DNA of 64,000 nt from Herpetosiphon aurantiacus DSM 785 (GTDB lineage: Bacteria > Chloroflexota > Chloroflexia > Chloroflexales > Herpetosiphonaceae): NCBI GenBank assembly GCA_000018565.1, contig CP000876.1, positions 62,001-126,000 on the forward strand. The letters are read 5' to 3'. Shown piece after piece: positions 1 through 64,000 of this stretch. The translations under genes and the position numbers were made by a program. Numbering within the stretch: position 1 is the first letter of the stretch; each line of letters starts with the position of its first letter. The notes beneath the pieces were generated by a model. It saw nothing but the letters and a program-made list of their open reading frames with translations. It was not told the origin of the DNA and ran no database searches.

Positions 1-917
1 CCGGAAAGGTCGGGAAAGCGCGTCCAGCGCGTGGGCTAATCGATTGCAGGGTGAGTATACCTTTTAGGGACGCTGCGGAGGTCATGGCGACACCCTCACC
101 GCTGTAGCCATCAGTGGTACCAGCAACACTGCTTGTTACGGCGACAGAGCGAAGCACGCGCTCGTTACGATCAAACACAGCGGTGCTCTTGTCGCTAATC
201 GCTAGATTCTCAGCGCGTGACGTAGCGGGTACTCCGAGGGCACTCGATGGTGCCGAACTGCCGTGCGCGGCGATTGAGGAATCAGCGAATACCTGATAGT
301 TCTGCTGAGTGCGATCTTTGGTAATGGTGACCGTTGTCGCCTGATCGGTGGTACGGTATTGCGCCTCGTAGACACCCGAGGAGTCGTCTTCGGCAAGGCT
401 CTCGGCGGGACCAGACAATTGCATTTGGAAGAGCGAGACTATGCCGCGCTTGAAATTGGCCGATTCACGGGATTCCTCGGTGTTGAGCAAGACCATAGTT
501 ACGCGGCCAGAGGGATTCTGGGCGAAGTAAAAGGGCAACTCCGGATGGATGGTGGTGCTAGGAACCTCGGTGGCCTCAATCAAGACACCTTCGGTGTTGG
601 TCGTAAAGGCGCGGATATCGCTGGCTAATGCCTCAAGTACCATTGACCCATCGTCCTTGGGACCCAATGGAATAATGGTGACGCTGCCGACGATGCGCGA
701 TAAACGAGTTTGGGTCGTCTTTCCGGTTTGGTTCTGGCTAGTCCCACTGGTCGTGACATCCATGCTCCAAGTATAGTCGTATTGGCTGCCCACACGATAG
801 CCGTATGACCGCAGTGCGGTTACGGACGCACGTGTGGAACTGGGAAACAAGACGAGCGAAAGCATAACAACATTGATCAGGGCCAATGATATCAGTCTGT
901 TAACGATCCGTTGCATT
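1..917 (-). CDS. Secreted vitellogenin-N/large lipid transfer protein-like protein (3' end outside window)
   Basis: The leftward frame is open from the ATG at 917 to the window edge (305 codons, no stop). AAGGAG lies 8 nt before this ATG; an ATG at 922 soon meets a stop in its own frame. The first ~30 residues form a signal peptide ending SSTRA. The mature part has an aromatic run (YGYRVGSQYDYTWSMDV), a LPFYFAQNPSGRV segment near residue 125, and then ANFKRGIVSLFQ. The N-x-KRGI-x-S signature following a P-x-F and G-x-V stretch is characteristic of the lipovitellin/MTP N-terminal beta-barrel (Vitellogenin_N, LPD_N). That family binds and transfers lipids in animals; bacterial members are uncharacterised. 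The assignment is from recognised motifs only. An export role in lipid binding is inference. Confidence 0.6.
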
Positions 918-1486
918 GCATGAACTCCTTGTGCAGAAGAATATGGTGACTCGGCTATGACTAAGCGATGTCGTGAGTCGGGCACCTCCTTGCGTTGATA
1001 GTAGGATAATAGGCTGTAACACGATTCACCTCGTCAACGCGTGTTCTGGAAGACAGTCTATAGGTTCAGTGGCGACAAAAAGTCTACAGAATGCAAAGTA
1101 CTGGAAGTACAGAGCATGCTAAGTCACCATGTCGTGGCTTAGCGTGTACAGAGCTAGACTTGTGGCCTCTCCTACCAGAGCGGAGGTCTTGACCTAGGAA
1201 AATGTCAACCTGCTGAGCATATGCTGCCCTTTGTGCTAACATAGGTAAGACAGATCTAGTCTATGAATCTTAAGTCGAGGGCCGCAAGGGATTTAAAACG
1301 TCGATTTGTCAATCGTGCTCAGTGCCGAAGCACTTTCGTCTGAATCATTGCCCCGAGGTTGAGGAGGGCTGGACGCATTCCTGCGGGGTTTTGGCAGGTT
1401 TTTTCGCTCATCCGCGCCGCCGCTGGCCGATTACCACGCAAAGCGTGGTCTTGTCTTGTCACCGCCATGTCGATATCCACATCACG
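918..1486. other. Intergenic region without a recognised gene
   Basis: No convincing reading frame is seen on either strand. The leftward gene at 917 probably has its promoter here. From about 1371 the sequence resembles the segment at 47391-47540 (shared GCTGGACG, GGGGTTTTGGC and CGCTGGCCGAT blocks), so this is the conserved 3' tail of the adjoining C25 peptidase family. It includes a short hairpin ACCACGC-AAA-GCGTGGT near 1432-1450. Confidence 0.5.
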
Positions 1487-1515
1487 ACCACCCGCTCTAC
1501 GGCGGGTGGTTTTTT
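1487..1515 (+). terminator. Rho-independent terminator, rightward
   Basis: ACCACCCGC, loop TCTACG, GCGGGTGGT, then a T run to 1515. It overlaps the stop end of the leftward C25 gene, and the T run suits rightward transcription. A comparable hairpin sits at the same place beside the second C25 copy (47507-47536). Confidence 0.6.
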
Positions 1516-2491
1516 ATTCCCGCCCGACCAATGGCAGCCAGACCCGCTGCGGCGTAGGCGAAACCCGCAGTACCGTGGCCGGATTCCCCAAGAGCAACAT
1601 TGTGCGCAGCGCATCAATACAACATTGTCCCGTGATCGCCAGTTCAAGCACTCCGGCCTCGGTCATCTGTCCCAACGTTGGCCGAGGCAGCGTCATGGCC
1701 GCCGTCACTAATCCATGCTGGAGGTGATCGTGCCCATGGGCCACTCCCAAACCACTTGATCCCCACGTTGCCAGCGCCCCGCCATCGGGATGCAGCACCA
1801 GCGCCTCATCGAGCGTGGTTCCGCGCGGGCTGGGCTGGTGGAAGGCACTGGTCAGGCAGGTCAAGGCCAGCAGCAGCGGCAGGCGCTCGCCATTGCGCAG
1901 ATCTCCAACCGCATTCAGATCCAACAACCCACGCGGCTCGATGCGCGGATCAGTCACGGCCCACTGGTAGGCGTGACTATGACCCGTGTACTGCATCAGC
2001 ACCGCCCCGGCCTGCCAGATTGCCAAGACCCGTTCACGCACGGCACGGGCATGCGCTTCATACCACGCCGGATCAGCGCTCGTGGCCTGCGGGTCGTAAT
2101 AAGCCCGATGCAGGGTCATGGTGATGGGATAGACGGCCTCACTCTGCGCCGCCAGCTGCGGAAAATCGAGCGCTCCCTCGGCGTTATCGGCCACACTCCC
2201 GACGGTACTTTGCCACGCCCCCCACGGAGCTGTCGCATAGCGGTGCTGTTTGGCGATCAGGGCCGTCACGTCCTCCACCGTTTTGGCGGGCCAGCGGCCC
2301 ACGGGCAGATCGGGCAGCAGGTCGGCGAGCGGATCAGCGCCGTCGAGTTGGCCATAACAGGCTTCACAGGCGGTGTCGCCCAGCCATAAGTCAACCTCGG
2401 CCAAGAAGGGCGGGATCAGCGGTGGCTGGCCATAGCCAAGCACATCACGCGGGTCAGCCGACCCATCGCCAACCAGGGCTAGCACCAACAT
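1514..2491 (-). pseudogene. N-terminally truncated gingipain-type (C25) peptidase
   Basis: 325 residues covering the C25 catalytic domain. It opens directly with LVLALVGDGSADPRD, the strand that normally follows a long N-terminal region, and then has DLPVGRWPAKT (residues ~60-70). Next come YTGHSHAYQWA (~165, matching the gingipain catalytic His block) and LLALTCLTSAF (~209, matching the Cys block). ATWGSSGLGVAHGHDHL follows at ~240. There is no signal peptide, propeptide or secretion tail, and a stop (TGA) directly precedes the first ATG. I infer a remnant of a larger secreted protease. The His and Cys are retained, so a working cytosolic fragment cannot be excluded. A more decayed copy lies at 47541-47930. 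Confidence 0.65.
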
Positions 2492-2600
2492 TCACACTGG
2501 TGGCGAATTCCCTATGGGTGCCTGTGGGTGCATTGTATGCCGCTGTGATGCCCCAGATGCGGTATGATCCTCTTTAATGATCGTCAATGGAGGTAGGATT

Positions 2601-3635
2601 ATGTCGCTTCAGGCTCAAACATGGTATCTCGTTCCCGAAGAAACCGGACGGGTGGCCCGTGCTGCCTTCCCGAAGGGGAATCGGTATGTACGAATGTACG
2701 ATGAACTCGGCGTAATCTATGACGATCATCAGTTTGCCACGCTCTTTTCCTAACGGGGACAACCAGCGGTCTCGCCTGTCCGTTTGGCGCTTGCCACGAT
2801 TTTGCAGTTTGCCGAAGGCCTTTCGGATCGGCAGGCCGCTGATGCCGTTCGTGGACGCATTGACTGGAAGTATCTCCTGTGCCTTGACTTAACCGATGCT
2901 GGCTTTGATCACACCGTGCTAAGTGAATTTCGGACACGCCTGCTGAACGGCAACGCAGAAACCCTGCTGCTCGATACCCTCTTAACCCACCTTCGCACGT
3001 GCGGATTGCTGAAAGCACGCGGGAATCAATGCACGGACAGTACCCATGTTGTCGCAGCCGTCCGATCACTCAATCGGCTTGAACGGGTCGGCGAAACGCT
3101 CCGCCATACCCTCAATGTTTTGGCAACGGTTGCGCCTGACTGGCTGCATAGCTGGCTTCCGCCCCGATGGCGGGCACAGTATGGCGCACGGATCGACAAT
3201 TATCGCCTGCCGAAAACGGATGCTGAGCGTGAAGACCTCGCCGCCCAGATTGGTGTCGATGGCCAGACCGTCTTAATGCAGATTGACGCGGCGGTGCAGT
3301 TGCCATGGCTCACCGCCCTGCCCGCCGTCAAAACCCTGCGGCAGGTCTGGGCCGATCAGTATACCGACCCACCAGCGCCACCACGATGGCGAAATGTCCG
3401 CGATCTCCCCCCAACGCACGAACAAATTGTGTCGCCTTATGATCCTGATGCACGCTGGAGTAGCAAACGCGATATACAATGGGTCGGCTACAAAGTCCAT
3501 ATGACCGAAACATGCGATCCAGCACACCCACGCCTCATTCTGCATCGTGAAACGACGGTGGCAACCACACCCGACGATCAGGTTGGGATAGGGAAACGAT
3601 TCGTGTTTTTAAAGGCCATATTCCATAACGCATAA
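2601..3635 (+). pseudogene. Decayed IS1182-type transposase
   Basis: A GGAGG precedes the ATG at 2601. The frame reads MSLQAQTWYLVPEETGRVARAAFPKGN, the usual IS1182 start, and meets an in-frame TAA at 2751 (LFS-stop-RGQPA, where relatives have LFPRRGQPA). It continues in the same frame with LQFAEGLSDRQAADAVRGRIDWKY and VLSEFRTRL (DUF772-type N-terminal domain). CTDSTHVVAAVR supplies a catalytic-type Asp. Similarity ends after TVATTPDDQ near 3590, followed by unrelated codons to a stop at 3635, so the C-terminal catalytic part is missing. One nonsense codon plus a 3' truncation make it inactive. Confidence 0.85.
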
Positions 3636-3871
3636 AAATGAGCGTTAAATTCGTACTGAAGATTGCTCGAAAAGGGGTAGCAGACATCAATTTTCACCCT
3701 TTTGATTGGCATTAGCAGACATTAATTGACTAAATTTGTGAACCTGGTGTCCGCTAATGAGTATTGAACGAAGCGCTCCGCGCAGGGTCTGCTCCCCCAA
3801 CCGTTTGCATTGATCTCCCCCATTTGTGATTATTCCTCCTATTGATTGGTTCATCATCAGGAGGTTGTGTC

Positions 3872-4249
3872 ATGACGGCCTTACGTCAACGGATGCTGGA
3901 AGACATGTGCCTGCGCGGATTGTCTCCCGCCACGCAACGGTCTTATCTGGGAGCCATCACGGCGCTCGCCCGTCACTTCAATACCCCGCCAGACCAACTC
4001 ACCGACGGCCAACTCCGCCAGTATTTTCTTTACCTCCGTATGGAAAAACAGGCGGCTAGGAGTACCAGCACAGTGGTGTTGTGTGCGATCAAGTTCCTCT
4101 TTGAGCAGACACTCCGTCGGCCCATCCCCTTCTTTGACCTCGTCCGCGCCCCCAAACAGCGCATTCTCCCCGTGATCCTGAGTTTGGATGAGGTCCGCCA
4201 GATCCTCGCTTGCCTCCGCACATCCCACCACCATGCGTGTCTGTGCTGA
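3872..4249 (+). pseudogene. N-terminal fragment of a tyrosine recombinase
   Basis: AGGAGG at 3859-3864 decides the ATG at 3872. The 125 residues have the SAM-like core-binding domain of phage/IS-linked integrases: RQRMLEDMCLRGLSPATQRSYLGAITALARHF, then GQLRQYFLYLR and a transition to the catalytic domain (LSLDEVRQILACLRTSHHHACL). The frame ends there; the catalytic R-H-R-Y part is absent. The break falls about 25 bases before the IS at 4274, so IS insertion with an adjacent deletion probably removed the rest. Confidence 0.8.
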
Positions 4250-4273
4250 TCAGGTACATCATCGGTCGGATCA

Positions 4274-4596
4274 CTGTGCTGTTTCTCCACATCGTCGGGC
4301 GGGTTCCCCACATGGTCAGCGGCTTGATGTCCATCAGTCCATCCGCGGGTGGATGTGCTTGTTTTGCATTCAACCACGCCACTCAGCGTCTCCACCCGTT
4401 GCTTAAACGACATCGTCCCGCTCAGGAATGGTGTGATTTGCCTTGATTGACGGTGTGTTCTTTGCTATCTCCATGACACTCCCGCAGTAGGACACGCTCG
4501 GCGACCGTTGGGTCATGGGGCCGATGGGGGTGCCGACGATGACGGGAACCCGCCCGACGATGTGGAGAAACAGCACAATCACCCTCATCATCGGCG
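4274..4596 (+). repeat. Left inverted arm of the IS
   Basis: It pairs with 5950-6272 as reverse complement along its length. The stretch 4274-4577 is itself bounded by inverted copies of a ~34-bp end motif, giving a MITE-like module of about 304 bp. The remaining 19 bases (ATCACCCTCATCATCGGCG) are shared by both arms as well. Confidence 0.9.
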
Positions 4597-4650
4597 ACCG
4601 ATCCGCTATCATAGTGACCGTCCCCATTTTTTGGCTTGCGGAGGTCATCA

Positions 4651-5958
4651 ATGGTCACGGATCGCTGGTTTGCTGCTCGCCGAACGTTGTACGAATTGCT
4701 CCACACGAACCCCGACTGGTCGAATCGCCAGTTTGCCACCGCGCTCAACGTCTCCCCCGATTGGGTTCGTCTCTGGAAACAGCGCATCGGTTCGCCACCC
4801 CATCCCGATCCTGATGTCGTCTGTCAGAGCCAATCACGGGCACGCAAAACACCACCACCAGCGTGGAGCGATCGCGTCATTCACCGGATTTTGACCTTGC
4901 GCCAGGAGTTGGCCGCGCAGTTCCATCGCACGGTTGGAGCCAAAACCATTCTGGCCTATCTCCAACGCGATCCTGATCTCGCCGATGACCGGATTCCCCG
5001 TTCACCCACTACCGTGAATCGCATCTTGCGCGATCATCAGCTGCTCGTAGACCCACCCACGCATCAGCGCCAACCCCGCACCCCTTGTCCGCCCATGCAG
5101 GAGATTGAAATCGATTTTACCGATGTCACGACGATTCCGACCAACCCCGATGGCAAACGTCAGCACGCCGCCGAAGCCTTTATGTGGGTCGATGCGGGCA
5201 CATCCATCCGCGTTGCCGCGCGGATTAGCACCGATTTTCATATGGCCTCGGTGATCCGGACGACCGCCAGTATTCTCCAGCAGATCGGGTTGCCTGCGCG
5301 GATTCGGATGGATTGCGATGTGCGCTTGGTCAGCAACAAGCGCGTCGCCGATTTCCCATCGCCCTTCCAACGCTTGTTGCTCAATCTCGGCATTCAGGTT
5401 GACGTGTGTCCACCCCATCGACCCGACTTAAAGCCGTTCGTGGAGCGGTTTCATAAAAACTACAAGGGCGAATCGGTCTATCCAAACTGGCCGACGACCG
5501 AGGCCGAAGCCCAAGTCCAGGTCGATGCCTATTGCGATTGGTATCGTACCGAGCGCCCGCACCAAGGCCGGGCCTGTGGCAATCGCCCGCCTGCCGAGGC
5601 GTTTCCAGAATTACCCGTGTTACCACCGGTTCCGGCGCAGGTCGATGCGGATGGCTGGCTGAAGCAAATTGACGGCTGGACGTTTGTTCGGCGGGTCAAT
5701 GCGCAAGGCAAGCTCATGCTGGATGGCGCAACGTATACGGCGGGGATCGCCTATGCAGGGCAGGAATTGGCGGTGCAGGTGGATGCTGCCGCGCGGGAAT
5801 TGGTGCTGATCCAGCGTGAACGCGCGGTCAAGCGGGTCACGTTGAAGCGGCTCTTGGGTGGGATGATGCCGTTTGAGCAGATGGTTGAGGCATTGTGTGG
5901 CTTGGCTGCGCAGGAAACCAAACGGCTCAACCAACGCCAGCAGCGCCGCCGCCGATGA
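4651..5958 (+). CDS. DDE (rve-type) transposase of the IS
   Basis: 435 residues starting at the ATG after GGAGG (4640-4644). The N-terminus is an HTH (NRQFATALNVSPDWVRLWKQRI) followed by a linker. The integrase core has EIDFTDV (first Asp, ~153), RMDCDVR (second Asp, ~218) and KPFVERFHKNYK (Glu, ~265). WYRTERPHQGR follows, typical of IS481/IS3-like cores, then a C-terminal beta domain (WTFVRRVNAQGKLMLDG) and a basic tail QRRRR. The stop codon lies inside the right inverted arm, so the last few codons belong to the repeat. The frame is intact. Family placement within the rve superfamily is uncertain. Confidence 0.85.
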   Translation: MVTDRWFAARRTLYELLHTNPDWSNRQFATALNVSPDWVRLWKQRIGSPPHPDPDVVCQSQSRARKTPPPAWSDRVIHRILTLRQELAAQFHRTVGAKTILAYLQRDPDLADDRIPRSPTTVNRILRDHQLLVDPPTHQRQPRTPCPPMQEIEIDFTDVTTIPTNPDGKRQHAAEAFMWVDAGTSIRVAARISTDFHMASVIRTTASILQQIGLPARIRMDCDVRLVSNKRVADFPSPFQRLLLNLGIQVDVCPPHRPDLKPFVERFHKNYKGESVYPNWPTTEAEAQVQVDAYCDWYRTERPHQGRACGNRPPAEAFPELPVLPPVPAQVDADGWLKQIDGWTFVRRVNAQGKLMLDGATYTAGIAYAGQELAVQVDAAARELVLIQRERAVKRVTLKRLLGGMMPFEQMVEALCGLAAQETKRLNQRQQRRRR

Positions 5959-6272
5959 TGAGGGTGATTGTGCTGTTTCTCCACATCGTCGGGCGGGTTC
6001 CCGTCATCGTCGGCACCCCCATCGGCCCCATGACCCAACGGTCGCCGAGCGTGTCCTACTGCGGGAGTGTCATGGAGATAGCAAAGAACACACCGTCAAT
6101 CAAGGCAAATCACACCATTCCTGAGCGGGACGATGTCGTTTAAGCAACGGGTGGAGACGCTGAGTGGCGTGGTTGAATGCAAAACAAGCACATCCACCCG
6201 CGGATGGACTGATGGACATCGAGCCGCTGACCATGTGGGGAACCCGCCCGACGATGTGGAGAAACAGCACAG
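5950..6272 (-). repeat. Right inverted arm of the IS
   Basis: Reverse complement of 4274-4596. It contains the transposase stop codon (5956-5958) and ends 12 bases from the stop of the leftward zinc-ribbon gene. Confidence 0.9.
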
Positions 6273-6284
6273 GGCGTGTATCCC

Positions 6285-6671
6285 CTAGGCTAAATACGCT
6301 TTGGTCGAACAAACTGGACAAATCCCATATTTCACATTACACCGAAGCTCAATACCACAGGTCGAACAGATGGCCCATTCAGAAAACCCATAATCAAAAC
6401 CAAACCAATCAGGATCAGCGTCATAGGCTGACAGGTCGGGATAGGCAATCGCATGGATTTCCCACGGCTCCCACGCTTGACCGCCATCAGGGGTATTTTC
6501 ATACAGACGGGTGGCATTGCCCAAGAAGAAATGCGACTCGACGATGGGAACTTCGGTTCCCAGTAAAGTACGATCCGCAAAGACGCGTTGTAAAACCCCT
6601 AATAACTCCTCATCCGCGAGGTCTCTTAATCGCGAAACCAACGAATCCCGATCGTCGTTATTGAGCGTCAT
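6285..6671 (-). CDS. Small zinc-ribbon protein of unknown function
   Basis: 128 residues from the ATG at 6671, which has GGAGG 9 nt upstream. The frame is open further upstream (to 6974) but without a better start. The N-terminal half is acidic and helical (NNDDRDSLVSRLRDLADEELLGVLQRVFADR). The C-terminus has ICSTCGIELRCNVKYGICPVCS, two CxxC pairs forming a probable zinc ribbon. No family recognised. The IS at 4274-6272 ends just beyond its stop, and whether the original 3' end is intact is unclear. Confidence 0.55.
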   Translation of the reverse strand: MTLNNDDRDSLVSRLRDLADEELLGVLQRVFADRTLLGTEVPIVESHFFLGNATRLYENTPDGGQAWEPWEIHAIAYPDLSAYDADPDWFGFDYGFSEWAICSTCGIELRCNVKYGICPVCSTKAYLA

Positions 6672-6837
6672 GCTCGGTATCCTCCACGCCACGATGGAAT
6701 GCCATTGGTGCCGTTCATCCATAGCTTCCATCAATACCCCATTAAATGTGCCCAGTCTCTGCCGTAGCGTCCCGTCGGGCTGCCAGTTCCAAAGAGCCGA
6801 AGCCCGCCGCGTCGTTATCGCCCATAACGATTCGCGT

Positions 6838-7236
6838 TCAGGCCACACGCGTTGTCGTCGATACCATACGCCAGTCCAACCCAAACCCGACGAGAATGCC
6901 AACCGCATAACTGACGATATCCCAGCCATTGAAGGTCGTTCCCAGCACCACCGCCAGCAGTCGGAGCAGGCCATGGTCAGCGCTTCGCAGCTGGAGCGGA
7001 ATGCCGGTTAGTTGAAAGGCCTCAATCAGCACCACGATCACCAAGGCAACAAGCGCCGTCGTGGCGCGGGAACGCATCGGAGCGAACAGCAACAAGAGTA
7101 CAAACACCATCGCCGCATAGAGTGCGTCGCCAAGATAGTGATCGACCACCACGAAGCCCGTGGACACGAGCCGCGATAGAATGCCACCCAGCACAATTCC
7201 GCCAAGCATGATGCTGCGTCGTTGGATAACCTGCAT
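6838..7236 (-). CDS. DUF2809-type membrane protein
   Basis: 132 residues with about four membrane segments. It shows the layout of DUF2809 proteins: HYLGDALYAAMVFVLLLLF, then VVLIEAFQLTGIPLQLRS and VLGTTFNGWDIVSYAVGILVG. The ATG at 7236 is 8 nt from GGAG and preferred to the one at 7242. Function unknown. The downstream leftward gene starts about 165 bases later. Confidence 0.65.
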   Translation of the reverse strand: MQVIQRRSIMLGGIVLGGILSRLVSTGFVVVDHYLGDALYAAMVFVLLLLFAPMRSRATTALVALVIVVLIEAFQLTGIPLQLRSADHGLLRLLAVVLGTTFNGWDIVSYAVGILVGFGLDWRMVSTTTRVA

Positions 7237-7261
7237 ACCCATTGCTCCACGAGGTTGCGTA

Positions 7262-7858
7262 TCAAGCCTGCTCTATAAAACCCGACCAGAACGGAATCAC
7301 TTTAAAGGGTCCTTGAATGTCAGCGCCAATAAGATGTGATCGCGGCACAAACTCATGAACAACGTAGTCGGCAAGATTCCGTCCATAATGCATGATATCG
7401 ATACCATAGATCGAAAACACAGGGTTATCAACCTCATGGGGTGTTGCTGGAATAAAGCGGTGTGAGTAGATAGGAATCAAGCGTGGTGCCGCCGCAAATG
7501 CACGAAGTCCGCGTTCAACGGCAGCGTCGCGATCAGCTGGACGCTCGCCCCATGCATCAAGCCACATGCACTGCTGTTTAATAGCAAACTCGACATCGTG
7601 CAACGGCCATGCCAGCCGCTCAAGAATGTGCTCGCGCTTGCCATGCCGCCAGTCAACAAATGATCGGAGGTAGGAAAGCGGGATGGTTTCATCGATAATC
7701 GGAATTGGCAGCCCCGTCATCAGGAAGGCACGCAGGTCTGGTGGAAACCGAAACGCATAATCGGCCTCAATCGTGCGAACTTCGGCGGCGCTCAGCCCCG
7801 GTTCAATCGTCACCCCATGGCGTTCCAACAATACAAACAAATCGCTCCATGCGGTCAT
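7262..7858 (-). CDS. SMI1/KNR4 (SUKH)-like protein
   Basis: 198 residues from an ATG with AGGAG 8 nt upstream. The N-terminal part (LSAAEVRTIEADYAFRFPPDLRAFLMTGLPI) matches the start of the SUKH fold: a helix with E-x-x-L/Y, then FPPDLRAFL. A conserved aromatic region (SFVDWRHGKREHI) follows, and the C-terminus reads FSIYGIDIMHYGRNLADYV. SUKH proteins often act as immunity proteins to contact-dependent or polymorphic toxins; no toxin neighbour is seen here. The next gene starts 26 nt after the stop, so the two may be co-transcribed. Confidence 0.6.
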   Translation of the reverse strand: MTAWSDLFVLLERHGVTIEPGLSAAEVRTIEADYAFRFPPDLRAFLMTGLPIPIIDETIPLSYLRSFVDWRHGKREHILERLAWPLHDVEFAIKQQCMWLDAWGERPADRDAAVERGLRAFAAAPRLIPIYSHRFIPATPHEVDNPVFSIYGIDIMHYGRNLADYVVHEFVPRSHLIGADIQGPFKVIPFWSGFIEQA

Positions 7859-8076
7859 TGCATCATCTCCTGCTCAGGACAAGCGGTCATGTGTGCTTAT
7901 CATAGCACGCCTCATCGTGGTGTAGCGTCCTCACCAGTACTAGCGACGAGCAGCAGAACGACACGGTGGCCATGCGCTGGGTGTCAGACCCACACCACCG
8001 CATCCGAGCGCTGATCCGTACCGCAACCTATGCTACACTACCTCATGCACGTCGTTCCCGTGCCCAAGGAGTATCC

Positions 8077-8310
8077 ATGATTACCGTGACCCTGCATGGC
8101 CGTGTCGCCCACGGAACGCTCGAATTTGATCAGCCGATTGCCGTCCCCACCTCCGTGGCGGATGGCACGCATACGGTGCTGGTGGCGATTGCCGAACCAG
8201 CCGTCACCGAATCAGCCCTTGCCACATGGCCTGCCGATTTCTTTGATGCGACCTTCGGCTCGTGTCCCGATCTCGAACGCCCTGATCAAGGAGTCTTGCC
8301 CGAGGATTAA
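8077..8310 (+). CDS. Antitoxin-like protein upstream of VapC
   Basis: 77 residues; AAGGAG lies 7 nt before the ATG. The N-terminus (MITVTLHGRVAHGTLEFDQPIAVP) resembles the short beta-strand antitoxins with a DUF104/AF2212-type start. The acidic tail (CPDLERPDQGVLPED) would suit toxin binding. The stop is 7 nt before the toxin start, the usual two-gene layout. The call rests mainly on position. Confidence 0.55.
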   Translation: MITVTLHGRVAHGTLEFDQPIAVPTSVADGTHTVLVAIAEPAVTESALATWPADFFDATFGSCPDLERPDQGVLPED

Positions 8311-8317
8311 GCCGCCG

Positions 8318-8719
8318 ATGATCTATCTGTTGGATACCAACACCTGTATTCGCTACCTCAATGGGCGTGCGCCCGCGATTCGCACGCGCATGGCCACCGT
8401 GCGCCTCACGGATATTGTGGTGTGTTCCATGGTCAAAGCCGAACTCTTTGCCGGGGCACTTCGGAGCCAAACACCCGGCAGTTCGCTGGCCAAACAGCAG
8501 CAGTTTTTGGCCCCATTTCGCTCTTTACCCTTTGATGATGGAGCAGCCCAAGTCTATGGGCGGATTCGCGCGTTCTTAACCACCCATGGTCAACTGATTG
8601 GCCCCAATGATCTGTGTATTGCCGCGATTGCGCTCCAGCACAACCTCATCCTTGTAACGCATAATACCCATGAGTTCCAGCGAGTTCCTGGACTCTTACT
8701 CGACGATTGGGAAGTCTGA
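8318..8719 (+). CDS. vapC: VapC-type PIN-domain toxin
   Basis: 133 residues beginning MIYLLDTNTCIRYLNG, with the first PIN acidic residue in LLDTN. VCSMVKAELFAGAL supplies the conserved Glu near residue 43, and GPNDLCIAAIALQHNLILVTHNTHEFQRVPGL the Asp triad and the THN-x-x-EF end motif. This is the complete set of a VapC ribonuclease that cleaves tRNA or rRNA when free of its antitoxin. Length is normal. The start is set by the overlap-free distance from the antitoxin stop and the family's MxxLDTN start. Confidence 0.9.
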   Translation: MIYLLDTNTCIRYLNGRAPAIRTRMATVRLTDIVVCSMVKAELFAGALRSQTPGSSLAKQQQFLAPFRSLPFDDGAAQVYGRIRAFLTTHGQLIGPNDLCIAAIALQHNLILVTHNTHEFQRVPGLLLDDWEV

Positions 8720-9010
8720 CAGGAATTCCTTTAATGCAGTCACTGCGTTCCCCCAAAGCGCAGCCTGAGCGTCCAGACTACCGCCACCGAGCATCTATAG
8801 CTCACTCGCCATGGTGATCTTCTCAAAATCCCTCATCTATGCTAGGATAGCAGGCGAGGTACGAAGAGGGTGCTCCCGTGGTTTATCCCCGATGCACACA
8901 CCAATAAATGATTGACTCCCTGATCACTACGGAACGGGTGTGTTGAGATGCCCCCAGACACCATTCGACCTCACTATTCTTGCAATCATCATAGCGTGAG
9001 GAGCATGGGA

Positions 9011-9442
9011 ATGACCGATTCACCTGACCACCCAACCAAGCACCGACCATGGATACAGAGAACGCTCGTTGTGATGCTCAGCCTTGCCCTCGGATCATCG
9101 GCCTTGGTAGCGGCGCAATCACCCGCCACGACCACCACACCGCACACGACACTTCCGCTCTATGAAGCCTATCTGAAAGCGTCCAATACCGACGCGGGCG
9201 ATGGCTTTGGCCTCAGTATTGCCGTGGATGGGGATACCATTGTCGTGGGTGCGCCCTTTGAAGATAGCGCGGCCACCGGAATCAACGGCAATCAGGCCGA
9301 TAATTCCGCCACGAACGCAGGCGCGGCCTATGTCTTTGTCCGATCCGGCACGACGTGGACGCAACAAGCCTATCTGAAAGCATCCAATACCGACGCGGGC
9401 GATGAATTTGGTGCTGCCGTAACAATCACCGGGGCACACTAA
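9011..9442 (+). pseudogene. FG-GAP repeat surface protein, 5' half (split by IS)
   Basis: The ATG at 9011 has GAGGAG 7 nt upstream. It is followed by a signal peptide (RTLVVMLSLALGSSALVAAQS). Two FG-GAP-type units follow (LKASNTDAGDGFGLSIAVDGDTIVVGAPFEDS...). The frame runs into the IS and stops at 9442. Joining 9434 to 11415 restores VTITGDTLVVGAQAEDSAATGING, a perfect repeat unit, so the gene was intact before the insertion. Confidence 0.9.
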
Positions 9443-9574
9443 GCCAATAGGTTGGTAACACATACCGATCACTCCCGTTGGCAGAAAATCCGCACAGATG
9501 TTGGTCTTGTTGGGTGCGCCAAAAACCGCTAGGATACGCTTACCCCTGGCCTCGTATCCGTAGCGGAGGTAGGT

Positions 9575-10459
9575 ATGGCCGCTCCCCAACGAACCCGCGA
9601 ACCATCACCCGCGTGGCAACAGCTCGAAATGAAGTTGACCTGCCCAAAGCAGCATGTCTACGAGTTGATCCGACCCGTTGTCCTGTTTGACCAACCGGTT
9701 GCTGAGCGGGCTGCCGAAACGGCCACGGCAGAACGCACCCTCTATCGCCATGTACAGACTTTTCGTCAGCATGGGCTTGGGGCGACCCAACGCCCAGCAA
9801 CGGCTCCGATCCGCGCTGCTGCTCGGCTTCCTGCCGAAGCCATTGCCTATCTGCTGGCCATCAAGGCCGAGTATCCGCCGATGCGCCATTACGAACTTGC
9901 GACCATTTGCCTCGTGCGCTTTGGCCGCCGACCCAGCATCAAAACCGTGAAGCGGGCCTTGGCAACCAATAGCTTGCCCATGCTGACCACCCGTCGCTTT
10001 CCGCCCTATCACACCATTCCCGATATTGTCGAGCGCCGCCGTGCCATTTTGCGGCTTATCACCGAGGGCTGGACGAAGAAAAGCATTGCTGGCTATCTGG
10101 GCATCAGCCGGAAAACCGTCCATGGCGTGCTCAAACGCTGGGATACGGAAGGGCTTGCAGGCCTCAAACGCCGATCATCAGCGCCGCATCGGCATGGCCG
10201 ACGACTGGCAAGTATGGTTCAGCACCACGTCCGTCGCCTCCAGCGCAACCCCTTGCTTGGTGCATGGCGACTCCATGCTGCCCTCCGTCGCGAAGGCATT
10301 CATGTGAGTCCTCGCACCTGTGGCCGCTTGATGGCAATCAATCGGGAGGTGTTTCCTGAATTACGACCGCCCGAGCCGCCCCCGAAAAAAGATCCGCAAC
10401 CCATGCCGTTTGCAGCCCAGTATCGTCATCAGTCACCCAGAGGGTACCCGGACGATTGA
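9575..10459 (+). CDS. Transposase, upstream frame (HTH domains)
   Basis: 294 residues after GGAGG. It has two HTH segments: RTLYRHVQTFRQHGLGATQ near 50-70, and EGWTKKSIAGYLGISRKTVHGVLKRW near 165-190. A basic linker leads to KKDPQPMPFAAQYRHQ, which is the lead-in to the DDE core. The frame then ends (SPRGYPDD). The core continues in the +1 frame. A frameshift, either programmed or mutational, is needed to give a full enzyme of about 580 residues. Confidence 0.8.
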   Translation: MAAPQRTREPSPAWQQLEMKLTCPKQHVYELIRPVVLFDQPVAERAAETATAERTLYRHVQTFRQHGLGATQRPATAPIRAAARLPAEAIAYLLAIKAEYPPMRHYELATICLVRFGRRPSIKTVKRALATNSLPMLTTRRFPPYHTIPDIVERRRAILRLITEGWTKKSIAGYLGISRKTVHGVLKRWDTEGLAGLKRRSSAPHRHGRRLASMVQHHVRRLQRNPLLGAWRLHAALRREGIHVSPRTCGRLMAINREVFPELRPPEPPPKKDPQPMPFAAQYRHQSPRGYPDD

Positions 10460-11345
10460 TATCCGGTATTTGGATATGCATCGCCTCGGCGGGGGTAATG
10501 TGTACTGCATTTCTATTTTAGAAAATGCGAGTCGGGCGATTGTCTCAAGCGCGATTAGTCGCCTGCAAGATACCACGGCAGTCCTGAAAGTTCTGTTAAG
10601 TGCCATTGAAACATGTGGATGTCCTGATGGGATTGTGAGTGACTCGGGGAGCGTGTTTCGGTCACGGCGGCTTGGTCAGATCTGCCATGCTTTGGGGATT
10701 CAGCGCTTTTTCATTGCGAAGCGCCAACCTTGGCAGTCGTATATTGAAACGGCGTTCAATATTCAACGCCGTATGATGGACGAGGCCGAAGCGGGGTTTC
10801 GTGCCGCACGAACGTGGCAGGAATTATGGATTGCGCATCGGATGTGGATGAAGCACTACAACCAGGAACGCCATTGGGCACACCGCCAGCGGCAAGATGG
10901 GTGTGATACCCCGCTGAGCGTGCTTGGGGACGTGCATGGACGCATCTTTCCCGAAGCATTGATTCGGCGGATCTTTGAAGCCTTGCGCGTGAATCGTATG
11001 GTTGATCGGGTGGGCTTTATTCGCTTCCGCCATTGGCGCATCTATAGCGAACTTGGGCTAGCACGGCATGCCATTACGTTGTGGATTGATACCGATCATG
11101 TGATGGTGACCTACGAAAGCCACGACCTCCGGCGCTACGAAGGGATGATTGCGCGTGATGGAACGATCCGCCACCTCAGCCACGATACCAAATTTGACCA
11201 CCCCTTTGCCAGTCCCCAGCTGATGTTGTGGGATGTGATTGAAGACGACTGGGGAAAAGCCGTTCCTGTTGCCCATGCGGAACGAACGCGCGTCCCGCGC
11301 GGAAAGGCCACACAATTGGCGATGGATCTCGATACGGCGGCTTAA
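10410..11345 (+). CDS. Transposase, downstream frame (DDE core)
   Basis: It carries the catalytic core: TIDIRYLDMHRLGG (first Asp), GIVSDSGSVFRSR (second Asp) and QSYIETAFNIQRRM (Glu). Then a C-terminal domain. The open frame has only a TTG near its start and no Shine-Dalgarno, so it is not a free-standing gene. It is the continuation of the frame ending at 10459. The shift point lies between RHQ and DIRYLD, around 10431-10458, within TCACCCAGAGGGTACCC. Confidence 0.8.
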   Translation: MQPSIVISHPEGTRTIDIRYLDMHRLGGGNVYCISILENASRAIVSSAISRLQDTTAVLKVLLSAIETCGCPDGIVSDSGSVFRSRRLGQICHALGIQRFFIAKRQPWQSYIETAFNIQRRMMDEAEAGFRAARTWQELWIAHRMWMKHYNQERHWAHRQRQDGCDTPLSVLGDVHGRIFPEALIRRIFEALRVNRMVDRVGFIRFRHWRIYSELGLARHAITLWIDTDHVMVTYESHDLRRYEGMIARDGTIRHLSHDTKFDHPFASPQLMLWDVIEDDWGKAVPVAHAERTRVPRGKATQLAMDLDTAA

Positions 11346-11406
11346 GGGTCAATATTCTGCCAACACGAGTGATCGGTATGTGTTACCAACCTATTGGCTT
11401 AGTGTG

Positions 11407-12598
11407 CACCGGGGATACACTGGTCGTGGGGGCACAGGCTGAAGATAGCGCGGCCACCGGAATCAACGGCAATCAGGCTGATAATACTGCGCCCGATACC
11501 GGCGCTGCCTATGTCTTTGTCCGATCTGGCACAACCTGGACCCAACAAGCCTATCTGAAAGCATCCAACGCCGAGGCTGGAGATGGCTTTGGCTTCAGTC
11601 TTGCGAGTGATACCAATCGAATTCTGGTTGGAGCACCCTTTGAGGATAGCAATGCCTCGGGCAGTAATAATGGTATCGGCGAACAGAATAATGATCTTCC
11701 GGGCGCAGGGGCAGCCTATCTTTTTCACCAGTTCAATGGACTATGGACGCAAGAGGCATATCTTAAAACCAATCATCGTACAAAAGATGAAGCCTTTGGT
11801 CACGCCGTGGCCATGGAGGAAGGAACCATTGTTATCGGATCACCCTACGCAGATGGGTATGAGGCCGTAAAAACAGGACTGATCACCGTCTTTGTTTATC
11901 AAGGAGCAGGAGTAGGATGGCATCACAGCCAAACCATGGGAAGTCCAGGCCCAAATACGGGCGATGGATTTGGACAATCGGTCGCGATTACCAATCAGCG
12001 CATCGCGGTAGGAGCCTATGGCGAAGATAGTAATGCGACCCTGATTAATGGAGATAGCAGCAATAATACGGCAGCAAATGCTGGGGCAGCCTATATCTAT
12101 GATCGCCATCCAACCTTTTATGAACATGTGTGGCATCCAACGACCTATATCAAGGCATCGAATACGGATGCCGTGGATATTTTTGGCCGGAATCTTGCCT
12201 TCTGTGGCCCAACCTTGCTCGTCGGAGCACCCTATGAAGATAGTGCCGCACAAGGCACCAATGGCAACCAAACCAATAATAGTCTCGCGAGTGCGGGGGC
12301 CGTCTATCGCTATATCTGGGATGGCTCGCAGTGGCAGCATCGGCATTATAACAAAGCCCTCAATCCTGATGCGCTTGATTATTTTGGCATGAGGCTCGCC
12401 TGTCATGATCAACTCCTTGCCGTTAGCGCCCCGGGTGAAGATAGCGCTGCCCAAGGAGTCAATGGCGATCAAACAGATAATTCGGCACTCGATGCTGGTG
12501 CGGTGTATGTCCTCAGCCTGCCGATGCAAGGCTACACCCACCTTCCTGCGGTGACCGGTGAAGAAATCACATCGCCCTATCCGCTGCCGCAACGCTAA
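11407..12598 (+). pseudogene. FG-GAP repeat surface protein, 3' half
   Basis: It continues the 5' half after the IS. About six further units of the pattern YLKASNxDAGDxFG...VGAPxEDSxAxGxNGNQxxN, spaced 60-70 residues, would build an integrin-alpha-like beta-propeller with Ca-binding loops. The end is TSPYPLPQR without a cell-wall sorting tail. Such exported proteins are common surface or adhesion proteins in this phylum. With the IS in place only the short 5' half can be made with a signal peptide. Confidence 0.85.
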
Positions 12599-12605
12599 TC
12601 CTCTC

Positions 12606-12644
12606 AAACAAAAAACAGGCCATGCCCAGAAGGCATGGCCTGTT
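12606..12644 (-). terminator. Terminator of the leftward operon
   Basis: AACAGGCCATGCC, loop CAGAA, GGCATGGCCTGTT (13-bp perfect stem at 12614-12644). On the leftward strand it is followed by TTTTTTGTTTG. It sits 15 bases past the stop of the lipoprotein gene and between convergent genes, so it may serve both. Confidence 0.8.
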
Positions 12645-12658
12645 ACATTGACCGGAGT

Positions 12659-13726
12659 TCAGGGAACCAACTCCAGCGGAAAGCCCAAACGCAGCAAATT
12701 AATTCGATCCTTATCATTCCCCCACAGCTCGTCCCAGCGTCCTTGGCGATAGATCCAATAGTCCACGCCATTGCTTGCATACAACCCGATCACCCGCAGC
12801 GGTTCACCGGCCCGTGGTGTGGGCCAAAAGACCTGTGCCACCTCGGCATCTGTCCATGGCATGGTGGGGGTCGGTTGGATCGTCGGAACGAGGTCAGCGA
12901 CCAGCGGCACGCGGGTTTTGGCAGGCGGGGTCATGGTTGTCTTTTGGGTTCGGGCGCTGTCAATGACAGCGCCCGTGATCGGATCGAGCAACGTCGCATT
13001 GGTGTAAGTGTCTTGCATCCACCAATAGATCGCATGCCCTGCGGCATAGTCGTTGGGCAGACTGGCGAGCCGGAACGTGTGGTTCGGACTGGCCATCTTC
13101 TCCCACAAATCGCCAAAATTCAAAAACAGCACCCGCACCTGGTCGCTATCCAAAAAGGGCTTGGATTCGAGGGGAATATCCACGGGAGCCGTGCCGACAA
13201 ACAGATCACGGTAGCTCCGCTCATCGGCATAGCTGCGCGTGACCACCCCGTCCTGCATCAGGATCACCAGCGTTTGCTTCAACCGCGCCGAGGCAAACGT
13301 AAACGCCCACCAGCGGGCGGTGCCATCATTGGCGGCAATCATTGCGAACATGCCTTCTTGCACTCGACCCTCGGCACGGTAGCCAATTCCGGCATCAACC
13401 AGCACCGCATCGCTGGCCCACGCCGTCCCCCGCTCACGAATCCCGCCCCGCGCAAACGCCTCGCGAAGCGTGAGATACTGCTCCGCAGGCTGAGCCGCTG
13501 CCGTGGCCTGTTCGTCGAGCGCAAACGTCGTCTGGATCGGCGCACGGGTGGCCGCGACGGTCGTACTCGTGGCGTGGAGCGCTGCCGCCCCGCTCAAGGC
13601 CACCGTCGGCACGGGTGGCAGCGTAGGCACGGTCGCAGATTCCACCGTTCCCGTCGCATCGCTCGGCCCACAGCCAATCAACACCCCGCACAGCAGCAAT
13701 CCCAGCACCCATAATCGTCGTCCCAT
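12659..13726 (-). CDS. Lipoprotein of unknown family, last gene of the sortase block
   Basis: 355 residues; AGGAGG precedes the ATG at 13726. The N-terminus is a lipobox signal (LWVLGLLLCGVLIGCG, Cys ~20) followed by a Thr/Pro/Val-rich linker to about residue 60. The rest contains YLTLREAFARGGIRERGTAWASDAV and aromatic-rich segments (ARWWAFTFASARLKQTLVILMQDG, YWWMQDTY). No known domain was recognised. It lies 10 nt after the preceding gene, so it is probably co-transcribed with the sortase. Extracytoplasmic location is strongly supported; role unknown. Confidence 0.65.
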   Translation of the reverse strand: MGRRLWVLGLLLCGVLIGCGPSDATGTVESATVPTLPPVPTVALSGAAALHATSTTVAATRAPIQTTFALDEQATAAAQPAEQYLTLREAFARGGIRERGTAWASDAVLVDAGIGYRAEGRVQEGMFAMIAANDGTARWWAFTFASARLKQTLVILMQDGVVTRSYADERSYRDLFVGTAPVDIPLESKPFLDSDQVRVLFLNFGDLWEKMASPNHTFRLASLPNDYAAGHAIYWWMQDTYTNATLLDPITGAVIDSARTQKTTMTPPAKTRVPLVADLVPTIQPTPTMPWTDAEVAQVFWPTPRAGEPLRVIGLYASNGVDYWIYRQGRWDELWGNDKDRINLLRLGFPLELVP

Positions 13727-13736
13727 CACGCCCTCC

Positions 13737-14507
13737 TTACAACACTGCCGCTAAGGCCGGAGCCACCTGACTCCGCACCATCCGGCCAATCCAGTCGCGG
13801 GATCGTCCCAGCGCATACCCCAGTTCGCTATAATTCTTGCCTTGGGCCAAGCCGAGGAGAATCTGTTGCTGTTCATTGAGCCACAACCCATCCTGTGCCT
13901 GCGCCTGCAACCAACGCCGAAAGCCCACAATCCCGCCGACTTCCACCAACCGTGCTTGGATGGCAGGCGACACCTGGGTTAAGCGCCCCGACACCACATG
14001 GAGCACCATCATCACGTCATCCAACGTCCAATGCGACCGCTGCGCTGCCGTCCGCGCATCCAAGACCAACGGCAATGAACGCCGCAAGGCCCGATAGGTC
14101 GCCGCCGCATGCTCCGTACTTCCTGTTGGCTCCCCGAGCAGTGGCAGATCACGCACGAGCGGCGTGAGCGCCGACGGCAAGATCGGCGCAACAACCTGTA
14201 ACCCTGGCACCAGCTGGGTATGCACAATCGTGGCCAGATCTTCATCGAGCACCGCCATGGCGCAGCGCTGGAGCGTTCCGGCCTGCATCTGCATCACCAA
14301 GGCTGCGCCTAAGAGCCACGTCGCCACCCCATGGGCATCGACCGCCCGACAGACGACCAAGCCGGGATTCGGCGTATCACCGTCGAGCAAGGCCAGCAAC
14401 TGATACTCCGCTGCAAAGACATTGCTGGTGGCGATCACCGTCTCACCAATCTCGCGCACCCGCTGCTCCTGCATGGCGGTCAGGCCAATCGTCACAATCC
14501 AGCTCAT
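13737..14507 (-). CDS. Putative regulator with C-terminal HTH-like region
   Basis: 256 residues, overlapping the sortase stop by ATGA. No signal peptide or membrane segment. The C-terminus reads LNEQQQILLGLAQGKNYSELGYALGRSRDWIGRMVRSQV, which has the spacing of a LuxR/sigma-4-type HTH (GxxYxELAxxLGxSxxxVxxxV). The N-terminal ~180 residues match nothing I recognise. I infer a cytoplasmic DNA-binding or assembly factor for the operon. Confidence 0.5.
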   Translation of the reverse strand: MSWIVTIGLTAMQEQRVREIGETVIATSNVFAAEYQLLALLDGDTPNPGLVVCRAVDAHGVATWLLGAALVMQMQAGTLQRCAMAVLDEDLATIVHTQLVPGLQVVAPILPSALTPLVRDLPLLGEPTGSTEHAAATYRALRRSLPLVLDARTAAQRSHWTLDDVMMVLHVVSGRLTQVSPAIQARLVEVGGIVGFRRWLQAQAQDGLWLNEQQQILLGLAQGKNYSELGYALGRSRDWIGRMVRSQVAPALAAVL

Positions 14508-15229
14508 GGCTGTCCCTCCTGCCGCACGGCGCGGACAATCAGGCGTTGGTCAAAGGCGTTCGGCCCCGACGGCGGCCAGCAGGTGATCAGGGTGACCAAT
14601 TCGGTATCGGTGGGACTGAGCAGCCGCTCCGCCTCGGCTCCCACCTGGTCCGGCGGAATCCCGACCACCTGAATCCGCAGGGTGTCACTGACCACATAGG
14701 CGGTCGCCGCCGTGCCACGATAGAGCCAAAGCACATCGCCCGGCTGGAGCAAGGCCACGTCGGCAAACACCGGATCACTGCCGCCCACATGGCCATTCAG
14801 CACAATATTGGTTCCGTCTCCCGGCTGACCACTGTCAACGTGATGACCAACCGCATACTGGGGAACGGCCCATGCGCCATCAACAAACGGCGCTGGTAAT
14901 ACAGGGCGGGCGAGATTAATCGCCGGAATCCGCAGGGCATCGAGTGGCGGCAGCGGCAGGGCGGTCGCCGTCGGCACGGGGATTGTTGTTGCGGTCGCCG
15001 TCGGCAGCGGGGGTGCGGTGGGCAGCACCACCTGCGTTGGCTCCAGCGTGGCCACCACCGGCTGCACACTCGGCAGCGGGGGCAGCGCCGCCTGCCGCGC
15101 CTGCACCGCCTGCGTCGTCGATACAAACGACCACACGACCCAACCCACGCCGCTCAGCATGCCCAATCCGGCCACCACCACCAGCACGGTGACGAGGTGA
15201 ATCAGGCGATGGGTCATGTCAGTTTTCAT
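14504..15229 (-). CDS. Sortase (class D/E/F-like)
   Basis: One N-terminal membrane segment (residues ~10-35) is followed by a Pro/Thr-rich linker to ~95. The sortase fold starts at LRIPAINLARPVLP. Catalytic residues, numbered from the ATG at 15232, are His148 in IVLNGHVGG, Cys218 in TLITCWPPSG and Arg230 in FDQRLIVRA. This is the complete His-Cys-Arg set of a transpeptidase that cleaves LPXTG-like signals and joins proteins to a surface acceptor. AAGGAG favours the ATG at 15229. The candidate substrate is the FPVTA-tailed protein at 16183-17088. Sortases in a phylum without a thick wall are of interest; the acceptor is unknown. Confidence 0.88.
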   Translation of the reverse strand: MKTDMTHRLIHLVTVLVVVAGLGMLSGVGWVVWSFVSTTQAVQARQAALPPLPSVQPVVATLEPTQVVLPTAPPLPTATATTIPVPTATALPLPPLDALRIPAINLARPVLPAPFVDGAWAVPQYAVGHHVDSGQPGDGTNIVLNGHVGGSDPVFADVALLQPGDVLWLYRGTAATAYVVSDTLRIQVVGIPPDQVGAEAERLLSPTDTELVTLITCWPPSGPNAFDQRLIVRAVRQEGQP

Positions 15230-15521
15230 CATGCACTCCTTGGGTCACGGGGATCTGAGCGGGTATCGCCCGTGACCAATCAACCGCCAACCACACACCC
15301 AACGGCAGCGGCGGAACCCCGACCTGGGCGAGCCATGGGCCAAGTGCCGTAGTCACCGCATCCTGCGTGGGCAACCACGAACCGAGCGGCGGCGGGGGCA
15401 GCGTCACCACCCCCGTTGCCAGTCGCGTGACCAGCCAGCGCCGCAGCAGCAACGCCAGCACCGTCACCACCGCCCAGCCCACCGTCCACAGCACCACCAC
15501 ACTGTCCAGCGCCGCGCTCAT
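15219..15521 (-). CDS. Small membrane protein in the sortase operon
   Basis: 100 residues: one strong N-terminal membrane segment (VVVLWTVGWAVVTVLALLLRRWL) and a Pro/Leu-rich remainder. It overlaps its upstream gene by ATGA and the sortase start by about 11 bases, implying translational coupling. No family recognised. Confidence 0.55.
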   Translation of the reverse strand: MSAALDSVVVLWTVGWAVVTVLALLLRRWLVTRLATGVVTLPPPPLGSWLPTQDAVTTALGPWLAQVGVPPLPLGVWLAVDWSRAIPAQIPVTQGVHDEN

Positions 15522-16186
15522 CGCCGTCGGCTCCGCACGCTGGTCGTGGTCGGCAGCGGCACGAGCGCGGGAGCAGCGAGCCGGAGCCGCAGCGGGTGGC
15601 GTTCACCCACGACCGTCAACAGCCAGCCGTCCCCATCCGCCACCAGCGTGGCATGCGCTCCGATGATCGGCGGCGAGGGGCGGGTGTGAATCGCCAGTTG
15701 GGCGGTGGCTCGCGCAATCGTGAGTGGAGCCGGATCGTCCCATGTCACCAAATAGGGCGGCGTGAGCATGCGGCCCAGCACCGTCGTCAGCCACGGCCAG
15801 ACCAGCCGCATCACCTGCATCGTGGTCACGCCCGTCGGCAAGGCGATCACGACCGTGCCCCGTCCGACCAAGACCGTTTCCAACGCCTCGGCTTCGGCGG
15901 GCACAGCGGCCAGATCGACCAGCAGCACCTGCGGCAGATAGCGCAGCGCCTCGGCCACGGCCTGCGGAGCCAGCACCACCACACTACTGCCGCCGCCCCC
16001 ATCGCGCTGCATCACGCGCGGGATCAGGGTCTGGAGCAGCGTGGTCACCTCGGCCACGGACGGATGCAGCAGCTGCACCACCAGTCCGGCTCGCCACGCC
16101 AGATACAGCGGTTGGGGATAGGCCGTGCTATAGCCCATCAGCACCCCCCGCGCCGCATCGGTCAGGATGGTCATATCGGGACTCAT
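15518..16186 (-). CDS. Unknown cytoplasmic protein of the sortase operon
   Basis: 222 residues. The ATG at 16186 overlaps the preceding stop (ATGA). The middle carries hydrophobic strands in an alpha/beta pattern (GSSVVVLAPQAVAEALRYLPQVLLVDLAAVP, GRGTVVIALPTGV). The last resembles a nucleotide-binding fold's Walker-B strand, but no Walker A was found. The C-terminus is Arg-rich. Function unknown; tight coupling links it to surface-protein assembly. Confidence 0.5.
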   Translation of the reverse strand: MSPDMTILTDAARGVLMGYSTAYPQPLYLAWRAGLVVQLLHPSVAEVTTLLQTLIPRVMQRDGGGGSSVVVLAPQAVAEALRYLPQVLLVDLAAVPAEAEALETVLVGRGTVVIALPTGVTTMQVMRLVWPWLTTVLGRMLTPPYLVTWDDPAPLTIARATAQLAIHTRPSPPIIGAHATLVADGDGWLLTVVGERHPLRLRLAAPALVPLPTTTSVRSRRR

Positions 16187-17088
16187 GCCAGCCTCCGAGG
16201 CCAGAGCAGCCACGCCGCCACCAGCGTCACCAATACCACCAAGCCAATCGGCACCCCAACGGGCATTCCGTCATCGCTCGCCGTCACCGGAAAGGTACGC
16301 TGCGGCTGAGCAGCAGGCCGTGGGGTCGCGCTTGGCTGCACCCCGCCTGCCGCTTTGGGGGTGACGCTCGACCACGCCGTGTTATTCTCAGTTGAGGTTT
16401 CAGTCGTCGTCGTTGAGGCTTGGGCAAGGTTGGTCAAGGGGCCGTCGAGCGAGACAACCGTGCCATCAATCCAAATCGTCACAGTTTGTCCAGCAGACAA
16501 TTCCGCAATGTAAACACTGACGATCCCATCGACTAGCGTTGCCTCGCCCACACTGGTCGTGACGTGCAGGCCGCGAAAAAAGGCAGGCAATACATCACGC
16601 ACCAAGACATTCGCCGCTGGGGCACTGCCGCGATTGTGGACGGTCAGCGTCCAGCGCAGACTCTCGCCAATTGCCACCGTTTGGTGATCGGATACTTTCT
16701 CCAGCACCAGATCGGGCAAGGCCGTCACCGGAGTCACCGTCGCGCCATCACTGGGGGTTGCGGTCGGCATCGTCGTTGGGGTGGCGGTCAAATCAACCGG
16801 CGTTGACGTAATCTCCAGCGGCTGGCGGGTTGGGCGGGGAGTCACCGTCGCGCCATCGCTCGGCGTGCTGGTTGGCAGCGGTGCGTCCGTCGGGCGTGGG
16901 GTGGCGGTTGGATTCGGCACCTCGGTTGGGCGCGGGGTGGCAGTCGGCAGGTCGGTTGGTTCGGGCGAGGGGGTCAGGCTCATCGGCTGCTGGGCTGCGC
17001 TCGATTGCGCCGGAAACAGCTTCTGAAAACCCAACACCAGCGCGATCACGACCGCCATCCCAAACATCACGGTTTCAAGCTTTTTCAT
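16183..17088 (-). CDS. DUF11-domain surface protein with LPXTG-like tail
   Basis: 301 residues. Membrane signal segment at 8-25, then a long Pro/Thr linker (repeated TPRPT and PTATP), and one DUF11 domain (~125-230: LEKVSDHQTVAIGESLRWTLTVHNRG... ANVLVRDVLPAFFRG). A second Pro-rich stretch leads to RTFPVTASDDGMPVG, a hydrophobic helix and WPRRLA. A five-residue FPVTA motif, a membrane helix and a basic end are the hallmarks of a sortase substrate. It lies three genes upstream of the sortase in the same operon. The motif is an inference from layout; FPxTG-type signals are known for other sortases. Confidence 0.7.
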   Translation of the reverse strand: MKKLETVMFGMAVVIALVLGFQKLFPAQSSAAQQPMSLTPSPEPTDLPTATPRPTEVPNPTATPRPTDAPLPTSTPSDGATVTPRPTRQPLEITSTPVDLTATPTTMPTATPSDGATVTPVTALPDLVLEKVSDHQTVAIGESLRWTLTVHNRGSAPAANVLVRDVLPAFFRGLHVTTSVGEATLVDGIVSVYIAELSAGQTVTIWIDGTVVSLDGPLTNLAQASTTTTETSTENNTAWSSVTPKAAGGVQPSATPRPAAQPQRTFPVTASDDGMPVGVPIGLVVLVTLVAAWLLWPRRLA

Positions 17089-17104
17089 CAGGGTGTTCCT
17101 TCTC

Positions 17105-19528
17105 CTACCGCATCACAGCGGGGCCATAGATCGTATGCATCCGTACCGTCACCGGGCCATACCAGGTGGTTTGGCCGTTCAGCTCGACTTCTTCCAGCCA
17201 ATACGACCATTGGCCAAGCGGTGCGGTGGCATGGGCATCGGTCAGGCGGTAGCTGCCGCCCGTCGCGCCCTGTGAGGGAATCAGGCTGGTCGTCACGCGG
17301 GTGGCCTCGTTGCGATTCGGGGTGGTGCTCCGGTAGAGGTGAAAGCCCAACGTGTTGACTTCACTGCCCGTCACCCAGCGCAGATCGACCATGCCGCCCG
17401 TGGCCACCGCGTCAAAGGACACCAGGCTGATACTGGTCGGGTCGAAGGGGTGAATCAGCAGGTTCGAATCTTGCTCGCTGGTTTGGTCACTGTCGGCCTG
17501 CGCCACATTGCGAATGGCGACGGTTGTGCCGATCGGCAACACCCGCACCTGAAACTGCACGGTGCGCGTTGCTCCGACGGCCAGATCACCCAGTTCCCAC
17601 GTCAGCACGCCGTCGATGGGAGTCACTGCCGGATCAGCCGCGATCAAGGCCGTTGCCTCGGGAATCGCATCGCGTACCGTCACCCCCGTCAACGGGGCGG
17701 TTCCGGTATTGGTCACGTCAAGGAAATAGGTAATCGTGTTGCCTGCCGCCACCGCCGTGCCATTGGGTGGGGTCGAGCGCTTCCCGATGGCCAAGGCCGG
17801 ATGCAGGATGGTTGTCAGGTCATCATCACAATCGTTGGTCGGGTTGGCATCAATCAGGGTATCGACACAGGCCCGATTAATCACGCTGGCCCCCGCCGCT
17901 GCCTCTGGAATAACCCGAATCTGCACCGTGCCCGTTTCGAGCGCTGGCATGGCCACGGTCGCGGTACAAGTCACGGTTTGGCCCGTGATAGCACACGACC
18001 AATGTGCCCCACTGGCCGCAACAACCCGCAGATCGTCTGGCACGTCGTCCGTGATCGTCGTTCCGGCAGGCATCACCGCTGGGCCATGGTTGGTGACCGC
18101 AATGGTGTAGGTTCCTTCCTGCCCCACGACCAAATCCCCCGCATGGGTTTTCTCCACGCCAAGATCGGAGGACAAATCCACCCGCACCGTCACACTGGCG
18201 GTCGCGGTCGCAATGCGTCGTAACCAATCAAACTCGTAGACCGAGTTATCGAGGCCCGCTGCCAACTCCAGCGCGGGCTGGCGTTCCTCACCATCAAACA
18301 CCATCACCCCATTGCCGCCGCCGATATACACCATACCGGTCACCGGATGGCGGGTTGCCGCCCGTGCGCCCCACACCGGATTCGGCTGTGGCCAACGGAG
18401 GTCGGTGGGCAACCACTGATTGGTCGCCGTGTCCAAGATCAACGCCCGATTTTGCGGCGTAAAGCTATCGCCAATCCGGTAGACCACGACGTAGAGTTTC
18501 GACTCATCAGGACTGAGGACAATCCCCTCCAGCTGCGGGCGATAGGGGTTGCTCACGGCCACGCGGGTGAAACTGCTAGTCGCCGTATCGACGACATACA
18601 GCGCATTCCCTTGCCGCGTCGCCAAATACAAGCGCGTCCCAGCCTGATTGAGCAGCACCCGTCGCCCGACCGCCGCGTCACCCTCGCGAATCAACCGTGA
18701 GCGCACCGTTCGGCTGGCCACATCCAAGACCGTCAGGCTGTAATCGCCCATATCCGCCGCGTAGGCGGTCTGACCATCGGGTGAAAAGACCAGATCTTGG
18801 GCGGCACTGGCGGTCACGAGCGTGGAGCCGCTGCCGTACACCGCCGTGTCAAAGATCGTGATCACCGTGTTGGTCGCGGTATCAATCACCGCCATGCCAC
18901 CCCGCCCATCACTCGCATCTTGCGGAACCCACAACTCGCGGCCATTCGGGGTCAACGCACCCATGCGCACCGTCTTGGGCAGCGCAATCCGCGTGATGAA
19001 GGTTCCGTCGTGGGTATAGACATCCACCCCCGTCGAGTGGCCGATATACAGCCGATCCATGGTCGGATGGGCAATCAGCAGCTCACCACCCGCCGAATCC
19101 GGGCTGGTGTGAATCGTCGTGTGGATCGTCGCGGTATCCGGATCAGCAATCCGCACACAGGTCTCCCTGCCAACCGCACACGACGGATCGAGCATGTACA
19201 GCCATGTGCCCGCATCCAGCGTACTGGTGGCCGATAGCGTATGCGTCCCGTGGGTCAGGCCACTGACAGGCAGACTCCACTGGCCATTCGCGCCCGCCTC
19301 CAGTGTCTCAACAACCTGACCATCGAGCCACACCGTCACGGGCGATCCCGCCGTAGCGGTTCCGGTCACGGTCGTACTCGGCGCATGCAGCACCTGCCCT
19401 GCTGTGGGACTGGCAATCCCCACTGCGACCGTGGGCAAGCCATCCTGCGTGTCCATCGCGGCCACGGGCAGTCCACTGAGCAGTCCGAGCAGCAGTCCAA
19501 CCAATCCAAACCAACGCCATCGATGCAT
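17105..19528 (-). CDS. Large secreted beta-propeller/DUF11 surface protein
   Basis: 807 residues; AGGAGG before the ATG and a signal peptide (FGLVGLLLGLLSGLPVAAM). Residues ~35-105 form an Ig-like domain (ASPTAGQVLHAPSTTVTGTATAGSPVTVWLDG). Residues ~110-430 form a YncE/NHL-type propeller with repeated VIDTATN, VLDVASRTV, VVDTATSSF and ILDTATNQW blades. At least two DUF11 repeats follow (VEKTHAGDLVVGQEGTYTIAVTNHGPA, IGKRSTPPNGTAVAAGNTITYFLDVTNTGTA). The last ~100 residues resemble a fibronectin-like end. No sorting tail. It is followed 16 nt later by the DUF11 anchor protein, suggesting that the two assemble at the surface. Confidence 0.75.
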   Translation of the reverse strand: MHRWRWFGLVGLLLGLLSGLPVAAMDTQDGLPTVAVGIASPTAGQVLHAPSTTVTGTATAGSPVTVWLDGQVVETLEAGANGQWSLPVSGLTHGTHTLSATSTLDAGTWLYMLDPSCAVGRETCVRIADPDTATIHTTIHTSPDSAGGELLIAHPTMDRLYIGHSTGVDVYTHDGTFITRIALPKTVRMGALTPNGRELWVPQDASDGRGGMAVIDTATNTVITIFDTAVYGSGSTLVTASAAQDLVFSPDGQTAYAADMGDYSLTVLDVASRTVRSRLIREGDAAVGRRVLLNQAGTRLYLATRQGNALYVVDTATSSFTRVAVSNPYRPQLEGIVLSPDESKLYVVVYRIGDSFTPQNRALILDTATNQWLPTDLRWPQPNPVWGARAATRHPVTGMVYIGGGNGVMVFDGEERQPALELAAGLDNSVYEFDWLRRIATATASVTVRVDLSSDLGVEKTHAGDLVVGQEGTYTIAVTNHGPAVMPAGTTITDDVPDDLRVVAASGAHWSCAITGQTVTCTATVAMPALETGTVQIRVIPEAAAGASVINRACVDTLIDANPTNDCDDDLTTILHPALAIGKRSTPPNGTAVAAGNTITYFLDVTNTGTAPLTGVTVRDAIPEATALIAADPAVTPIDGVLTWELGDLAVGATRTVQFQVRVLPIGTTVAIRNVAQADSDQTSEQDSNLLIHPFDPTSISLVSFDAVATGGMVDLRWVTGSEVNTLGFHLYRSTTPNRNEATRVTTSLIPSQGATGGSYRLTDAHATAPLGQWSYWLEEVELNGQTTWYGPVTVRMHTIYGPAVMR

Positions 19529-19624
19529 ACCAACCTCCTACAGAGTCCAAAAAAACGGCACACAAAACCCCACCGTGAGGATCACGCCGGGGACACACAA
19601 ACGAAGTCAGATTGTCACAGCACC

Positions 19625-20050
19625 TTAGCCGCCGCGCAGCTCGCGCAGGGTACAAGTCACCCCAGCCCGCTGGCAATACCTGCGCCAGTGCTGGTCAAGG
19701 TAGGCTAAATCAAGGGGCAATCCCGTGGGAGCAGCGAAGCAGGAGGCGGTTGGGGATCGCAGGGACAGATACGTGGCCAGGGCGGTCACGGTCGGGGCTT
19801 CGGTCACGAGTCGCCAACGCTCGCCGCAGCGCACCAGCGGCAACGGCCCGGCCAAATCCAGGTCGGCCATCGTCAGCCGACACAGCGGCAGCACGCGCAA
19901 CTGGGTGTCATACATGAGCCAAAAGACGGCCCGATCCAGCCACTGGGTCGCTGGAATCACCGCCAGCACCCGTTCCACCGTTTGGCGAGGCCGCGCCGTC
20001 CGCAGCACCCGCACTGGCCCCACCCATGGGGGCGCAGGATTGATCACCAT
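19625..20050 (-). CDS. Integrase-core-like small protein, probably degenerate
   Basis: 141 residues starting 5 nt after the stop of the large upstream gene. The order resembles a tyrosine recombinase catalytic domain: WLDRAVFWLMYDTQLRVLPLCRLTMADLDL (first Arg box), a beta hairpin, then LATYLSLRSP and LDQHWRRYCQRAGVTCTLRELRGG (where the HxLR box would lie). No Tyr nucleophile or HxxR is visible, so it is truncated or repurposed. Identification is tentative. Confidence 0.45.
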   Translation of the reverse strand: MVINPAPPWVGPVRVLRTARPRQTVERVLAVIPATQWLDRAVFWLMYDTQLRVLPLCRLTMADLDLAGPLPLVRCGERWRLVTEAPTVTALATYLSLRSPTASCFAAPTGLPLDLAYLDQHWRRYCQRAGVTCTLRELRGG

Positions 20051-20055
20051 CAGCG

Positions 20056-21696
20056 TTACTCCCGCAGGGCTTCGCAGGCGTGTATGAAGGCCGGAAGCAC
20101 CGTGCGATAGGCAGGGAGCGCGAGTCGCGCCTGTCGCCAGGCATCCCCTGCCGTAATACGTCCATTATCGCAGCGACTGGCGATCAGCAGCATCCGCACC
20201 GAGGCACGGAGCCGCAACCAGAGGGCTGCGGGTATCCACAACGGACGGTGCGGCGGCTCCTGAGCGGCGAGCGACACAGCCGTATCCGTGGTGTCAAGCA
20301 ACGGTTCAAGCGCCACCCAGTCAACCACGACGGGGGGCGGGGCGGATTCGCGGCAGGCGTCGTCAGCGGCTTCGGACTCCGCTTCGGGCGGTGCATCAAG
20401 GCCCAAGGCCGTGTGCCACCGGGAGCGCGCGGCCTCGAAGTCGCGGGGCTGATCGATCTGCCATTTGGCGGCAGCGGGTTCCCAGCCGTGATCCTGAATA
20501 TCCCGCAGGATACTGACGACCCACCCGCCGATATCGCGAACGCCCGTGCGCTGGCGGGCATCGGCCACGACCGTTTCCAGCGTGGCCAAATCGATATCGG
20601 CAAACTCGGCAAGTTGTTTGGGCCGAATGGCCAGTGAGCGCAGCAATGCAACCTGCGGGGTCCCCGGAATTGACATAATGTTGCGACGGCGCAGAATAGT
20701 TCTGGTAACGGGTTCTGGTAGATCTTGGTCGATTTCGTTCCCTGATCGTTCGTTGGTTCGATCAGAAATAAAGACTCCACCACCGTTTTGTATGCTATGC
20801 AGAGTGTTTTCTGGTGGTTGATCTTCTCTGTCTATTTTGCTTAATCTGCCTGTGACGTTCCATGAATCATGGGCAACCGCCGTTTTTTTGCTTCCTGACG
20901 CGTCAAAACCGTCCTCGGACACGCTGTCCGCCATCGCCATGTTCGTCGCCATGGTCATCACCATGATCGTCGCCAGGTCCGGTTCCACAAAAAAAAGCGG
21001 GGGTCGCGGATCAGGGTCGCTGGGCCGCATGACTCCGCCGCGTGGCAGCAGCTGCAAACGCTGTGCGCCGTGGAGACTCATCGTCCCCTGCGCCAGAATC
21101 TCCGCAATGCTTGGCACGGCCAGCGGGACATTCTGTTGACATAAACCACGGTGTTGGAGTGTTGCTGTGCTATGGCGATGCGGAATCCCGGCCACGAGCA
21201 GCATATAGATGCCCACATCGGTCAAGGTCAGGGCGGGCGTGGTCAGATACCGCGTAATGAGTGGCTGGCCGTGCGACCGTGGCTCAATCCGGCCAAGGTA
21301 GTAGTCGAGCAGGGTGCGGTCGAGCCGATGGGTGGCCACCCGCCCGCGATTGAATGATTGCGCGGGTTCCCACTGGCGCACGCCTTCGCGTTGCCATCCC
21401 CACGTGGGCACATAGGCGATTTTGCAGCCGTGCTGCGGAGGCGTAGGAATGGCGAGCCAGTGGCCAGCCAGAAGCTGGTCGAAGGCCGTGCGAATCTTGG
21501 CGCGGGTCAGTGACGGGTCATAGACCTGAATATCGTGAGCAGACAGTGGAACGGACGTATGCTGGGCGAGCCAGCGCCGCGCAATCAGGGCATAGATGCC
21601 TAACGCGAGCGGGGCATGGGCGAGGGTTTCCGCAAGTTTGGTCGGGAACCAGAGATATGATCGGTCGGGTGCGGCTAGCCATACGGGATTGCGCAT
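20056..21696 (-). CDS. Large protein with N-terminal winged-helix features, initiator-like
   Basis: 546 residues from the ATG at 21696 (GGAGG close upstream; a start at 21732 is possible). The N-terminal ~130 residues (WFPTKLAETLAHAPLALGIYALIARRWL... LTRAKIRTAFDQLLAGHWLAIPTP) have the layout of winged-helix initiator or DnaD/RepA-type domains. There is a low-complexity Met/Asp stretch near 250. A C-terminal helical region has LEFADIDLATLETVVADARQ-like spacing. I do not recognise the family. Its place directly before an integrase-like gene and next to a promoter-terminator RNA candidate suggests a plasmid- or ICE-derived module. Confidence 0.45.
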   Translation of the reverse strand: MRNPVWLAAPDRSYLWFPTKLAETLAHAPLALGIYALIARRWLAQHTSVPLSAHDIQVYDPSLTRAKIRTAFDQLLAGHWLAIPTPPQHGCKIAYVPTWGWQREGVRQWEPAQSFNRGRVATHRLDRTLLDYYLGRIEPRSHGQPLITRYLTTPALTLTDVGIYMLLVAGIPHRHSTATLQHRGLCQQNVPLAVPSIAEILAQGTMSLHGAQRLQLLPRGGVMRPSDPDPRPPLFFVEPDLATIMVMTMATNMAMADSVSEDGFDASGSKKTAVAHDSWNVTGRLSKIDREDQPPENTLHSIQNGGGVFISDRTNERSGNEIDQDLPEPVTRTILRRRNIMSIPGTPQVALLRSLAIRPKQLAEFADIDLATLETVVADARQRTGVRDIGGWVVSILRDIQDHGWEPAAAKWQIDQPRDFEAARSRWHTALGLDAPPEAESEAADDACRESAPPPVVVDWVALEPLLDTTDTAVSLAAQEPPHRPLWIPAALWLRLRASVRMLLIASRCDNGRITAGDAWRQARLALPAYRTVLPAFIHACEALRE

Positions 21697-21765
21697 GACC
21701 TCCGCCCCACCGCTCGGGTGGGTTGATGGCATAGGGTATACGATCCCTTACCACCTTTGGAATGC

Positions 21766-21794
21766 TTGACATTTTCATGATGTCAGCGTATACT
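21766..21794 (+). promoter_or_regulatory. Consensus sigma-70 promoter
   Basis: TTGACA at 21766-21771, a 17-bp spacer, and TATACT at 21789-21794, firing rightward into 21801-21875. It is divergent from the initiator-like gene. Confidence 0.75.
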
Positions 21795-21800
21795 CAAAGG

Positions 21801-21875
21801 CAGCAAAATATCTCCCGAAAGGGAGTAAATCTATTCAGAAAAACGCTTGTATTGTTTAGAAGGAGCGTTTTTCTT
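21801..21875 (+). ncRNA. Candidate ~75-nt small RNA
   Basis: It starts about 7 nt after a consensus -10 box. It contains hairpin CTCCC-GAAA-GGGAG (21812-21825, GNRA tetraloop). It ends at hairpin AAAAACGCT...AGCGTTTTT (21839-21872) followed by CTTC, a terminator-like structure. No start codon or reading frame of note. The terminator also lies beyond the stop of the leftward HTH gene at 21941 and could serve it. Family unknown. Confidence 0.55.
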
Positions 21876-21940
21876 CATTTTAGCCAGCCTTTGATTGATT
21901 CCCCGCTGGCTTCTGAGAAAGCCTCTAAAGGCTTATTACT

Positions 21941-22144
21941 TTATTCACTTTTAATATTTGCTCGCGATCCCTTGCGAGGTGCGCCTGGTTTACGATTTTG
22001 GACTAACACAAGATCCTTTTCAGAGATCATCCATACACCACTAAATTTAGTAGCAGGCAATCTTTGTGATTGAATTAATGCACGTACTCGCGTTGGGGTT
22101 ACTCCCAATTTTTGAGCTGCATCTTGTGTTGTGAGAAAGCCCAT
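21941..22144 (-). CDS. Small excisionase-type HTH protein
   Basis: 67 residues: GFLTTQDAAQKLGVTPTRVRALIQSQRLPATKFSGVWMISEKDL. This is the MerR-like/HTH_17 fold with the usual AAxxLGVTxxRVRxLI and W-x-I wing, then a basic tail (RKPGAPRKGSRAN). Starts further upstream (22219) add unlikely residues. It sits at the edge of the AT-rich island, close to the integrase-like gene, fitting an excisionase or regulator of the island. Confidence 0.75.
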   Translation of the reverse strand: MGFLTTQDAAQKLGVTPTRVRALIQSQRLPATKFSGVWMISEKDLVLVQNRKPGAPRKGSRANIKSE

Positions 22145-22291
22145 ATCTGCACCTGTGTAATAAGTACGGCAAATATAGCACACACGCAATAGTTTTGCAA
22201 CAACTTCTAAGAGTTTCACGGTAAGTTAATAAGATGATCACGGATGTCGCCCTACATCACGCCATTGTTCGTTTATACGCAGAACAAGCTT

Positions 22292-22321
22292 GATTGAACC
22301 CTATTAATATAGGGTTCAATC
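22292..22321. repeat. 30-bp perfect dyad
   Basis: GATTGAACCCTAT-TAAT-ATAGGGTTCAATC: 13-bp arms around a 4-bp centre in the ~220-base gap between the HTH gene and the CPBP gene. No T run follows, so an operator, perhaps of the HTH protein, is more likely than a terminator. Confidence 0.6.
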
Positions 22322-22442
22322 GGGACGCTCTTGTGTTAAAGTACACCAACTTACTATTTACTCTATATTTTGTAAGGGGTAAGTTTCACGATCAACCATA
22401 ACCTATAAATTTAGTCATAAATATATGTTTTTTCACATATAT

Positions 22443-23255
22443 TTACTTCTCTAAAGATTTTTTATATCTACTTACTACTATAGTAATAACTATTGCTCCG
22501 ATATGGAATAGTGTCATCAACCAGCCACTCTCAGGTGAGTTGGTACCAACTATATGAGATGGTCCATCAATAGCGATAGGTCGTAAAGACGCTCTTTTAT
22601 CATGGCCAAATATTACCAATTGAGAAATATTCCAAGACCAATGATAGCCAATGGGTATTGCTAATGAATTTGAATGTTTTCGCAATTCGGTTAATAATAG
22701 TGCCATAGTAAAATAGCCACTGGCGGCAGCCAATGTTTTAGGTCTATGCCCTAGCGTAAACAGGCCGCCTAAAAAGACCGTAGCACCAATAGGGCCAATT
22801 GCCTTACTCCATATATCGTATCCATATCCCCGAAATACTTGTTCTTCGTTTATTGAGACTGCAAAGTGGCCTATGGTAGTAATTAGTATTGAAAAAACAA
22901 GTTGGTGGATACTATTAGTTTTCCAGCCCCATTCGGAGGTTTGAATCCAATTGCTCGATGCAGCAACCCATAGCCATCCAAAATATATTGACGATCCTAA
23001 TACAATCCCTGTCCCAAAATTGTTAAAAACAGTCTTGGTAGGCAACAAGGTTTTATTCGTTGGTTTGGATAGAATGCATGTTAATACTGCGACTGCTGGG
23101 CTGGCTGTAATATGCATATACTCGTTCATAAAAGCTGAACCACGGTTTTGGAGGCGAAATGCTCCCTCGAGTATAACCACAGCACTTGTCAGATAGAGCA
23201 CGCCCTTGAGAAGCGATTTTCCATCAAATAATTGAGATTTAGTCATATAAATCAT
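22443..23255 (-). CDS. CPBP-family intramembrane metalloprotease
   Basis: 270 residues with seven or eight membrane segments. Motif 1 is NEEQVFRGYGYDIW (Glu-Glu and Arg). LFTLGHRPKTLAAASGYF supplies the second motif His, and IGYHWSWNISQLVIFG the third motif His and Asn. This is the complete Abi/CAAX-type catalytic pattern; family members process prenylated or peptide substrates inside the membrane. It starts 17 nt after the histidine kinase stop and ends the peptide-prenyltransferase operon, so a role in maturing or clearing the peptide is plausible. Base composition is AT-rich like its neighbours. Confidence 0.85.
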   Translation of the reverse strand: MIYMTKSQLFDGKSLLKGVLYLTSAVVILEGAFRLQNRGSAFMNEYMHITASPAVAVLTCILSKPTNKTLLPTKTVFNNFGTGIVLGSSIYFGWLWVAASSNWIQTSEWGWKTNSIHQLVFSILITTIGHFAVSINEEQVFRGYGYDIWSKAIGPIGATVFLGGLFTLGHRPKTLAAASGYFTMALLLTELRKHSNSLAIPIGYHWSWNISQLVIFGHDKRASLRPIAIDGPSHIVGTNSPESGWLMTLFHIGAIVITIVVSRYKKSLEK

Positions 23256-23272
23256 TCCATAGCTAATAAGGA

Positions 23273-25681
23273 TTAACAGTAAATTCCTAGTAAGTCAGGC
23301 TGTTCAACGGAAACACCAGAATTTAAGGGGACAAAAATGCTAACGCGGGTTCCAGTGTTTATATCTGATTGAATCTCTATCCTTCCTCCAATCATATAAA
23401 TTCTTTCTTTCATATTTCGTATCCCAAAATGTCCGGGTCTATTTAACACTGGTTGTTTTGGAGACCCATTATCGCTAATAATAACTCGTAAAGCTGAATT
23501 ATTACTATTGGGATAACAAATCTCAATAGTAATAGTTGTAGCATTAGCATGTTTAATTGAGTTTAATACTGCCTCTTTGACAACTCTAATTATCTCATGC
23601 TGAATTGATGTCGATATTGGTATTATTTTATTAATAACAACAATATCAATAATGCCTTTATAAATACAACGGATTTGGTCGATTTGATTTGATAATACTG
23701 GAATAAATCCTAATGGGTCATCAATACCACTGGGATGTAATGATTCACAGATCATCCGTAATGAGTAAGCTGTATCTTTCTCGCCAGTTAGTAATAGATC
23801 AAGTTGGTCAAGTATAAATTGATCATCAATATAGCCTACAAGATTTTGTATTGTTTCAATATTTAGTTTAATGTTTACATTTATAATTTCATCATGTATT
23901 TCACGAGCAATCTTTTTTGCTGTGATATCTTGAATATTCTTCAAAGAACTAAAAAGCTCCCTAACCGTTCTTTCTGCAATTGACTTTTGCGTGTAAAGAT
24001 AACTATTACCATATGCCATTGATGAAGCATTAATTAGTTTTTGTAATTCCTCAATATCTTGTAGTCTATATGGATCTAAATCATTCCTTCGTCCAACTGC
24101 AATTAATCCTAATAGCTTGTATTGAGGATGATAAATAGGGCAAAGTAATGTGATTTGTGGGTCATATAATAACATTGAGGCATAGTTATTATTATTGGAT
24201 ATATCTCGTTGGATTTTATTTCTAAAATCTAATATTTTCATAATATCTGCATTATCATCAAATATATTTAAGTCTTTTAGATTTATTTTTTCGGGAATAT
24301 TAGGCATTCTGTCATTATAAACACAATTTAGTAATTCATCATCAATTTCTCTGCGTAAATATATACCCATAGATGGGTTATTAAAAACTTTGCCTAGAGA
24401 TGTCACTATTGGTCTTGTTAATTGGTCACTCTCAAGTGTCTTAGATAAATCTATTATTGCTTGATTAAAATATTTATAATCATTTTCTTTCTTTAGTATA
24501 GGTATATATTTTCTGACTAATAATAATATTGGATGAAATAATAATATAATACATATTGACGCTGCAATATGGTTTTCGTGTATCGGCTTATTTAATATAT
24601 TAAATAATGTTATATTGAAAATGATATCTATTGAAAATGATATTATATAACTTAGGATAATTAAAAATAATTTATCAAATCTATATAAATCTGGCGCTGT
24701 GCCACTAATCATATATGACATAGGTATCAATATAGTTGCTATATGATTAATTTGGCTTGTTATTGGAGTTTCAAATATATACATTGGTGTTATTAAAAAT
24801 ACAATCCATAGACATATAACCATACAATATGTACTTATTAATATTCGAATTTGCCGTCTTATATGGCTAATATTATTTATTTTATAAGCTTTAAATAGTA
24901 TTAATGTGCTTAATATAAATGATATCAATAAAAATACAGGTAATATAATATTTAGTTTTGCGACAATACTCAGTAGATTCTCTTTATAATCCCATATAAA
25001 TATTAATAAAAATACATTCATTGTAAAGAATATATATATTCCTTTATTTTCGAATTTTCGTATATTAAATATGCTTTCAGGTCTATAGGGGAAAAATAAA
25101 TGCATTATGGTAAAGTATGGAGACAAAAATGTAATCATAATCCATTCGAGTGTTATTAAAAGTCTTACAGCACCCTGTCCTGCAAATAAATGAAGGCCAA
25201 CAACTACCCCAACTCCAAACCATAAAATTCCGATTCCTGATGGCGCGATACCTTCATAAAAAGATTTACTACTTAATTTATATCCAGTTATAATGCAACA
25301 AAGAGATATGATGATATTAACTATCTTATTGATCTGATTATCCAGGCTTGGTGCTGACTTAATTATTTCTAAATGAATAATACTGCCATTTCGATCAATA
25401 GTTATGGGTATATGTTCATTTATATTAGGCTCAAATCTAGAAAAATTCCAGTCATTAACAACATCTTCCCATTTTTTATTATATATAGCTATGAGTCTGT
25501 CGTCTATTTTTAAATCTACGCCTTTTTCAATAAGATCTTTTTCGATAAACATAATTTTATTATTATTTGGATTCACAAAAAAACCAACACCGCTTTTTTT
25601 CCAAAACTCTATATTAATAGCTAGTATAATAATAGATAATATAATTCCTATAATAATCTTATTAATAAATCTATATTGCAT
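23273..25681 (-). CDS. ComP-like membrane sensor histidine kinase
   Basis: 802 residues. First membrane segment (7-26); then an extracytoplasmic PDZ-like stretch (~30-110: FIEKDLIEKGVDLKIDDRLIAIYNKKW). About seven more membrane helices run to ~375, followed by a cytoplasmic GAF-like region (~400-560). The HisKA_3 helix has AREIHDEIINVNIKLN (phospho-acceptor His ~614). The HATPase part has VKEAVLNSIKHANA (N box), ISDNGSP and GHFGIRNMKERIYMIGG (G boxes). This order (TM, PDZ-like, polytopic sensor, NarL-type kinase) is that of Bacillus ComP. It starts 2 nt after the prenyltransferase stop with GGAG upstream. It probably phosphorylates the regulator at 26866-27495. Composition is near 30% GC. Confidence 0.85.
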   Translation of the reverse strand: MQYRFINKIIIGIILSIIILAINIEFWKKSGVGFFVNPNNNKIMFIEKDLIEKGVDLKIDDRLIAIYNKKWEDVVNDWNFSRFEPNINEHIPITIDRNGSIIHLEIIKSAPSLDNQINKIVNIIISLCCIITGYKLSSKSFYEGIAPSGIGILWFGVGVVVGLHLFAGQGAVRLLITLEWIMITFLSPYFTIMHLFFPYRPESIFNIRKFENKGIYIFFTMNVFLLIFIWDYKENLLSIVAKLNIILPVFLLISFILSTLILFKAYKINNISHIRRQIRILISTYCMVICLWIVFLITPMYIFETPITSQINHIATILIPMSYMISGTAPDLYRFDKLFLIILSYIISFSIDIIFNITLFNILNKPIHENHIAASICIILLFHPILLLVRKYIPILKKENDYKYFNQAIIDLSKTLESDQLTRPIVTSLGKVFNNPSMGIYLRREIDDELLNCVYNDRMPNIPEKINLKDLNIFDDNADIMKILDFRNKIQRDISNNNNYASMLLYDPQITLLCPIYHPQYKLLGLIAVGRRNDLDPYRLQDIEELQKLINASSMAYGNSYLYTQKSIAERTVRELFSSLKNIQDITAKKIAREIHDEIINVNIKLNIETIQNLVGYIDDQFILDQLDLLLTGEKDTAYSLRMICESLHPSGIDDPLGFIPVLSNQIDQIRCIYKGIIDIVVINKIIPISTSIQHEIIRVVKEAVLNSIKHANATTITIEICYPNSNNSALRVIISDNGSPKQPVLNRPGHFGIRNMKERIYMIGGRIEIQSDINTGTRVSIFVPLNSGVSVEQPDLLGIYC

Positions 25682-25683
25682 AT

Positions 25684-26526
25684 TTATACTCCTATATTAA
25701 AAGTTTTCACAAATAATCCCTTAATCGAATTTTTTAATTGATCAGGAAAATTTATCATATTCAATTCAACATGTTCGTAATATATTGAATATATATATTT
25801 ATACATATGTATTGGGCTACTTTCCGATTTTTTCACTATATCTACGAATGATACACTTTTATCCATATCACTCTCATAATCATTGATATCATCACCATAT
25901 TGAATTAGAGTTCCATATATCTCACCTATAACAGCCAAGCTCTCATATATTGACTTATCTTCAAATAATATGATGCCTATACTACCAAAAGCTAAAGCAT
26001 ACGTTGCACCAGTTTTAGATTGTGCTATTTGTTGATATTTAATAGCTATATCTTGCTCTATTGGTTGATTTTTCGAACAAATATCACAATACTGACCACT
26101 GGACATTCTTATCATCATATCAGACCATAATCTTCGTATTTTTACATATCTATATATCGAAAGATTATTACTTATTAAATCATCGAGTATCGACTCAGCA
26201 ATAAGGTATTGGCTAAATAAAATATTATATTGTGTTGATAGGTCTATATCATTAGGAAATGGAGGAGCTATAGGCTGATTATCTTGAATATCATCTAAAC
26301 GGATAATCATTCCATACATCATATGCCATGCATTATTAAGTATAGCTATACATTCCTGAGATGACTCATATGAATCAAGGGATGATGCAATTTCATAAAT
26401 AACGTTAAGCGCTGTACGTTTACTAAAACGTATAGAATCAGCCATGTAGATATCATATAAATTCTTTTGTAAATCTGAATCTATAGATATTGAATCTAAT
26501 CGATTTAACATATAATTATTATTCAT
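25684..26526 (-). CDS. ComQ-like isoprenyl transferase
   Basis: 280 residues of the trans-isoprenyl diphosphate synthase fold. The first Asp-rich motif is MIIRLDDIQDNQ (~73-84). SSGQYCDI lies near 140. SKTGATYALAFGSIGIIL is the helix that normally lines the pocket (~170). The second motif is QYGDDINDYESDMDKS (~212-227). Both motifs are intact, unlike in Bacillus ComQ, whose second motif is degenerate. Length fits ComQ (about 300) and is short for housekeeping synthases. It lies between a small peptide gene and a ComP-like kinase, arguing for a peptide-modifying role. A free isoprenoid product cannot be excluded. Confidence 0.75.
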   Translation of the reverse strand: MNNNYMLNRLDSISIDSDLQKNLYDIYMADSIRFSKRTALNVIYEIASSLDSYESSQECIAILNNAWHMMYGMIIRLDDIQDNQPIAPPFPNDIDLSTQYNILFSQYLIAESILDDLISNNLSIYRYVKIRRLWSDMMIRMSSGQYCDICSKNQPIEQDIAIKYQQIAQSKTGATYALAFGSIGIILFEDKSIYESLAVIGEIYGTLIQYGDDINDYESDMDKSVSFVDIVKKSESSPIHMYKYIYSIYYEHVELNMINFPDQLKNSIKGLFVKTFNIGV

Positions 26527-26540
26527 ACCTAAAATATAAA

Positions 26541-26574
26541 GTAGTTCTACTTACTTCGTAATAAGCAGAACTAC
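26541..26574 (-). promoter_or_regulatory. Hairpin between peptide and prenyltransferase genes
   Basis: On the leftward RNA GTAGTTCTGCTTA pairs with TAAGTAGAACTAC (13 bp including one G-U) around an 8-nt loop. A weak T-rich stretch (TTTATATTTTA) follows. It lies 12 bases after the peptide stop. It could be an attenuator or a 3' stabiliser that keeps peptide mRNA in excess of enzyme mRNA. Confidence 0.6.
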
Positions 26575-26586
26575 CCCAGCTAAAAT

Positions 26587-26781
26587 TTAATCTTCGTGAA
26601 AGATGATTCCTTGATCTGGATTACCAATAGACGTTACCAGAAGGGCTATAATCAATTTGCCTTGGGGAGAGGTTGCAATTCTTATAATATCATTCAGTTG
26701 AGGAATTGCGGTTAGTTTATCTTTGAGTGATAATGGTTCATCCGTTCCAGAATCCGGGTGTGATTGTTCATGAGCACCCAT
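26587..26781 (-). CDS. 64-residue peptide, candidate pheromone precursor
   Basis: GGAGG lies 5 nt before the ATG. The N-terminal third is polar and acidic (HEQSHPDSGTDEPLS), followed by an amphipathic stretch (LKDKLTAIPQLNDIIRIATS), a short hydrophobic run (GKLIIALLVTSIG) and a polar tail NPDQGIIFHED. No homology recognised. Its position between a NarL-type regulator and a ComQ-like enzyme matches ComX. Unlike ComX it has no Trp, and no Tyr or Cys either. So if it is prenylated, the acceptor must differ (the tail offers His, Asn, Gln and Phe). It may instead be a leader-type precursor cut by the CPBP protease. Function is inference from context. Confidence 0.55.
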   Translation of the reverse strand: MGAHEQSHPDSGTDEPLSLKDKLTAIPQLNDIIRIATSPQGKLIIALLVTSIGNPDQGIIFHED

Positions 26782-26865
26782 ATAGCCTCCAGTAATTCAA
26801 TACAACGCTGGATTACTCTAGTCTAGAAGAGCTTTCTACAGCTGTCGATATGTGAAAACACATAG

Positions 26866-27495
26866 CTAGTTTTGTCCATACATCGTGCGATACCAGATAA
26901 CCAACTGTGACCTTTCCAGACAATTTAGCTTCTTTCGAAGATTTGTAATGTAGTTCTGAACAGTTCTACCATCGATATTAAGCTCATTTGCAATATCTAT
27001 CGTTCCTAGCCCCTGCGAAAGATGCTCTAAGATATGTATTTCTCTTGGGGCTAATTGGAACTCTTGTCTCACCATGCTTGTTGTATCAAGAAATTCTTGA
27101 ACCATTGGCGAGTAGTAGGTACTCCCTCGATGAACTGTTTCTATAGCCAGTCGCATATACTCCAGCATCTCTTCCTTGATAACATAACCGGTCACACCAA
27201 TAGCAAAAAAATCGGGTGCCAGTTTTAGGTTAGAAGAAAATATAATAATTCGACAGTAAGGGTATTGTCGAATTATACCTTGGACAAACGATAATGCTGG
27301 ACTGCCCATTCCGCTAATATCAAGGACTAACACGAGTGGTGTTGTAGGAGATTGTACTAGAACGTTTTTAACTGCATCAAAAGACCGAGCAGTTGCAATA
27401 ACCTTGATAGAGGGGCATGCTTTTAGATACATTTGTAGTCCATCGATGATAACAGGATGATCATCTCCAATTATTACGTTGATTAATGAATTCAC
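26866..27495 (-). CDS. NarL/ComA-type response regulator
   Basis: 209 residues. Receiver domain: VIIGDDHPVIIDGL (acidic pocket, 8-21), LVLVLDISGMG (phospho-acceptor Asp ~58), IIIFSSN (Ser/Thr position) and GYVIKEEML (Lys ~107). The C-terminal LuxR-type HTH is LAPREIHILEHLSQGLGTIDIANELNIDGRTVQNYITNLRKKL. First gene of the leftward operon, 85 nt before the peptide. It is expected to be activated by the downstream ComP-like kinase and may bind the repeated dyads at 27557-27578 and 27729-27749. Confidence 0.88.
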   Translation of the reverse strand: MNSLINVIIGDDHPVIIDGLQMYLKACPSIKVIATARSFDAVKNVLVQSPTTPLVLVLDISGMGSPALSFVQGIIRQYPYCRIIIFSSNLKLAPDFFAIGVTGYVIKEEMLEYMRLAIETVHRGSTYYSPMVQEFLDTTSMVRQEFQLAPREIHILEHLSQGLGTIDIANELNIDGRTVQNYITNLRKKLNCLERSQLVIWYRTMYGQN

Positions 27496-27556
27496 ACAGT
27501 CCTCAACATCCTATCGATAGATGCATTTTAGTTTGTTTACGGCAAATTAAGAAAAA

Positions 27557-27749
27557 GCAGATTTGTGCTACTTATGCACTATGGTAACAGAAAGTTTAGT
27601 TGCGTCAAAATAGTAGGTAATGGATTGTAATATTTACATAATGCGGTCTACCCGATAGAGGGATGTTCATCAATTTTTGCAGAAATCCGGATCATCCCGC
27701 TGCGATAATGTCGATTTTGATCAAAGCTGCAGATCGTGCTACTTCTGCA
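27557..27749. promoter_or_regulatory. Divergent control region with paired operator-like sites
   Basis: Two copies of a 21-22 bp site, GCAGATTTGTGCTACTTATGC at 27557 and GCAGATCGTGCTACTTCTGC at 27729. Each has GCA...TGC dyad symmetry, and the second is GCAGA...TCTGC. A 13-bp inverted repeat TAGAGGGATGTTC / GAACATCCCTCTA (27656-27668 and 27773-27785) brackets the second site. They lie between the response regulator and the divergent PHAX gene. Confidence 0.6.
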
Positions 27750-27882
27750 TTCAGCGGCTGTAAAAACTTGACGAACATCCCTCTATAAAGAGGTATTCCT
27801 GAGGACTGGTATACTATCTTTATAAGCAAATGTTCTGCTCGTTTCGGCATACAAGCCATATGGTTTCTTCATGAGGACTATC

Positions 27883-28866
27883 ATGGATCAGTTAATAATC
27901 ATTTCCAATCTCGCAGCTCGATTACAAGAAACCAATGATTTGGCAATAACGCACCTAAAGCGAACACTTACAATATTGGGATACGACCATACTCTTTCTT
28001 TAATTACTGAGGCTGAGGCGCTGGTTGCCCAAGGAGGCATACCAACGAACGATAACACCCGAAAAAGAACCTTGGGGGGAACATTTTTTTACTTAGTTCG
28101 GCGTGATGTCTCATGGAAAGATCGAATTACAATCTTTGGTCTTTCCCCTTCACAACAAGCACAAATATTTTCATGGAAGACGAGAGAAGTTGTTTATAAC
28201 GAGTTTAGCAACCCTGGGATCACTTCTTCAATACAGAGCACATTAAGTGGAAAACCGTCTCATGCAGTCATCCAGCCCAAACGAGTCATCCTCTCGTTTA
28301 AAATAGTCCCTCCAACCATTGGAATAGCCAAAGATATTCAACCACCACAAGACGAAACGTTTGTTACAGCCTATGTATCACGGAAACATTGGCTTAGACT
28401 CGTGGATCAAGGATATTCAGATACAAATGTCACATTAAAAGGTCAGCTTTTCTATGATGAAGGATTAGAGGGATTATCATTCTATGCATACAAGTTAAAG
28501 CATACTCCTGAGGCTTTGTCAGGGATTTCGTACCAATGTGTAACAAGTATTGATCAGGTCTTAATCAAAAAGAATCTCGTTCTTTTGAAGACGATATATA
28601 ATCCTTCCGTATCAACAATCCCTAATTACTTACCACCAGCACCAACGAATCCAACTGAGACGATGCTGTATATAAATCGAAAAGCTTGGAAAGGAATTGC
28701 ATCAGATCGACCCATCCATATCGACGGTTTTGCATATCATGACCCGCTTTTTTCAGGAATTACCGTGAGTGTACGAGCGATTAAGTCGCGAGGACTTCCT
28801 AAACACATGCGCACAGAAAATGAGCACCCACATCATGATTTGGAACAAACCAATAGTTCTGATTAA
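27883..28866 (+). CDS. PHAX RNA-binding-domain protein
   Basis: 327 residues from the ATG at 27883 (GAGGA 6-7 nt upstream, preferred to 27871). Residues ~5-75 read NLAARLQETNDLAITHLKRTLTILGYDHTLSLITEAEAL, followed by GGIPTNDNTRKRTLGGTFFYLVRR. This is the PHAX RNA-binding domain signature (GG...N...RRTpGGvFfxLv) known from the metazoan snRNA export adaptor and from scattered bacteria. The rest has two related beta-rich units (VTAYVSRKHWLRLVDQGYSDTNVTLKGQLFYDEGLEGLSFYAY; MLYINRKAWKGIASDRPIHIDGFAYHDPLFSGITVSV). I do not recognise these; each looks like a small duplicated domain. A structured-RNA-binding role is inferred from the family. Divergent from the ComA-like regulator. Confidence 0.75.
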   Translation: MDQLIIISNLAARLQETNDLAITHLKRTLTILGYDHTLSLITEAEALVAQGGIPTNDNTRKRTLGGTFFYLVRRDVSWKDRITIFGLSPSQQAQIFSWKTREVVYNEFSNPGITSSIQSTLSGKPSHAVIQPKRVILSFKIVPPTIGIAKDIQPPQDETFVTAYVSRKHWLRLVDQGYSDTNVTLKGQLFYDEGLEGLSFYAYKLKHTPEALSGISYQCVTSIDQVLIKKNLVLLKTIYNPSVSTIPNYLPPAPTNPTETMLYINRKAWKGIASDRPIHIDGFAYHDPLFSGITVSVRAIKSRGLPKHMRTENEHPHHDLEQTNSSD

Positions 28867-29039
28867 TGCGAGGCGCGGTTTGCGCATGTCCTGTCAACCA
28901 TGTTCCGAAATATTCCGATCATCTTCGGGAATAGCAGTCCATGACACAGGAATCAGTTGACCTTTTTAGGCTGATGGAGTCAAGACAATGGTCTTCATCG
29001 GCGAGATGGAGCGGGATGTGCGGCTGCGCATCCACGCAA

Positions 29040-29672
29040 TTAGCCCATATGCGCAGCAATCGCCAGTATCCGATCAAAGCGAAAGGCCCGCTCTTCCTGC
29101 CGCAGCTCGCACCAGCCGCGTACCCCCGTGCTCGTCAGTTCGAGCGGGCGAATTGTGCGCGTCGTGATCCGATGTGCTGACGGCGTGTAATAGCGCACGG
29201 TCAGGGTTTGGCCAGAACGAATCGCCTCTCGCACTGCCTGTCGTGCCTGCTCCACCGTGATCGCGGCCTGTGGCTCGTGCCCAACGGCCAGCGGTTCCGC
29301 ATCCGTGGCCAACGGTGGCGTGAGGCTGGAGTGCAACCCCTCCCACTGCTCGTCGATCACACAGCGCTGCGCAAACGACAGATCGGCGAGCAACTGCTGC
29401 GCCTGCTCTTGAAATACCGTCGCATAGCGCGGAACCTGCTGCGCCGCGATCCGCAACGCCAACACCAGCGTTTCGACCTCGCGAGGCGGGGCGGGCTGGC
29501 GCGGCGACGGCAACCCCACAGCACGCGCGACCTGGGCCGCTGCTCCCGCCGGAATCACCCGGTGGGTTGCTGTCCAGCCCGCCTGCACCCCCCCCTGCAT
29601 GCCGCGCTGTTGCTCCAACACCGTCAACGCCTCAGCACGGCCTTCCACCAGCATCACCTGCCGTAGCCGCAC
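29040..29672 (-). pseudogene. C-terminal fragment of a WYL-domain helicase-associated protein
   Basis: 210 residues starting at a GTG without a Shine-Dalgarno. The start (LVEGRAEALTVLEQQRGMQGG... HRVIPAGAAAQVARAVGLPSP) resembles the Helicase_C_3-type end region. The C-terminus is a WYL domain (AIRSGQTLTVRYYTPSAHRITTRTIRPLEL... VRGWCELRQEERAFRFDRILAI). The expected N-terminal part of a ~600-residue protein is missing. GC is high, unlike the island on its left. Either a remnant or a free-standing WYL protein. Confidence 0.5.
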
Positions 29673-29741
29673 CCCTGATTACCACCGCTGCCTATACCCT
29701 AGACGACACGTGGTTTCGTTTACCTTCGTTTTTATCAAAAA

Positions 29742-29775
29742 TTGTCGCGTTAGTCACGACAACTTTGCTATAGCA
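29742..29775 (+). promoter_or_regulatory. Dyad cluster before the CRISPR-Cas regulators
   Basis: TTGTCG-N9-CGACAA (29742-29762), then the 10-bp palindrome TGCTATAGCA (29766-29775). They are 37 bases before the first gene of the cas region and could be operators of the HTH or WYL regulators. Confidence 0.45.
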
Positions 29776-29811
29776 TAAACCTAAACAACCCGATTATTAA
29801 AGGAGTCGTCT

Positions 29812-30030
29812 ATGTTTGGGAATAAAAAATCTAAAGCAGAACGTCATGCGAAAATTATAGAGCTGGTGCGCAAGGCACATCCTCATGGTGTCACTCCAGC
29901 AGAACTCGCCAAGATATTGAATGTGCCTAACTCAACGATTTTGCGCGATTTACCAGAGATTGACAAAAAAGTAATGCTTGATGAATTCAATAATCGATTA
30001 AGAATTGCTTCATTTGATTATGGTGATTAA
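29812..30030 (+). CDS. Small winged-HTH protein
   Basis: 72 residues, AAAGGAG 7 nt upstream. KSKAERHAKIIELVRKAHPHGVTPAELAKILNVPNSTILRDLPEIDKK is a DeoR/HTH_11-like helix-turn-helix with a basic start. No sensor domain. The stop is 72 nt before the WYL regulator start, so the pair probably acts together in controlling the cas genes. Confidence 0.7.
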   Translation: MFGNKKSKAERHAKIIELVRKAHPHGVTPAELAKILNVPNSTILRDLPEIDKKVMLDEFNNRLRIASFDYGD

Positions 30031-30102
30031 ATTTTGCAATTTCCAGTCAGACCCTATGCTATAGTTGGTATACAAGAAGCTTTATGGTATGAGGTTGGTC
30101 TG

Positions 30103-31098
30103 ATGAGTGATGATCGCCTACGAGCAAGAGCTGCGCGGTTATATGGGATTGGTCGCTATCTCTACGAGCGTGGTACTCAAGGTGCACGGGTTGTGGATTT
30201 AGCCCAGTATTTCGATGTTCATCGAAGCCGTATTTATCATGATTTGCAGTTTATGCAGCAAGAGGGTGAGCCTATTTATCAAGATGGGACGCGCTGGTAT
30301 CTTGAACGTGATCGCTATATTCATCGCCTACCAATTAATTTACGTGAAGCTTTAGCATTTTATTTGGCTGCACGATTGCTTTCAAAACAGAGCGATAAGC
30401 ATAATCCCTATGTTGTTTCGGCATTAGATAAATTAGGCAGCGCTTTAGCCAATAATCATCGTAATATTGGTTTGCATATTCAACGGGCAGCCAATGTTGT
30501 CCGTCAACGCCCATCGGATCAAGCCTTTACCAAAATTTTCGAGACCTTTGCACGGGCTTGGGCTGACCAATGTCGCGTTGAAGTAACCTATCTGTCCGCT
30601 AAATCCAAATATAGTACTTGGGAGCAGCGAACTATCTCACCTTATTATTTAGAAGTATCAGGGATTGGCTATTCAACCTATGTGATTGGTCACGATAACA
30701 AATCCAATGCGATTCGCACTTTTAAGCTCGAACGGATTGCCGCCGCCAATCTCCGTCCCTTCGATACGTTTGAAATTCCTGAAACCTTTGATCCACAGGA
30801 GCGGCTGGGCAACGCATGGGGCATTATCTGGCCAGCCGAAGGCGAGGAACCAGTTGATGTACGCTTGCTTTTTGCGCCAGCGGTTGCCCATCGAGTCAAA
30901 GAGACCATTTGGCATCCCAGCCAGATTATCGAAGATTTGCCCAATGGTGGTTGCCGCTATTGTGTGCGGGTGGGCAGCACCTTAGAGATGCGACCATGGG
31001 TGCGTGGTTGGGGTCGTGATGTTGCAGTGGAGTGGCCATTAGCGTTTCGTCAAGAGATGATCGACGAGTTGCAGGCAGCTTTAGCGTTGTATCAATAA
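30103..31098 (+). CDS. WYL-domain transcriptional regulator of the cas locus
   Basis: 331 residues from the ATG at 30103 (GAGG 8 nt upstream; an upstream TTG at 30034 is less likely). N-terminal HTH: RAARLYGIGRYLYERGTQGARVVDLAQYFDVHRSRIYHDLQFM. Middle helical region to ~140. WYL domain at ~175-255 (ADQCRVEVTYLSAKSKYSTWEQRTISPYYLEVSGIGYSTYVIGHDNKSNAIRTFKLERIAAANL) and a WCX-type C-terminus (VDVRLLFAPAVAHRVKETIWHPSQ). WYL proteins bind nucleic-acid ligands and often repress CRISPR-Cas operons. Only 18 nt separate it from cas8. Confidence 0.88.
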   Translation: MSDDRLRARAARLYGIGRYLYERGTQGARVVDLAQYFDVHRSRIYHDLQFMQQEGEPIYQDGTRWYLERDRYIHRLPINLREALAFYLAARLLSKQSDKHNPYVVSALDKLGSALANNHRNIGLHIQRAANVVRQRPSDQAFTKIFETFARAWADQCRVEVTYLSAKSKYSTWEQRTISPYYLEVSGIGYSTYVIGHDNKSNAIRTFKLERIAAANLRPFDTFEIPETFDPQERLGNAWGIIWPAEGEEPVDVRLLFAPAVAHRVKETIWHPSQIIEDLPNGGCRYCVRVGSTLEMRPWVRGWGRDVAVEWPLAFRQEMIDELQAALALYQ

Positions 31099-31116
31099 AT
31101 GAAAGGAGGCTTGCGT

Positions 31117-32595
31117 ATGCTTAAGGAAACTGGTCATCCGCTGGTCGATGTAGGGTTTGCCACCATTGCCGCCCATGTCAACAAAACCAACATCAAGGCC
31201 GTTACTGCCGCAGATCTCGAAAAGGTGGCGGCATATCTTGAGGCTGAGTTTGTGGTGAACCCATTGCGTTCATTTCTCACCGTCGCGTTTACCAGCAATG
31301 CCTGGTTTATCCAAGATGCTTACAATCCTGATAAACCTCAATTAACTGATGAGCAGCGCACAACCCGTCGGGCAACCCGTAAAAAATTGGCTGATGCCCA
31401 TCTGCGTCAATGGCAACAACCAAGTACCAGCGAGCAACGTTGTGTTTTTACCGATGAGCCAGCAGTTGGCGAAGTTTTATCAAATACATTAACGGTTGGG
31501 CGGGCAGCACGTGCCCAAATTCCCTTATTGCAGGGCGACGCTACGATCAACTTTTTTCCGAATGGCAATGCTGGCCTGCCAGTTTCGGGGATTGCTCTCT
31601 TGGCGTTGCAAGCTTTCCCGCTGGGCAGCGCCAAGGCTGGCAATGGCATCTTAGTGGTGCACTCGGCCAACCCACGCTTGACCTTAAATTTTGCCAAAAC
31701 CTTTTATCAGCGCAATAAAAGCAAAATTGAACGAGCACGAATTGCAGGCGATGATCGGGTTCCAGGCGAAGTACGCTCACCAAAAACCTTATTAATTGAA
31801 ACGTTGTTTGAAATTACAGCCGAACGCGAAAATTACGATGACGACCAAATTACCAGTATTGTGGCCTACAACCTGAACAATGGTAAAACGCCGAGCTTAG
31901 CAATTTATGAACTGCCCCATGAAATTATTTTGTTCATGCTCGAAGCTAAAGGGCATTTTCCTAAGCAATGGAATCAATTAGTGCATGGAGCTTGGGAACA
32001 AGCTTCGGCGGCAAGTAAGAAATCAAATCAACATTTTGAGCCACGGCGCAATTATTTTTATGAAGATATGTTTGATCTACCAAATAATGCCAAACGCTTT
32101 GTTCGTACATATTTCCTCAAAATGCCCTATTTAGGCACGCTCGATGATGATAATCAATCACGCTATTACTTACACGATTATTATCATTTGATTGATTTTC
32201 CAATTGTTGAACTTTTTTTAAGGAGGATTTTCCTGATGGACGACCTACGGATCGCACGAATTAAGCATTTTGGCGATAAATTAGCCAATTATGTCCGTGC
32301 TGAAAATGGCAAACGCTTTTTTCGGGCTTTTGCCAGCGAGTATAAATATCAAGATTTTCGGCAGCGCTTAATTAAAGCGAGTGAAGATTATGTACGCTCT
32401 AGCCAAGAACCCTTATTTACCATTGATGAATATGTCGATGTTTTTGAACGCCAATATAGCGACCAAGCTCCCGATTGGCGGTTATCCCGCGATCTGGTGC
32501 TGATTCGCATGATTGAACAATTAAAGGATTGGCTGAGTCGCAACCCCGATGCGATGCCTGAGCGGCCTGAGCCAAAGCAGGAACAATCGAATTAA
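31117..32595 (+). CDS. cas8: Cas8-type large subunit of a type I-B-like Cascade
   Basis: 492 residues. The ATG at 31117 follows AAAGGAGG; the ATG at 31099 lies upstream of that Shine-Dalgarno and is rejected. There are no strong sequence motifs, as usual for Cas8. Identity rests on size, on being first in the operon before cas7-cas5-cas3, and on an N-terminal globular part plus a helical C-terminus. In type I, Cas8 recognises the PAM and holds the non-target strand. No CxxC zinc pairs of the Cst1/Cas8a type were found. The last 119 codons have their own ribosome site (see the cas11 entry). Confidence 0.78.
   Translation: MLKETGHPLVDVGFATIAAHVNKTNIKAVTAADLEKVAAYLEAEFVVNPLRSFLTVAFTSNAWFIQDAYNPDKPQLTDEQRTTRRATRKKLADAHLRQWQQPSTSEQRCVFTDEPAVGEVLSNTLTVGRAARAQIPLLQGDATINFFPNGNAGLPVSGIALLALQAFPLGSAKAGNGILVVHSANPRLTLNFAKTFYQRNKSKIERARIAGDDRVPGEVRSPKTLLIETLFEITAERENYDDDQITSIVAYNLNNGKTPSLAIYELPHEIILFMLEAKGHFPKQWNQLVHGAWEQASAASKKSNQHFEPRRNYFYEDMFDLPNNAKRFVRTYFLKMPYLGTLDDDNQSRYYLHDYYHLIDFPIVELFLRRIFLMDDLRIARIKHFGDKLANYVRAENGKRFFRAFASEYKYQDFRQRLIKASEDYVRSSQEPLFTIDEYVDVFERQYSDQAPDWRLSRDLVLIRMIEQLKDWLSRNPDAMPERPEPKQEQSN
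32236..32595 (+). CDS. cas11: Cas11 small subunit from an internal start in cas8
   Basis: Inside cas8 and in the same frame, a perfect AAGGAGG (32220-32226) stands 9 nt before ATG 32236. The product would be 119 residues, almost all helical (MDDLRIARIKHFGDKLANYV... DFRQRLIKASEDYVRSSQ... LSRDLVLIRMIEQLKDWL). Independent translation of a ~120-residue C-terminal Cas11 from cas8 is established for types I-B, I-C and I-D. Here it is read from the sequence and not otherwise shown. The leading T-run and the Shine-Dalgarno encode FLRRIF in Cas8. Confidence 0.72.
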   Translation: MDDLRIARIKHFGDKLANYVRAENGKRFFRAFASEYKYQDFRQRLIKASEDYVRSSQEPLFTIDEYVDVFERQYSDQAPDWRLSRDLVLIRMIEQLKDWLSRNPDAMPERPEPKQEQSN

Positions 32596-32627
32596 TCGAG
32601 ATTTAGCCTACTTTAGGAGGATTAACC

Positions 32628-33701
32628 ATGGCTTTCGTGACCGGATTACTCTTGATCGACGCCTCAGCTTCGGCATTAAACAATCTTGGCAGTATTGCAG
32701 GTGAGCGCGAAGAAAACACCGTTGGGGTCAAACATATTCGGGTTTATGGTGATGGCGATTATCCCTATGCTTCCGCCCAAGCCTTCCGCTATTGGCTGCG
32801 CACGACTTTAGAAACCCGTTTTCCAGCGTGGGTCGCCTCACCGATGTATCGTGAAGAAAAAATTGCCTACACCGATGCCAACCCTATGCAATGGTGGGAT
32901 GACGATTTGTTTGGCTATATGCGAGCGCCATCCAAAAAGGAATCGGCTAAAGCCAAACGCGAGGCTGACCCAACCTTGGCCCAAGCGACCGAAACCACTG
33001 ACACAATCACTCGTGTTTCGCCATTTCGCGTTGGTACATTAGTCTCAATGAATCCCGTTAAAATCGTCAGTGATTTTGGCACAATGTCACGCCACGAAGG
33101 CAACCCAGTTCCGCACGAGCATCAATTTTATCGCGCAACGTTGAAGGGTTTGTGGTCGCTTGATTTGAGAGCTGCTGGCACATTCTCCTATCGCAACAAA
33201 ACTGGCTTCCGCAATCTCGATTCGGTGCGCGAACAATTAGCCAAACAGCAAAAACTTGAGCATCTTGAGCACGCTAAATCCTATCGCTTGCCATTAGAAG
33301 TGCGCCAACAACGGGTTAAAACCCTGTTTGAAGGCATGGCGCATCTCGAAGGCGGCGCAAAACAAACCTTGCACTACACCGATGTTGCTCCAGTTTTGAC
33401 GATTTTTGCCGTAACCAAGGGTGGTAATCATATTTTCAATCATGTGGTTACCACGACCGATCGCGGCAAGCCAACGATTAATACAGCGGCACTTGACGAG
33501 GCCTTACGGGTATTTGCCGACGAATTGCTCTCGCCTGTGTATGTGGGCTGGGTACGGGGCTACAACGATCAAGAACGTCAAGCATTTGAAGAGTATCTTG
33601 CCAATTCTCCTGCGCCAATTCAATTAAGTCATCCACGCGAGGCCTTTTTGAACTTTGCCGAAAGCATTTTGGCCGCCGAAAACCATCAATGGATGGAATA
33701 G
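32628..33701 (+). CDS. cas7: Cas7 backbone subunit (DevR/Cst2 type)
   Basis: 357 residues, AGGAGG before the ATG. The N-terminus MAFVTGLLLIDASASALNNLGSIAGEREENTVGVKHIRVYGDGDYPYASAQAFRYWLRTTLE is the standard Cas7-I-B/DevR RAMP start with the conserved S-N-x-G and SxQAxRxWLR stretch. The middle has a variable insertion (Lys/Glu-rich ~105-125). Cas7 polymerises along the crRNA. 32 nt after cas8. Confidence 0.9.
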   Translation: MAFVTGLLLIDASASALNNLGSIAGEREENTVGVKHIRVYGDGDYPYASAQAFRYWLRTTLETRFPAWVASPMYREEKIAYTDANPMQWWDDDLFGYMRAPSKKESAKAKREADPTLAQATETTDTITRVSPFRVGTLVSMNPVKIVSDFGTMSRHEGNPVPHEHQFYRATLKGLWSLDLRAAGTFSYRNKTGFRNLDSVREQLAKQQKLEHLEHAKSYRLPLEVRQQRVKTLFEGMAHLEGGAKQTLHYTDVAPVLTIFAVTKGGNHIFNHVVTTTDRGKPTINTAALDEALRVFADELLSPVYVGWVRGYNDQERQAFEEYLANSPAPIQLSHPREAFLNFAESILAAENHQWME

Positions 33702-33711
33702 GAGCAGATTG

Positions 33712-34428
33712 ATGGAAGTTTTGAAAATTGTGGCGGAGGGCATCGTTACGTCCTTCCGCTACCCTCACTTTGCATTAAGCGTCCAACCAAGCTTTACTAT
33801 GCCGCCACCTGCAACGATTTACGGCCATATTTGCTCGGCAGTTGGTGATTGGATTGATCCACATGGGCTTCAATTTGCTTATCATTTTACTCATGCTGGC
33901 GAAGCCGAAGACCTAGAGCATGTCCATGTGCTTTCGGCCTCATCAGGCAAATTACCCCAAACTAACTATCCTAAAGTGCTTGAGGGTAATGTTAATCCTT
34001 TTCAGCGCAAAATTTTGTTTCAGCCACGGCTCACGCTCTACTTAAATCGTATTGATCTGTTGCCCGCCTTTCAAAGCCCGCATTATGCTTTAGTTTTAGG
34101 CCGTTCGCAGGATTTATTTAGCTATCGATCGATTAAAACGATCACGCTGGAACCACGTGAGCAAATCTATCTAGAACATACGCTGTTGCCATTTGAGATG
34201 GCGACCCGCATTCCCAGTGGTTTGGTGACATTAATGCCGCGCATGTTGGATTACTACAACGATCGTCAGCCCATTTGGGAACGCTATGTAACCTTAAATC
34301 GGCGTATCTATTCAAACCATACGCATTTTCTACAGTTCGAGCAGGATCGTTACCTTGCTGACCCTGAAGAAGTTACGGCCAATGGCTTTGCGCGTGGCCT
34401 GATTTTCCATTCATTTGTGGGAGTATAG
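33712..34428 (+). CDS. cas5: Cas5 subunit of Cascade
   Basis: 238 residues. ATG at 33712 with AGGAG 7 nt upstream, 10 nt after cas7. It has the Cas5 N-terminal RAMP pattern: LKIVAEGIVTSFRYPHFALSVQPSFTMPPPATIYGHICSAVGDW, where the TYPxPPPATIxGxI-type element is diagnostic. The C-terminus ends in a Gly-rich RAMP strand (NGFARGLIFHSF). It binds the 5' handle of the crRNA. Confidence 0.9.
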   Translation: MEVLKIVAEGIVTSFRYPHFALSVQPSFTMPPPATIYGHICSAVGDWIDPHGLQFAYHFTHAGEAEDLEHVHVLSASSGKLPQTNYPKVLEGNVNPFQRKILFQPRLTLYLNRIDLLPAFQSPHYALVLGRSQDLFSYRSIKTITLEPREQIYLEHTLLPFEMATRIPSGLVTLMPRMLDYYNDRQPIWERYVTLNRRIYSNHTHFLQFEQDRYLADPEEVTANGFARGLIFHSFVGV

Positions 34429-34432
34429 GGAG

Positions 34433-36847
34433 ATGCGTGATGGGTTTGTTGAGCCAGATTTTCTCATGGCAATTTTAGCCAAAAGCGCTGACCGTAGTGA
34501 GCATAACATTCCCGAAACTTTAGCGCGGCATACGTGGCTGGTGGTTACAAAAGTTGCCGAATTAGCCAAAATTCGCCCTGATCTAACCGTGGTCGCCAAT
34601 ACAGCAGATCTCTGGCATCTGCTGTATTGGGGTTGTTTTTTGCACGATTTTGGCAAAGCCACAGGTGGGTTTCAGCAGCAATTGCAGGGTGTTTCTTGGA
34701 ATGGTCATCGTCATGAAGTGATTTCGCTAGTGTTTCTCGATTGGATTGCCGCTAATTTTCCTAAGCATCAACAAGCATGGTTGTCCGCCGCAATTGCTTC
34801 GCATCATCGTGATCGCGGCATTATTCAAGAAAAATATGTGGTTGATAGTGTGCTGGCTGAAGCTTGGTCAACCTTTGACTTAACCCATGTTCCATTGATG
34901 TGGCGTTGGCTGACCGAATATGCCAACCAATGGATTGGTTTGCTTGGCCTTGATGCCGTTGGCGTGCGACCCTTACAATTTCCCAACGCAGATCAGGCAA
35001 TTCAGCACGTTCAAACCGATGCATGTAGTCGAATTCGCTATTGGTTGTGCCAATATTATCGGCTGAAACAGGTTTTTGACGATCAACCAGCGCATGCCCC
35101 AGTGCCGTTATTAATCTTGCTCCGTGGCCTAACCACTACTGCTGATCATATGGCCTCAGCTCATTTAGCGGCGATTCCTCAGCCCATTCAAGAAAATTGG
35201 CAAGCCCTAGCGAAGCGAATTCTGAACGCAGATCAACAACCGTATTCCCATCAACAACAGAGTGCTGATGCCCATAACACATCCTGTTTGTTGATTGCTC
35301 CCACTGGTAGCGGCAAAACCGAAGCTGCGTTGTATTGGGCCTTGGGCGAAGGCGAGCAACCAGTTCCACGAATTTTCTATGCCTTACCATTCCAAGCAAG
35401 TATGAATGCCATGTTTGATCGCTTACGTCAGCCAGCGAAAGGTTTTGGCGAGCAAGCAGTTGGTTTGCAGCATGGTCGGGCCTTGCAGGTGTTATATCTT
35501 CGCTTGCTTGAGAGCGAAAATGGCTTGGATTCGCGCACGGCAGCCGAAGGAGAACGCTGGGAACGGAATATCAACAGCTTGCATGCCCGTCCTCTAAAAG
35601 TGTTTAGTCCCTATCAAATGCTTAAAGCCTTATTTCAGATTAAAGGCTTTGAGGCAATTTTGAGCGATTATGCCCAGGCACGTTTTATTTTTGATGAAAT
35701 TCATGCATATGAGCCACAGCGCCTTGCTTTGATTATTTGTCTGATTAACTATTTGTCTGAGCATTTTGCGGCAACCTTTTTTGTCATGTCGGCAACATTT
35801 CCTACGATTATTCGTGAGCACTTGGCGAATGCCTTAGGCCGACATCAGGTTATTCACGCTTCAGCCAGTTTATTTCAAGCATTTGCTCGCCATCAATTGC
35901 AATTGCTCGATGGAGAATTAATCTCAGCCAGTAGTATTGAACATATTGTTAATGATTTCAAGGCAGGTAAGCAAGTTCTAGTTTGTGCCAATACAGTACG
36001 ACGTTCGCAAACGATTTTAGCGCTTTTGCGCGATGCTGGGGTTGCTGAATCCGATTTATTGCTGATTCATAGTCGTTTTACCATGAAAGATCGCAGCGCC
36101 TTAGAACAACGAGTTGTTCAACGTTGTCAATTAGGTTTAGATCAACCAGAACCATTTATATTAATTACAACACAAGTGATTGAAGTTAGTTTAAATATCG
36201 ACCTTGATACATTGTATAGCGATCCTGCCCCACTTGAGGCATTGCTACAACGTTTTGGGCGGGTAAATCGGTCGCGTAAAAAAGGTATTGTTCCTGTCCA
36301 TGTTTTTCGCGAACCACGCGATGGCCAAGGAGTATATGGCCGAAGTAAAGATCCAAAACAGCAAGGACGTATTGTTCAAGTAACGTTAAGCGAATTGGAA
36401 AAACATAATGGTGAAATCATCGACGAATCAATGATTGATCAATGGCTTGATACGATTTATGCTGATGCAATTTTGGCTAAGCAATGGCAGGATGAGTATC
36501 AAAAAATCTATGATAATGCTCAGTGGATTGCTCATAATTTGCGGCCATTCGAGAGCGATAAAACCACTGAAGATCAATTCGATGAGCTTTTTGATAATGT
36601 TGATGTTATTCCACAATCACTGGTACAAACCTATCTTGATTTGCTCAATAACCATGAATATGTTGAATCTAGTCGTTATTTTGTTGGAATCAGTAAACAA
36701 AAATACGCCCAATTCAAACAAAACGGTTTAATTCTCGCCTTAGAAGATGCAGCATTAAAACATCCACGTTGGATTATCAATCTTCCCTACAGTAGCGAAA
36801 GTGGTTTGTCATTTGAACAAACTACAACGGATGACGATTGGAGCTGA
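34433..36847 (+). CDS. cas3: Cas3 HD nuclease-helicase
   Basis: 804 residues. ATG 34433 after AGGGAG, 4 nt past cas5. The HD domain has ETLARHTWLV, FLHDFGKATGGFQQQL and GHRHEVISL, then ASHH. The SF2 helicase has Walker A LLIAPTGSGKTEAALYWA (~285), FIFDEIHAYEP (DExH, ~422) and FVMSATFP. C-terminal RecA motifs are LLIHSRFTMKDR, ILITTQVIEVSLNIDLD and LLQRFGRVNR. All catalytic motifs are present, so it should be active in unwinding and degrading targeted DNA. Confidence 0.95.
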   Translation: MRDGFVEPDFLMAILAKSADRSEHNIPETLARHTWLVVTKVAELAKIRPDLTVVANTADLWHLLYWGCFLHDFGKATGGFQQQLQGVSWNGHRHEVISLVFLDWIAANFPKHQQAWLSAAIASHHRDRGIIQEKYVVDSVLAEAWSTFDLTHVPLMWRWLTEYANQWIGLLGLDAVGVRPLQFPNADQAIQHVQTDACSRIRYWLCQYYRLKQVFDDQPAHAPVPLLILLRGLTTTADHMASAHLAAIPQPIQENWQALAKRILNADQQPYSHQQQSADAHNTSCLLIAPTGSGKTEAALYWALGEGEQPVPRIFYALPFQASMNAMFDRLRQPAKGFGEQAVGLQHGRALQVLYLRLLESENGLDSRTAAEGERWERNINSLHARPLKVFSPYQMLKALFQIKGFEAILSDYAQARFIFDEIHAYEPQRLALIICLINYLSEHFAATFFVMSATFPTIIREHLANALGRHQVIHASASLFQAFARHQLQLLDGELISASSIEHIVNDFKAGKQVLVCANTVRRSQTILALLRDAGVAESDLLLIHSRFTMKDRSALEQRVVQRCQLGLDQPEPFILITTQVIEVSLNIDLDTLYSDPAPLEALLQRFGRVNRSRKKGIVPVHVFREPRDGQGVYGRSKDPKQQGRIVQVTLSELEKHNGEIIDESMIDQWLDTIYADAILAKQWQDEYQKIYDNAQWIAHNLRPFESDKTTEDQFDELFDNVDVIPQSLVQTYLDLLNNHEYVESSRYFVGISKQKYAQFKQNGLILALEDAALKHPRWIINLPYSSESGLSFEQTTTDDDWS

Positions 36848-36848
36848 C

Positions 36849-37808
36849 ATGACCATTGCCGTTCACCATATTCGCGTTCACGCCACGGCCACTGCGCCGC
36901 TCCAGTTGCATGTGCACACTGGGGCGGCCCTGCGCGGGGCGTTTTTCACTGCGCTCTGGGAGCGTTTTTGCACCAACCATGCCGCCAAAACCTGCGTGGA
37001 ATGCCCATTATTGCAGGCTTGCCCGGTCAGCAGTTTAATGGCTCCGCATCGCGATGATTCGCCGCGTGGCAATGATGTGCCACGACCATTCGCTATCCGT
37101 CCGCCGATTCATCATGTTGGCTCGTTTCAGCCACATGAGCAGTTTTCGTGGGGCTTGACCTTGATTGGCCAATCGACCAATTTGTTTCCCTATGTGGCGA
37201 TGGCGTTCCATATGATGGGCCACAATGGCGTAGGCAAACGGGTTGCTGAAAATGATTGGGAGCGCGGGCGGTTTGTGGTCGAACACGTCGATGCGGTGCA
37301 ATTACTCCATGATCACATTCAGCCGATTCAAACGGCTGGTAGCCAACGGATTCACGTACCAAACCTGCCCATGACTTGGGCTGATGCTGAACACATTGCC
37401 CAATCGCTGCCAAACGATCGGCTGACGCTGCATTTTATGACTCCACTGCGGATTATTGAGCAGAAAATCTTGCTCAAAGTGCCACAGCTCCGCCCCATTA
37501 TTCAACGCCTCACTGAGCGCCATGATGGATTAGCTCGCGAATATGGTGGCGAACCATTTGCCTATGAGCAACGCTTGGCCTTCCTTAACGCCGCTGCCAC
37601 AATTAAACTTGTGCAAAACGATACGCATTGGGTTGATCTCGATAGTTATTCATCGCGGCAACGGCGTAAAACTCCAATTGGGGGCTTGGTTGGTACTGCC
37701 CATTATGCGGGCGATTTAGGGCAACTGTTGCCACTATTGGTCTGGGGCAGCGTGATTCAAGTTGGCAAAGATACGACCAAAGGCAATGGAGTTTATCGAA
37801 TTTCATAA
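36849..37808 (+). CDS. cas6: Cas6 pre-crRNA endoribonuclease
   Basis: 319 residues. Its ATG starts 1 nt after the cas3 stop. It has the N-terminal RAMP fold with CVECPLLQAC (three Cys typical of this Cas6 branch). The C-terminal glycine-rich end is GGLVGTAHYAGDLGQLLPLLVWGSVIQVGKDTTKGNGVYRI, the common Cas6 signature. It cleaves the array transcript within repeats, leaving an 8-nt handle, here ACTGAAAC. Confidence 0.92.
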   Translation: MTIAVHHIRVHATATAPLQLHVHTGAALRGAFFTALWERFCTNHAAKTCVECPLLQACPVSSLMAPHRDDSPRGNDVPRPFAIRPPIHHVGSFQPHEQFSWGLTLIGQSTNLFPYVAMAFHMMGHNGVGKRVAENDWERGRFVVEHVDAVQLLHDHIQPIQTAGSQRIHVPNLPMTWADAEHIAQSLPNDRLTLHFMTPLRIIEQKILLKVPQLRPIIQRLTERHDGLAREYGGEPFAYEQRLAFLNAAATIKLVQNDTHWVDLDSYSSRQRRKTPIGGLVGTAHYAGDLGQLLPLLVWGSVIQVGKDTTKGNGVYRIS

Positions 37809-37826
37809 CCAAACTTGGAGCATATG

Positions 37827-38840
37827 ATGGAATTAATTGTCCATGAACGGGGCACCTTTATTCAAAAACATCAAGGTCGTTTGCGGGTCATGCGTGAAAA
37901 AGAGCGTTTGGCTGAAGTTCCATTATTAATTCTTGATCACGTTATTATCGAATCGTATGGTGTTGGAATTTCATCCGATGCAGTGCGAGCGTGTGCTGAG
38001 CATGGCATCCCGATTCATTTTTTAAGTAGTACAGGTATTGCCTATGCTTCGCTCTATAGTGCCGGATTAACGGGTACGGTGCAAACACGCCGTGCCCAAT
38101 TACAAGCTTTTGAAAATGAGCGCGGTGCATGGCTAGCCCGTGCATTTGTCTGTGGCAAATTAGAAAATCAGCATAATTTGCTCCGAATGATGGCCAAATA
38201 TCGCAAAACGGCTGATCCTGCTTGTTTTCAGCGGGTTCAGCCAATTATCGCCGAAATGCGTGATCATATTATCGAAGCTGAGCGGGTTATGCCGCAGCAA
38301 CTTGAGCACATTCGGCCTTCACTGTTGAGTATCGAAGGTCGCGGCGCGGCTCGTTATTGGTTTGGTGTGCGTGAATTATTGCTCTGTGATTTAGATTGGC
38401 CTGGGCGTGAAACCCAAGGAGCACGTGATCCGCTCAATAGTGCCTTGAATTATGGCTATGGCATTTTGTATAGCCAAATCGAGCGTTGCCTCGTTCTGGC
38501 TGGCCTTGATCCCTATGGTGGCTTTATGCACACTGATCGGCCTGGTAAACCATCATTAGTGCTCGATTTGATTGAAGAATTTCGCCAAACCGTGGTTGAT
38601 CGTACCATTTTGGGTTTGGTCAATCGCAAAATGACGATTGAGCAAGATGAAACTGGCCGATTAAGCGACCATACACGCGAGATGATTCGTGAGCGCCTAT
38701 TTAAGCGTTTGGAAGCGAGTGAGCCATATGAGACCAAACGGGTGAGTTTGCGGGTAATTATGCAATCTCAAGCTCGCCATCTCGCAACATTTGTGCGCGG
38801 CGATCGCGACACCTACACACCATTTATTGCCTCGTGGTAG
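37827..38840 (+). CDS. cas1: Cas1 integrase
   Basis: 337 residues from the second of two ATGs (GGAG 6 nt upstream). Conserved parts: ELIVHERGTFIQKHQGRLRV; SIEGRGAARYWFGVRELL (catalytic Glu); RDPLNSALNYGYGILYSQIERCLVLAGLDPYGGFMHTDRPGKPSLVLDLIEEFR (catalytic His and Asp region). A complete adaptation integrase. Tight spacing to cas2. Confidence 0.96.
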   Translation: MELIVHERGTFIQKHQGRLRVMREKERLAEVPLLILDHVIIESYGVGISSDAVRACAEHGIPIHFLSSTGIAYASLYSAGLTGTVQTRRAQLQAFENERGAWLARAFVCGKLENQHNLLRMMAKYRKTADPACFQRVQPIIAEMRDHIIEAERVMPQQLEHIRPSLLSIEGRGAARYWFGVRELLLCDLDWPGRETQGARDPLNSALNYGYGILYSQIERCLVLAGLDPYGGFMHTDRPGKPSLVLDLIEEFRQTVVDRTILGLVNRKMTIEQDETGRLSDHTREMIRERLFKRLEASEPYETKRVSLRVIMQSQARHLATFVRGDRDTYTPFIASW

Positions 38841-38843
38841 TCT

Positions 38844-39158
38844 ATGCGCACACTCCTGATTTACGATATTGTGGATGATCGCATTCGTGGTAAAGTTGCC
38901 GATTTATGCCTTGATTATGCGCTAAAACGGCTTCAATATAGCGCGTTTATCGGCGATATTCCACGCACACTGAGCGAAGAATTATGGCTCAAAATCAGCA
39001 AATTGGTGCTCAATCAAGAACATTCCATTGAAATGATTCCGATTTGTGCCAAAGATTGGGCTGACCATCGCAGTTCATCAGGCAAACCCAAACCGATCCC
39101 AATCGTGGCCGATGATGACGATGGCTGGGGCGAAAGGAGTGATGATGACGACCAATGA
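38844..39158 (+). CDS. cas2: Cas2 with acidic tail
   Basis: 104 residues. MRTLLIYDIVDDRIRGKVADLCLDYALKRLQYSAFIGDI is the classic Cas2 start (ferredoxin-like strand with YDI). The body ends near residue 80, then an unusual acidic tail (VADDDDGWGERSDDDDQ). The tail's codons carry the Shine-Dalgarno and start of cas4, overlapping by 14 nt. Confidence 0.92.
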   Translation: MRTLLIYDIVDDRIRGKVADLCLDYALKRLQYSAFIGDIPRTLSEELWLKISKLVLNQEHSIEMIPICAKDWADHRSSSGKPKPIPIVADDDDGWGERSDDDDQ

Positions 39159-39738
39159 ACCCAACTATTTTCTCGAAGTTACCGACATCAAACAGGCACG
39201 AATTTGCCCAAGAGTCGTTTTTTATCGCTACTGTTTACCACGGATTCGGCCAATAACTGGCAAAATGGAACTTGGAATCGAGCGCCATCGCGAGGAAGTC
39301 GGTCGGGAAGAACGGCGATCGTTGCGCTCTTATGGGCTGACGACTGGCGAGCGTCATTTTGATATGTTGCTTCGCTCCGAGCGTTATCGCTTAGTTGGGA
39401 TGCTCGATTTAATTATTATGACGGAAACCGAGTGTATCCCGATTGAATATAAACTGTCGGAGCGCATGCCAGGCAGCCATGTCAAAGCCCAATTAGCGGC
39501 GTATGCATTATTAGTGATGGAGCAATGGCAAAAACCGGTTCGCCGTGCATTTAGCTATTTGCTCCCGTTGCGTAAAGCGATTGAAATTCCGTTGGGTCAA
39601 CGCCAGTTGAATGATGTCCAACGCAGCATCGAGCACATCCACCAGATGATTGTCCATGAAACGATGCCGGAGCCACCCAAACACCAAGCAATATGTGTCA
39701 ATTGCGAATTTCGGCGCTTTTGTAATGATGTGCTTTAG
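39145..39738 (+). CDS. cas4: Cas4 nuclease
   Basis: 197 residues; the ATG at 39145 is 5 nt after AGGAG. N-terminal ARICPRVVFYRYCLPR (first Fe-S Cys), a RecB-like core (LVGMLDLIIMTETECIPIEYKLSE, with Asp and E-x-K), QLAAYALLVMEQ (motif III) and C-terminal ICVNCEFRRFC (three Cys). It trims prespacers and sets the PAM and orientation. The last cas gene, directly before the leader. Confidence 0.92.
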   Translation: MTTNEPNYFLEVTDIKQARICPRVVFYRYCLPRIRPITGKMELGIERHREEVGREERRSLRSYGLTTGERHFDMLLRSERYRLVGMLDLIIMTETECIPIEYKLSERMPGSHVKAQLAAYALLVMEQWQKPVRRAFSYLLPLRKAIEIPLGQRQLNDVQRSIEHIHQMIVHETMPEPPKHQAICVNCEFRRFCNDVL

Positions 39739-40031
39739 TTTTTTTAGCCATAACAAACCTGAATTCGCAACTCGCTGTATTCAGTACTGATTTTGGTTCA
39801 ATCGCAGCTTATTAATGGTGCTGAATAACCGATTTAGCGCATTCCAAAGCGCTAGCTTCGTTTCGCAACTCCCCTCCATTTTGGTGCAAAAAGAGAGTTG
39901 CGAAACGACACAGGGATCGAGTATCATATGGCCTGTGATGTTGCTAAAATTGGTGGTCTAGAAACGTTGCTGCTGCGTGAAAATCTGCATGCGTGACAGC
40001 CAAGACCTATCCAATCCATCCCAAATCGGCT
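39739..40031 (+). promoter_or_regulatory. CRISPR leader
   Basis: About 290 bases between cas4 and the first repeat with no gene. TTCGCAACTC occurs at 39764-39773 and 39862-39871, and inverted (GAGTTGCGAA) at 39895-39904. The last two form a 14-bp perfect dyad TCGTTTCGCAACTC / GAGTTGCGAAACGA around 23 bases. The array should be transcribed rightward from here because the repeat ends in the handle-like ACTGAAAC and the decayed repeat is at the far right. Confidence 0.7.
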
Positions 40032-43000
40032 ATTTCAATTACTCGATCCGATTAGAGGATACTGAAACTACGGATGAGGCTGCACTCGCCGCTCAGGAGC
40101 CGCCATTTCAATTACTCGATCCGATTAGAGGATACTGAAACGTTGAAGGGATTCCATGTTTGATATTCACCCGCCGCTATTTCAATTACTCGATCCGATT
40201 AGAGGATACTGAAACACGCATCGATCCGATCATGGATCGCCCACAACTGGTATTTCAATTACTCGATCCGATTAGAGGATACTGAAACAAACCTTTTATA
40301 GCTCGGCGCACTATGGCATGATATTTCAATTACTCGATCCGATTAGAGGATACTGAAACTGGGCTTTTCTTTGTCGGGGAGCCATGTTTTGCCTCTATTT
40401 CAATTACTCGATCCGATTAGAGGATACTGAAACAGCTCAACGTGGTAGGGCAGCTTGCGCGGCAGTTATTTCAATTACTCGATCCGATTAGAGGATACTG
40501 AAACACCCGCAAGGCCGAGCGCCAAGCCCGCATAGGGATTCATTTCAATTACTCGATCCGATTAGAGGATACTGAAACTGCGAAGGGGTGGCGCTATGCA
40601 CAAGCAACCATGGAATTTCAATTACTCGATCCGATTAGAGGATACTGAAACGTGTTCGCAAAAATGGCTCAAAACAATATGTGATATTTCAATTACTCGA
40701 TCCGATTAGAGGATACTGAAACAAACAACGGGCGATCGGCCAGCGCAAGGCTTCGAGCCATTTCAATTACTCGATCCGATTAGAGGATACTGAAACTTGT
40801 CCAGCATCAAGCCAACAATATGTATATCTATTATTTCAATTACTCGATCCGATTAGAGGATACTGAAACGAAGCACTTGCGCCGGAAACGGTTGTATTTC
40901 GTTATTTCAATTACTCGATCCGATTAGAGGATACTGAAACAGAACGTTTTGACCTTTTGCATACCAGACTCACTTTATTTCAATTACTCGATCCGATTAG
41001 AGGATACTGAAACTAAACTAACCGACTGGCTACGGCGCGGCGCTGACCATTTCAATTACTCGATCCGATTAGAGGATACTGAAACAATCGAAGTACACCG
41101 GATCGCTGCGCCGTGTAGGATATTTCAATTACTCGATCCGATTAGAGGATACTGAAACAGTGCGACACGCACGCCCAAGCCGCGCACGCTAAGCATTTCA
41201 ATTACTCGATCCGATTAGAGGATACTGAAACTCTTGAAACCGATGCACCAGCCCCTCTGCTGTGCGAAATTTCAATTACTCGATCCGATTAGAGGATACT
41301 GAAACGTGCTTTACGGGGAATACATCTGAGTAATAATTGAAATTTCAATTACTCGATCCGATTAGAGGATACTGAAACTGCCATAATTCAACTAGTATCC
41401 CCGCGTCAGCCATAAATTTCAATTACTCGATCCGATTAGAGGATACTGAAACGCCTTGAAGGATTCTGGGGTGCGGCCAATCGGATATTTCAATTACTCG
41501 ATCCGATTAGAGGATACTGAAACATTTTATTGATGGGGCATGGGCCGTTCCCCAGTATATTTCAATTACTCGATCCGATTAGAGGATACTGAAACGCGCT
41601 GGGTGATGGGCGTGCCTTGCCAGATGCCATATTTCAATTACTCGATCCGATTAGAGGATACTGAAACGCTAGTACAAACACCAATAAACAGAGTGTCATA
41701 GCCATTTCAATTACTCGATCCGATTAGAGGATACTGAAACTGCGCAGCTGCGGCACGTTCACCAACTTTGACAGCGATTTCAATTACTCGATCCGATTAG
41801 AGGATACTGAAACTATCCAAATAACATTTGCCTATATTGCATCGCACATCATTTCAATTACTCGATCCGATTAGAGGATACTGAAACATTCATCCATGGT
41901 TGCCAGAACCTTGGGGGCATAGATTTCAATTACTCGATCCGATTAGAGGATACTGAAACTCGATCACGTTGTACGGGCAACGCTTGCCATTAGATTTCAA
42001 TTACTCGATCCGATTAGAGGATACTGAAACAATGATGGGATGGCGAGGCATGGTTGGGATGGTCTGATTTCAATTACTCGATCCGATTAGAGGATACTGA
42101 AACTGTCGTCACGGCTATGCGGGCGGTGATCGGCGGCGATTTCAATTACTCGATCCGATTAGAGGATACTGAAACTTTCATACTATTGATCAAGCTAATG
42201 CTGTTATTGATTTCAATTACTCGATCCGATTAGAGGATACTGAAACAACTACTTGGCAGCACCAATGGTTGATTGACATCGATTTCAATTACTCGATCCG
42301 ATTAGAGGATACTGAAACAGTATGCTGAGCCAATGCACATTGGCATCATTGACCATTTCAATTACTCGATCCGATTAGAGGATACTGAAACATTGATCGC
42401 TACTGAGTTGGTGGATGCGTTCGTGCATTTCAATTACTCGATCCGATTAGAGGATACTGAAACGCTGCAACCGCCAGTTGAAAGTTATGAATCCAGAGGA
42501 TTTCAATTACTCGATCCGATTAGAGGATACTGAAACTTCTCAGCCATGGGCAGCATGCCGAGCCGTCCAAATTTCAATTACTCGATCCGATTAGAGGATA
42601 CTGAAACAGAGCGCGGTATTCAGGAGCAGGCTCAGGGCTAAGCGATTTCAATTACTCGATCCGATTAGAGGATACTGAAACAGCAGATCGGCATCAATAC
42701 GGTGCGCAAATGCCTGAATTTCAATTACTCGATCCGATTAGAGGATACTGAAACGCATTATGATTTAGCTCCATCGAAGCGAGCGTTGGATTTCAATTAC
42801 TCGATCCGATTAGAGGATACTGAAACTCGTGTGCATCATAATCAAGCATGGAGGTTTGCGGGCTATTTCAATTACTCGATCCGATTAGAGGATACTGAAA
42901 CGTACTGGCGTTCATCGCAAGCACGGCCACGTCCACTATTTCAATTACTCGATCCGATTAGAGGATACTGAAACTATCGGGCTTGAGTGCTTGTGACATG

Positions 43001-46000
43001 TTGATGGCAAATTTCAATTACTCGATCCGATTAGAGGATACTGAAACGCGCTATCGCCGCCTCTTCAACGTTCTCAGTCGCTTATTTCAATTACTCGATC
43101 CGATTAGAGGATACTGAAACGATTTTTGAGCCTGCTTCTCTTGCTGGCCGTTTGATTTCAATTACTCGATCCGATTAGAGGATACTGAAACAACATATCG
43201 TCATAGCGCCATACCAGTGGATTATTCGATTTCAATTACTCGATCCGATTAGAGGATACTGAAACCCGCTATAGGGGTCATTGTGCCATTCAAGCATCCG
43301 GATTTCAATTACTCGATCCGATTAGAGGATACTGAAACCAGAGCTAGCTCTGGCGGTTGAGCACAGTCGTAAGATTTCAATTACTCGATCCGATTAGAGG
43401 ATACTGAAACTTCAGCTCGTTCGCCATAATTCGGTACATCCATTTCATTTCAATTACTCGATCCGATTAGAGGATACTGAAACTCCATGGCATCCGCGTT
43501 GTCGTTGCGCTGTTACATATTTCAATTACTCGATCCGATTAGAGGATACTGAAACATCCACACCACCACCACCACCGCTAGCGCTCGCAGCATTTCAATT
43601 ACTCGATCCGATTAGAGGATACTGAAACTCCCCGGCTCCAGCTCCCGCATGGTCAATGGAGTGGATTTCAATTACTCGATCCGATTAGAGGATACTGAAA
43701 CTTCAACCATACACGATGGGACAGTTAAGGCATTCGATTTCAATTACTCGATCCGATTAGAGGATACTGAAACATGGCGAAGCCGTTCTTTTGGTTATGG
43801 ATTACTGCATTTCAATTACTCGATCCGATTAGAGGATACTGAAACTTATCTAGCGCTAGGGCAATGCCTAGACGTTCATATTTCAATTACTCGATCCGAT
43901 TAGAGGATACTGAAACATAGCCATACCAACATCACCAGCGCTGATGTGCAGTATTTCAATTACTCGATCCGATTAGAGGATACTGAAACTGACCCTGACC
44001 ACTACGCCCCGCTAACGATTGAGCCATTTCAATTACTCGATCCGATTAGAGGATACTGAAACATAATCCGACAACAGTTTATCGAAGGATTTAACCATAT
44101 TTCAATTACTCGATCCGATTAGAGGATACTGAAACATGCCGACCATAGCCAAGAACATATTGACGTGCGCATATTTCAATTACTCGATCCGATTAGAGGA
44201 TACTGAAACGTTTTTTCGTCAAGGACACTGATTGGCTCGTGTAATTTCAATTACTCGATCCGATTAGAGGATACTGAAACCACGGCTGACGACAGCACCT
44301 TAACAACGCTTACATTTCAATTACTCGATCCGATTAGAGGATACTGAAACTCGAAGGCATTGCTCGTAACATCATGAACGCGACTGATTTCAATTACTCG
44401 ATCCGATTAGAGGATACTGAAACTCTCTAGCAGCGCTTGTAGCTGCTGTAGTTCAGCGATTTCAATTACTCGATCCGATTAGAGGATACTGAAACAGCTT
44501 GGATAGAGGATTTGGAACTCTGGATCAACGATTTCAATTACTCGATCCGATTAGAGGATACTGAAACAAGTGAAACTAAATGGCTGGGGTGGGCATTTCG
44601 TCATTTCAATTACTCGATCCGATTAGAGGATACTGAAACTTCGGCGGTGATAATCAAGCCTCCGGCGTAGGGCTATTTCAATTACTCGATCCGATTAGAG
44701 GATACTGAAACTCGCTGCAACACCAACGAGGCAGGCGCGGCGGGTGATTTCAATTACTCGATCCGATTAGAGGATACTGAAACCAACACACCGCGCCATC
44801 GGTGTACAAGTTCGGGAAATTTCAATTACTCGATCCGATTAGAGGATACTGAAACTCGCTGCAACACCAACGAGGCAGGCGCGGCGGGTGATTTCAATTA
44901 CTCGATCCGATTAGAGGATACTGAAACCAACACACCGCGCCATCGGTGTACAAGTTCGGGAAATTTCAATTACTCGATCCGATTAGAGGATACTGAAACG
45001 TATTAGGATCATCAGCATCAGCACGATTTTGATAAATTTCAATTACTCGATCCGATTAGAGGATACTGAAACTATCGGTTGATGGGGGAAAAACTGGGGG
45101 CGGGGACGAATTTCAATTACTCGATCCGATTAGAGGATACTGAAACGCATTGCTGCGGGCACTATACCAACGGTATTGATTTAATTTCAATTACTCGATC
45201 CGATTAGAGGATACTGAAACTCAACAAGCTCAACCACGGGGAAGCACTGACAAAAGATTTCAATTACTCGATCCGATTAGAGGATACTGAAACGATCATT
45301 GAAGGGTCGCTGCGGCACTACATCGAAGTATTTCAATTACTCGATCCGATTAGAGGATACTGAAACTGTTAGACCGTGCGGTGTTGCAATCTGTAGGTGA
45401 TGATTTCAATTACTCGATCCGATTAGAGGATACTGAAACGCCTCACCGAGCGGCAGGCGTGGCAGACGTAAGCTATTTCAATTACTCGATCCGATTAGAG
45501 GATACTGAAACGCGAGAAGGGACTAGAACCGCCGAAGGCGCACCATTTATTTCAATTACTCGATCCGATTAGAGGATACTGAAACAACAGCGGAGTAGTG
45601 TATGCAAGTATTTTCAGTGCTATTTCAATTACTCGATCCGATTAGAGGATACTGAAACACGCTTTAACCGCCGCTGCATACTCTGAATCGCTTTATTTCA
45701 ATTACTCGATCCGATTAGAGGATACTGAAACTGTAATCGACTTCAAAGCCTCGTACTGAGGCGTACATTTCAATTACTCGATCCGATTAGAGGATACTGA
45801 AACTTACATGGTCGGGAGGGGAAAGATGGGTCAAAACAGATTTCAATTACTCGATCCGATTAGAGGATACTGAAACAGTGCTTCGGCTTGTTGCTCGCGG
45901 GTATTGCCGAGCATTTCAATTACTCGATCCGATTAGAGGATACTGAAACGCTGCTACCGTTGACGAATGCCTGAGCGCGTTTATATTTCAATTACTCGAT

Positions 46001-47390
46001 CCGATTAGAGGATACTGAAACTGTTGTAAGGCCTGATACAGCATAATCAAGTCGGGATATTTCAATTACTCGATCCGATTAGAGGATACTGAAACGCTGC
46101 TACCGTTGACGAATGCCTGAGCGCGTTTATATTTCAATTACTCGATCCGATTAGAGGATACTGAAACTGTTGTAAGGCCTGATACAGCATAATCAAGTCG
46201 GGATATTTCAATTACTCGATCCGATTAGAGGATACTGAAACTCAAAGGCGTTGTATTCCGGTTTCCATGCGTCGGGATTTCAATTACTCGATCCGATTAG
46301 AGGATACTGAAACAGTGCTTCGGCTTGTTGCTCGCGGGTATTGCCGAGCATTTCAATTACTCGATCCGATTAGAGGATACTGAAACGCCAGCGGCACAAC
46401 AACAACTTTAGTGGAGTGAATGATTTCAATTACTCGATCCGATTAGAGGATACTGAAACTGGGTTCCTGAGGGCCAACGTGCGCCTCGCATGAATGATTT
46501 CAATTACTCGATCCGATTAGAGGATACTGAAACACAGCATCATCCATATGGATGTTGGGAGTCAGTTTATTTCAATTACTCGATCCGATTAGAGGATACT
46601 GAAACTTGCCAGGTCAAGGCGCTGGTTCTGTTCGTTTTGCTATTTCAATTACTCGATCCGATTAGAGGATACTGAAACAAGATTTCGTAAGCATGCTGTA
46701 CCGCCTCAAAGCGTATTTCAATTACTCGATCCGATTAGAGGATACTGAAACTCGCGCACTTGGCCAACCTTGGGCATTGGACAAACGTATTTCAATTACT
46801 CGATCCGAATTAGAGGATACTGAAACTATCCAAATAACATTTGCCTATATTGCATCGCACATCATTTCAATTACTCGATCCGATTAGAGGATACTGAAAC
46901 ATTCATCCATGGTTGCCAGAACCTTGGGGGCATAGATTTCAATTACTCGATCCGATTAGAGGATACTGAAACTCGATCACGTTGTACGGGCAACGCTTGC
47001 CATTAGATTTCAATTACTCGATCCGATTAGAGGATACTGAAACAGCAGCTTCATGGCGGCCTGCGGGTCGTGCAATTCGATTTCAATTACTCGATCCGAT
47101 TAGAGGATACTGAAACGCCATGCCTCGGCTTGCTCACCAAATGGCTCCATATTTCAATTACTCGATCCGATTAGAGGATACTGAAACCGTTTTATGGGTT
47201 ATCTGTTCTATGTCGTGACCGTTATTTCAATTACTCGATCCGATTAGAGGATACTGAAACTCTCTATTGTTGTTGTAAACGGTTGAATTGCCTATGATTT
47301 CAATTACTCGATCCGATTAGAGGATACTGAAACTGCATGGCGTTGAGTTCACGTGGCATCAAGCCAAGGCTATTTCAATTACTCGATCCG
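40032..47390 (+). CRISPR. CRISPR array, 101 full repeats plus one truncated
   Basis: 37-bp repeats beginning ATTTCAATTACTCGATCC and ending GAGGATACTGAAAC, with spacers of about 33-38 bp. By hand count there are 101 full repeats, the first at 40032-40068 and the last at 47297-47333, and a final 19-nt truncated one at 47372-47390. Repeats are identical by eye except the 94th (46789-46826), which has one extra A. Eight of the 101 spacers are second copies of others, leaving about 93 different ones. The handle ACTGAAAC and the leader-side cas operon give the + orientation. Confidence 0.99.
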
Positions 47391-47435
47391 GCTGGACGAA
47401 TTATTGAGGGGTTTTGGCGTTTTTTTTCGCTGATC

Positions 47436-47476
47436 CGCGACGGCGCTGGCCGATCACCACGCCGTCGCGTGTTTTT
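47436..47476 (+). terminator. Terminator just beyond the CRISPR array
   Basis: CGCGACGGCG (47436-47445) and CGCCGTCGCG (47460-47469) enclose 14 bases and are followed by TGTTTTTT. It would end the array transcript about 50-80 bases after the truncated repeat. Confidence 0.7.
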
Positions 47477-47506
47477 TGTGGGCAGACCCATCATCTGGTT
47501 TCCACC

Positions 47507-47536
47507 AAAACCACCTGCGTCAATGCAGGTGGTTTT
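47507..47536. terminator. Bidirectional terminator hairpin
   Basis: AAAACCACCTGC, loop GTCAAT, GCAGGTGGTTTT. The A and T flanks allow termination from both sides. It corresponds to the hairpin at 1487-1515 beside the other C25 copy. Confidence 0.7.
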
Positions 47537-47540
47537 GTAT

Positions 47541-47930
47541 TTACCATCCCACCACTGATACCCACACCCGCTGCGGCACTGGCACAACCCGCAGCACCGG
47601 AGCGGGATTCCCCAGCAGCAAGGTCGTGCGCAGCGCATCGGTACAACATTGCCCCGTGAGCGCCAGTTCAAGCACTCCGGCCTCGGTCAGCTGCCCCAGG
47701 GTTGGCCGTGCGGTGGTCAGCGCCGCCGTCACCAGCCCATGCTGGAGGTGATCGTGCCCATGCGCCACCTCCAAGCCACTCGATCCCCATGTCGCCAGCG
47801 CACCGCCATCGGGATGCAGCACCAGCGCCTCATCGAGCGTGGTTCCATGGGGGCTGGGCTAGAAAGCACTGCTCAGGCGGGTCAAGGCCAGCAGCAGCGG
47901 CAGGCGTTGGCCATTATGCAGACCCAAACC
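47541..47930 (-). pseudogene. Remnant of a second C25 (gingipain-type) peptidase
   Basis: The leftward frame reads NGQRLPLLLALTRLSSAF, then an in-frame TAG, then PSPHGTTLDEALVLHPDGGALATWGSSGLEVAHGHDHLQHG to a stop at 47541. It aligns with the last ~130 residues of the 1514-2491 gene. The position of the catalytic Cys (ALTCLTSAF in that copy) is Arg here. Everything upstream is missing. Dead by sequence. Confidence 0.85.
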
Positions 47931-47950
47931 ACATACAGTCAATATCTCAC

Positions 47951-48178
47951 CAGCCTTACGGAAACCATAATCCCCATTGTCGGCTAGGTCATATGGAATG
48001 AGTGACCATACCTATCTGGCTATTTGCGCAGCGCTAGCGGGTTTGCTATACTATGGCTCTCGACGTTCTCGCCACGTAACGGCGAACGCGCAGTTCATGG
48101 GGTGAACTGCGCGTTTTTTATTGGTTCTGCTCTTCTAACCCGTCCCGATCGCACGGCTATGGCTGCTGTACTGTCGCG
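47951..48178. repeat. 220-bp dispersed repeat, copy A
   Basis: It matches 52195-52428 in the same orientation (shared blocks such as GTCGGCTAGGTCATATGG, GCGCAGCGCTAGCGGG and CGTCCCGATCGCA). It contains a promoter-terminator unit. No terminal inverted repeats seen. Confidence 0.85.
48059..48119 (+). ncRNA. Candidate ~60-nt small RNA, copy A
   Basis: Promoter TTGCGC (48024-48029), 17-bp spacer, TATACT (48047-48052). The RNA would contain a hairpin built on CGCC/GGCG (48070-48084). A strong terminator follows: AACGCGCAGTTCA, loop TGGGG, TGAACTGCGCGTT, then TTTT (48085-48119). No reading frame. Copy B differs in loops and by an A to G change that keeps pairing as G-U. Confidence 0.6.
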
Positions 48179-48630
48179 GATGGATCATATGGTGAACCAG
48201 TTTCAGCTCAATGCCGACAAGCACTACCACCGCTATGATGCACTGTGCCCAATGGCATGTGAGTACGTCTTGAGACAGAACCCGTATCTGCTCAAGAATT
48301 GGAAGCATAGCTGGGTATGCCACATGGCACCATCAATGGGATACCTCAAGAAGCATACTCAGGGCGAGCATACCATAATCCGCCCAGTACCCTGATGGCT
48401 CTCAATCAACGAAGTCAATGCAATGCCGTCTGTATACCACCGCATAGCCGATTAATCCTATATGGATACGCATGGTATACTCTGTAACACCTATGCATTG
48501 TTGTGTCTCCGTCCATCATACATCCTCCTTGTGACCTTGCCCATCATTGCCCTATAGGAACACAAACCATTCTTGCCAATCCTTGGTGTGGTTGAAACAC
48601 CTATCGGCTCGTGTCTGGCTGGAGGGCCAC
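48179..48630. other. Intergenic region without a recognised gene
   Basis: A rightward open frame exists (to 48395) but it begins inside the repeat's promoter, lacks a ribosome site and has atypical composition, so it is not called. The stretch ahead of 48631 probably carries the promoter of the LuxR-type gene. Confidence 0.4.
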
Positions 48631-48852
48631 ATGGCTTCAAAAAAACGCCTCAGTCCACGGAAAATGGAGATTCTTGCGCTCGTTGCGGAAGGGAAAACTG
48701 ATCGTCATATTGCGGTTCTTCTGGGTATTGGTGAATCCACGGTGAAAACCTATTTACACGAAATTTATACCCTCTTGCGAGTCCAAAATCGGGCTGCCGC
48801 CGTGTATTGGTACTGCCAATATTTGGGACTGACGGCCCCCATCAAAGAATAG
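48631..48852 (+). CDS. Stand-alone LuxR-type HTH protein
   Basis: 73 residues after GGAGGGCCAC. LSPRKMEILALVAEGKTDRHIAVLLGIGESTVKTYLHEIYTLLRVQNRAAAVYWYCQYLGL is a full LuxR/GerE DNA-binding domain without a receiver. GerE-like single-domain regulators are known. It lies 71 nt before the unknown gene at 48924 and may regulate it. Confidence 0.88.
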   Translation: MASKKRLSPRKMEILALVAEGKTDRHIAVLLGIGESTVKTYLHEIYTLLRVQNRAAAVYWYCQYLGLTAPIKE

Positions 48853-48923
48853 GCTATAGAAATACCTAGCTATCGTGTACAGTAATTCTATAGCACAATT
48901 TTTTCTCTCCTGCAGGAGGCCAT

Positions 48924-49775
48924 ATGAATGAACAAGGGATTGATCAAGTCCACGACTGGTTACGGGTTAACGATCCTGCGTACTATCAAGCCTATCATGC
49001 GTCTGAAACCATTACAGGGTTTCGCCAACGCCTACAGCTAGCCGAAGATCCCGTGACCAGCGTTGTGTCGAATGCACGGCTTGTTGGGAATAACGCCGAT
49101 GCCGTCTTAAACGATAGCCGTGCCCTCCAAGCGGCAATTAGTACTGCAACCCAAGCCCAAGGGTTGTCTCAATTCAAGAAAAATCCAATGGATGGCTGTA
49201 CCAGCGTGATGAATATCGCCCGAATTGCGGCCAATTTCAATCCAATAACCCCTAACATTACTGGAAACTATCAAGCCTACAATACGTATATCGAAAAAAT
49301 CTTGAGTGCCCCTTTCTTCAATCTCAATTTCACCGATATAAAAGTCGTGAATCAAAGCAGCAGTAATTGGAATGAAGCGATTGATAGCTTTGTCAATCTG
49401 TTTGAAGGGATTCTTGATTCTGATCGGTCAAAGATTAAAGAAGGCTTGGTCGCATTAACCAAAGCGGCCACGAGTCATCTTAACCAGAAACAAGAACAAC
49501 AATTGTTTGTTCAGAATGTGTTACAAGCGGATACGAATGCCTATACAATCGCCATTTATTATAGTCAAGTCGAACTTGTTGAAGATTCAAAAAAAGGTGG
49601 AACAACAAAGCAATCTACCTTCAAGGTTGCACGAACATTGCTAAGTTTTCGGGTCAATGAGTGGCCCTATTTTGCCGAAGCGGTGTGGGGAAAACACGTC
49701 CAAACGGTTATCGATTGGCTCAATGTCAATACCACGACCGCAGGAGCACGAACCGTCAATCTTTGTCTCGAATAA
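48924..49775 (+). CDS. Unknown soluble 283-residue protein
   Basis: A strong GGAGG lies 5 nt before the ATG. No signal peptide or membrane helix. N-terminal helical part (GIDQVHDWLRVNDPAYYQAYHASETITGFRQRLQLAEDP), Asn-rich middle (NFNPITPNITGNYQAYNTYIEKIL), then an amphipathic region (EAIDSFVNLFEGILDSDRSKIKEGLVALTKAATSHLN). A beta-rich C-terminus has paired Tyr and Phe (AYTIAIYYSQVELVEDSKKGGTTKQSTFKVARTLLSFRVN). I do not recognise the family. A strong terminator follows at 49831. The layout with a LuxR-type regulator suggests a regulated single product. Confidence 0.7.
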   Translation: MNEQGIDQVHDWLRVNDPAYYQAYHASETITGFRQRLQLAEDPVTSVVSNARLVGNNADAVLNDSRALQAAISTATQAQGLSQFKKNPMDGCTSVMNIARIAANFNPITPNITGNYQAYNTYIEKILSAPFFNLNFTDIKVVNQSSSNWNEAIDSFVNLFEGILDSDRSKIKEGLVALTKAATSHLNQKQEQQLFVQNVLQADTNAYTIAIYYSQVELVEDSKKGGTTKQSTFKVARTLLSFRVNEWPYFAEAVWGKHVQTVIDWLNVNTTTAGARTVNLCLE

Positions 49776-49830
49776 TGGAATGTGCCACGCCGATTCTCAT
49801 GGGAGATCGAGCGCCTAGACCTACATGATA

Positions 49831-49869
49831 TCATTGCGCGATGTCTTAACGACATCGCGCAATGATTTT
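49831..49869 (+). terminator. Strong rho-independent terminator
   Basis: TCATTGCGCGATGTC, loop TTAAC, GACATCGCGCAATGA (15-bp perfect stem), then TTTT. It ends the gene at 48924-49775. Confidence 0.9.
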
Positions 49870-50001
49870 GTTTGCATGGATGGGTGGGGATACCCCTTGA
49901 CATCACGCCCCGATCCCATCAATAATGCCCTATCCACTAGGTTTTTCACACACCATACTCCCATAGTAGTGCTCGTTCTGTTAGTAGGGAGGTTTCTCAT
50001 C

Positions 50002-51030
50002 ATGCACGCTGTGTCACGCCCAACACACCGCGTCCGTCGCATCGGATCGTTCACGACAATCCTGCTGATCCTGCTAGCAGCCTGTAGCACCCAGACAGAA
50101 CCGACTCCGGTTCCCATGGATGCGGTTACCCTCCAACTCAACTGGGTCAATGACTTTTCCTCAGCGGGCTTTTTTGCAGCGGAAAAGAACGGACGCTTTG
50201 CCGACCAACGCCTGCAGGTCACCTTGCGCGAGGGTGGCTTTGATGCCAATGGCTATATTGATGGCACCGAACAAGTCAGTAGCGGTGCGGCTGATTTTGG
50301 GGTGGCCAGCGCCGATAGTATCCTTCACGCCCGTGCCCAAGGAAAACCAATTGTTGGGATTGCGGTGTTGGCGCAAGATAGTCCGCTGGCGATTCTCTCG
50401 CTTCCTGCGACCAATATTCGCACGCCCCGCGATTTAATTGGCAAACGGGTGTTGGTTTCCGAGGGCGGAGCAACCCAACTCTATACCACGTTGCTTGCTT
50501 CTCAATCCATCGATATTGCCCAAGCTCCACCCATTCCCCGCACCGATTCAGGGATTAATCAGCTGATTGCTGGTGAGATTGATGCCCTCGTCGCATGGAA
50601 TGTCAACGAAGCGATTGAATTAAGTGAACTTGGCTACCCACCATCGGTTATGCGGTTCAGCGATTATGGCATCAATAGCTATGAATTGGTCGTGATCACC
50701 TCGGAGCGCCTCGTCACCGAGAATCCCGATCGCGTCACTCGGTTTCTCAAGGCCGTCCTGCAAGGGTGGAAGGATGTCATCCTTAGTCCCGCCCAAGCGA
50801 TTGGCTATGTGAAGGACTATGCCCCGGACGTTGAGCGGGATGGACAGTTGCAGCGGTTAAGTGTGTTTGTTGAGTTATTACAACCAGCACAAACCAAACT
50901 CGGCGATATGCTGCCTGAACGCTGGGCATTTACCCAGACGATGTTGCAAACCCAAGGGGTGCTCACGACCCCCATTGACCTTAATCGTGCCTACACGACC
51001 ACATTCCTTGAACAGTTGCCAGATCGCTAA
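50002..51030 (+). CDS. NMT1/THI5-like ABC transporter substrate-binding lipoprotein
   Basis: 342 residues; AGGGAGG 9 nt before the ATG at 50002. Lipobox signal FTTILLILLAACST (Cys ~28). The mature part is a two-lobed binding protein of the NMT1/THI5/SsuA type: LQLNWVNDFSSAGFFAAEKNGRFADQRLQVTLREGG, DFGVASADSILHARAQGKPIVGIAVLAQDSPLAI, LIGKRVLVSEGG and IDALVAWNVNEAIELSELG. Such proteins bind pyrimidine precursors, sulfonates or similar. No permease or ATPase gene is adjacent and no TPP riboswitch was seen upstream, so the ligand is open. Confidence 0.85.
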   Translation: MHAVSRPTHRVRRIGSFTTILLILLAACSTQTEPTPVPMDAVTLQLNWVNDFSSAGFFAAEKNGRFADQRLQVTLREGGFDANGYIDGTEQVSSGAADFGVASADSILHARAQGKPIVGIAVLAQDSPLAILSLPATNIRTPRDLIGKRVLVSEGGATQLYTTLLASQSIDIAQAPPIPRTDSGINQLIAGEIDALVAWNVNEAIELSELGYPPSVMRFSDYGINSYELVVITSERLVTENPDRVTRFLKAVLQGWKDVILSPAQAIGYVKDYAPDVERDGQLQRLSVFVELLQPAQTKLGDMLPERWAFTQTMLQTQGVLTTPIDLNRAYTTTFLEQLPDR

Positions 51031-51189
51031 ACTGTTTTATGCACAACCGGTGGCAATTTGGCGATCCAGAACGGCGCAGAACCACGCCCGATGCCTGTGC
51101 TCGTGGGTATCGGGCAGATCAGGCGTGGTTGGCGTGCGGGCGCTTGCGGGAGCGTGATTATCGCGCATATTTGTAGACCGATAACACAC

Positions 51190-51900
51190 CTATTCCTCAA
51201 TGGCTCCACCGATCTGTCGGAGATGCTGCCGAAAGGTCAATGATGGATCGGTGTGTCGTCGCGCGAGATAGGCCCGAAACTGCACTTGGTCACGCAACGT
51301 TATCCCTTGATGAATGGCGAGTGCTTGGTGGCGTTCTCGTTCCCACAACGCATGTGCCGTATGCAAGACCTGCTCGCCATGAACGGCTGCCACGACCAAC
51401 ACCCCATCGTCATCGGCAAACACCAGATCGTCACGAGTGACCGCGACGCTGCCGATCTGCGCCACATGCGTGGCATCGTCATCCCATGGATCAAGCCGTA
51501 CTGGGCCAACTGGGAACCGGCCAAGACTAAACACCGGAAACCCAATCCGAAGGAGATCGGTCGTATCCCGATGCACGCCCCACACGATGATCGCCGCGAG
51601 TCCTGCGGCCTGCGCTTCCAAGACGACTAAATCGCCAATACACGCTTCGTCCATGCGCCCACCATTATCAATCACCAATATATCACCCGGCTGGGTCGTT
51701 TCAAGAACGTCGAGAAAAATATCAACACTCCCGTAATGGCGAACGGGTACTGCCCGACCAACGCGGTGGCTTCCCGAGATGAGGGCTTGGAGGGTGGCGG
51801 GGGCCGCGCGGATCGGAAGATCGAGTCGCACACAGGCATCGGCAATCAGGGCCGTCGAAAGCGGGGCAAACCCTGTTTTCAGCACGTCGTCAGGTATCAT
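51190..51900 (-). CDS. RraA-like / HMG-CHA aldolase family protein
   Basis: 236 residues from the ATG at 51900 (AGGGAGG 8 nt upstream). Family motifs: LSTALIADACVRLDLPI; GRAVPVRHYGSVDIFLDVLETTQPGDILVIDNGGRMDEACIGDLVVLEAQAAGLAAIIVWGVHRDTTDLLRIGFPVFSLG (the GD and G-x-x-RD elements, here VHRDT); DDLVFADDDGVLVV. These match the RraA/4-hydroxy-4-methyl-2-oxoglutarate aldolase fold. It is convergent with the binding-protein gene. Substrate unknown. Confidence 0.8.
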   Translation of the reverse strand: MIPDDVLKTGFAPLSTALIADACVRLDLPIRAAPATLQALISGSHRVGRAVPVRHYGSVDIFLDVLETTQPGDILVIDNGGRMDEACIGDLVVLEAQAAGLAAIIVWGVHRDTTDLLRIGFPVFSLGRFPVGPVRLDPWDDDATHVAQIGSVAVTRDDLVFADDDGVLVVAAVHGEQVLHTAHALWERERHQALAIHQGITLRDQVQFRAYLARRHTDPSLTFRQHLRQIGGAIEE

Positions 51901-51939
51901 TATGGCATCCTCCCTAGGTGATATGCTGCATGGTAGCAT

Positions 51940-52194
51940 CGTTTTTGAACGAGATTATCCACCAATGCTGGAGCACCGAGAACGCTGATGGGGAGAGTAC
52001 GAAAAACTCGTGGCCGCGTTCTTAGGCGATGGTGGTCTCTGCGGCGTGCGCGTGGGCGTAGATAGTTGTACCAGATCGGCTTCGAAAACCCGAGTATCCA
52101 GCCGATCTGCGCCACCGTATGCGGCTTTTCATCATAGCGTTTCACCGAGAACGGTCGAGAGCCGGATGGTCGTGACTCATGCGCAGTATCCCTC
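51940..52194 (-). other. Possible resolvase HTH remnant
   Basis: A leftward frame (about 52145-52040) reads KPHTVAQIGWILGFSKPIWYNYLRPRARR, like the C-terminal HTH of serine resolvases. No catalytic domain is present and the sequence runs on into non-coding DNA. Very short; low confidence. Confidence 0.25.
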
Positions 52195-52428
52195 CAGCCC
52201 GACGGAAACCGTAATCCCCATTGTCGGCTAGGTCATATGGAATGAGTGACCATACCTATCTGGTTCTTTGCGCAGCGCTAGCGGGTTTGCTATACTATGA
52301 CTCTCGACGTTCTCGCCACGTGACGGCGAACGCGCAGTTCATGGGGTGAGCTGCGCGTTTTTTTGTTGACGCTGCCATGATATGTCGTCCCGATCGCAGG
52401 GCTATGGTTGATGTACTGGTACGTTTTT
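52195..52428. repeat. 220-bp dispersed repeat, copy B
   Basis: Second copy of 47951-48178 in the same orientation, about 4.25 kb away. The pair encloses the LuxR-type, unknown, binding-protein and RraA-like genes. Confidence 0.85.
52303..52364 (+). ncRNA. Candidate ~60-nt small RNA, copy B
   Basis: Promoter TTGCGC (52268-52273), 17-bp spacer, TATACT (52291-52296). Terminator AACGCGCAGTTCA / TGAGCTGCGCGTT followed by seven T (52329-52364). The single stem change turns an A-U into a G-U pair. 52429-52664 beyond it holds no recognised gene. Confidence 0.6.
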
Positions 52429-52664
52429 TGATATACAACATCGGAATATGTCAAGTACGGTGGATCTTCCGCAAGTTGCGTGAAAACGGGCGATTAAGAA
52501 GGATTATTCGCGCAATATATCCGTAATCGACAGATCAGCTGGCCCGACTAGGAGGTTAATCCACACGGCCTCCGTCACACGCGGTGGGCGCGGTGTTCCC
52601 CGTACAAAGGGTTCGGGGTGAGCCGCATAGGCCGTCGCCAGCCCAAGCAGTGGTCATCATATGG

Positions 52665-53981
52665 TCATCGCTCTATTTCAGCTACGAGAGCTTTATCCGA
52701 CCTAGAGCGTTTGTTGTGCATGTGTCGCGTTTGATAGCTATAGCTCCCTATTCCAAGTACGACTGCAACTTGGACTCCAAACCATCCCCATCCGGCGGCC
52801 AGCAGTCCATAGGGGAGCAACAGCATGATCACGATACTCCCGAATCCATTACTCATGACCAGACTGACCAGAACAGCGACCCGCCGCTCTTGGATGCGAA
52901 GGAGCGTGATCAGCAGGGTTGTTCCAACCCATGGAATATTACTGAGTAAGAGCACGAGGAGAAAGGGATACCCGTTCGTTGTATAGGTTGGCCCATACCA
53001 GGGCAAGAGGATAGGACTGATAAGGGCAAGGATACTGCCTAAACCAAGGGTGAGTCCGAATCCAGTCATCAAGACCCGTGGCACGAGATTTGTTAAGTGA
53101 TCGGGATGATACATTCCTTCTCGGAGAAACGAATCAGCCGTAGAGCTAGCCCATGCGCTAATACTACTTCCCAATGACCACATAATAAAAAAAATGGCTC
53201 CACGTTGCGCCCCTGCTTGATGAACCACCACAAGGGGTAAGAGCATATCAGGCAGTCGTTGCAGTTGATCGGCAAGATAGTTGGGGAACGCATCGTTCAC
53301 AAGGGCATGCTGCGGCCAATGCTTCCAAGATAGGGTACGTTGGTACTGAGGAATCACCTTCGGTAATCCAAGTCCAATACTCACGGCCGTTACGATAACA
53401 ACCGCTGTGGTATAGGCGAGCATAATTGCCCAAAAACCACCCATGGGTTGGAAACACAGGATCAGGATAAGCGCCAAACCCGCTTGCCCTCCTTGCTTGA
53501 GCAAGGAAAAGGTTAAGCGTTGTTGGGCGAGGAACACCCAATGGACAAGTTGTGATAAGGCGAGGCTTGTTGGGAGGATAACAACGATACTCCCAATCAA
53601 CCATCGATCCGAGTCGTTATTGAGGTGAGGAAACCACTGATCCATCGTCATGAAGGCTCCACCGGCAAGCACAACCGCGAGGAAACCACTGATGACCATA
53701 CTGGCATGGATGAAGGAGCTGGGATTGGGATGCTGCCGCAAATAGCGTAAGATTACATAGCCGAGTCCCATCTGGGCCAAGCTTGCGATCAAGGATGCGG
53801 CACTGATGAGCGCAGAACTCCGACCAACATCATCAGGGATGGCCATGTGGGCTGCCATCATCCAAAAAAAGAAGCCAAATCCGGTTCCCATGATCCGCAT
53901 CCCTATCAACAGGGCTGTTTGGATAACGAACGGATCACATCCTTGGCGAATGCGGGTCACAATGGGGTGATTGATGATCAT
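52665..53981 (-). CDS. Polysaccharide flippase-like membrane protein
   Basis: 438 residues with about 12-14 membrane helices in the MATE/Wzx-like pattern (GFGFFFWMMAAHMAIPDDVGRSSALISAASLIASLAQMGLGYVILRYL at the start). The ATG at 53981 is chosen because the previous gene stops at 53995; its ribosome site is weak. Last gene of the exopolysaccharide operon. Probable role: moving lipid-linked oligosaccharide across the membrane. Substrate not predictable. Confidence 0.75.
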   Translation of the reverse strand: MIINHPIVTRIRQGCDPFVIQTALLIGMRIMGTGFGFFFWMMAAHMAIPDDVGRSSALISAASLIASLAQMGLGYVILRYLRQHPNPSSFIHASMVISGFLAVVLAGGAFMTMDQWFPHLNNDSDRWLIGSIVVILPTSLALSQLVHWVFLAQQRLTFSLLKQGGQAGLALILILCFQPMGGFWAIMLAYTTAVVIVTAVSIGLGLPKVIPQYQRTLSWKHWPQHALVNDAFPNYLADQLQRLPDMLLPLVVVHQAGAQRGAIFFIMWSLGSSISAWASSTADSFLREGMYHPDHLTNLVPRVLMTGFGLTLGLGSILALISPILLPWYGPTYTTNGYPFLLVLLLSNIPWVGTTLLITLLRIQERRVAVLVSLVMSNGFGSIVIMLLLPYGLLAAGWGWFGVQVAVVLGIGSYSYQTRHMHNKRSRSDKALVAEIER

Positions 53982-53994
53982 AACGGTCGTACCC

Positions 53995-54612
53995 CTAACG
54001 CCAAATACTATAGGGATCATGGAGATGGCGTGAACTCCCTGGCTTTGCGGCCTGTAACGAGGGCGGGCGGGCGGTAATGCGCGGCGGCTGACTCGTGACC
54101 CGATGGCCAGAATCAATGGAACAATTGACCACCGCTCCCGCGCCGATTAACACATCACTGCCAATAACGATATCGCCAATAAGAATACAGCCCGTTCCGA
54201 ATAACACCCGATCTCCGATAGATGGAGTCTGCGGTCGTGTGGGCTTAAATCCATTCCAAACAATTGATACATTTTGATAGATCGTGCAAAACTCGCCCAT
54301 AACAGCATACCCTGCAATAATGATATTTTGTGGATGTGGAAGGCGTAATCCTCGGCCAATCGTGACCGTTCCAGGAATATTGGCGCGACAAAGAAACCAC
54401 TGCATGATGCTGCCAAAAAAGCGAATCAGATACCATCCAAGCCGTGGCAATCGGCCATGGCAATATTGATGATACCCATATTGTTCACACCGTACCTCAA
54501 TCATCAGCAGGCATGCGCGAATACAATCCCAACTCAGTCCCCGATTAACCGCAATATCCCACCAGAGAAGCGTTGCCAGATCGGTCAGTGTCATTCGTTT
54601 TGTCGTATTCAT
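53995..54612 (-). CDS. Hexapeptide-repeat acetyltransferase (serine acetyltransferase-like)
   Basis: 205 residues. N-terminal helical part (LATLLWWDIAVNRGLSWDCIRACLLMIEVR); then left-handed beta-helix turns: IPGTVTIGRGLRLPHPQNIIIAGYAVMGEFCTIYQNVSIVWNG and TPSIGDRVLFGTGCILIGDIVIGSDVLIGAGAVVNCSID. The catalytic His-type LPHP is seen. Within a sugar cluster it most likely O-acetylates the glycan. Starts 3 nt after the preceding stop. Confidence 0.82.
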   Translation of the reverse strand: MNTTKRMTLTDLATLLWWDIAVNRGLSWDCIRACLLMIEVRCEQYGYHQYCHGRLPRLGWYLIRFFGSIMQWFLCRANIPGTVTIGRGLRLPHPQNIIIAGYAVMGEFCTIYQNVSIVWNGFKPTRPQTPSIGDRVLFGTGCILIGDIVIGSDVLIGAGAVVNCSIDSGHRVTSQPPRITARPPSLQAAKPGSSRHLHDPYSIWR

Positions 54613-54615
54613 AGA

Positions 54616-56904
54616 TCATTTTCCTGTTGGTACCTGAGCAAACCACAAGGTCAATGGAGGCTGCTGATCCGTTATCACGCGTATGACCGCTGGCTGATGC
54701 GCTGCGGTTGCGGGAATCACCCATGGAATATCAGTGACCCGATGGGCAGGAAGGACTTGCTGGGTGGTCATGAGCACGCTCCCCTCCGGCGTTTCAATAA
54801 CCACCGTTGCAGGAGTCGCCGTATCTGTATTATTCGCGACCTCAATTGTTAATGATCCGGTCGTCGCTTGGGTTGCAAAGACTTCAAGTGCGGGCATAGC
54901 CGTGGGTTGCGCAAGCACTCCATGGGTTGCAAATCCAAGCCAACACCCAAGAACAATCACAATGCTGATGCCATACCGCCACCAGCGAAATGCGATCATG
55001 AACCGTTGTCCCTTTAGCCGGAGTGCGATAAGACTCGCAACGGGGAGCATCATCGTTAGCACGACAATCCCATTAATGTTCATCCCACTTAAGTGCACGA
55101 GATACCCCATCACGGTCAGGTTCAAAACGGACAACGCAATCGTGCAGGCAAGGATCGTGCGAATATCGAGATCCGCACCAAAGATCTGTTTCCGTTGGGC
55201 AACCCAAAAGATCGCAAGGCCAGGGATGAGAAACAGCCCAAGGATCGCCCCCAGTAATCGCAGTGCTGGAACAAACCACATGAGCGATTTTGTTGGTGGG
55301 TCTGATGGGACGGTCATTGGAAGCGCATGATTGATCGGTTGTAAGACACTTAACACCGAACTTGCATACACTTGATTCATCGATGGATGGTGTTCGATCA
55401 TGGGGTTCGAGACCATCCACGCTGCAAAATACTGCCAGTGGGATGTAATTAACGGCTTGGTGGTTTTGGCGATCGCAATGGCATCAATCGATGTTGGAAG
55501 GGGTTGTCCGTCCACCATGGCGCGATAGAGCGGAGCATCAATCCACGCAAGATTGATCGTTTGATTATCGATCGCTCGTTGCAGCGCCAACGATCCGTAG
55601 AGGTTCGCATCGCTGAGTATTGTACTGTTCTTCGCAAGCAACCGACTGGCACGGCCCGTTTGGGCGGCGGTCATATCGGGCTGGATCGTTGGGGCGAAAC
55701 TGAAAAAGCCCACTATCGCGCTTCCTACCAGCAGGATGAGCAAGCCCATGCTCCATGATTTCCAAGGAGCATCGCGCCAAATCATGGGAATTAATAAGGG
55801 AAACAATACCGGGATAACCCGAAAACTTAATGCTCCATACAACAAATACATGATGGTATGCGCCATCGCAATACCGATAATGGCCCAAATAAAGATGTGC
55901 CGGGGTGTTGCGATGAGGGCATGGAAATCACGCGTTTTACGGGCAACGTGTAGCTGTGTGATCATCCACCATCCCACGGGCACGATGAGGATCAGCAAAC
56001 AGAGCAAGGTGCTCCATGTTGCAAGTGGTGGGTTGATGGGGGCAATTTCAAACGGATCAAGCCCTGCGGGTGTGCGTTGGAGCAACGGCCCAAAGACTTT
56101 ACTCAGAAAACTTTGACCAATCGTATTCGTATTAACGGCTTGAAGCTGCTGCCAGCCATTCCGTAAGACACTTTCAAACGTGATATCCCACGCCAACCAA
56201 CTGAGCGGGAGCAGCCATGAATAGCGATAGGACGAGGAGGTTGTTCGTTGGGCACGTTTGCTAGCAGCAGTCCCAATGATCATTAAGCCAATCATCCAGA
56301 GTGGGGTTGTATGGTAATGCAAAAAGGTTGCTAGAAAGATCGCCGTGAGCAGCCATTCATAGCTCCGTTTTGGATGATTCAACCATTGAAAAAAAACAAT
56401 CAGAAAGCCGATCAGCAGACTATACACCCAGACATAGGTTTGTGTCCCAAATTGACTATAGATACCGGGATAATACCAACTGCTAAATAAGGCAATCCCT
56501 GCGGCCCAGCGTCGTGACGGGCTTAACAAGATCGCAATCCCATAATAGGCCAGTGCTAACATCAATGCCCCAATGGGGGCTAAGACGAGTCCATCGAGTG
56601 GCCAATCCGTTGCATTAATCAGCGCCGTATGAATGAGGTCACTGCCTACATGTTCTGCTCGATACGCCCCTGCACTAGTCGTATAGTCGGCAACGGACCC
56701 TTGATTCGTGGACAGTTGTGCCCGTGCGACACGAAACGCATTCCATGGTTCTTGCAGTTGCTGGTGTGAGAGCATAATGCCCGGCATGATACAGGCGATT
56801 AATACCATGATATCAAACAGCATAGTTCGCGAATAGCGACGCAAATGAAGGTGTTCAAACCACCCATGCTGTGGCGTGCTCGATAGAGGGGATACCGCAC
56901 TCAT
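54616..56904 (-). CDS. Large polytopic membrane protein of the polysaccharide cluster
   Basis: 762 residues, AGGAG before the ATG. About 15 membrane helices to residue ~660 with an extracytoplasmic loop (after LMLSHQQLQEPWNAFRVARAQLSTNQGSVADYTTSAGAYRAEH) in the style of GT-C enzymes. A helix at ~650 is followed by a C-terminal beta domain (ATQATTGSLTIEVANNTDTATPATVVIETPEG). A GT-C glycosyltransferase or polymerase is possible; no defining DE motif was confirmed. Confidence 0.55.
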   Translation of the reverse strand: MSAVSPLSSTPQHGWFEHLHLRRYSRTMLFDIMVLIACIMPGIMLSHQQLQEPWNAFRVARAQLSTNQGSVADYTTSAGAYRAEHVGSDLIHTALINATDWPLDGLVLAPIGALMLALAYYGIAILLSPSRRWAAGIALFSSWYYPGIYSQFGTQTYVWVYSLLIGFLIVFFQWLNHPKRSYEWLLTAIFLATFLHYHTTPLWMIGLMIIGTAASKRAQRTTSSSYRYSWLLPLSWLAWDITFESVLRNGWQQLQAVNTNTIGQSFLSKVFGPLLQRTPAGLDPFEIAPINPPLATWSTLLCLLILIVPVGWWMITQLHVARKTRDFHALIATPRHIFIWAIIGIAMAHTIMYLLYGALSFRVIPVLFPLLIPMIWRDAPWKSWSMGLLILLVGSAIVGFFSFAPTIQPDMTAAQTGRASRLLAKNSTILSDANLYGSLALQRAIDNQTINLAWIDAPLYRAMVDGQPLPTSIDAIAIAKTTKPLITSHWQYFAAWMVSNPMIEHHPSMNQVYASSVLSVLQPINHALPMTVPSDPPTKSLMWFVPALRLLGAILGLFLIPGLAIFWVAQRKQIFGADLDIRTILACTIALSVLNLTVMGYLVHLSGMNINGIVVLTMMLPVASLIALRLKGQRFMIAFRWWRYGISIVIVLGCWLGFATHGVLAQPTAMPALEVFATQATTGSLTIEVANNTDTATPATVVIETPEGSVLMTTQQVLPAHRVTDIPWVIPATAAHQPAVIRVITDQQPPLTLWFAQVPTGK

Positions 56905-56913
56905 AACAGTCTC

Positions 56914-57507
56914 CTACGCATGACCATCATGCGATTGTGTATGTGGATCAAGGATATAGAGATCAAGCGGAAATCGATGGATAAAGGCTCGCGTTCGTTC
57001 TTGGATACCAAACCAACATGCGCGGATGCCATTGATCATACCTTCGTGGCGCACCAGGCGAATATCCAGATCCGCATAGGGTGTCCACGCGTGTGCCGCA
57101 CTCCCAATGACGACACTTGTTGCAATCGACGATGCGTGCGCAATGCGGGTATGGAGTTGGTCACGATACTGGGCAAAGCTCGTGGCCGTTTGTCCGGTCG
57201 GATAAAAATGCTTCAACACTCCCCACACGTGGCCGTTACAACAGAGATTGATGGTATGCGCCAGCAGCCACGCCAGTAGCCACCCATACCCACCACCCAC
57301 GATGGTGGTCAATCCAAGCCCAATCCCTAGTGTGAGTCCGAGATCAAGTCCTCCTTTGACCAGACGTTCTGTGCGGTGCATGTAGAAGAAACTTTGGAAG
57401 CACCAATGGGACAATAAGGCGATCGAGGGATAGCTTAAGAGTTGGCGAAGCCTGCGATGCGCAAAGCGTGCATAGCCATGCGGTTTGGACGATCTAGGCA
57501 CTGACAT
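56914..57507 (-). CDS. Nucleotidyltransferase-like protein of the polysaccharide cluster
   Basis: 197 residues from ATG 57507 (GAGGA 5 nt upstream), overlapping the preceding stop by 14 nt. One or two hydrophobic segments in the middle. The C-terminal half has IATSVVIGSAAHAWTPYADLDIRLVRHEG, the GS-x(8)-D-x-D pattern of the pol-beta-type nucleotidyltransferase fold, followed by IHRFPLDLYILDP as a possible third acidic strand. Unusual company for glycan genes. Assignment rests on this motif. Confidence 0.5.
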   Translation of the reverse strand: MSVPRSSKPHGYARFAHRRLRQLLSYPSIALLSHWCFQSFFYMHRTERLVKGGLDLGLTLGIGLGLTTIVGGGYGWLLAWLLAHTINLCCNGHVWGVLKHFYPTGQTATSFAQYRDQLHTRIAHASSIATSVVIGSAAHAWTPYADLDIRLVRHEGMINGIRACWFGIQERTRAFIHRFPLDLYILDPHTQSHDGHA

Positions 57508-58186
57508 AGCAATCCTCAACAAAAGTACAAATCGTCTGATGAATCGCATCAATGGATTGATCCGCTGCAATTAATGGCCAGCCACACTGGGCGGCAATGA
57601 TTCGAACGGCACGGATACGATCGGAAAGGACCCGATCATAGGCCAAATCCGGTCGTCGTTGCCTGATATGAACAGGATCGCCATCGAGGAGAATGACCAG
57701 CGTCCGCGCTGGGAGCAATCGCATAAACCAGCGGGCATACCAGCGCTTTAATAAGCCAAAATCTTGGGTTGCAACCATCAAATCAGCAAGCATATCGACG
57801 ACAAATCGTTCGCACACGATGATATTCCCGCGCGAGATTGGCCAATACACGGCTTGAATCGCCACACTCAGCGCGTCAAACCACAGCACAATCGGAAAAA
57901 CGTGTTGCATCAGCCACGATGCATGAAAATCCCAATAGCCCTGTCGTCCATAGGGATGGGCTTCATACCAACTCAGTCCGCGAATGCGGGCATATACTAA
58001 CAACAGACCACTGAGCCGAAAGGGAAAGCGTAACCATCGATGGATGACTGGCAATCCTTGGGCAGTAAGCACCTCCATTAATCGGTGCACTTGGGTCGTT
58101 TTTCCCGTCCCATCACTGCCCGTGATATAGATCATGGGTGAGCGGTGGCGGTGAGCAGAGGTTACTGACCGAGAAGGTGATGCCAT
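57494..58186 (-). CDS. Thymidylate-kinase-like P-loop protein
   Basis: 230 residues from 58186; starts at 58207 or 58135 are also possible. P-loop YITGSDGTGKTTQVHRLMEVL; NIIVCERFVVDMLADL (the DR/ER-Y-like motif of TMK); LVILLDGDPVHIRQRRPD (the LIDxxPexxxxR motif); then a helical end. The TMK fold is clear. In sugar clusters such proteins may phosphorylate lipid or sugar nucleotides; the substrate is unknown. It overlaps both neighbours. Confidence 0.7.
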   Translation of the reverse strand: MASPSRSVTSAHRHRSPMIYITGSDGTGKTTQVHRLMEVLTAQGLPVIHRWLRFPFRLSGLLLVYARIRGLSWYEAHPYGRQGYWDFHASWLMQHVFPIVLWFDALSVAIQAVYWPISRGNIIVCERFVVDMLADLMVATQDFGLLKRWYARWFMRLLPARTLVILLDGDPVHIRQRRPDLAYDRVLSDRIRAVRIIAAQCGWPLIAADQSIDAIHQTICTFVEDCYVSA

Positions 58187-59328
58187 TGGGTTCCCATTTC
58201 TGTCCATGACTGCACCAATGATGGCGTCGTCGGAGGCCTATATCGGTGCTGACTACTGGCAAGCAGCGCTTGTTGGAGCGATGGTGGATTCGCCGCTTCG
58301 GCAAGGACATGCGGCCCATAGGCTGCAAATTCGGGCAAACAGCTAATATCCGTGGTAATCAGCGGCTTTCCCAATGCGTGTGCTTCAAGAAGACTGAGTG
58401 GCGCATCTGAGGGAACCAGATCAAACGGTAAGACCACACTATCGCCAAGCGCAACATGACGAACCAACTCTTGAGAGGGCAGATACCCACTCACGATTCG
58501 GACATAGGGCGCGATCTCTGATTGCTGGAACAAGCGCCCGAGTTGGGCATCAGCGCGTTGTAATTCCCGTGGATGGCGACGGCTTAAAATCAATAATCGT
58601 AGGGATGGATGCTGACGACGGGCGGCGCTGAATGCATGTAAGAGGGTATGTAACCCGCGTAACGGTGCAGGAGACCCAAAATAGACCAGCACATGGTCGG
58701 TGGCATGAAATCCTAACGCAGTACGACCGTCTGTCTCATGGGTCGGCTTTGTGAGCCAATCAGAATCAACCCCTGGGGCAAGAACCGTAATATCATGGGC
58801 GGCAATTCCAAGGTCAATCAACTGGGCTTTCGTGGTTTGGGTTTGCACGACGACATGATCCAACTGCTGCCGCTGGTAGCCATGCTGAAAGATTCGTTGG
58901 GGAATTAATGCTCCGACCAGATGCATTGCTCCAAGCTCATAGTTTTTCAGTAAGCGCCCCATCCCAATAGTTCGTAATTGGGCAAGGTGATACAGGGGAC
59001 TGGTAAAAATCCCAATATTAAGCGCCCCAGGATAGTGATAGTGCCCATGAAGCATGCTCGTTTTTCCAAGATGCCATAACACAACATCCGGTTGGCAGGC
59101 ATGAAGTGCTGCCTGCAATGCATGATTTCTTGGATGGGCAGCAATCGATGACAGTCGGATAATCGGAATACCGTACAACAGCGAAGCGGGATCAGTTCCG
59201 GTACTGATAATCGTGACCGCATGACCGTGCTGTTGGAGTTGTGCTGCAACTTCACAGAGATAGCGCCATGGTTGCAATCGGAGACAGTGCTTCTCGAAGC
59301 CTGCCGCAATTAAGACGATGCGTTTCAT
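58162..59328 (-). CDS. GT4-family glycosyltransferase
   Basis: 388 residues; AAGGAG 7 nt before the ATG, which overlaps the preceding stop (ATGA). GT-B fold: N-terminal RIVLIAAGFEKHCLRLQPWRYLCEVAAQLQQHGHAVTII; C-terminal VLVYFGSPAPLRGLHTLLHAFSAA and VLPFDLVPSDAPLSLLEAHALGKPLITTD (nucleotide-sugar-binding E-x7-E-like helix). Confidence 0.85.
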   Translation of the reverse strand: MKRIVLIAAGFEKHCLRLQPWRYLCEVAAQLQQHGHAVTIISTGTDPASLLYGIPIIRLSSIAAHPRNHALQAALHACQPDVVLWHLGKTSMLHGHYHYPGALNIGIFTSPLYHLAQLRTIGMGRLLKNYELGAMHLVGALIPQRIFQHGYQRQQLDHVVVQTQTTKAQLIDLGIAAHDITVLAPGVDSDWLTKPTHETDGRTALGFHATDHVLVYFGSPAPLRGLHTLLHAFSAARRQHPSLRLLILSRRHPRELQRADAQLGRLFQQSEIAPYVRIVSGYLPSQELVRHVALGDSVVLPFDLVPSDAPLSLLEAHALGKPLITTDISCLPEFAAYGPHVLAEAANPPSLQQALLASSQHRYRPPTTPSLVQSWTEMGTQWHHLLGQ

Positions 59329-60473
59329 GCAGTTGCTCCTTGGATAGCATGGTGATAGGTCGCAAGATAGCGTTGGCCTATCGCAGTCCACCCATACTGC
59401 TGTTGGATCGTCAAGGCTGCTTGCTGGCCGAGATCCCGTGCGACCTGTGGCTGTTCAATGAAGCGACATACTGCCTGTGTTAATTGCACTGGGGCATGAG
59501 GGTTCACCAATACCCCATTGTGCGGTGTAATCACATCAAGGGCACCACTCACCGCCGTTGCCACCACGGGACAGCCACATGCCATCGCCTCTAACAACGC
59601 CGTCGGTAACCCTTCATAATGGGCAGGGTGGATATAGGCCCATGCCCCACGATACAGATCGGCAAGCTGTTCTCGATCCGCCATATGACCGAGTAATTGC
59701 ACATGCTGATCAAGGTGAAGCTGGGTAATTTGTTTTTGTAGGACTGCGGCGAGCGGCCCTTGGCCGACAATGAAAAAGCGATAGGTAGGATAGCGTTTAA
59801 CGACTTCTGCTGCACTCGCAATTAAATCTTCTAATCCTTTTCGCGGTGCGAGTCGCCCAACGGTTAAAAAGTAGCGCTGGTGAAATCGTGCTTGCAGATC
59901 AACGGGCGGATAGAAGGTCGCCGTATCGACACCATTCCCAACTACGGCTACCTGATGTGGTTGCAACCCATAGGCCCCTAATTCAGAGGCAACACTCGTC
60001 GCCACAGTTGTGATGGTTGTGGCTTGTCGGAAAAGCCGTTTTTCCAAACGAATGCTAAATGGCGTTTGCAGCTTAATCAGCATATCAAACACCGATCGCA
60101 ATGGAATGGCGGCAGTGTCGGTCTTCATTGGCGTATGCACAGTAACGACGACCGGATAGGCACTCTTCGGAATTTTAACGAGGGGGGTATGAACATGAAT
60201 TAAATCAAGTCCATAGGTATTCGCAATCGTTTCGAGGGTTTGGGTCACAAAATAGCCATGCATATCGACATGGAAGGGATAGATTCGCCAAAATGCTGGC
60301 CGCCAGATATGGATCGCCTGCACCTGTTCATAGGCCGGTTTCGTTGGTTCACCACGCGTAATGATATGCACTTCATGCCCATGGTGGGTCAAAAAGCGTC
60401 CAAGATTCCAAACATAAAACCCAATACCTTCACAGGCCGGTAAGGGTGTTGATAACACAAGCGCAATTCGCAT
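59325..60473 (-). CDS. GT4-family glycosyltransferase
   Basis: 382 residues. MRIALVLSTPLPACEGIGFYVWNLGRFLTHHGHEVHIITRG (donor-side Gly loop); FLTVGRLAPRKGLEDLIASAAEV; HPAHYEGLPTALLEAMACGCPVVATAVSGALDVI with the E-x7-E motif. Complete retaining GT-B enzyme. Confidence 0.92.
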   Translation of the reverse strand: MRIALVLSTPLPACEGIGFYVWNLGRFLTHHGHEVHIITRGEPTKPAYEQVQAIHIWRPAFWRIYPFHVDMHGYFVTQTLETIANTYGLDLIHVHTPLVKIPKSAYPVVVTVHTPMKTDTAAIPLRSVFDMLIKLQTPFSIRLEKRLFRQATTITTVATSVASELGAYGLQPHQVAVVGNGVDTATFYPPVDLQARFHQRYFLTVGRLAPRKGLEDLIASAAEVVKRYPTYRFFIVGQGPLAAVLQKQITQLHLDQHVQLLGHMADREQLADLYRGAWAYIHPAHYEGLPTALLEAMACGCPVVATAVSGALDVITPHNGVLVNPHAPVQLTQAVCRFIEQPQVARDLGQQAALTIQQQYGWTAIGQRYLATYHHAIQGATA

Positions 60474-60474
60474 G

Positions 60475-60996
60475 CTACACGCCTTTCCGTCGAAATCGCT
60501 GAACCCATGAGGCCGCAGGTTGATCCCATTGGGTCAGGTAGTGATGAACGGTTGCAACTAATGGTGATGGCAAGATGGGAGTATCACCAGGATCGATCAC
60601 ATGGTTTAATGCCGCGATTAACGCATCTGGTGTAATATCCTGAACAAACTGTGCATAGCCGAGTTGTTCTATGGCATAGGCCAGTTCGTATTGATGATCA
60701 TCAGGGCATTCATGAAAACGACGCGATCGCGCCACCACAATTAAAGGACGGCCATGGTGCCGTGCCCCCAAAATCGATCCAGCTCCAGCTTGACTAATAA
60801 CCACACGGGCCTGTTGAAGCATCAGGTGATAGTCAGCTTCATTCATCCAAGGGCGGGTGTGTGCATACCGCACAGGACATGGTGTATGACCGGTCTGAAT
60901 CATCACGGCTTCGTTGATTTGGGCGGCAACACCATCCATGGCCGTAACAAGCCGCGTAAAGGGTTCTGGTCGTGTGCCGACACTCACAAAAATCAT
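60475..60996 (-). CDS. Alg13/PssE-like glycosyltransferase subunit
   Basis: 173 residues from ATG 60996, overlapping the Alg14-like gene's stop (ATGA). MIFVSVGTRPEPFTRLVTAMDGVA and YHLMLQQARVVISQAGAGSILGARHHGRPLIVVARSRRFHECPDDHQYELA are the GT28 C-terminal donor-binding elements. It works as the catalytic half with the upstream Alg14-like membrane subunit. Confidence 0.9.
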   Translation of the reverse strand: MIFVSVGTRPEPFTRLVTAMDGVAAQINEAVMIQTGHTPCPVRYAHTRPWMNEADYHLMLQQARVVISQAGAGSILGARHHGRPLIVVARSRRFHECPDDHQYELAYAIEQLGYAQFVQDITPDALIAALNHVIDPGDTPILPSPLVATVHHYLTQWDQPAASWVQRFRRKGV

Positions 60997-61442
60997 AGAA
61001 TGGCTCCGGCAAATTGGGCTTTTTTGCCAGCAATGGGACATAACTGTGGCCATTGCACGAAAAAGACATCACTGACCGGGTAGACGAGTTTTCCGGTTTG
61101 CGAGACACTCGTAACCCGACACCAACTTTCAATAAAGATTGTTTTACAACCAAACAATTTCCCAAGATAAAAAAAGGGAATGGCGATTTCAGCACCCATA
61201 CTGATAAGAACTTGAGGGCGCTCTTTGCGGAGCACCGTTGCGGCCCACACAAATGTACGCGCCATCCGGTATGGATTTCGGCCAATATCTTGGGTAAAAT
61301 AGGCCCGACCTACCTGTTGCACATCCGCAGCACGCGCACTCATATAGGTCGCAATAAACCGGTCATAGCCCTCAAACGCAGCAAAGATATGGCGCGTTTC
61401 AGTCCAATGACCGCCATGCGAGCAAATAATGCCAATCTTCAT
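60993..61442 (-). CDS. Alg14/PssD-like glycosyltransferase subunit
   Basis: 149 residues. MKIGIICSHGGHWTETRHIFAAFEGYDRFIATYM (SxGGH), RPQVLISMGAEIAIPFFYLGKLFGCKTIFIESWCRVTSVSQTGKLVYPVSDVFFVQWPQL. The ES-x(5)-S-x-TG-x-L and Q-W elements are typical of Alg14. AGGAGG before the ATG. Anchors the Alg13-like partner at the membrane. Confidence 0.92.
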   Translation of the reverse strand: MKIGIICSHGGHWTETRHIFAAFEGYDRFIATYMSARAADVQQVGRAYFTQDIGRNPYRMARTFVWAATVLRKERPQVLISMGAEIAIPFFYLGKLFGCKTIFIESWCRVTSVSQTGKLVYPVSDVFFVQWPQLCPIAGKKAQFAGAIL

Positions 61443-62461
61443 GCCCACCCTCCTGCAAATCGATGAGCCAGCCCCAATAGCGGATTGACCATCCCTGCAA
61501 GCAACCGCGTAACCCTGCCCTGATGGAGTGACTGAAAATTAAGCTGACTGGTTAATGCTTTGACAACGGCCAGTTCTTGGATCGGACTGGTCGCTGGTGT
61601 CGATGTAGTCCTCCAATACCGCCAGATATGCTGATAGAGTCGCGGTTTGATACTCCAATACTGTGGTCCACGCAGCAAAAAATAACTTCCGGTAATCACT
61701 TCGGCCAGAAGAAGTCCTGGCAGTAAGCGACCTAAGACGCTCGGTGAGAAATTTTTAATGAGCATCGAATAGCGGTTGCGTTCAATCAAAAATGCTTTTT
61801 GGGCGGTATACTTCATGTGATACTTATGCTGGATAACCGCATCCGCAACATAAAAACACTGCAATCCATAGAGCCGCACCCGTAACGATAAATCACTATC
61901 TTCGACATACATAAAAAACTGCTGATCAAACCCCCCCAACGTGGTAAATAGGCTGCGACGGATCGCACATGCAGCGCCTGACACGGCATCAACATAGGAA
62001 CTTGTTTGATAGGCAGTCCGGGGTTGATTGGCACCTCGACAGTACGTTAACCCGGTATAGTGCATCTCATTTCCACAGGCATTAATGGATTGGGGGTGCT
62101 GATGGTGGACAAGACATGCCGTGGTAAGACCAATGGTCGGATCAGTCTTGAAGGGGGCTACGAGCGCATCAATGGCACCTGGCATGACCACCGTATCGGG
62201 ATTAAGAAAGAGAAGGTATTCACCACGCGCCATCGCTGCACCATAGTTATTCCCCCCTGCATAGCCAGTATTACTGTTTTCAAGGAGTCGAACCATCGGG
62301 TACTGCTGCTGGACGACGAGACGACTTGCATCCTGTGAGTCATTATCAACAACAAGAATTTCATACCGTGTTTGATCAGGACAGGCTTGGATCACGGAGT
62401 CGAGACACTCAACGAGATCATCCTGACTGTTATAACTGACAATAATGATACTTACGTCCAT
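61439..62461 (-). CDS. GT2-family (rhamnosyltransferase-like) glycosyltransferase
   Basis: 340 residues. MDVSIIIVSYNSQDDLVECLDSV; YEILVVDNDSQDAS; GYAGGNNYGAAMARGEYLLFLNPDTVV (DxD-like); DAVSGAACAIRRSLFTTLGGFDQQFFMYVEDSDLSLRVRLYGL (ED motif). Classic inverting GT-A enzyme. C-terminal amphipathic segment for membrane contact. Confidence 0.93.
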   Translation of the reverse strand: MDVSIIIVSYNSQDDLVECLDSVIQACPDQTRYEILVVDNDSQDASRLVVQQQYPMVRLLENSNTGYAGGNNYGAAMARGEYLLFLNPDTVVMPGAIDALVAPFKTDPTIGLTTACLVHHQHPQSINACGNEMHYTGLTYCRGANQPRTAYQTSSYVDAVSGAACAIRRSLFTTLGGFDQQFFMYVEDSDLSLRVRLYGLQCFYVADAVIQHKYHMKYTAQKAFLIERNRYSMLIKNFSPSVLGRLLPGLLLAEVITGSYFLLRGPQYWSIKPRLYQHIWRYWRTTSTPATSPIQELAVVKALTSQLNFQSLHQGRVTRLLAGMVNPLLGLAHRFAGGWA

Positions 62462-62480
62462 AGCACTCCCCCATTTCTGC

Positions 62481-63491
62481 TTAATTAAGCGGTTGATTCA
62501 CCCCGTCATAAACCCGCTCCCGTGGTGTCAGGAAGAGTGTTTCGTTGGAGGCCGCTGAGGGCGCACGCATCAATTGTTGTTTTAAGGACGTTTCCATTCG
62601 TTGTAACATAACGCGCTGGCGCTGTAAGATAATCCCAGTTCCAATCGATCCAATACTCAACAACATCCCAATCATGAGCAGGCTCAGCAGCCAGGCAAAC
62701 TGTGACAATGCCATCGTTGTATGGGCCGCCAAGAAGACCAGCAGCGCGGTGCTTATCATTAACGTCGCGAAGCCGCTGCCACACCAAAAGAGCAGTGGAC
62801 GCATTGTCGTCGCGATGCCCAAAATACCTTTCACCACTTGCATGCCATGGCCAATGGGGTTTCGCTTGGCTTTTTCCACATACAACACATGAATGGGAAC
62901 CTCACAGATCCGTAATGCCTGTTCATGAATATGAAACTGCATTTCCGATTCGATTGAGAATCCGCCATTCGCCGTAAATGACATCACGGCGATGGCATGG
63001 GCTGAAAAGGCGCGAAATCCACTTTGTGAGTCACTAACCTGCACCCCTGATATCAAATTGGTTAAGGAGGTTAATCCCATCTGCCCAACCTTTCGATAGA
63101 GGGGGATATCGCTGTGAATCGCACCATAGCGCGATCCAATCACGACATCGGCATGCCCTTGGCAGATAGGGGCTAAAAGTGCTGGAATATCATCAACTTT
63201 GTGTTGGCCATCCCCATCAAGCATCACGACAGCAAAGGGGTTAAGCGTTGCAATATACCGAAAGCCCGTATTAACCGCTGCGGCTTTCCCCTGATTTACC
63301 GCATGCTGTAAAACACATGCACCAGCCTTTTGAGCAATAGCAACCGTATGATCGGTAGAGCCATCATCGACCACGAGCACAATATCAACATACGCTTTTG
63401 CGGCAAGCACCAAGCTCCCAATGAATCGCGATTCATTAAAAGCTGGAATAAGTGCGACGGTGGGATGAACAATTGCATTGTGACAGTCCAT
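62481..63491 (-). CDS. GT2-family DPM1-like glycosyltransferase with membrane tail
   Basis: 336 residues from ATG 63491 (GGGAG 9 nt upstream; the TTG at 63530 is rejected). PTVALIPAFNESRFIGSLVLAAKAYVDIVLVVDDGSTDHTVAIAQKAG, GKAAAVNTGFRY, VVMLDGDGQHKVDDIPAL, DSQSGFRAFSAHAI. Two C-terminal membrane helices (~235-300). Probably makes a lipid-linked sugar; first gene of the operon. Confidence 0.92.
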   Translation of the reverse strand: MDCHNAIVHPTVALIPAFNESRFIGSLVLAAKAYVDIVLVVDDGSTDHTVAIAQKAGACVLQHAVNQGKAAAVNTGFRYIATLNPFAVVMLDGDGQHKVDDIPALLAPICQGHADVVIGSRYGAIHSDIPLYRKVGQMGLTSLTNLISGVQVSDSQSGFRAFSAHAIAVMSFTANGGFSIESEMQFHIHEQALRICEVPIHVLYVEKAKRNPIGHGMQVVKGILGIATTMRPLLFWCGSGFATLMISTALLVFLAAHTTMALSQFAWLLSLLMIGMLLSIGSIGTGIILQRQRVMLQRMETSLKQQLMRAPSAASNETLFLTPRERVYDGVNQPLN

Positions 63492-63600
63492 ATAGAGTGA
63501 CTCCCAATTATCCTCAACTCTGTATACCAAGCGGTGCTAGTGAGGCGCATACGACGTGACAGGTTGATAGAGACAGTATCATCGAACTGGATGCATCCTG

Positions 63601-63732
63601 CTATATGCCATCGACCCTTACCTGAAGCCTCTAACTCGCTGCTGAGCTGTAGGGTAAAAGTACCGACTATATGCCATCAACCCTTACTTGTGATACCTAT
63701 TGTGGTGATAGGATTTAGGGTAAAAGTACTGA
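63601..63732. repeat. 66-bp tandem direct repeat, two copies
   Basis: CTATATGCCATC(G/A)ACCCTTAC starts at 63601 and 63667. TAGGGTAAAAGTAC(C/T)GA recurs at 63650 and 63716. Ends conserved, middle diverged, exact 66-bp period. Iteron- or operator-like. Confidence 0.8.
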
Positions 63733-63899
63733 TTCTGATCGTATCGCTTACGATACATAGCATCCAAAAGCTAAGCGACGAATACGTTCCGGTGTCCTTC
63801 ATAACGGTGGAAAAACAGCCTTAAATTGCCCAAATCCTCATCATAATGCTCAAAATACGAGGTTAGAGAGCCATAAAATTCCGTGATGATGCAGACAAG

Positions 63900-63938
63900 C
63901 ATTGCTCCTGCATAACGAATCGTTATGCAGGAGCAATG
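63900..63938. repeat. 39-bp near-perfect palindrome
   Basis: CATTGCTCCTGCATAACGA, one A, then TCGTTATGCAGGAGCAATG: 19-bp perfect arms. No T run follows on the + strand (GCACTCTAGG) and none on the other (CTTGTCTGC), so it is not a standard terminator. Confidence 0.85.
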
Positions 63939-64000
63939 GCACTCTAGGGAGCTATTTTGTACATGTATTATTTCATCGTATAAAGATTAAACGACGAAAA

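Follow-up and report, generated by a model that had tools for sequence, protein, structure and literature searches.

The window, a 64,000-nucleotide stretch of DNA, carries an operon that resides on a 339,639-bp plasmid; its size agrees with that of pHAU01 of Herpetosiphon aurantiacus 114-95T, bearing out the Chloroflexota host suggested by a first-pass annotation made from the sequence. Five open reading frames, all on the minus strand and in the order which that annotation gave, are accompanied by short putative control elements:

26866-27495, minus strand: NarL/ComA-type response regulator, 209 aa, GTG start; homologous to its counterparts elsewhere in the set of loci
26849-26864, no strand: TATGTG-N4-CACATA dyad, read from the sequence; proposed operator of the response regulator
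26820-26825, minus strand: -10-like hexamer TAGACT, 23 bp downstream of the dyad, 4/6 matches to TATAAT
26587-26781, minus strand: candidate pheromone precursor, 64-aa ORF
26537-26578, minus strand: hairpin between the peptide and transferase genes, 19-bp stem
25684-26526, minus strand: trans-IDS-like transferase (type I), candidate peptide prenyltransferase, 280 aa
23273-25681, minus strand: ComP-like sensor histidine kinase, 802 aa, with a PDZ-like segment, a polytopic sensor, and HisKA_3-like and HATPase domains
22443-23255, minus strand: CPBP/Rce1-like membrane protease, 270 aa
22424-22439, no strand: dyad copy with one mismatch, directly following the stop codon of the protease gene

By these coordinates, 84 bp separate the regulator and peptide genes, and the last four genes are as tightly spaced as had been claimed, with gaps of 60 bp (peptide-transferase), 2 bp (transferase-kinase) and 17 bp (kinase-protease). 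The operon also forms the AT-rich island described earlier: GC content is 25-39% in the six 1-kb bins covering 22,001-28,000 versus 57-58% in bins 21,001-22,000 and 29,001-30,000. In Pfam searches, the regulator matches GerE (1.3e-14), with a sub-threshold receiver domain (5.3e-5); inspection of its sequence shows that the acid pocket (GDDHP), the Asp in VLDIS and the Lys in VIKEE are conserved.

Is this gene set more than a chance assembly? A module composed of regulator, peptide, transferase, kinase and CAAX-type membrane protease genes is present at nine loci including the window; of the other eight, seven are in six other genomes of the window's order and one is in a scaffold labelled Scytonema. 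The same gene order in eight other loci argues that the module is more than chance, with the proviso that L029/L030 and L031/L032 are close pairs and thus not independent. The protease gene is present in all seven module contigs that extend past the kinase, and a small peptide gene follows the regulator in 8/9 loci, so the survey of Chloroflexota neighbourhoods proposed in the first-pass annotation finds the module conserved together with its peptide. The exception is the Chloroploca locus L012, in which the expected gap contains no identifiable peptide; SPKGGTAILTLPFWSFHN, considered as a relative, was rejected because its reading runs into the transferase frame. Searches of viral contigs with the window transferase, with A1 and for the dyad-plus-spacing pattern, and of a plasmid collection with the window transferase and the window kinase, gave no match.

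The transferase matches polyprenyl_synt in Pfam (9.5e-12) and possesses both Asp-rich motifs, as originally described. Could it be an ordinary or specialised isoprenoid synthase that is controlled by the neighbouring two-component system, with the small ORF being incidental? Beyond the Pfam family, the predicted fold is the ordinary trans-IDS fold (Z 25.9), which is what the structure prediction suggested at the outset yields; the PDB matches listed are synthases and some terpene synthases, with no ComQ relative among them; and the type I profile is closer to ordinary synthases (E 2.8e-16) than to ComQ (E 1.2e-7). The basic residues of GKxxR and RR(G), however, which bind IPP and are present in 12/12 ordinary synthases (K, R and the first R of RR(G)), are missing from every type I, type II and ComQ row; in the type I alignment, 9/9 rows are gapped at RR(G) and GKxxR is absent wherever covered, the L028 row lacking that part. 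In a tree, type I transferases form their own clade (support 100/100) outside ComQ, and the 12 synthases, including the host's own, are set apart (99/98). The first-pass annotation made its reading depend on the transferase not grouping with GGPP/FPP synthases, and it lies outside the 12 tested; it is not in the ComQ clade either. The six ComQ rows include L055, a long-branched sequence with no annotation. A topology test gave p-AU 0.0928 for type I with synthases and 0.0575 for type I with ComQ, neither grouping being clearly rejected. Given the lost basic motifs, the separation from the synthases and a recognisable peptide family adjoining the transferase in 6/7 tested loci, an isoprenoid synthase is very improbable. 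A type II transferase profile run over 400 genomes of the phylum was discarded as unspecific, its 251 matches including the host's own synthase.

Type I enzymes share with ComQ the retained first Asp-rich motif and the absent basic motifs but, unlike ComQ, have DDxxD intact at the second Asp-rich motif in 9/9 rows; the available part of PMC10853753 describes this motif as absent in ComQ. Like PalQ/PalX, ComQ and the ChrPC P domain, the module pairs a trans-IDS-like enzyme with an adjoining small precursor, and like other trans-IDS-like peptide prenyltransferases, its transferase has a Gln upstream of the second Asp-rich motif.

The precursors are less uniform. Cys is the last residue in 4/8, Trp is second or third from the end in 2/8, and the remaining two, the window peptide included, have neither. 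ComX-type precursors are expected to have a Trp within the last 5-10 residues (PMC4008528, available part), a feature confined to the L027 and L048 precursors and lacking in the 64-aa window peptide, which contains no Trp and no Cys at all. In laboratory E. coli, ComX needs only ComQ beside it, according to the same paper. The ComX model (PF05952) matched none of four other precursors (L028, L030 and L048 being left out) while recognising 4/4 annotated ComX controls, three of them above the cut-off and the fourth just short of it, with 24.6 bits against 25; against the host genome, its best match (E 0.101) was not the window peptide, which has no Pfam family at E <= 1. A leave-one-out profile of the peptide family ranked the peptide ORF as the top match in 6/7 loci tested and did not recover the window peptide. 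With the L027 peptide alone as a query, a search chosen after the family profile had failed, the window peptide ranks 1 of 1404 ORFs (E 0.55). Other frames near the window operon offer no convincing Trp- or Cys-ended peptide. Judged by sequence, the window peptide is the most diverged of the precursors, making the activity of this copy uncertain.

The kinase has a ComP-type layout, in which a PDZ-like segment and a polytopic sensor are joined to HisKA_3/HATPase; in Pfam, HATPase_c exceeds the cut-off (3.7e-9) and HisKA_3 falls below it (0.24). Its sensor aligns with that of ComP over 402 columns (hhalign probability 94.7, E 6e-8) versus probabilities of 0.3 and 1.4 for the controls, with ComP represented by an alignment of three sequences and each of the two controls by a single one. 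The "ComP-like" label thus holds for the sensor, while the catalytic core groups apart from three ComP proteins; the PDZ-like segment, for which Pfam gives no PDZ match at E <= 1, is read from the profile alignment with the sensor region of ComP.

The protease contains an Rce1-like domain (Pfam, 6.6e-12), and the EExxxR, FxxxH and HxxxN motifs are present in 6/6 CPBP proteins examined, this one among them; the NCBIfam MroQ model scores 12.6 bits versus a cut-off of 270. MroQ removes the AgrD leader in Staphylococcus aureus (PMC10482373, available part), and the module protease is a CPBP protein proposed to act likewise on a pheromone precursor; unlike AgrD, which is converted to a thiolactone through AgrB, the module has no AgrB-like gene in sight.

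A peptide, a tailoring enzyme and a protease are also the layout of a RiPP cluster, and PalQ/PalX is a Trp-prenylating trans-IDS-like pair within one (PMC10853753). The module could then regulate its own output of a secreted RiPP, antimicrobial or otherwise, in which the prenylated peptide is the product, with the kinase and regulator timing production and the CPBP protein serving in processing or, as the available part of PMC10482373 allows for this family, in bacteriocin immunity. We find this unlikely: the listed flanks contain neither a dedicated transporter nor an additional tailoring gene next to the module, a ComP-like sensor is encoded in every locus, and there is one module gene for each step of a signalling loop.

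How might the loop be closed? The window dyad is the sole exact copy in the 6.785-Mb genome, and each of the six exact copies in seven genomes precedes genes of the module itself; the pattern was initially derived from three loci (the window, L027 and L028), which leaves the G400 and G414 sites and the lack of copies elsewhere as independent evidence. At 5/5 promoters (for L027, counting the nearer of two dyads), it sits 23 bp upstream of a -10-like hexamer, a coincidence seen in 0/20,000 random sets; the spacing was noticed by eye beforehand, and the test allows for its choice over 10-40 bp. The window -10 is weak alone, with other 4/6 hexamers at spacings 10, 28 and 31 tying with TAGACT. The location of the dyad suggests autoregulation, and its 6-4-6 geometry resembles the ComA box. 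No wider regulon is claimed because dyads with one mismatch occur at close to background frequency in most genomes (for example, 32 vs 21 reversed controls in G425; 10 vs 7 in G409); the copy at 22424-22439 could instead be a terminator, since it lies within an A/T-rich inverted repeat. The hairpin preceding the transferase gene (z -4.23; 0/200 shuffles as stable) is a possible attenuator.

Has the window copy outlived its function? It might be a decaying or receiver-only plasmid remnant, in which the acceptor residue has been lost and the pair no longer signals alone: its peptide lacks Trp and Cys and escapes the family profile, its transferase has a long branch (1.57) and a FARM tail of QDNQ instead of the QDGD type, its GC content (32% versus 46-60% in the L027 and L012 loci) is consistent with AT-rich drift, and L012 seems to have dispensed with the peptide altogether. 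Yet all five frames are open, the inspected catalytic motifs are intact, the dyad is a perfect copy with no second one in the genome, and the hairpin is strong; decay is, in our view, improbable.

The reading that we consider probable on these sequence comparisons is that the module is an autoregulated ComQXPA-like lipopeptide signalling (quorum-sensing) system with its own maturation protease. The transferase would attach an isoprenyl group near the precursor C-terminus, to Trp in some loci and to Cys in others; the CPBP protease would remove the leader within the membrane; the mature lipopeptide would exit the cell and be sensed by the ComP-like kinase, which would phosphorylate the regulator; and the regulator would bind the dyad 23 bp upstream of the -10 hexamer to activate its own module. 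We infer each of these steps, from prenylation and leader cleavage through export and sensing to dyad binding and activation, and the final ones are least certain for the window copy, whose peptide has neither Trp nor Cys. No exporter was identified, which counts against this reading. The pheromone proposal of the first-pass annotation thus gains a conserved module with a peptide and a ComP-like sensor, its pheromone function staying conjectural.

As in ComQXPA of Bacillus and relatives, a small precursor, a trans-IDS-like transferase, a polytopic ComP-like kinase and a NarL/ComA-type regulator are clustered, and counterparts of Q, X, P and A are adjacent on one strand in the window and the other loci, save for the peptide in L012; a Trp near the C-terminus in 2/8 precursors is a further likeness. 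The initial claim that the component sets are equal is nevertheless not supported: the transferase lies outside the ComQ clade in the tree, the peptides do not match ComX and that of the window lacks Trp, the kinase core stands apart from ComP, and the gene order (regulator-peptide-transferase-kinase-protease, with an extra CPBP protease) is different. Strict membership in ComQXPA is therefore not supported. Half of the precursors ending in Cys is another difference from ComQXPA and from other trans-IDS-like peptide prenyltransferases, PalQ and ChrPC having been compared by description only. Autoregulation, suggested by the dyad, would also be unlike B. subtilis, which has no signal feedback loop according to the available part of PMC7794433.

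Characterised trans-IDS-like peptide prenyltransferases all target Trp, as stated in the available part of PMC13290415; the Cys-ended precursors, if prenylated, would thus give the first such enzyme with a Cys target. Tentatively, and with considerable doubt, one can go further: a single bacterial enzyme family may prenylate pheromone precursors on Cys where that is the last residue and on Trp where that lies close to the end, with maturation by a CAAX protease of the Rce1 type from the same operon. Such a pathway would be the bacterial equivalent of the one that yields yeast a-factor, but coupled to a ComP-like kinase and to a regulator that activates its own module, and would be carried at least partly on plasmids of predatory and phototrophic Chloroflexota.

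No system of this kind was found for Chloroflexota in the published literature: in their available parts, a 2014 census places ComQXPA in Firmicutes and no other phylum (PMC4008528), and the Chloroflexi entry of a 2022 survey is a kinase-regulator pair only (PMC8895600). If true, the range of peptide quorum sensing would grow by one phylum through a lipopeptide signalling module conserved in Chloroflexota. H. aurantiacus is a predatory gliding bacterium, and wolf-pack predation in its genus has been suggested to involve a quorum of cells (PMC3368417, available part); for such a genus, the module offers a concrete lead.

All five genes named in the first-pass annotation are present on the minus strand at 22443-27495: a regulator, a small peptide, a transferase, a ComP-like kinase and a CPBP/Rce1-like membrane protease. 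The host genome comprises three contigs (6,785,430 bases in total); the first two (6,346,587 and 339,639 bases) and the remainder equal the replicons of Herpetosiphon aurantiacus 114-95T, for which a passage in PMC3368417 gives a chromosome, plasmid pHAU01 and a second plasmid of 99,204. The window covers positions 62,001-126,000 of the second contig (C2), which places the module on pHAU01 of this predatory, gliding species. The AT-rich island described earlier is borne out, with 25-33% GC in the kinase and transferase genes vs 57-58% in the adjoining kilobases; it is a property of the window copy, because the related modules L027 and L012 have 46% and 60% GC. The surroundings hold further features:

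14504-17088, sortase (1.1e-18) on the plasmid, close to a DUF11 protein (9.7e-20)
27656-27785, between the regulator and PHAX genes, an inverted repeat whose ~18-base arms lie ~95 bp apart and differ, by eye, at one position
27871-28866, divergent neighbor of the regulator; its PHAX RNA-binding domain (PF10258, 6e-13) is a surprise in a bacterium
30034-46700, Type I-B CRISPR-Cas (Cas8b, Cas7b, Cas5b, Cas3, Cas6, Cas1, Cas4) with an array of 89 repeats; a plasmid CRISPR cluster is already mentioned in a passage of PMC3368417

How far does the module extend beyond this plasmid? When 82 genomes of the order were searched with the window transferase and 158 class genomes with profile A1, module-type (type I) transferases turned up in seven genomes including the host, at eight loci (window to L032 in the table). 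The remaining 151 class genomes, many of them drafts, hold no type I transferase at that level; weaker matches in six of these are ordinary synthases and enzymes of a second ComQ-like set (type II). Five further genomes of the host's genus gave no match to the window transferase. Outside the host, a scan across 84,980 species genomes recovered those seven contigs again, plus L048, whose Scytonema label we suspect to be wrong, or the scaffold a contaminant. The L048 module is Chloroflexales-like; an ORF that by eye resembles a transposase interrupts its kinase gene.

Type I loci: source; small DNA-binding protein adjoining the module
Window; host; none seen
L012; Candidatus Chloroploca asiatica B7-9; 12255-12665, GerE-type
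L027; Chloroflexi bacterium AL-N1; none seen
L028; MAG labelled Gracilibacteria, placed in the host's order by genome classification
L029; Chloroflexales W4; 5317-5715, weakly GerE-type
L030; OHK40; 7915-8346
L031; uncultured Oscillochloris; 8915-9262
L032; Chloroflexales W4
L048; scaffold labelled Scytonema tolypothrichoides; 14307-14714

The five-gene neighborhood recurs in further Chloroflexota loci: regulator, transferase and kinase occur together at 9/9, a small ORF lies between regulator and transferase at eight, and the protease is found at all seven whose contig continues beyond the kinase (L028 and L032, which end within it, are left out), if only as a partial gene in L029. The small DNA-binding protein, seen at five loci, either follows the protease or is oriented divergently to the regulator. 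Near the L012 module (5029-16203) are a ParA-type ATPase and a DnaA_N protein, and the L030 and L031 flanks share a block with 72-78% protein identity in the longest matches; these surroundings are likely a mobile-element context.

If the module works like Bacillus ComQXPA, why is it not filed as a member? The component set had been equated with ComQXPA, and a similar way of working remains the likely reading, but the ComX model and the Trp rule fail for the window, and the transferase and kinase core group separately. In a tree of 31 transferases, the nine type I sequences form one group (100/100), as do 12 ordinary synthases, the host's own included (99/98), six ComQ (92/84) and four type II (97/89); types I and II split from ComQ and synthases at 95/92. 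In this tree the type I enzymes have their own clade, outside both the synthases and ComQ; tests of the deep order clearly rejected neither type I with ComQ (p-AU 0.0575) nor type I with synthases (0.0928). By profile, type I is nearest to type II (E 5.8e-19), then synthases (2.8e-16), then ComQ (1.2e-7). The GKxxR and RR(G) residues, which bind IPP, are present in 12/12 synthases; none of the type I, type II or ComQ rows carries both, and the RR(G) column is a gap in 19/19. The first Asp-rich motif is present in every row; at the second, type I reads DDxxD and ComQ N/GD. This motif audit may be read as a functional hint. The predicted window structure, confident at mean pLDDT 88.8, has the usual trans-IDS fold: it aligns to 4lfg with Z 25.9 and an rmsd of 2.7 across 260 residues (18% identity). 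This prediction does not separate synthase from peptide-prenyltransferase function.

The kinase was called ComP-like, which holds for its sensor (402 columns matched to three ComP, probability 94.7; controls: MFS protein 0.3, another kinase from the same plasmid 1.4) but not for its catalytic core, a separate group (100/100) apart from ComP and 10 other host kinases. The match to the type II sensor is stronger (99.6). Type II transferases occur at L034, L035 and L038 (genome G424) and L036 (G423), adjoining a ComP-like kinase and regulator at the first two and L036; L035 and L036 have separate 75-aa precursors with Trp near the end (..SPEAWQWYTPQLKA and ..GDGTWYSPASRE), and L034 and L038 join a leader-like part and the transferase in a single open frame. 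The type I regulators have DDHP and the conserved Asp, and the protease motifs EExxxR, FxxxH and HxxxN are present in 6/6 proteins examined. In Staphylococcus aureus, according to a passage in PMC10482373, the AgrD leader is removed by the CPBP protease MroQ.

The eight precursors differ at their C-termini: (i) four have Cys as last residue (L029 ..SGVRGC, L030 ..NGVRGC, L031 ..GGVRGC, L032 ..GRGGC); (ii) two have Trp nearby (L027 ..GGWS; L048 ..GGGWSA, of which only the C-terminal part follows a run of N); and (iii) two have neither (window ..IIFHED; L028 ..RDHGVA, from a frame-broken MAG). The 64-aa window peptide lacks Trp and Cys altogether. In leave-one-out profile tests, the true ORF ranked top in its own locus in 6/7 cases (E 9e-15 to 9e-4, 91-357 ORFs), and the window peptide was the one failure, not reaching the five best of 1404 ORFs; a query with the L027 peptide alone puts it at rank 1 of 1404, albeit with E 0.55. 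By sequence, therefore, the predicted peptides form a genuine family. Its most divergent candidate is the window ORF, which is kept in the family for its position, the dyad, the ribosome-binding context and a weak resemblance in an LSLxxxL..xPxL pattern. Two loci argue against every module copy being live: the window, because of its peptide, and L012, where no peptide is identifiable in the gap. A hairpin between peptide and transferase is stable in the window (z -4.23) and in L030, L029 and L032 (0-1/200 shuffles as stable), weaker in L012 (6/200) and L031 (14/200), and absent from L027 (37/200).

The host genome has a single exact copy of the dyad TATGTG-N4-CACATA; it immediately follows the regulator stop codon and lies upstream of the peptide gene. 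Six exact copies exist across the seven module-bearing genomes, none away from the module: before the peptide in the host (1), G425 (2) and G409 (1), before the regulator gene in G400 and G414 (1 each), and zero in G402 and G214. A reversed control pattern has two copies in total, both in G425. One promoter in each of five loci carries a -10-like hexamer exactly 23 bp downstream (TAGACT, TACAAT, TATGGT, TATAAT, TATAAT); 0/20,000 random sets had an equally good best common spacing. In the peptide promoters of L030 and L031, TATACT is preceded at this same distance by degenerate dyads that match 10 and 8 of the 12 positions; the L032 peptide promoter has none. Since one-mismatch counts are near background in most genomes, no wider regulon is claimed. 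The dyad lies at about -51 to -36, the class II activator position, on which ground positive autoregulation is proposed: the regulator would act at the predicted dyad to activate its own module. This would set it apart from B. subtilis ComQXPA, in which, as stated in a passage of PMC7794433, ComX is produced without feedback.

Searches of the open-access literature turned up no system of this kind in Chloroflexota. The boldest reading of the module is putative Cys prenylation of a pheromone, together with an Rce1-type protease.
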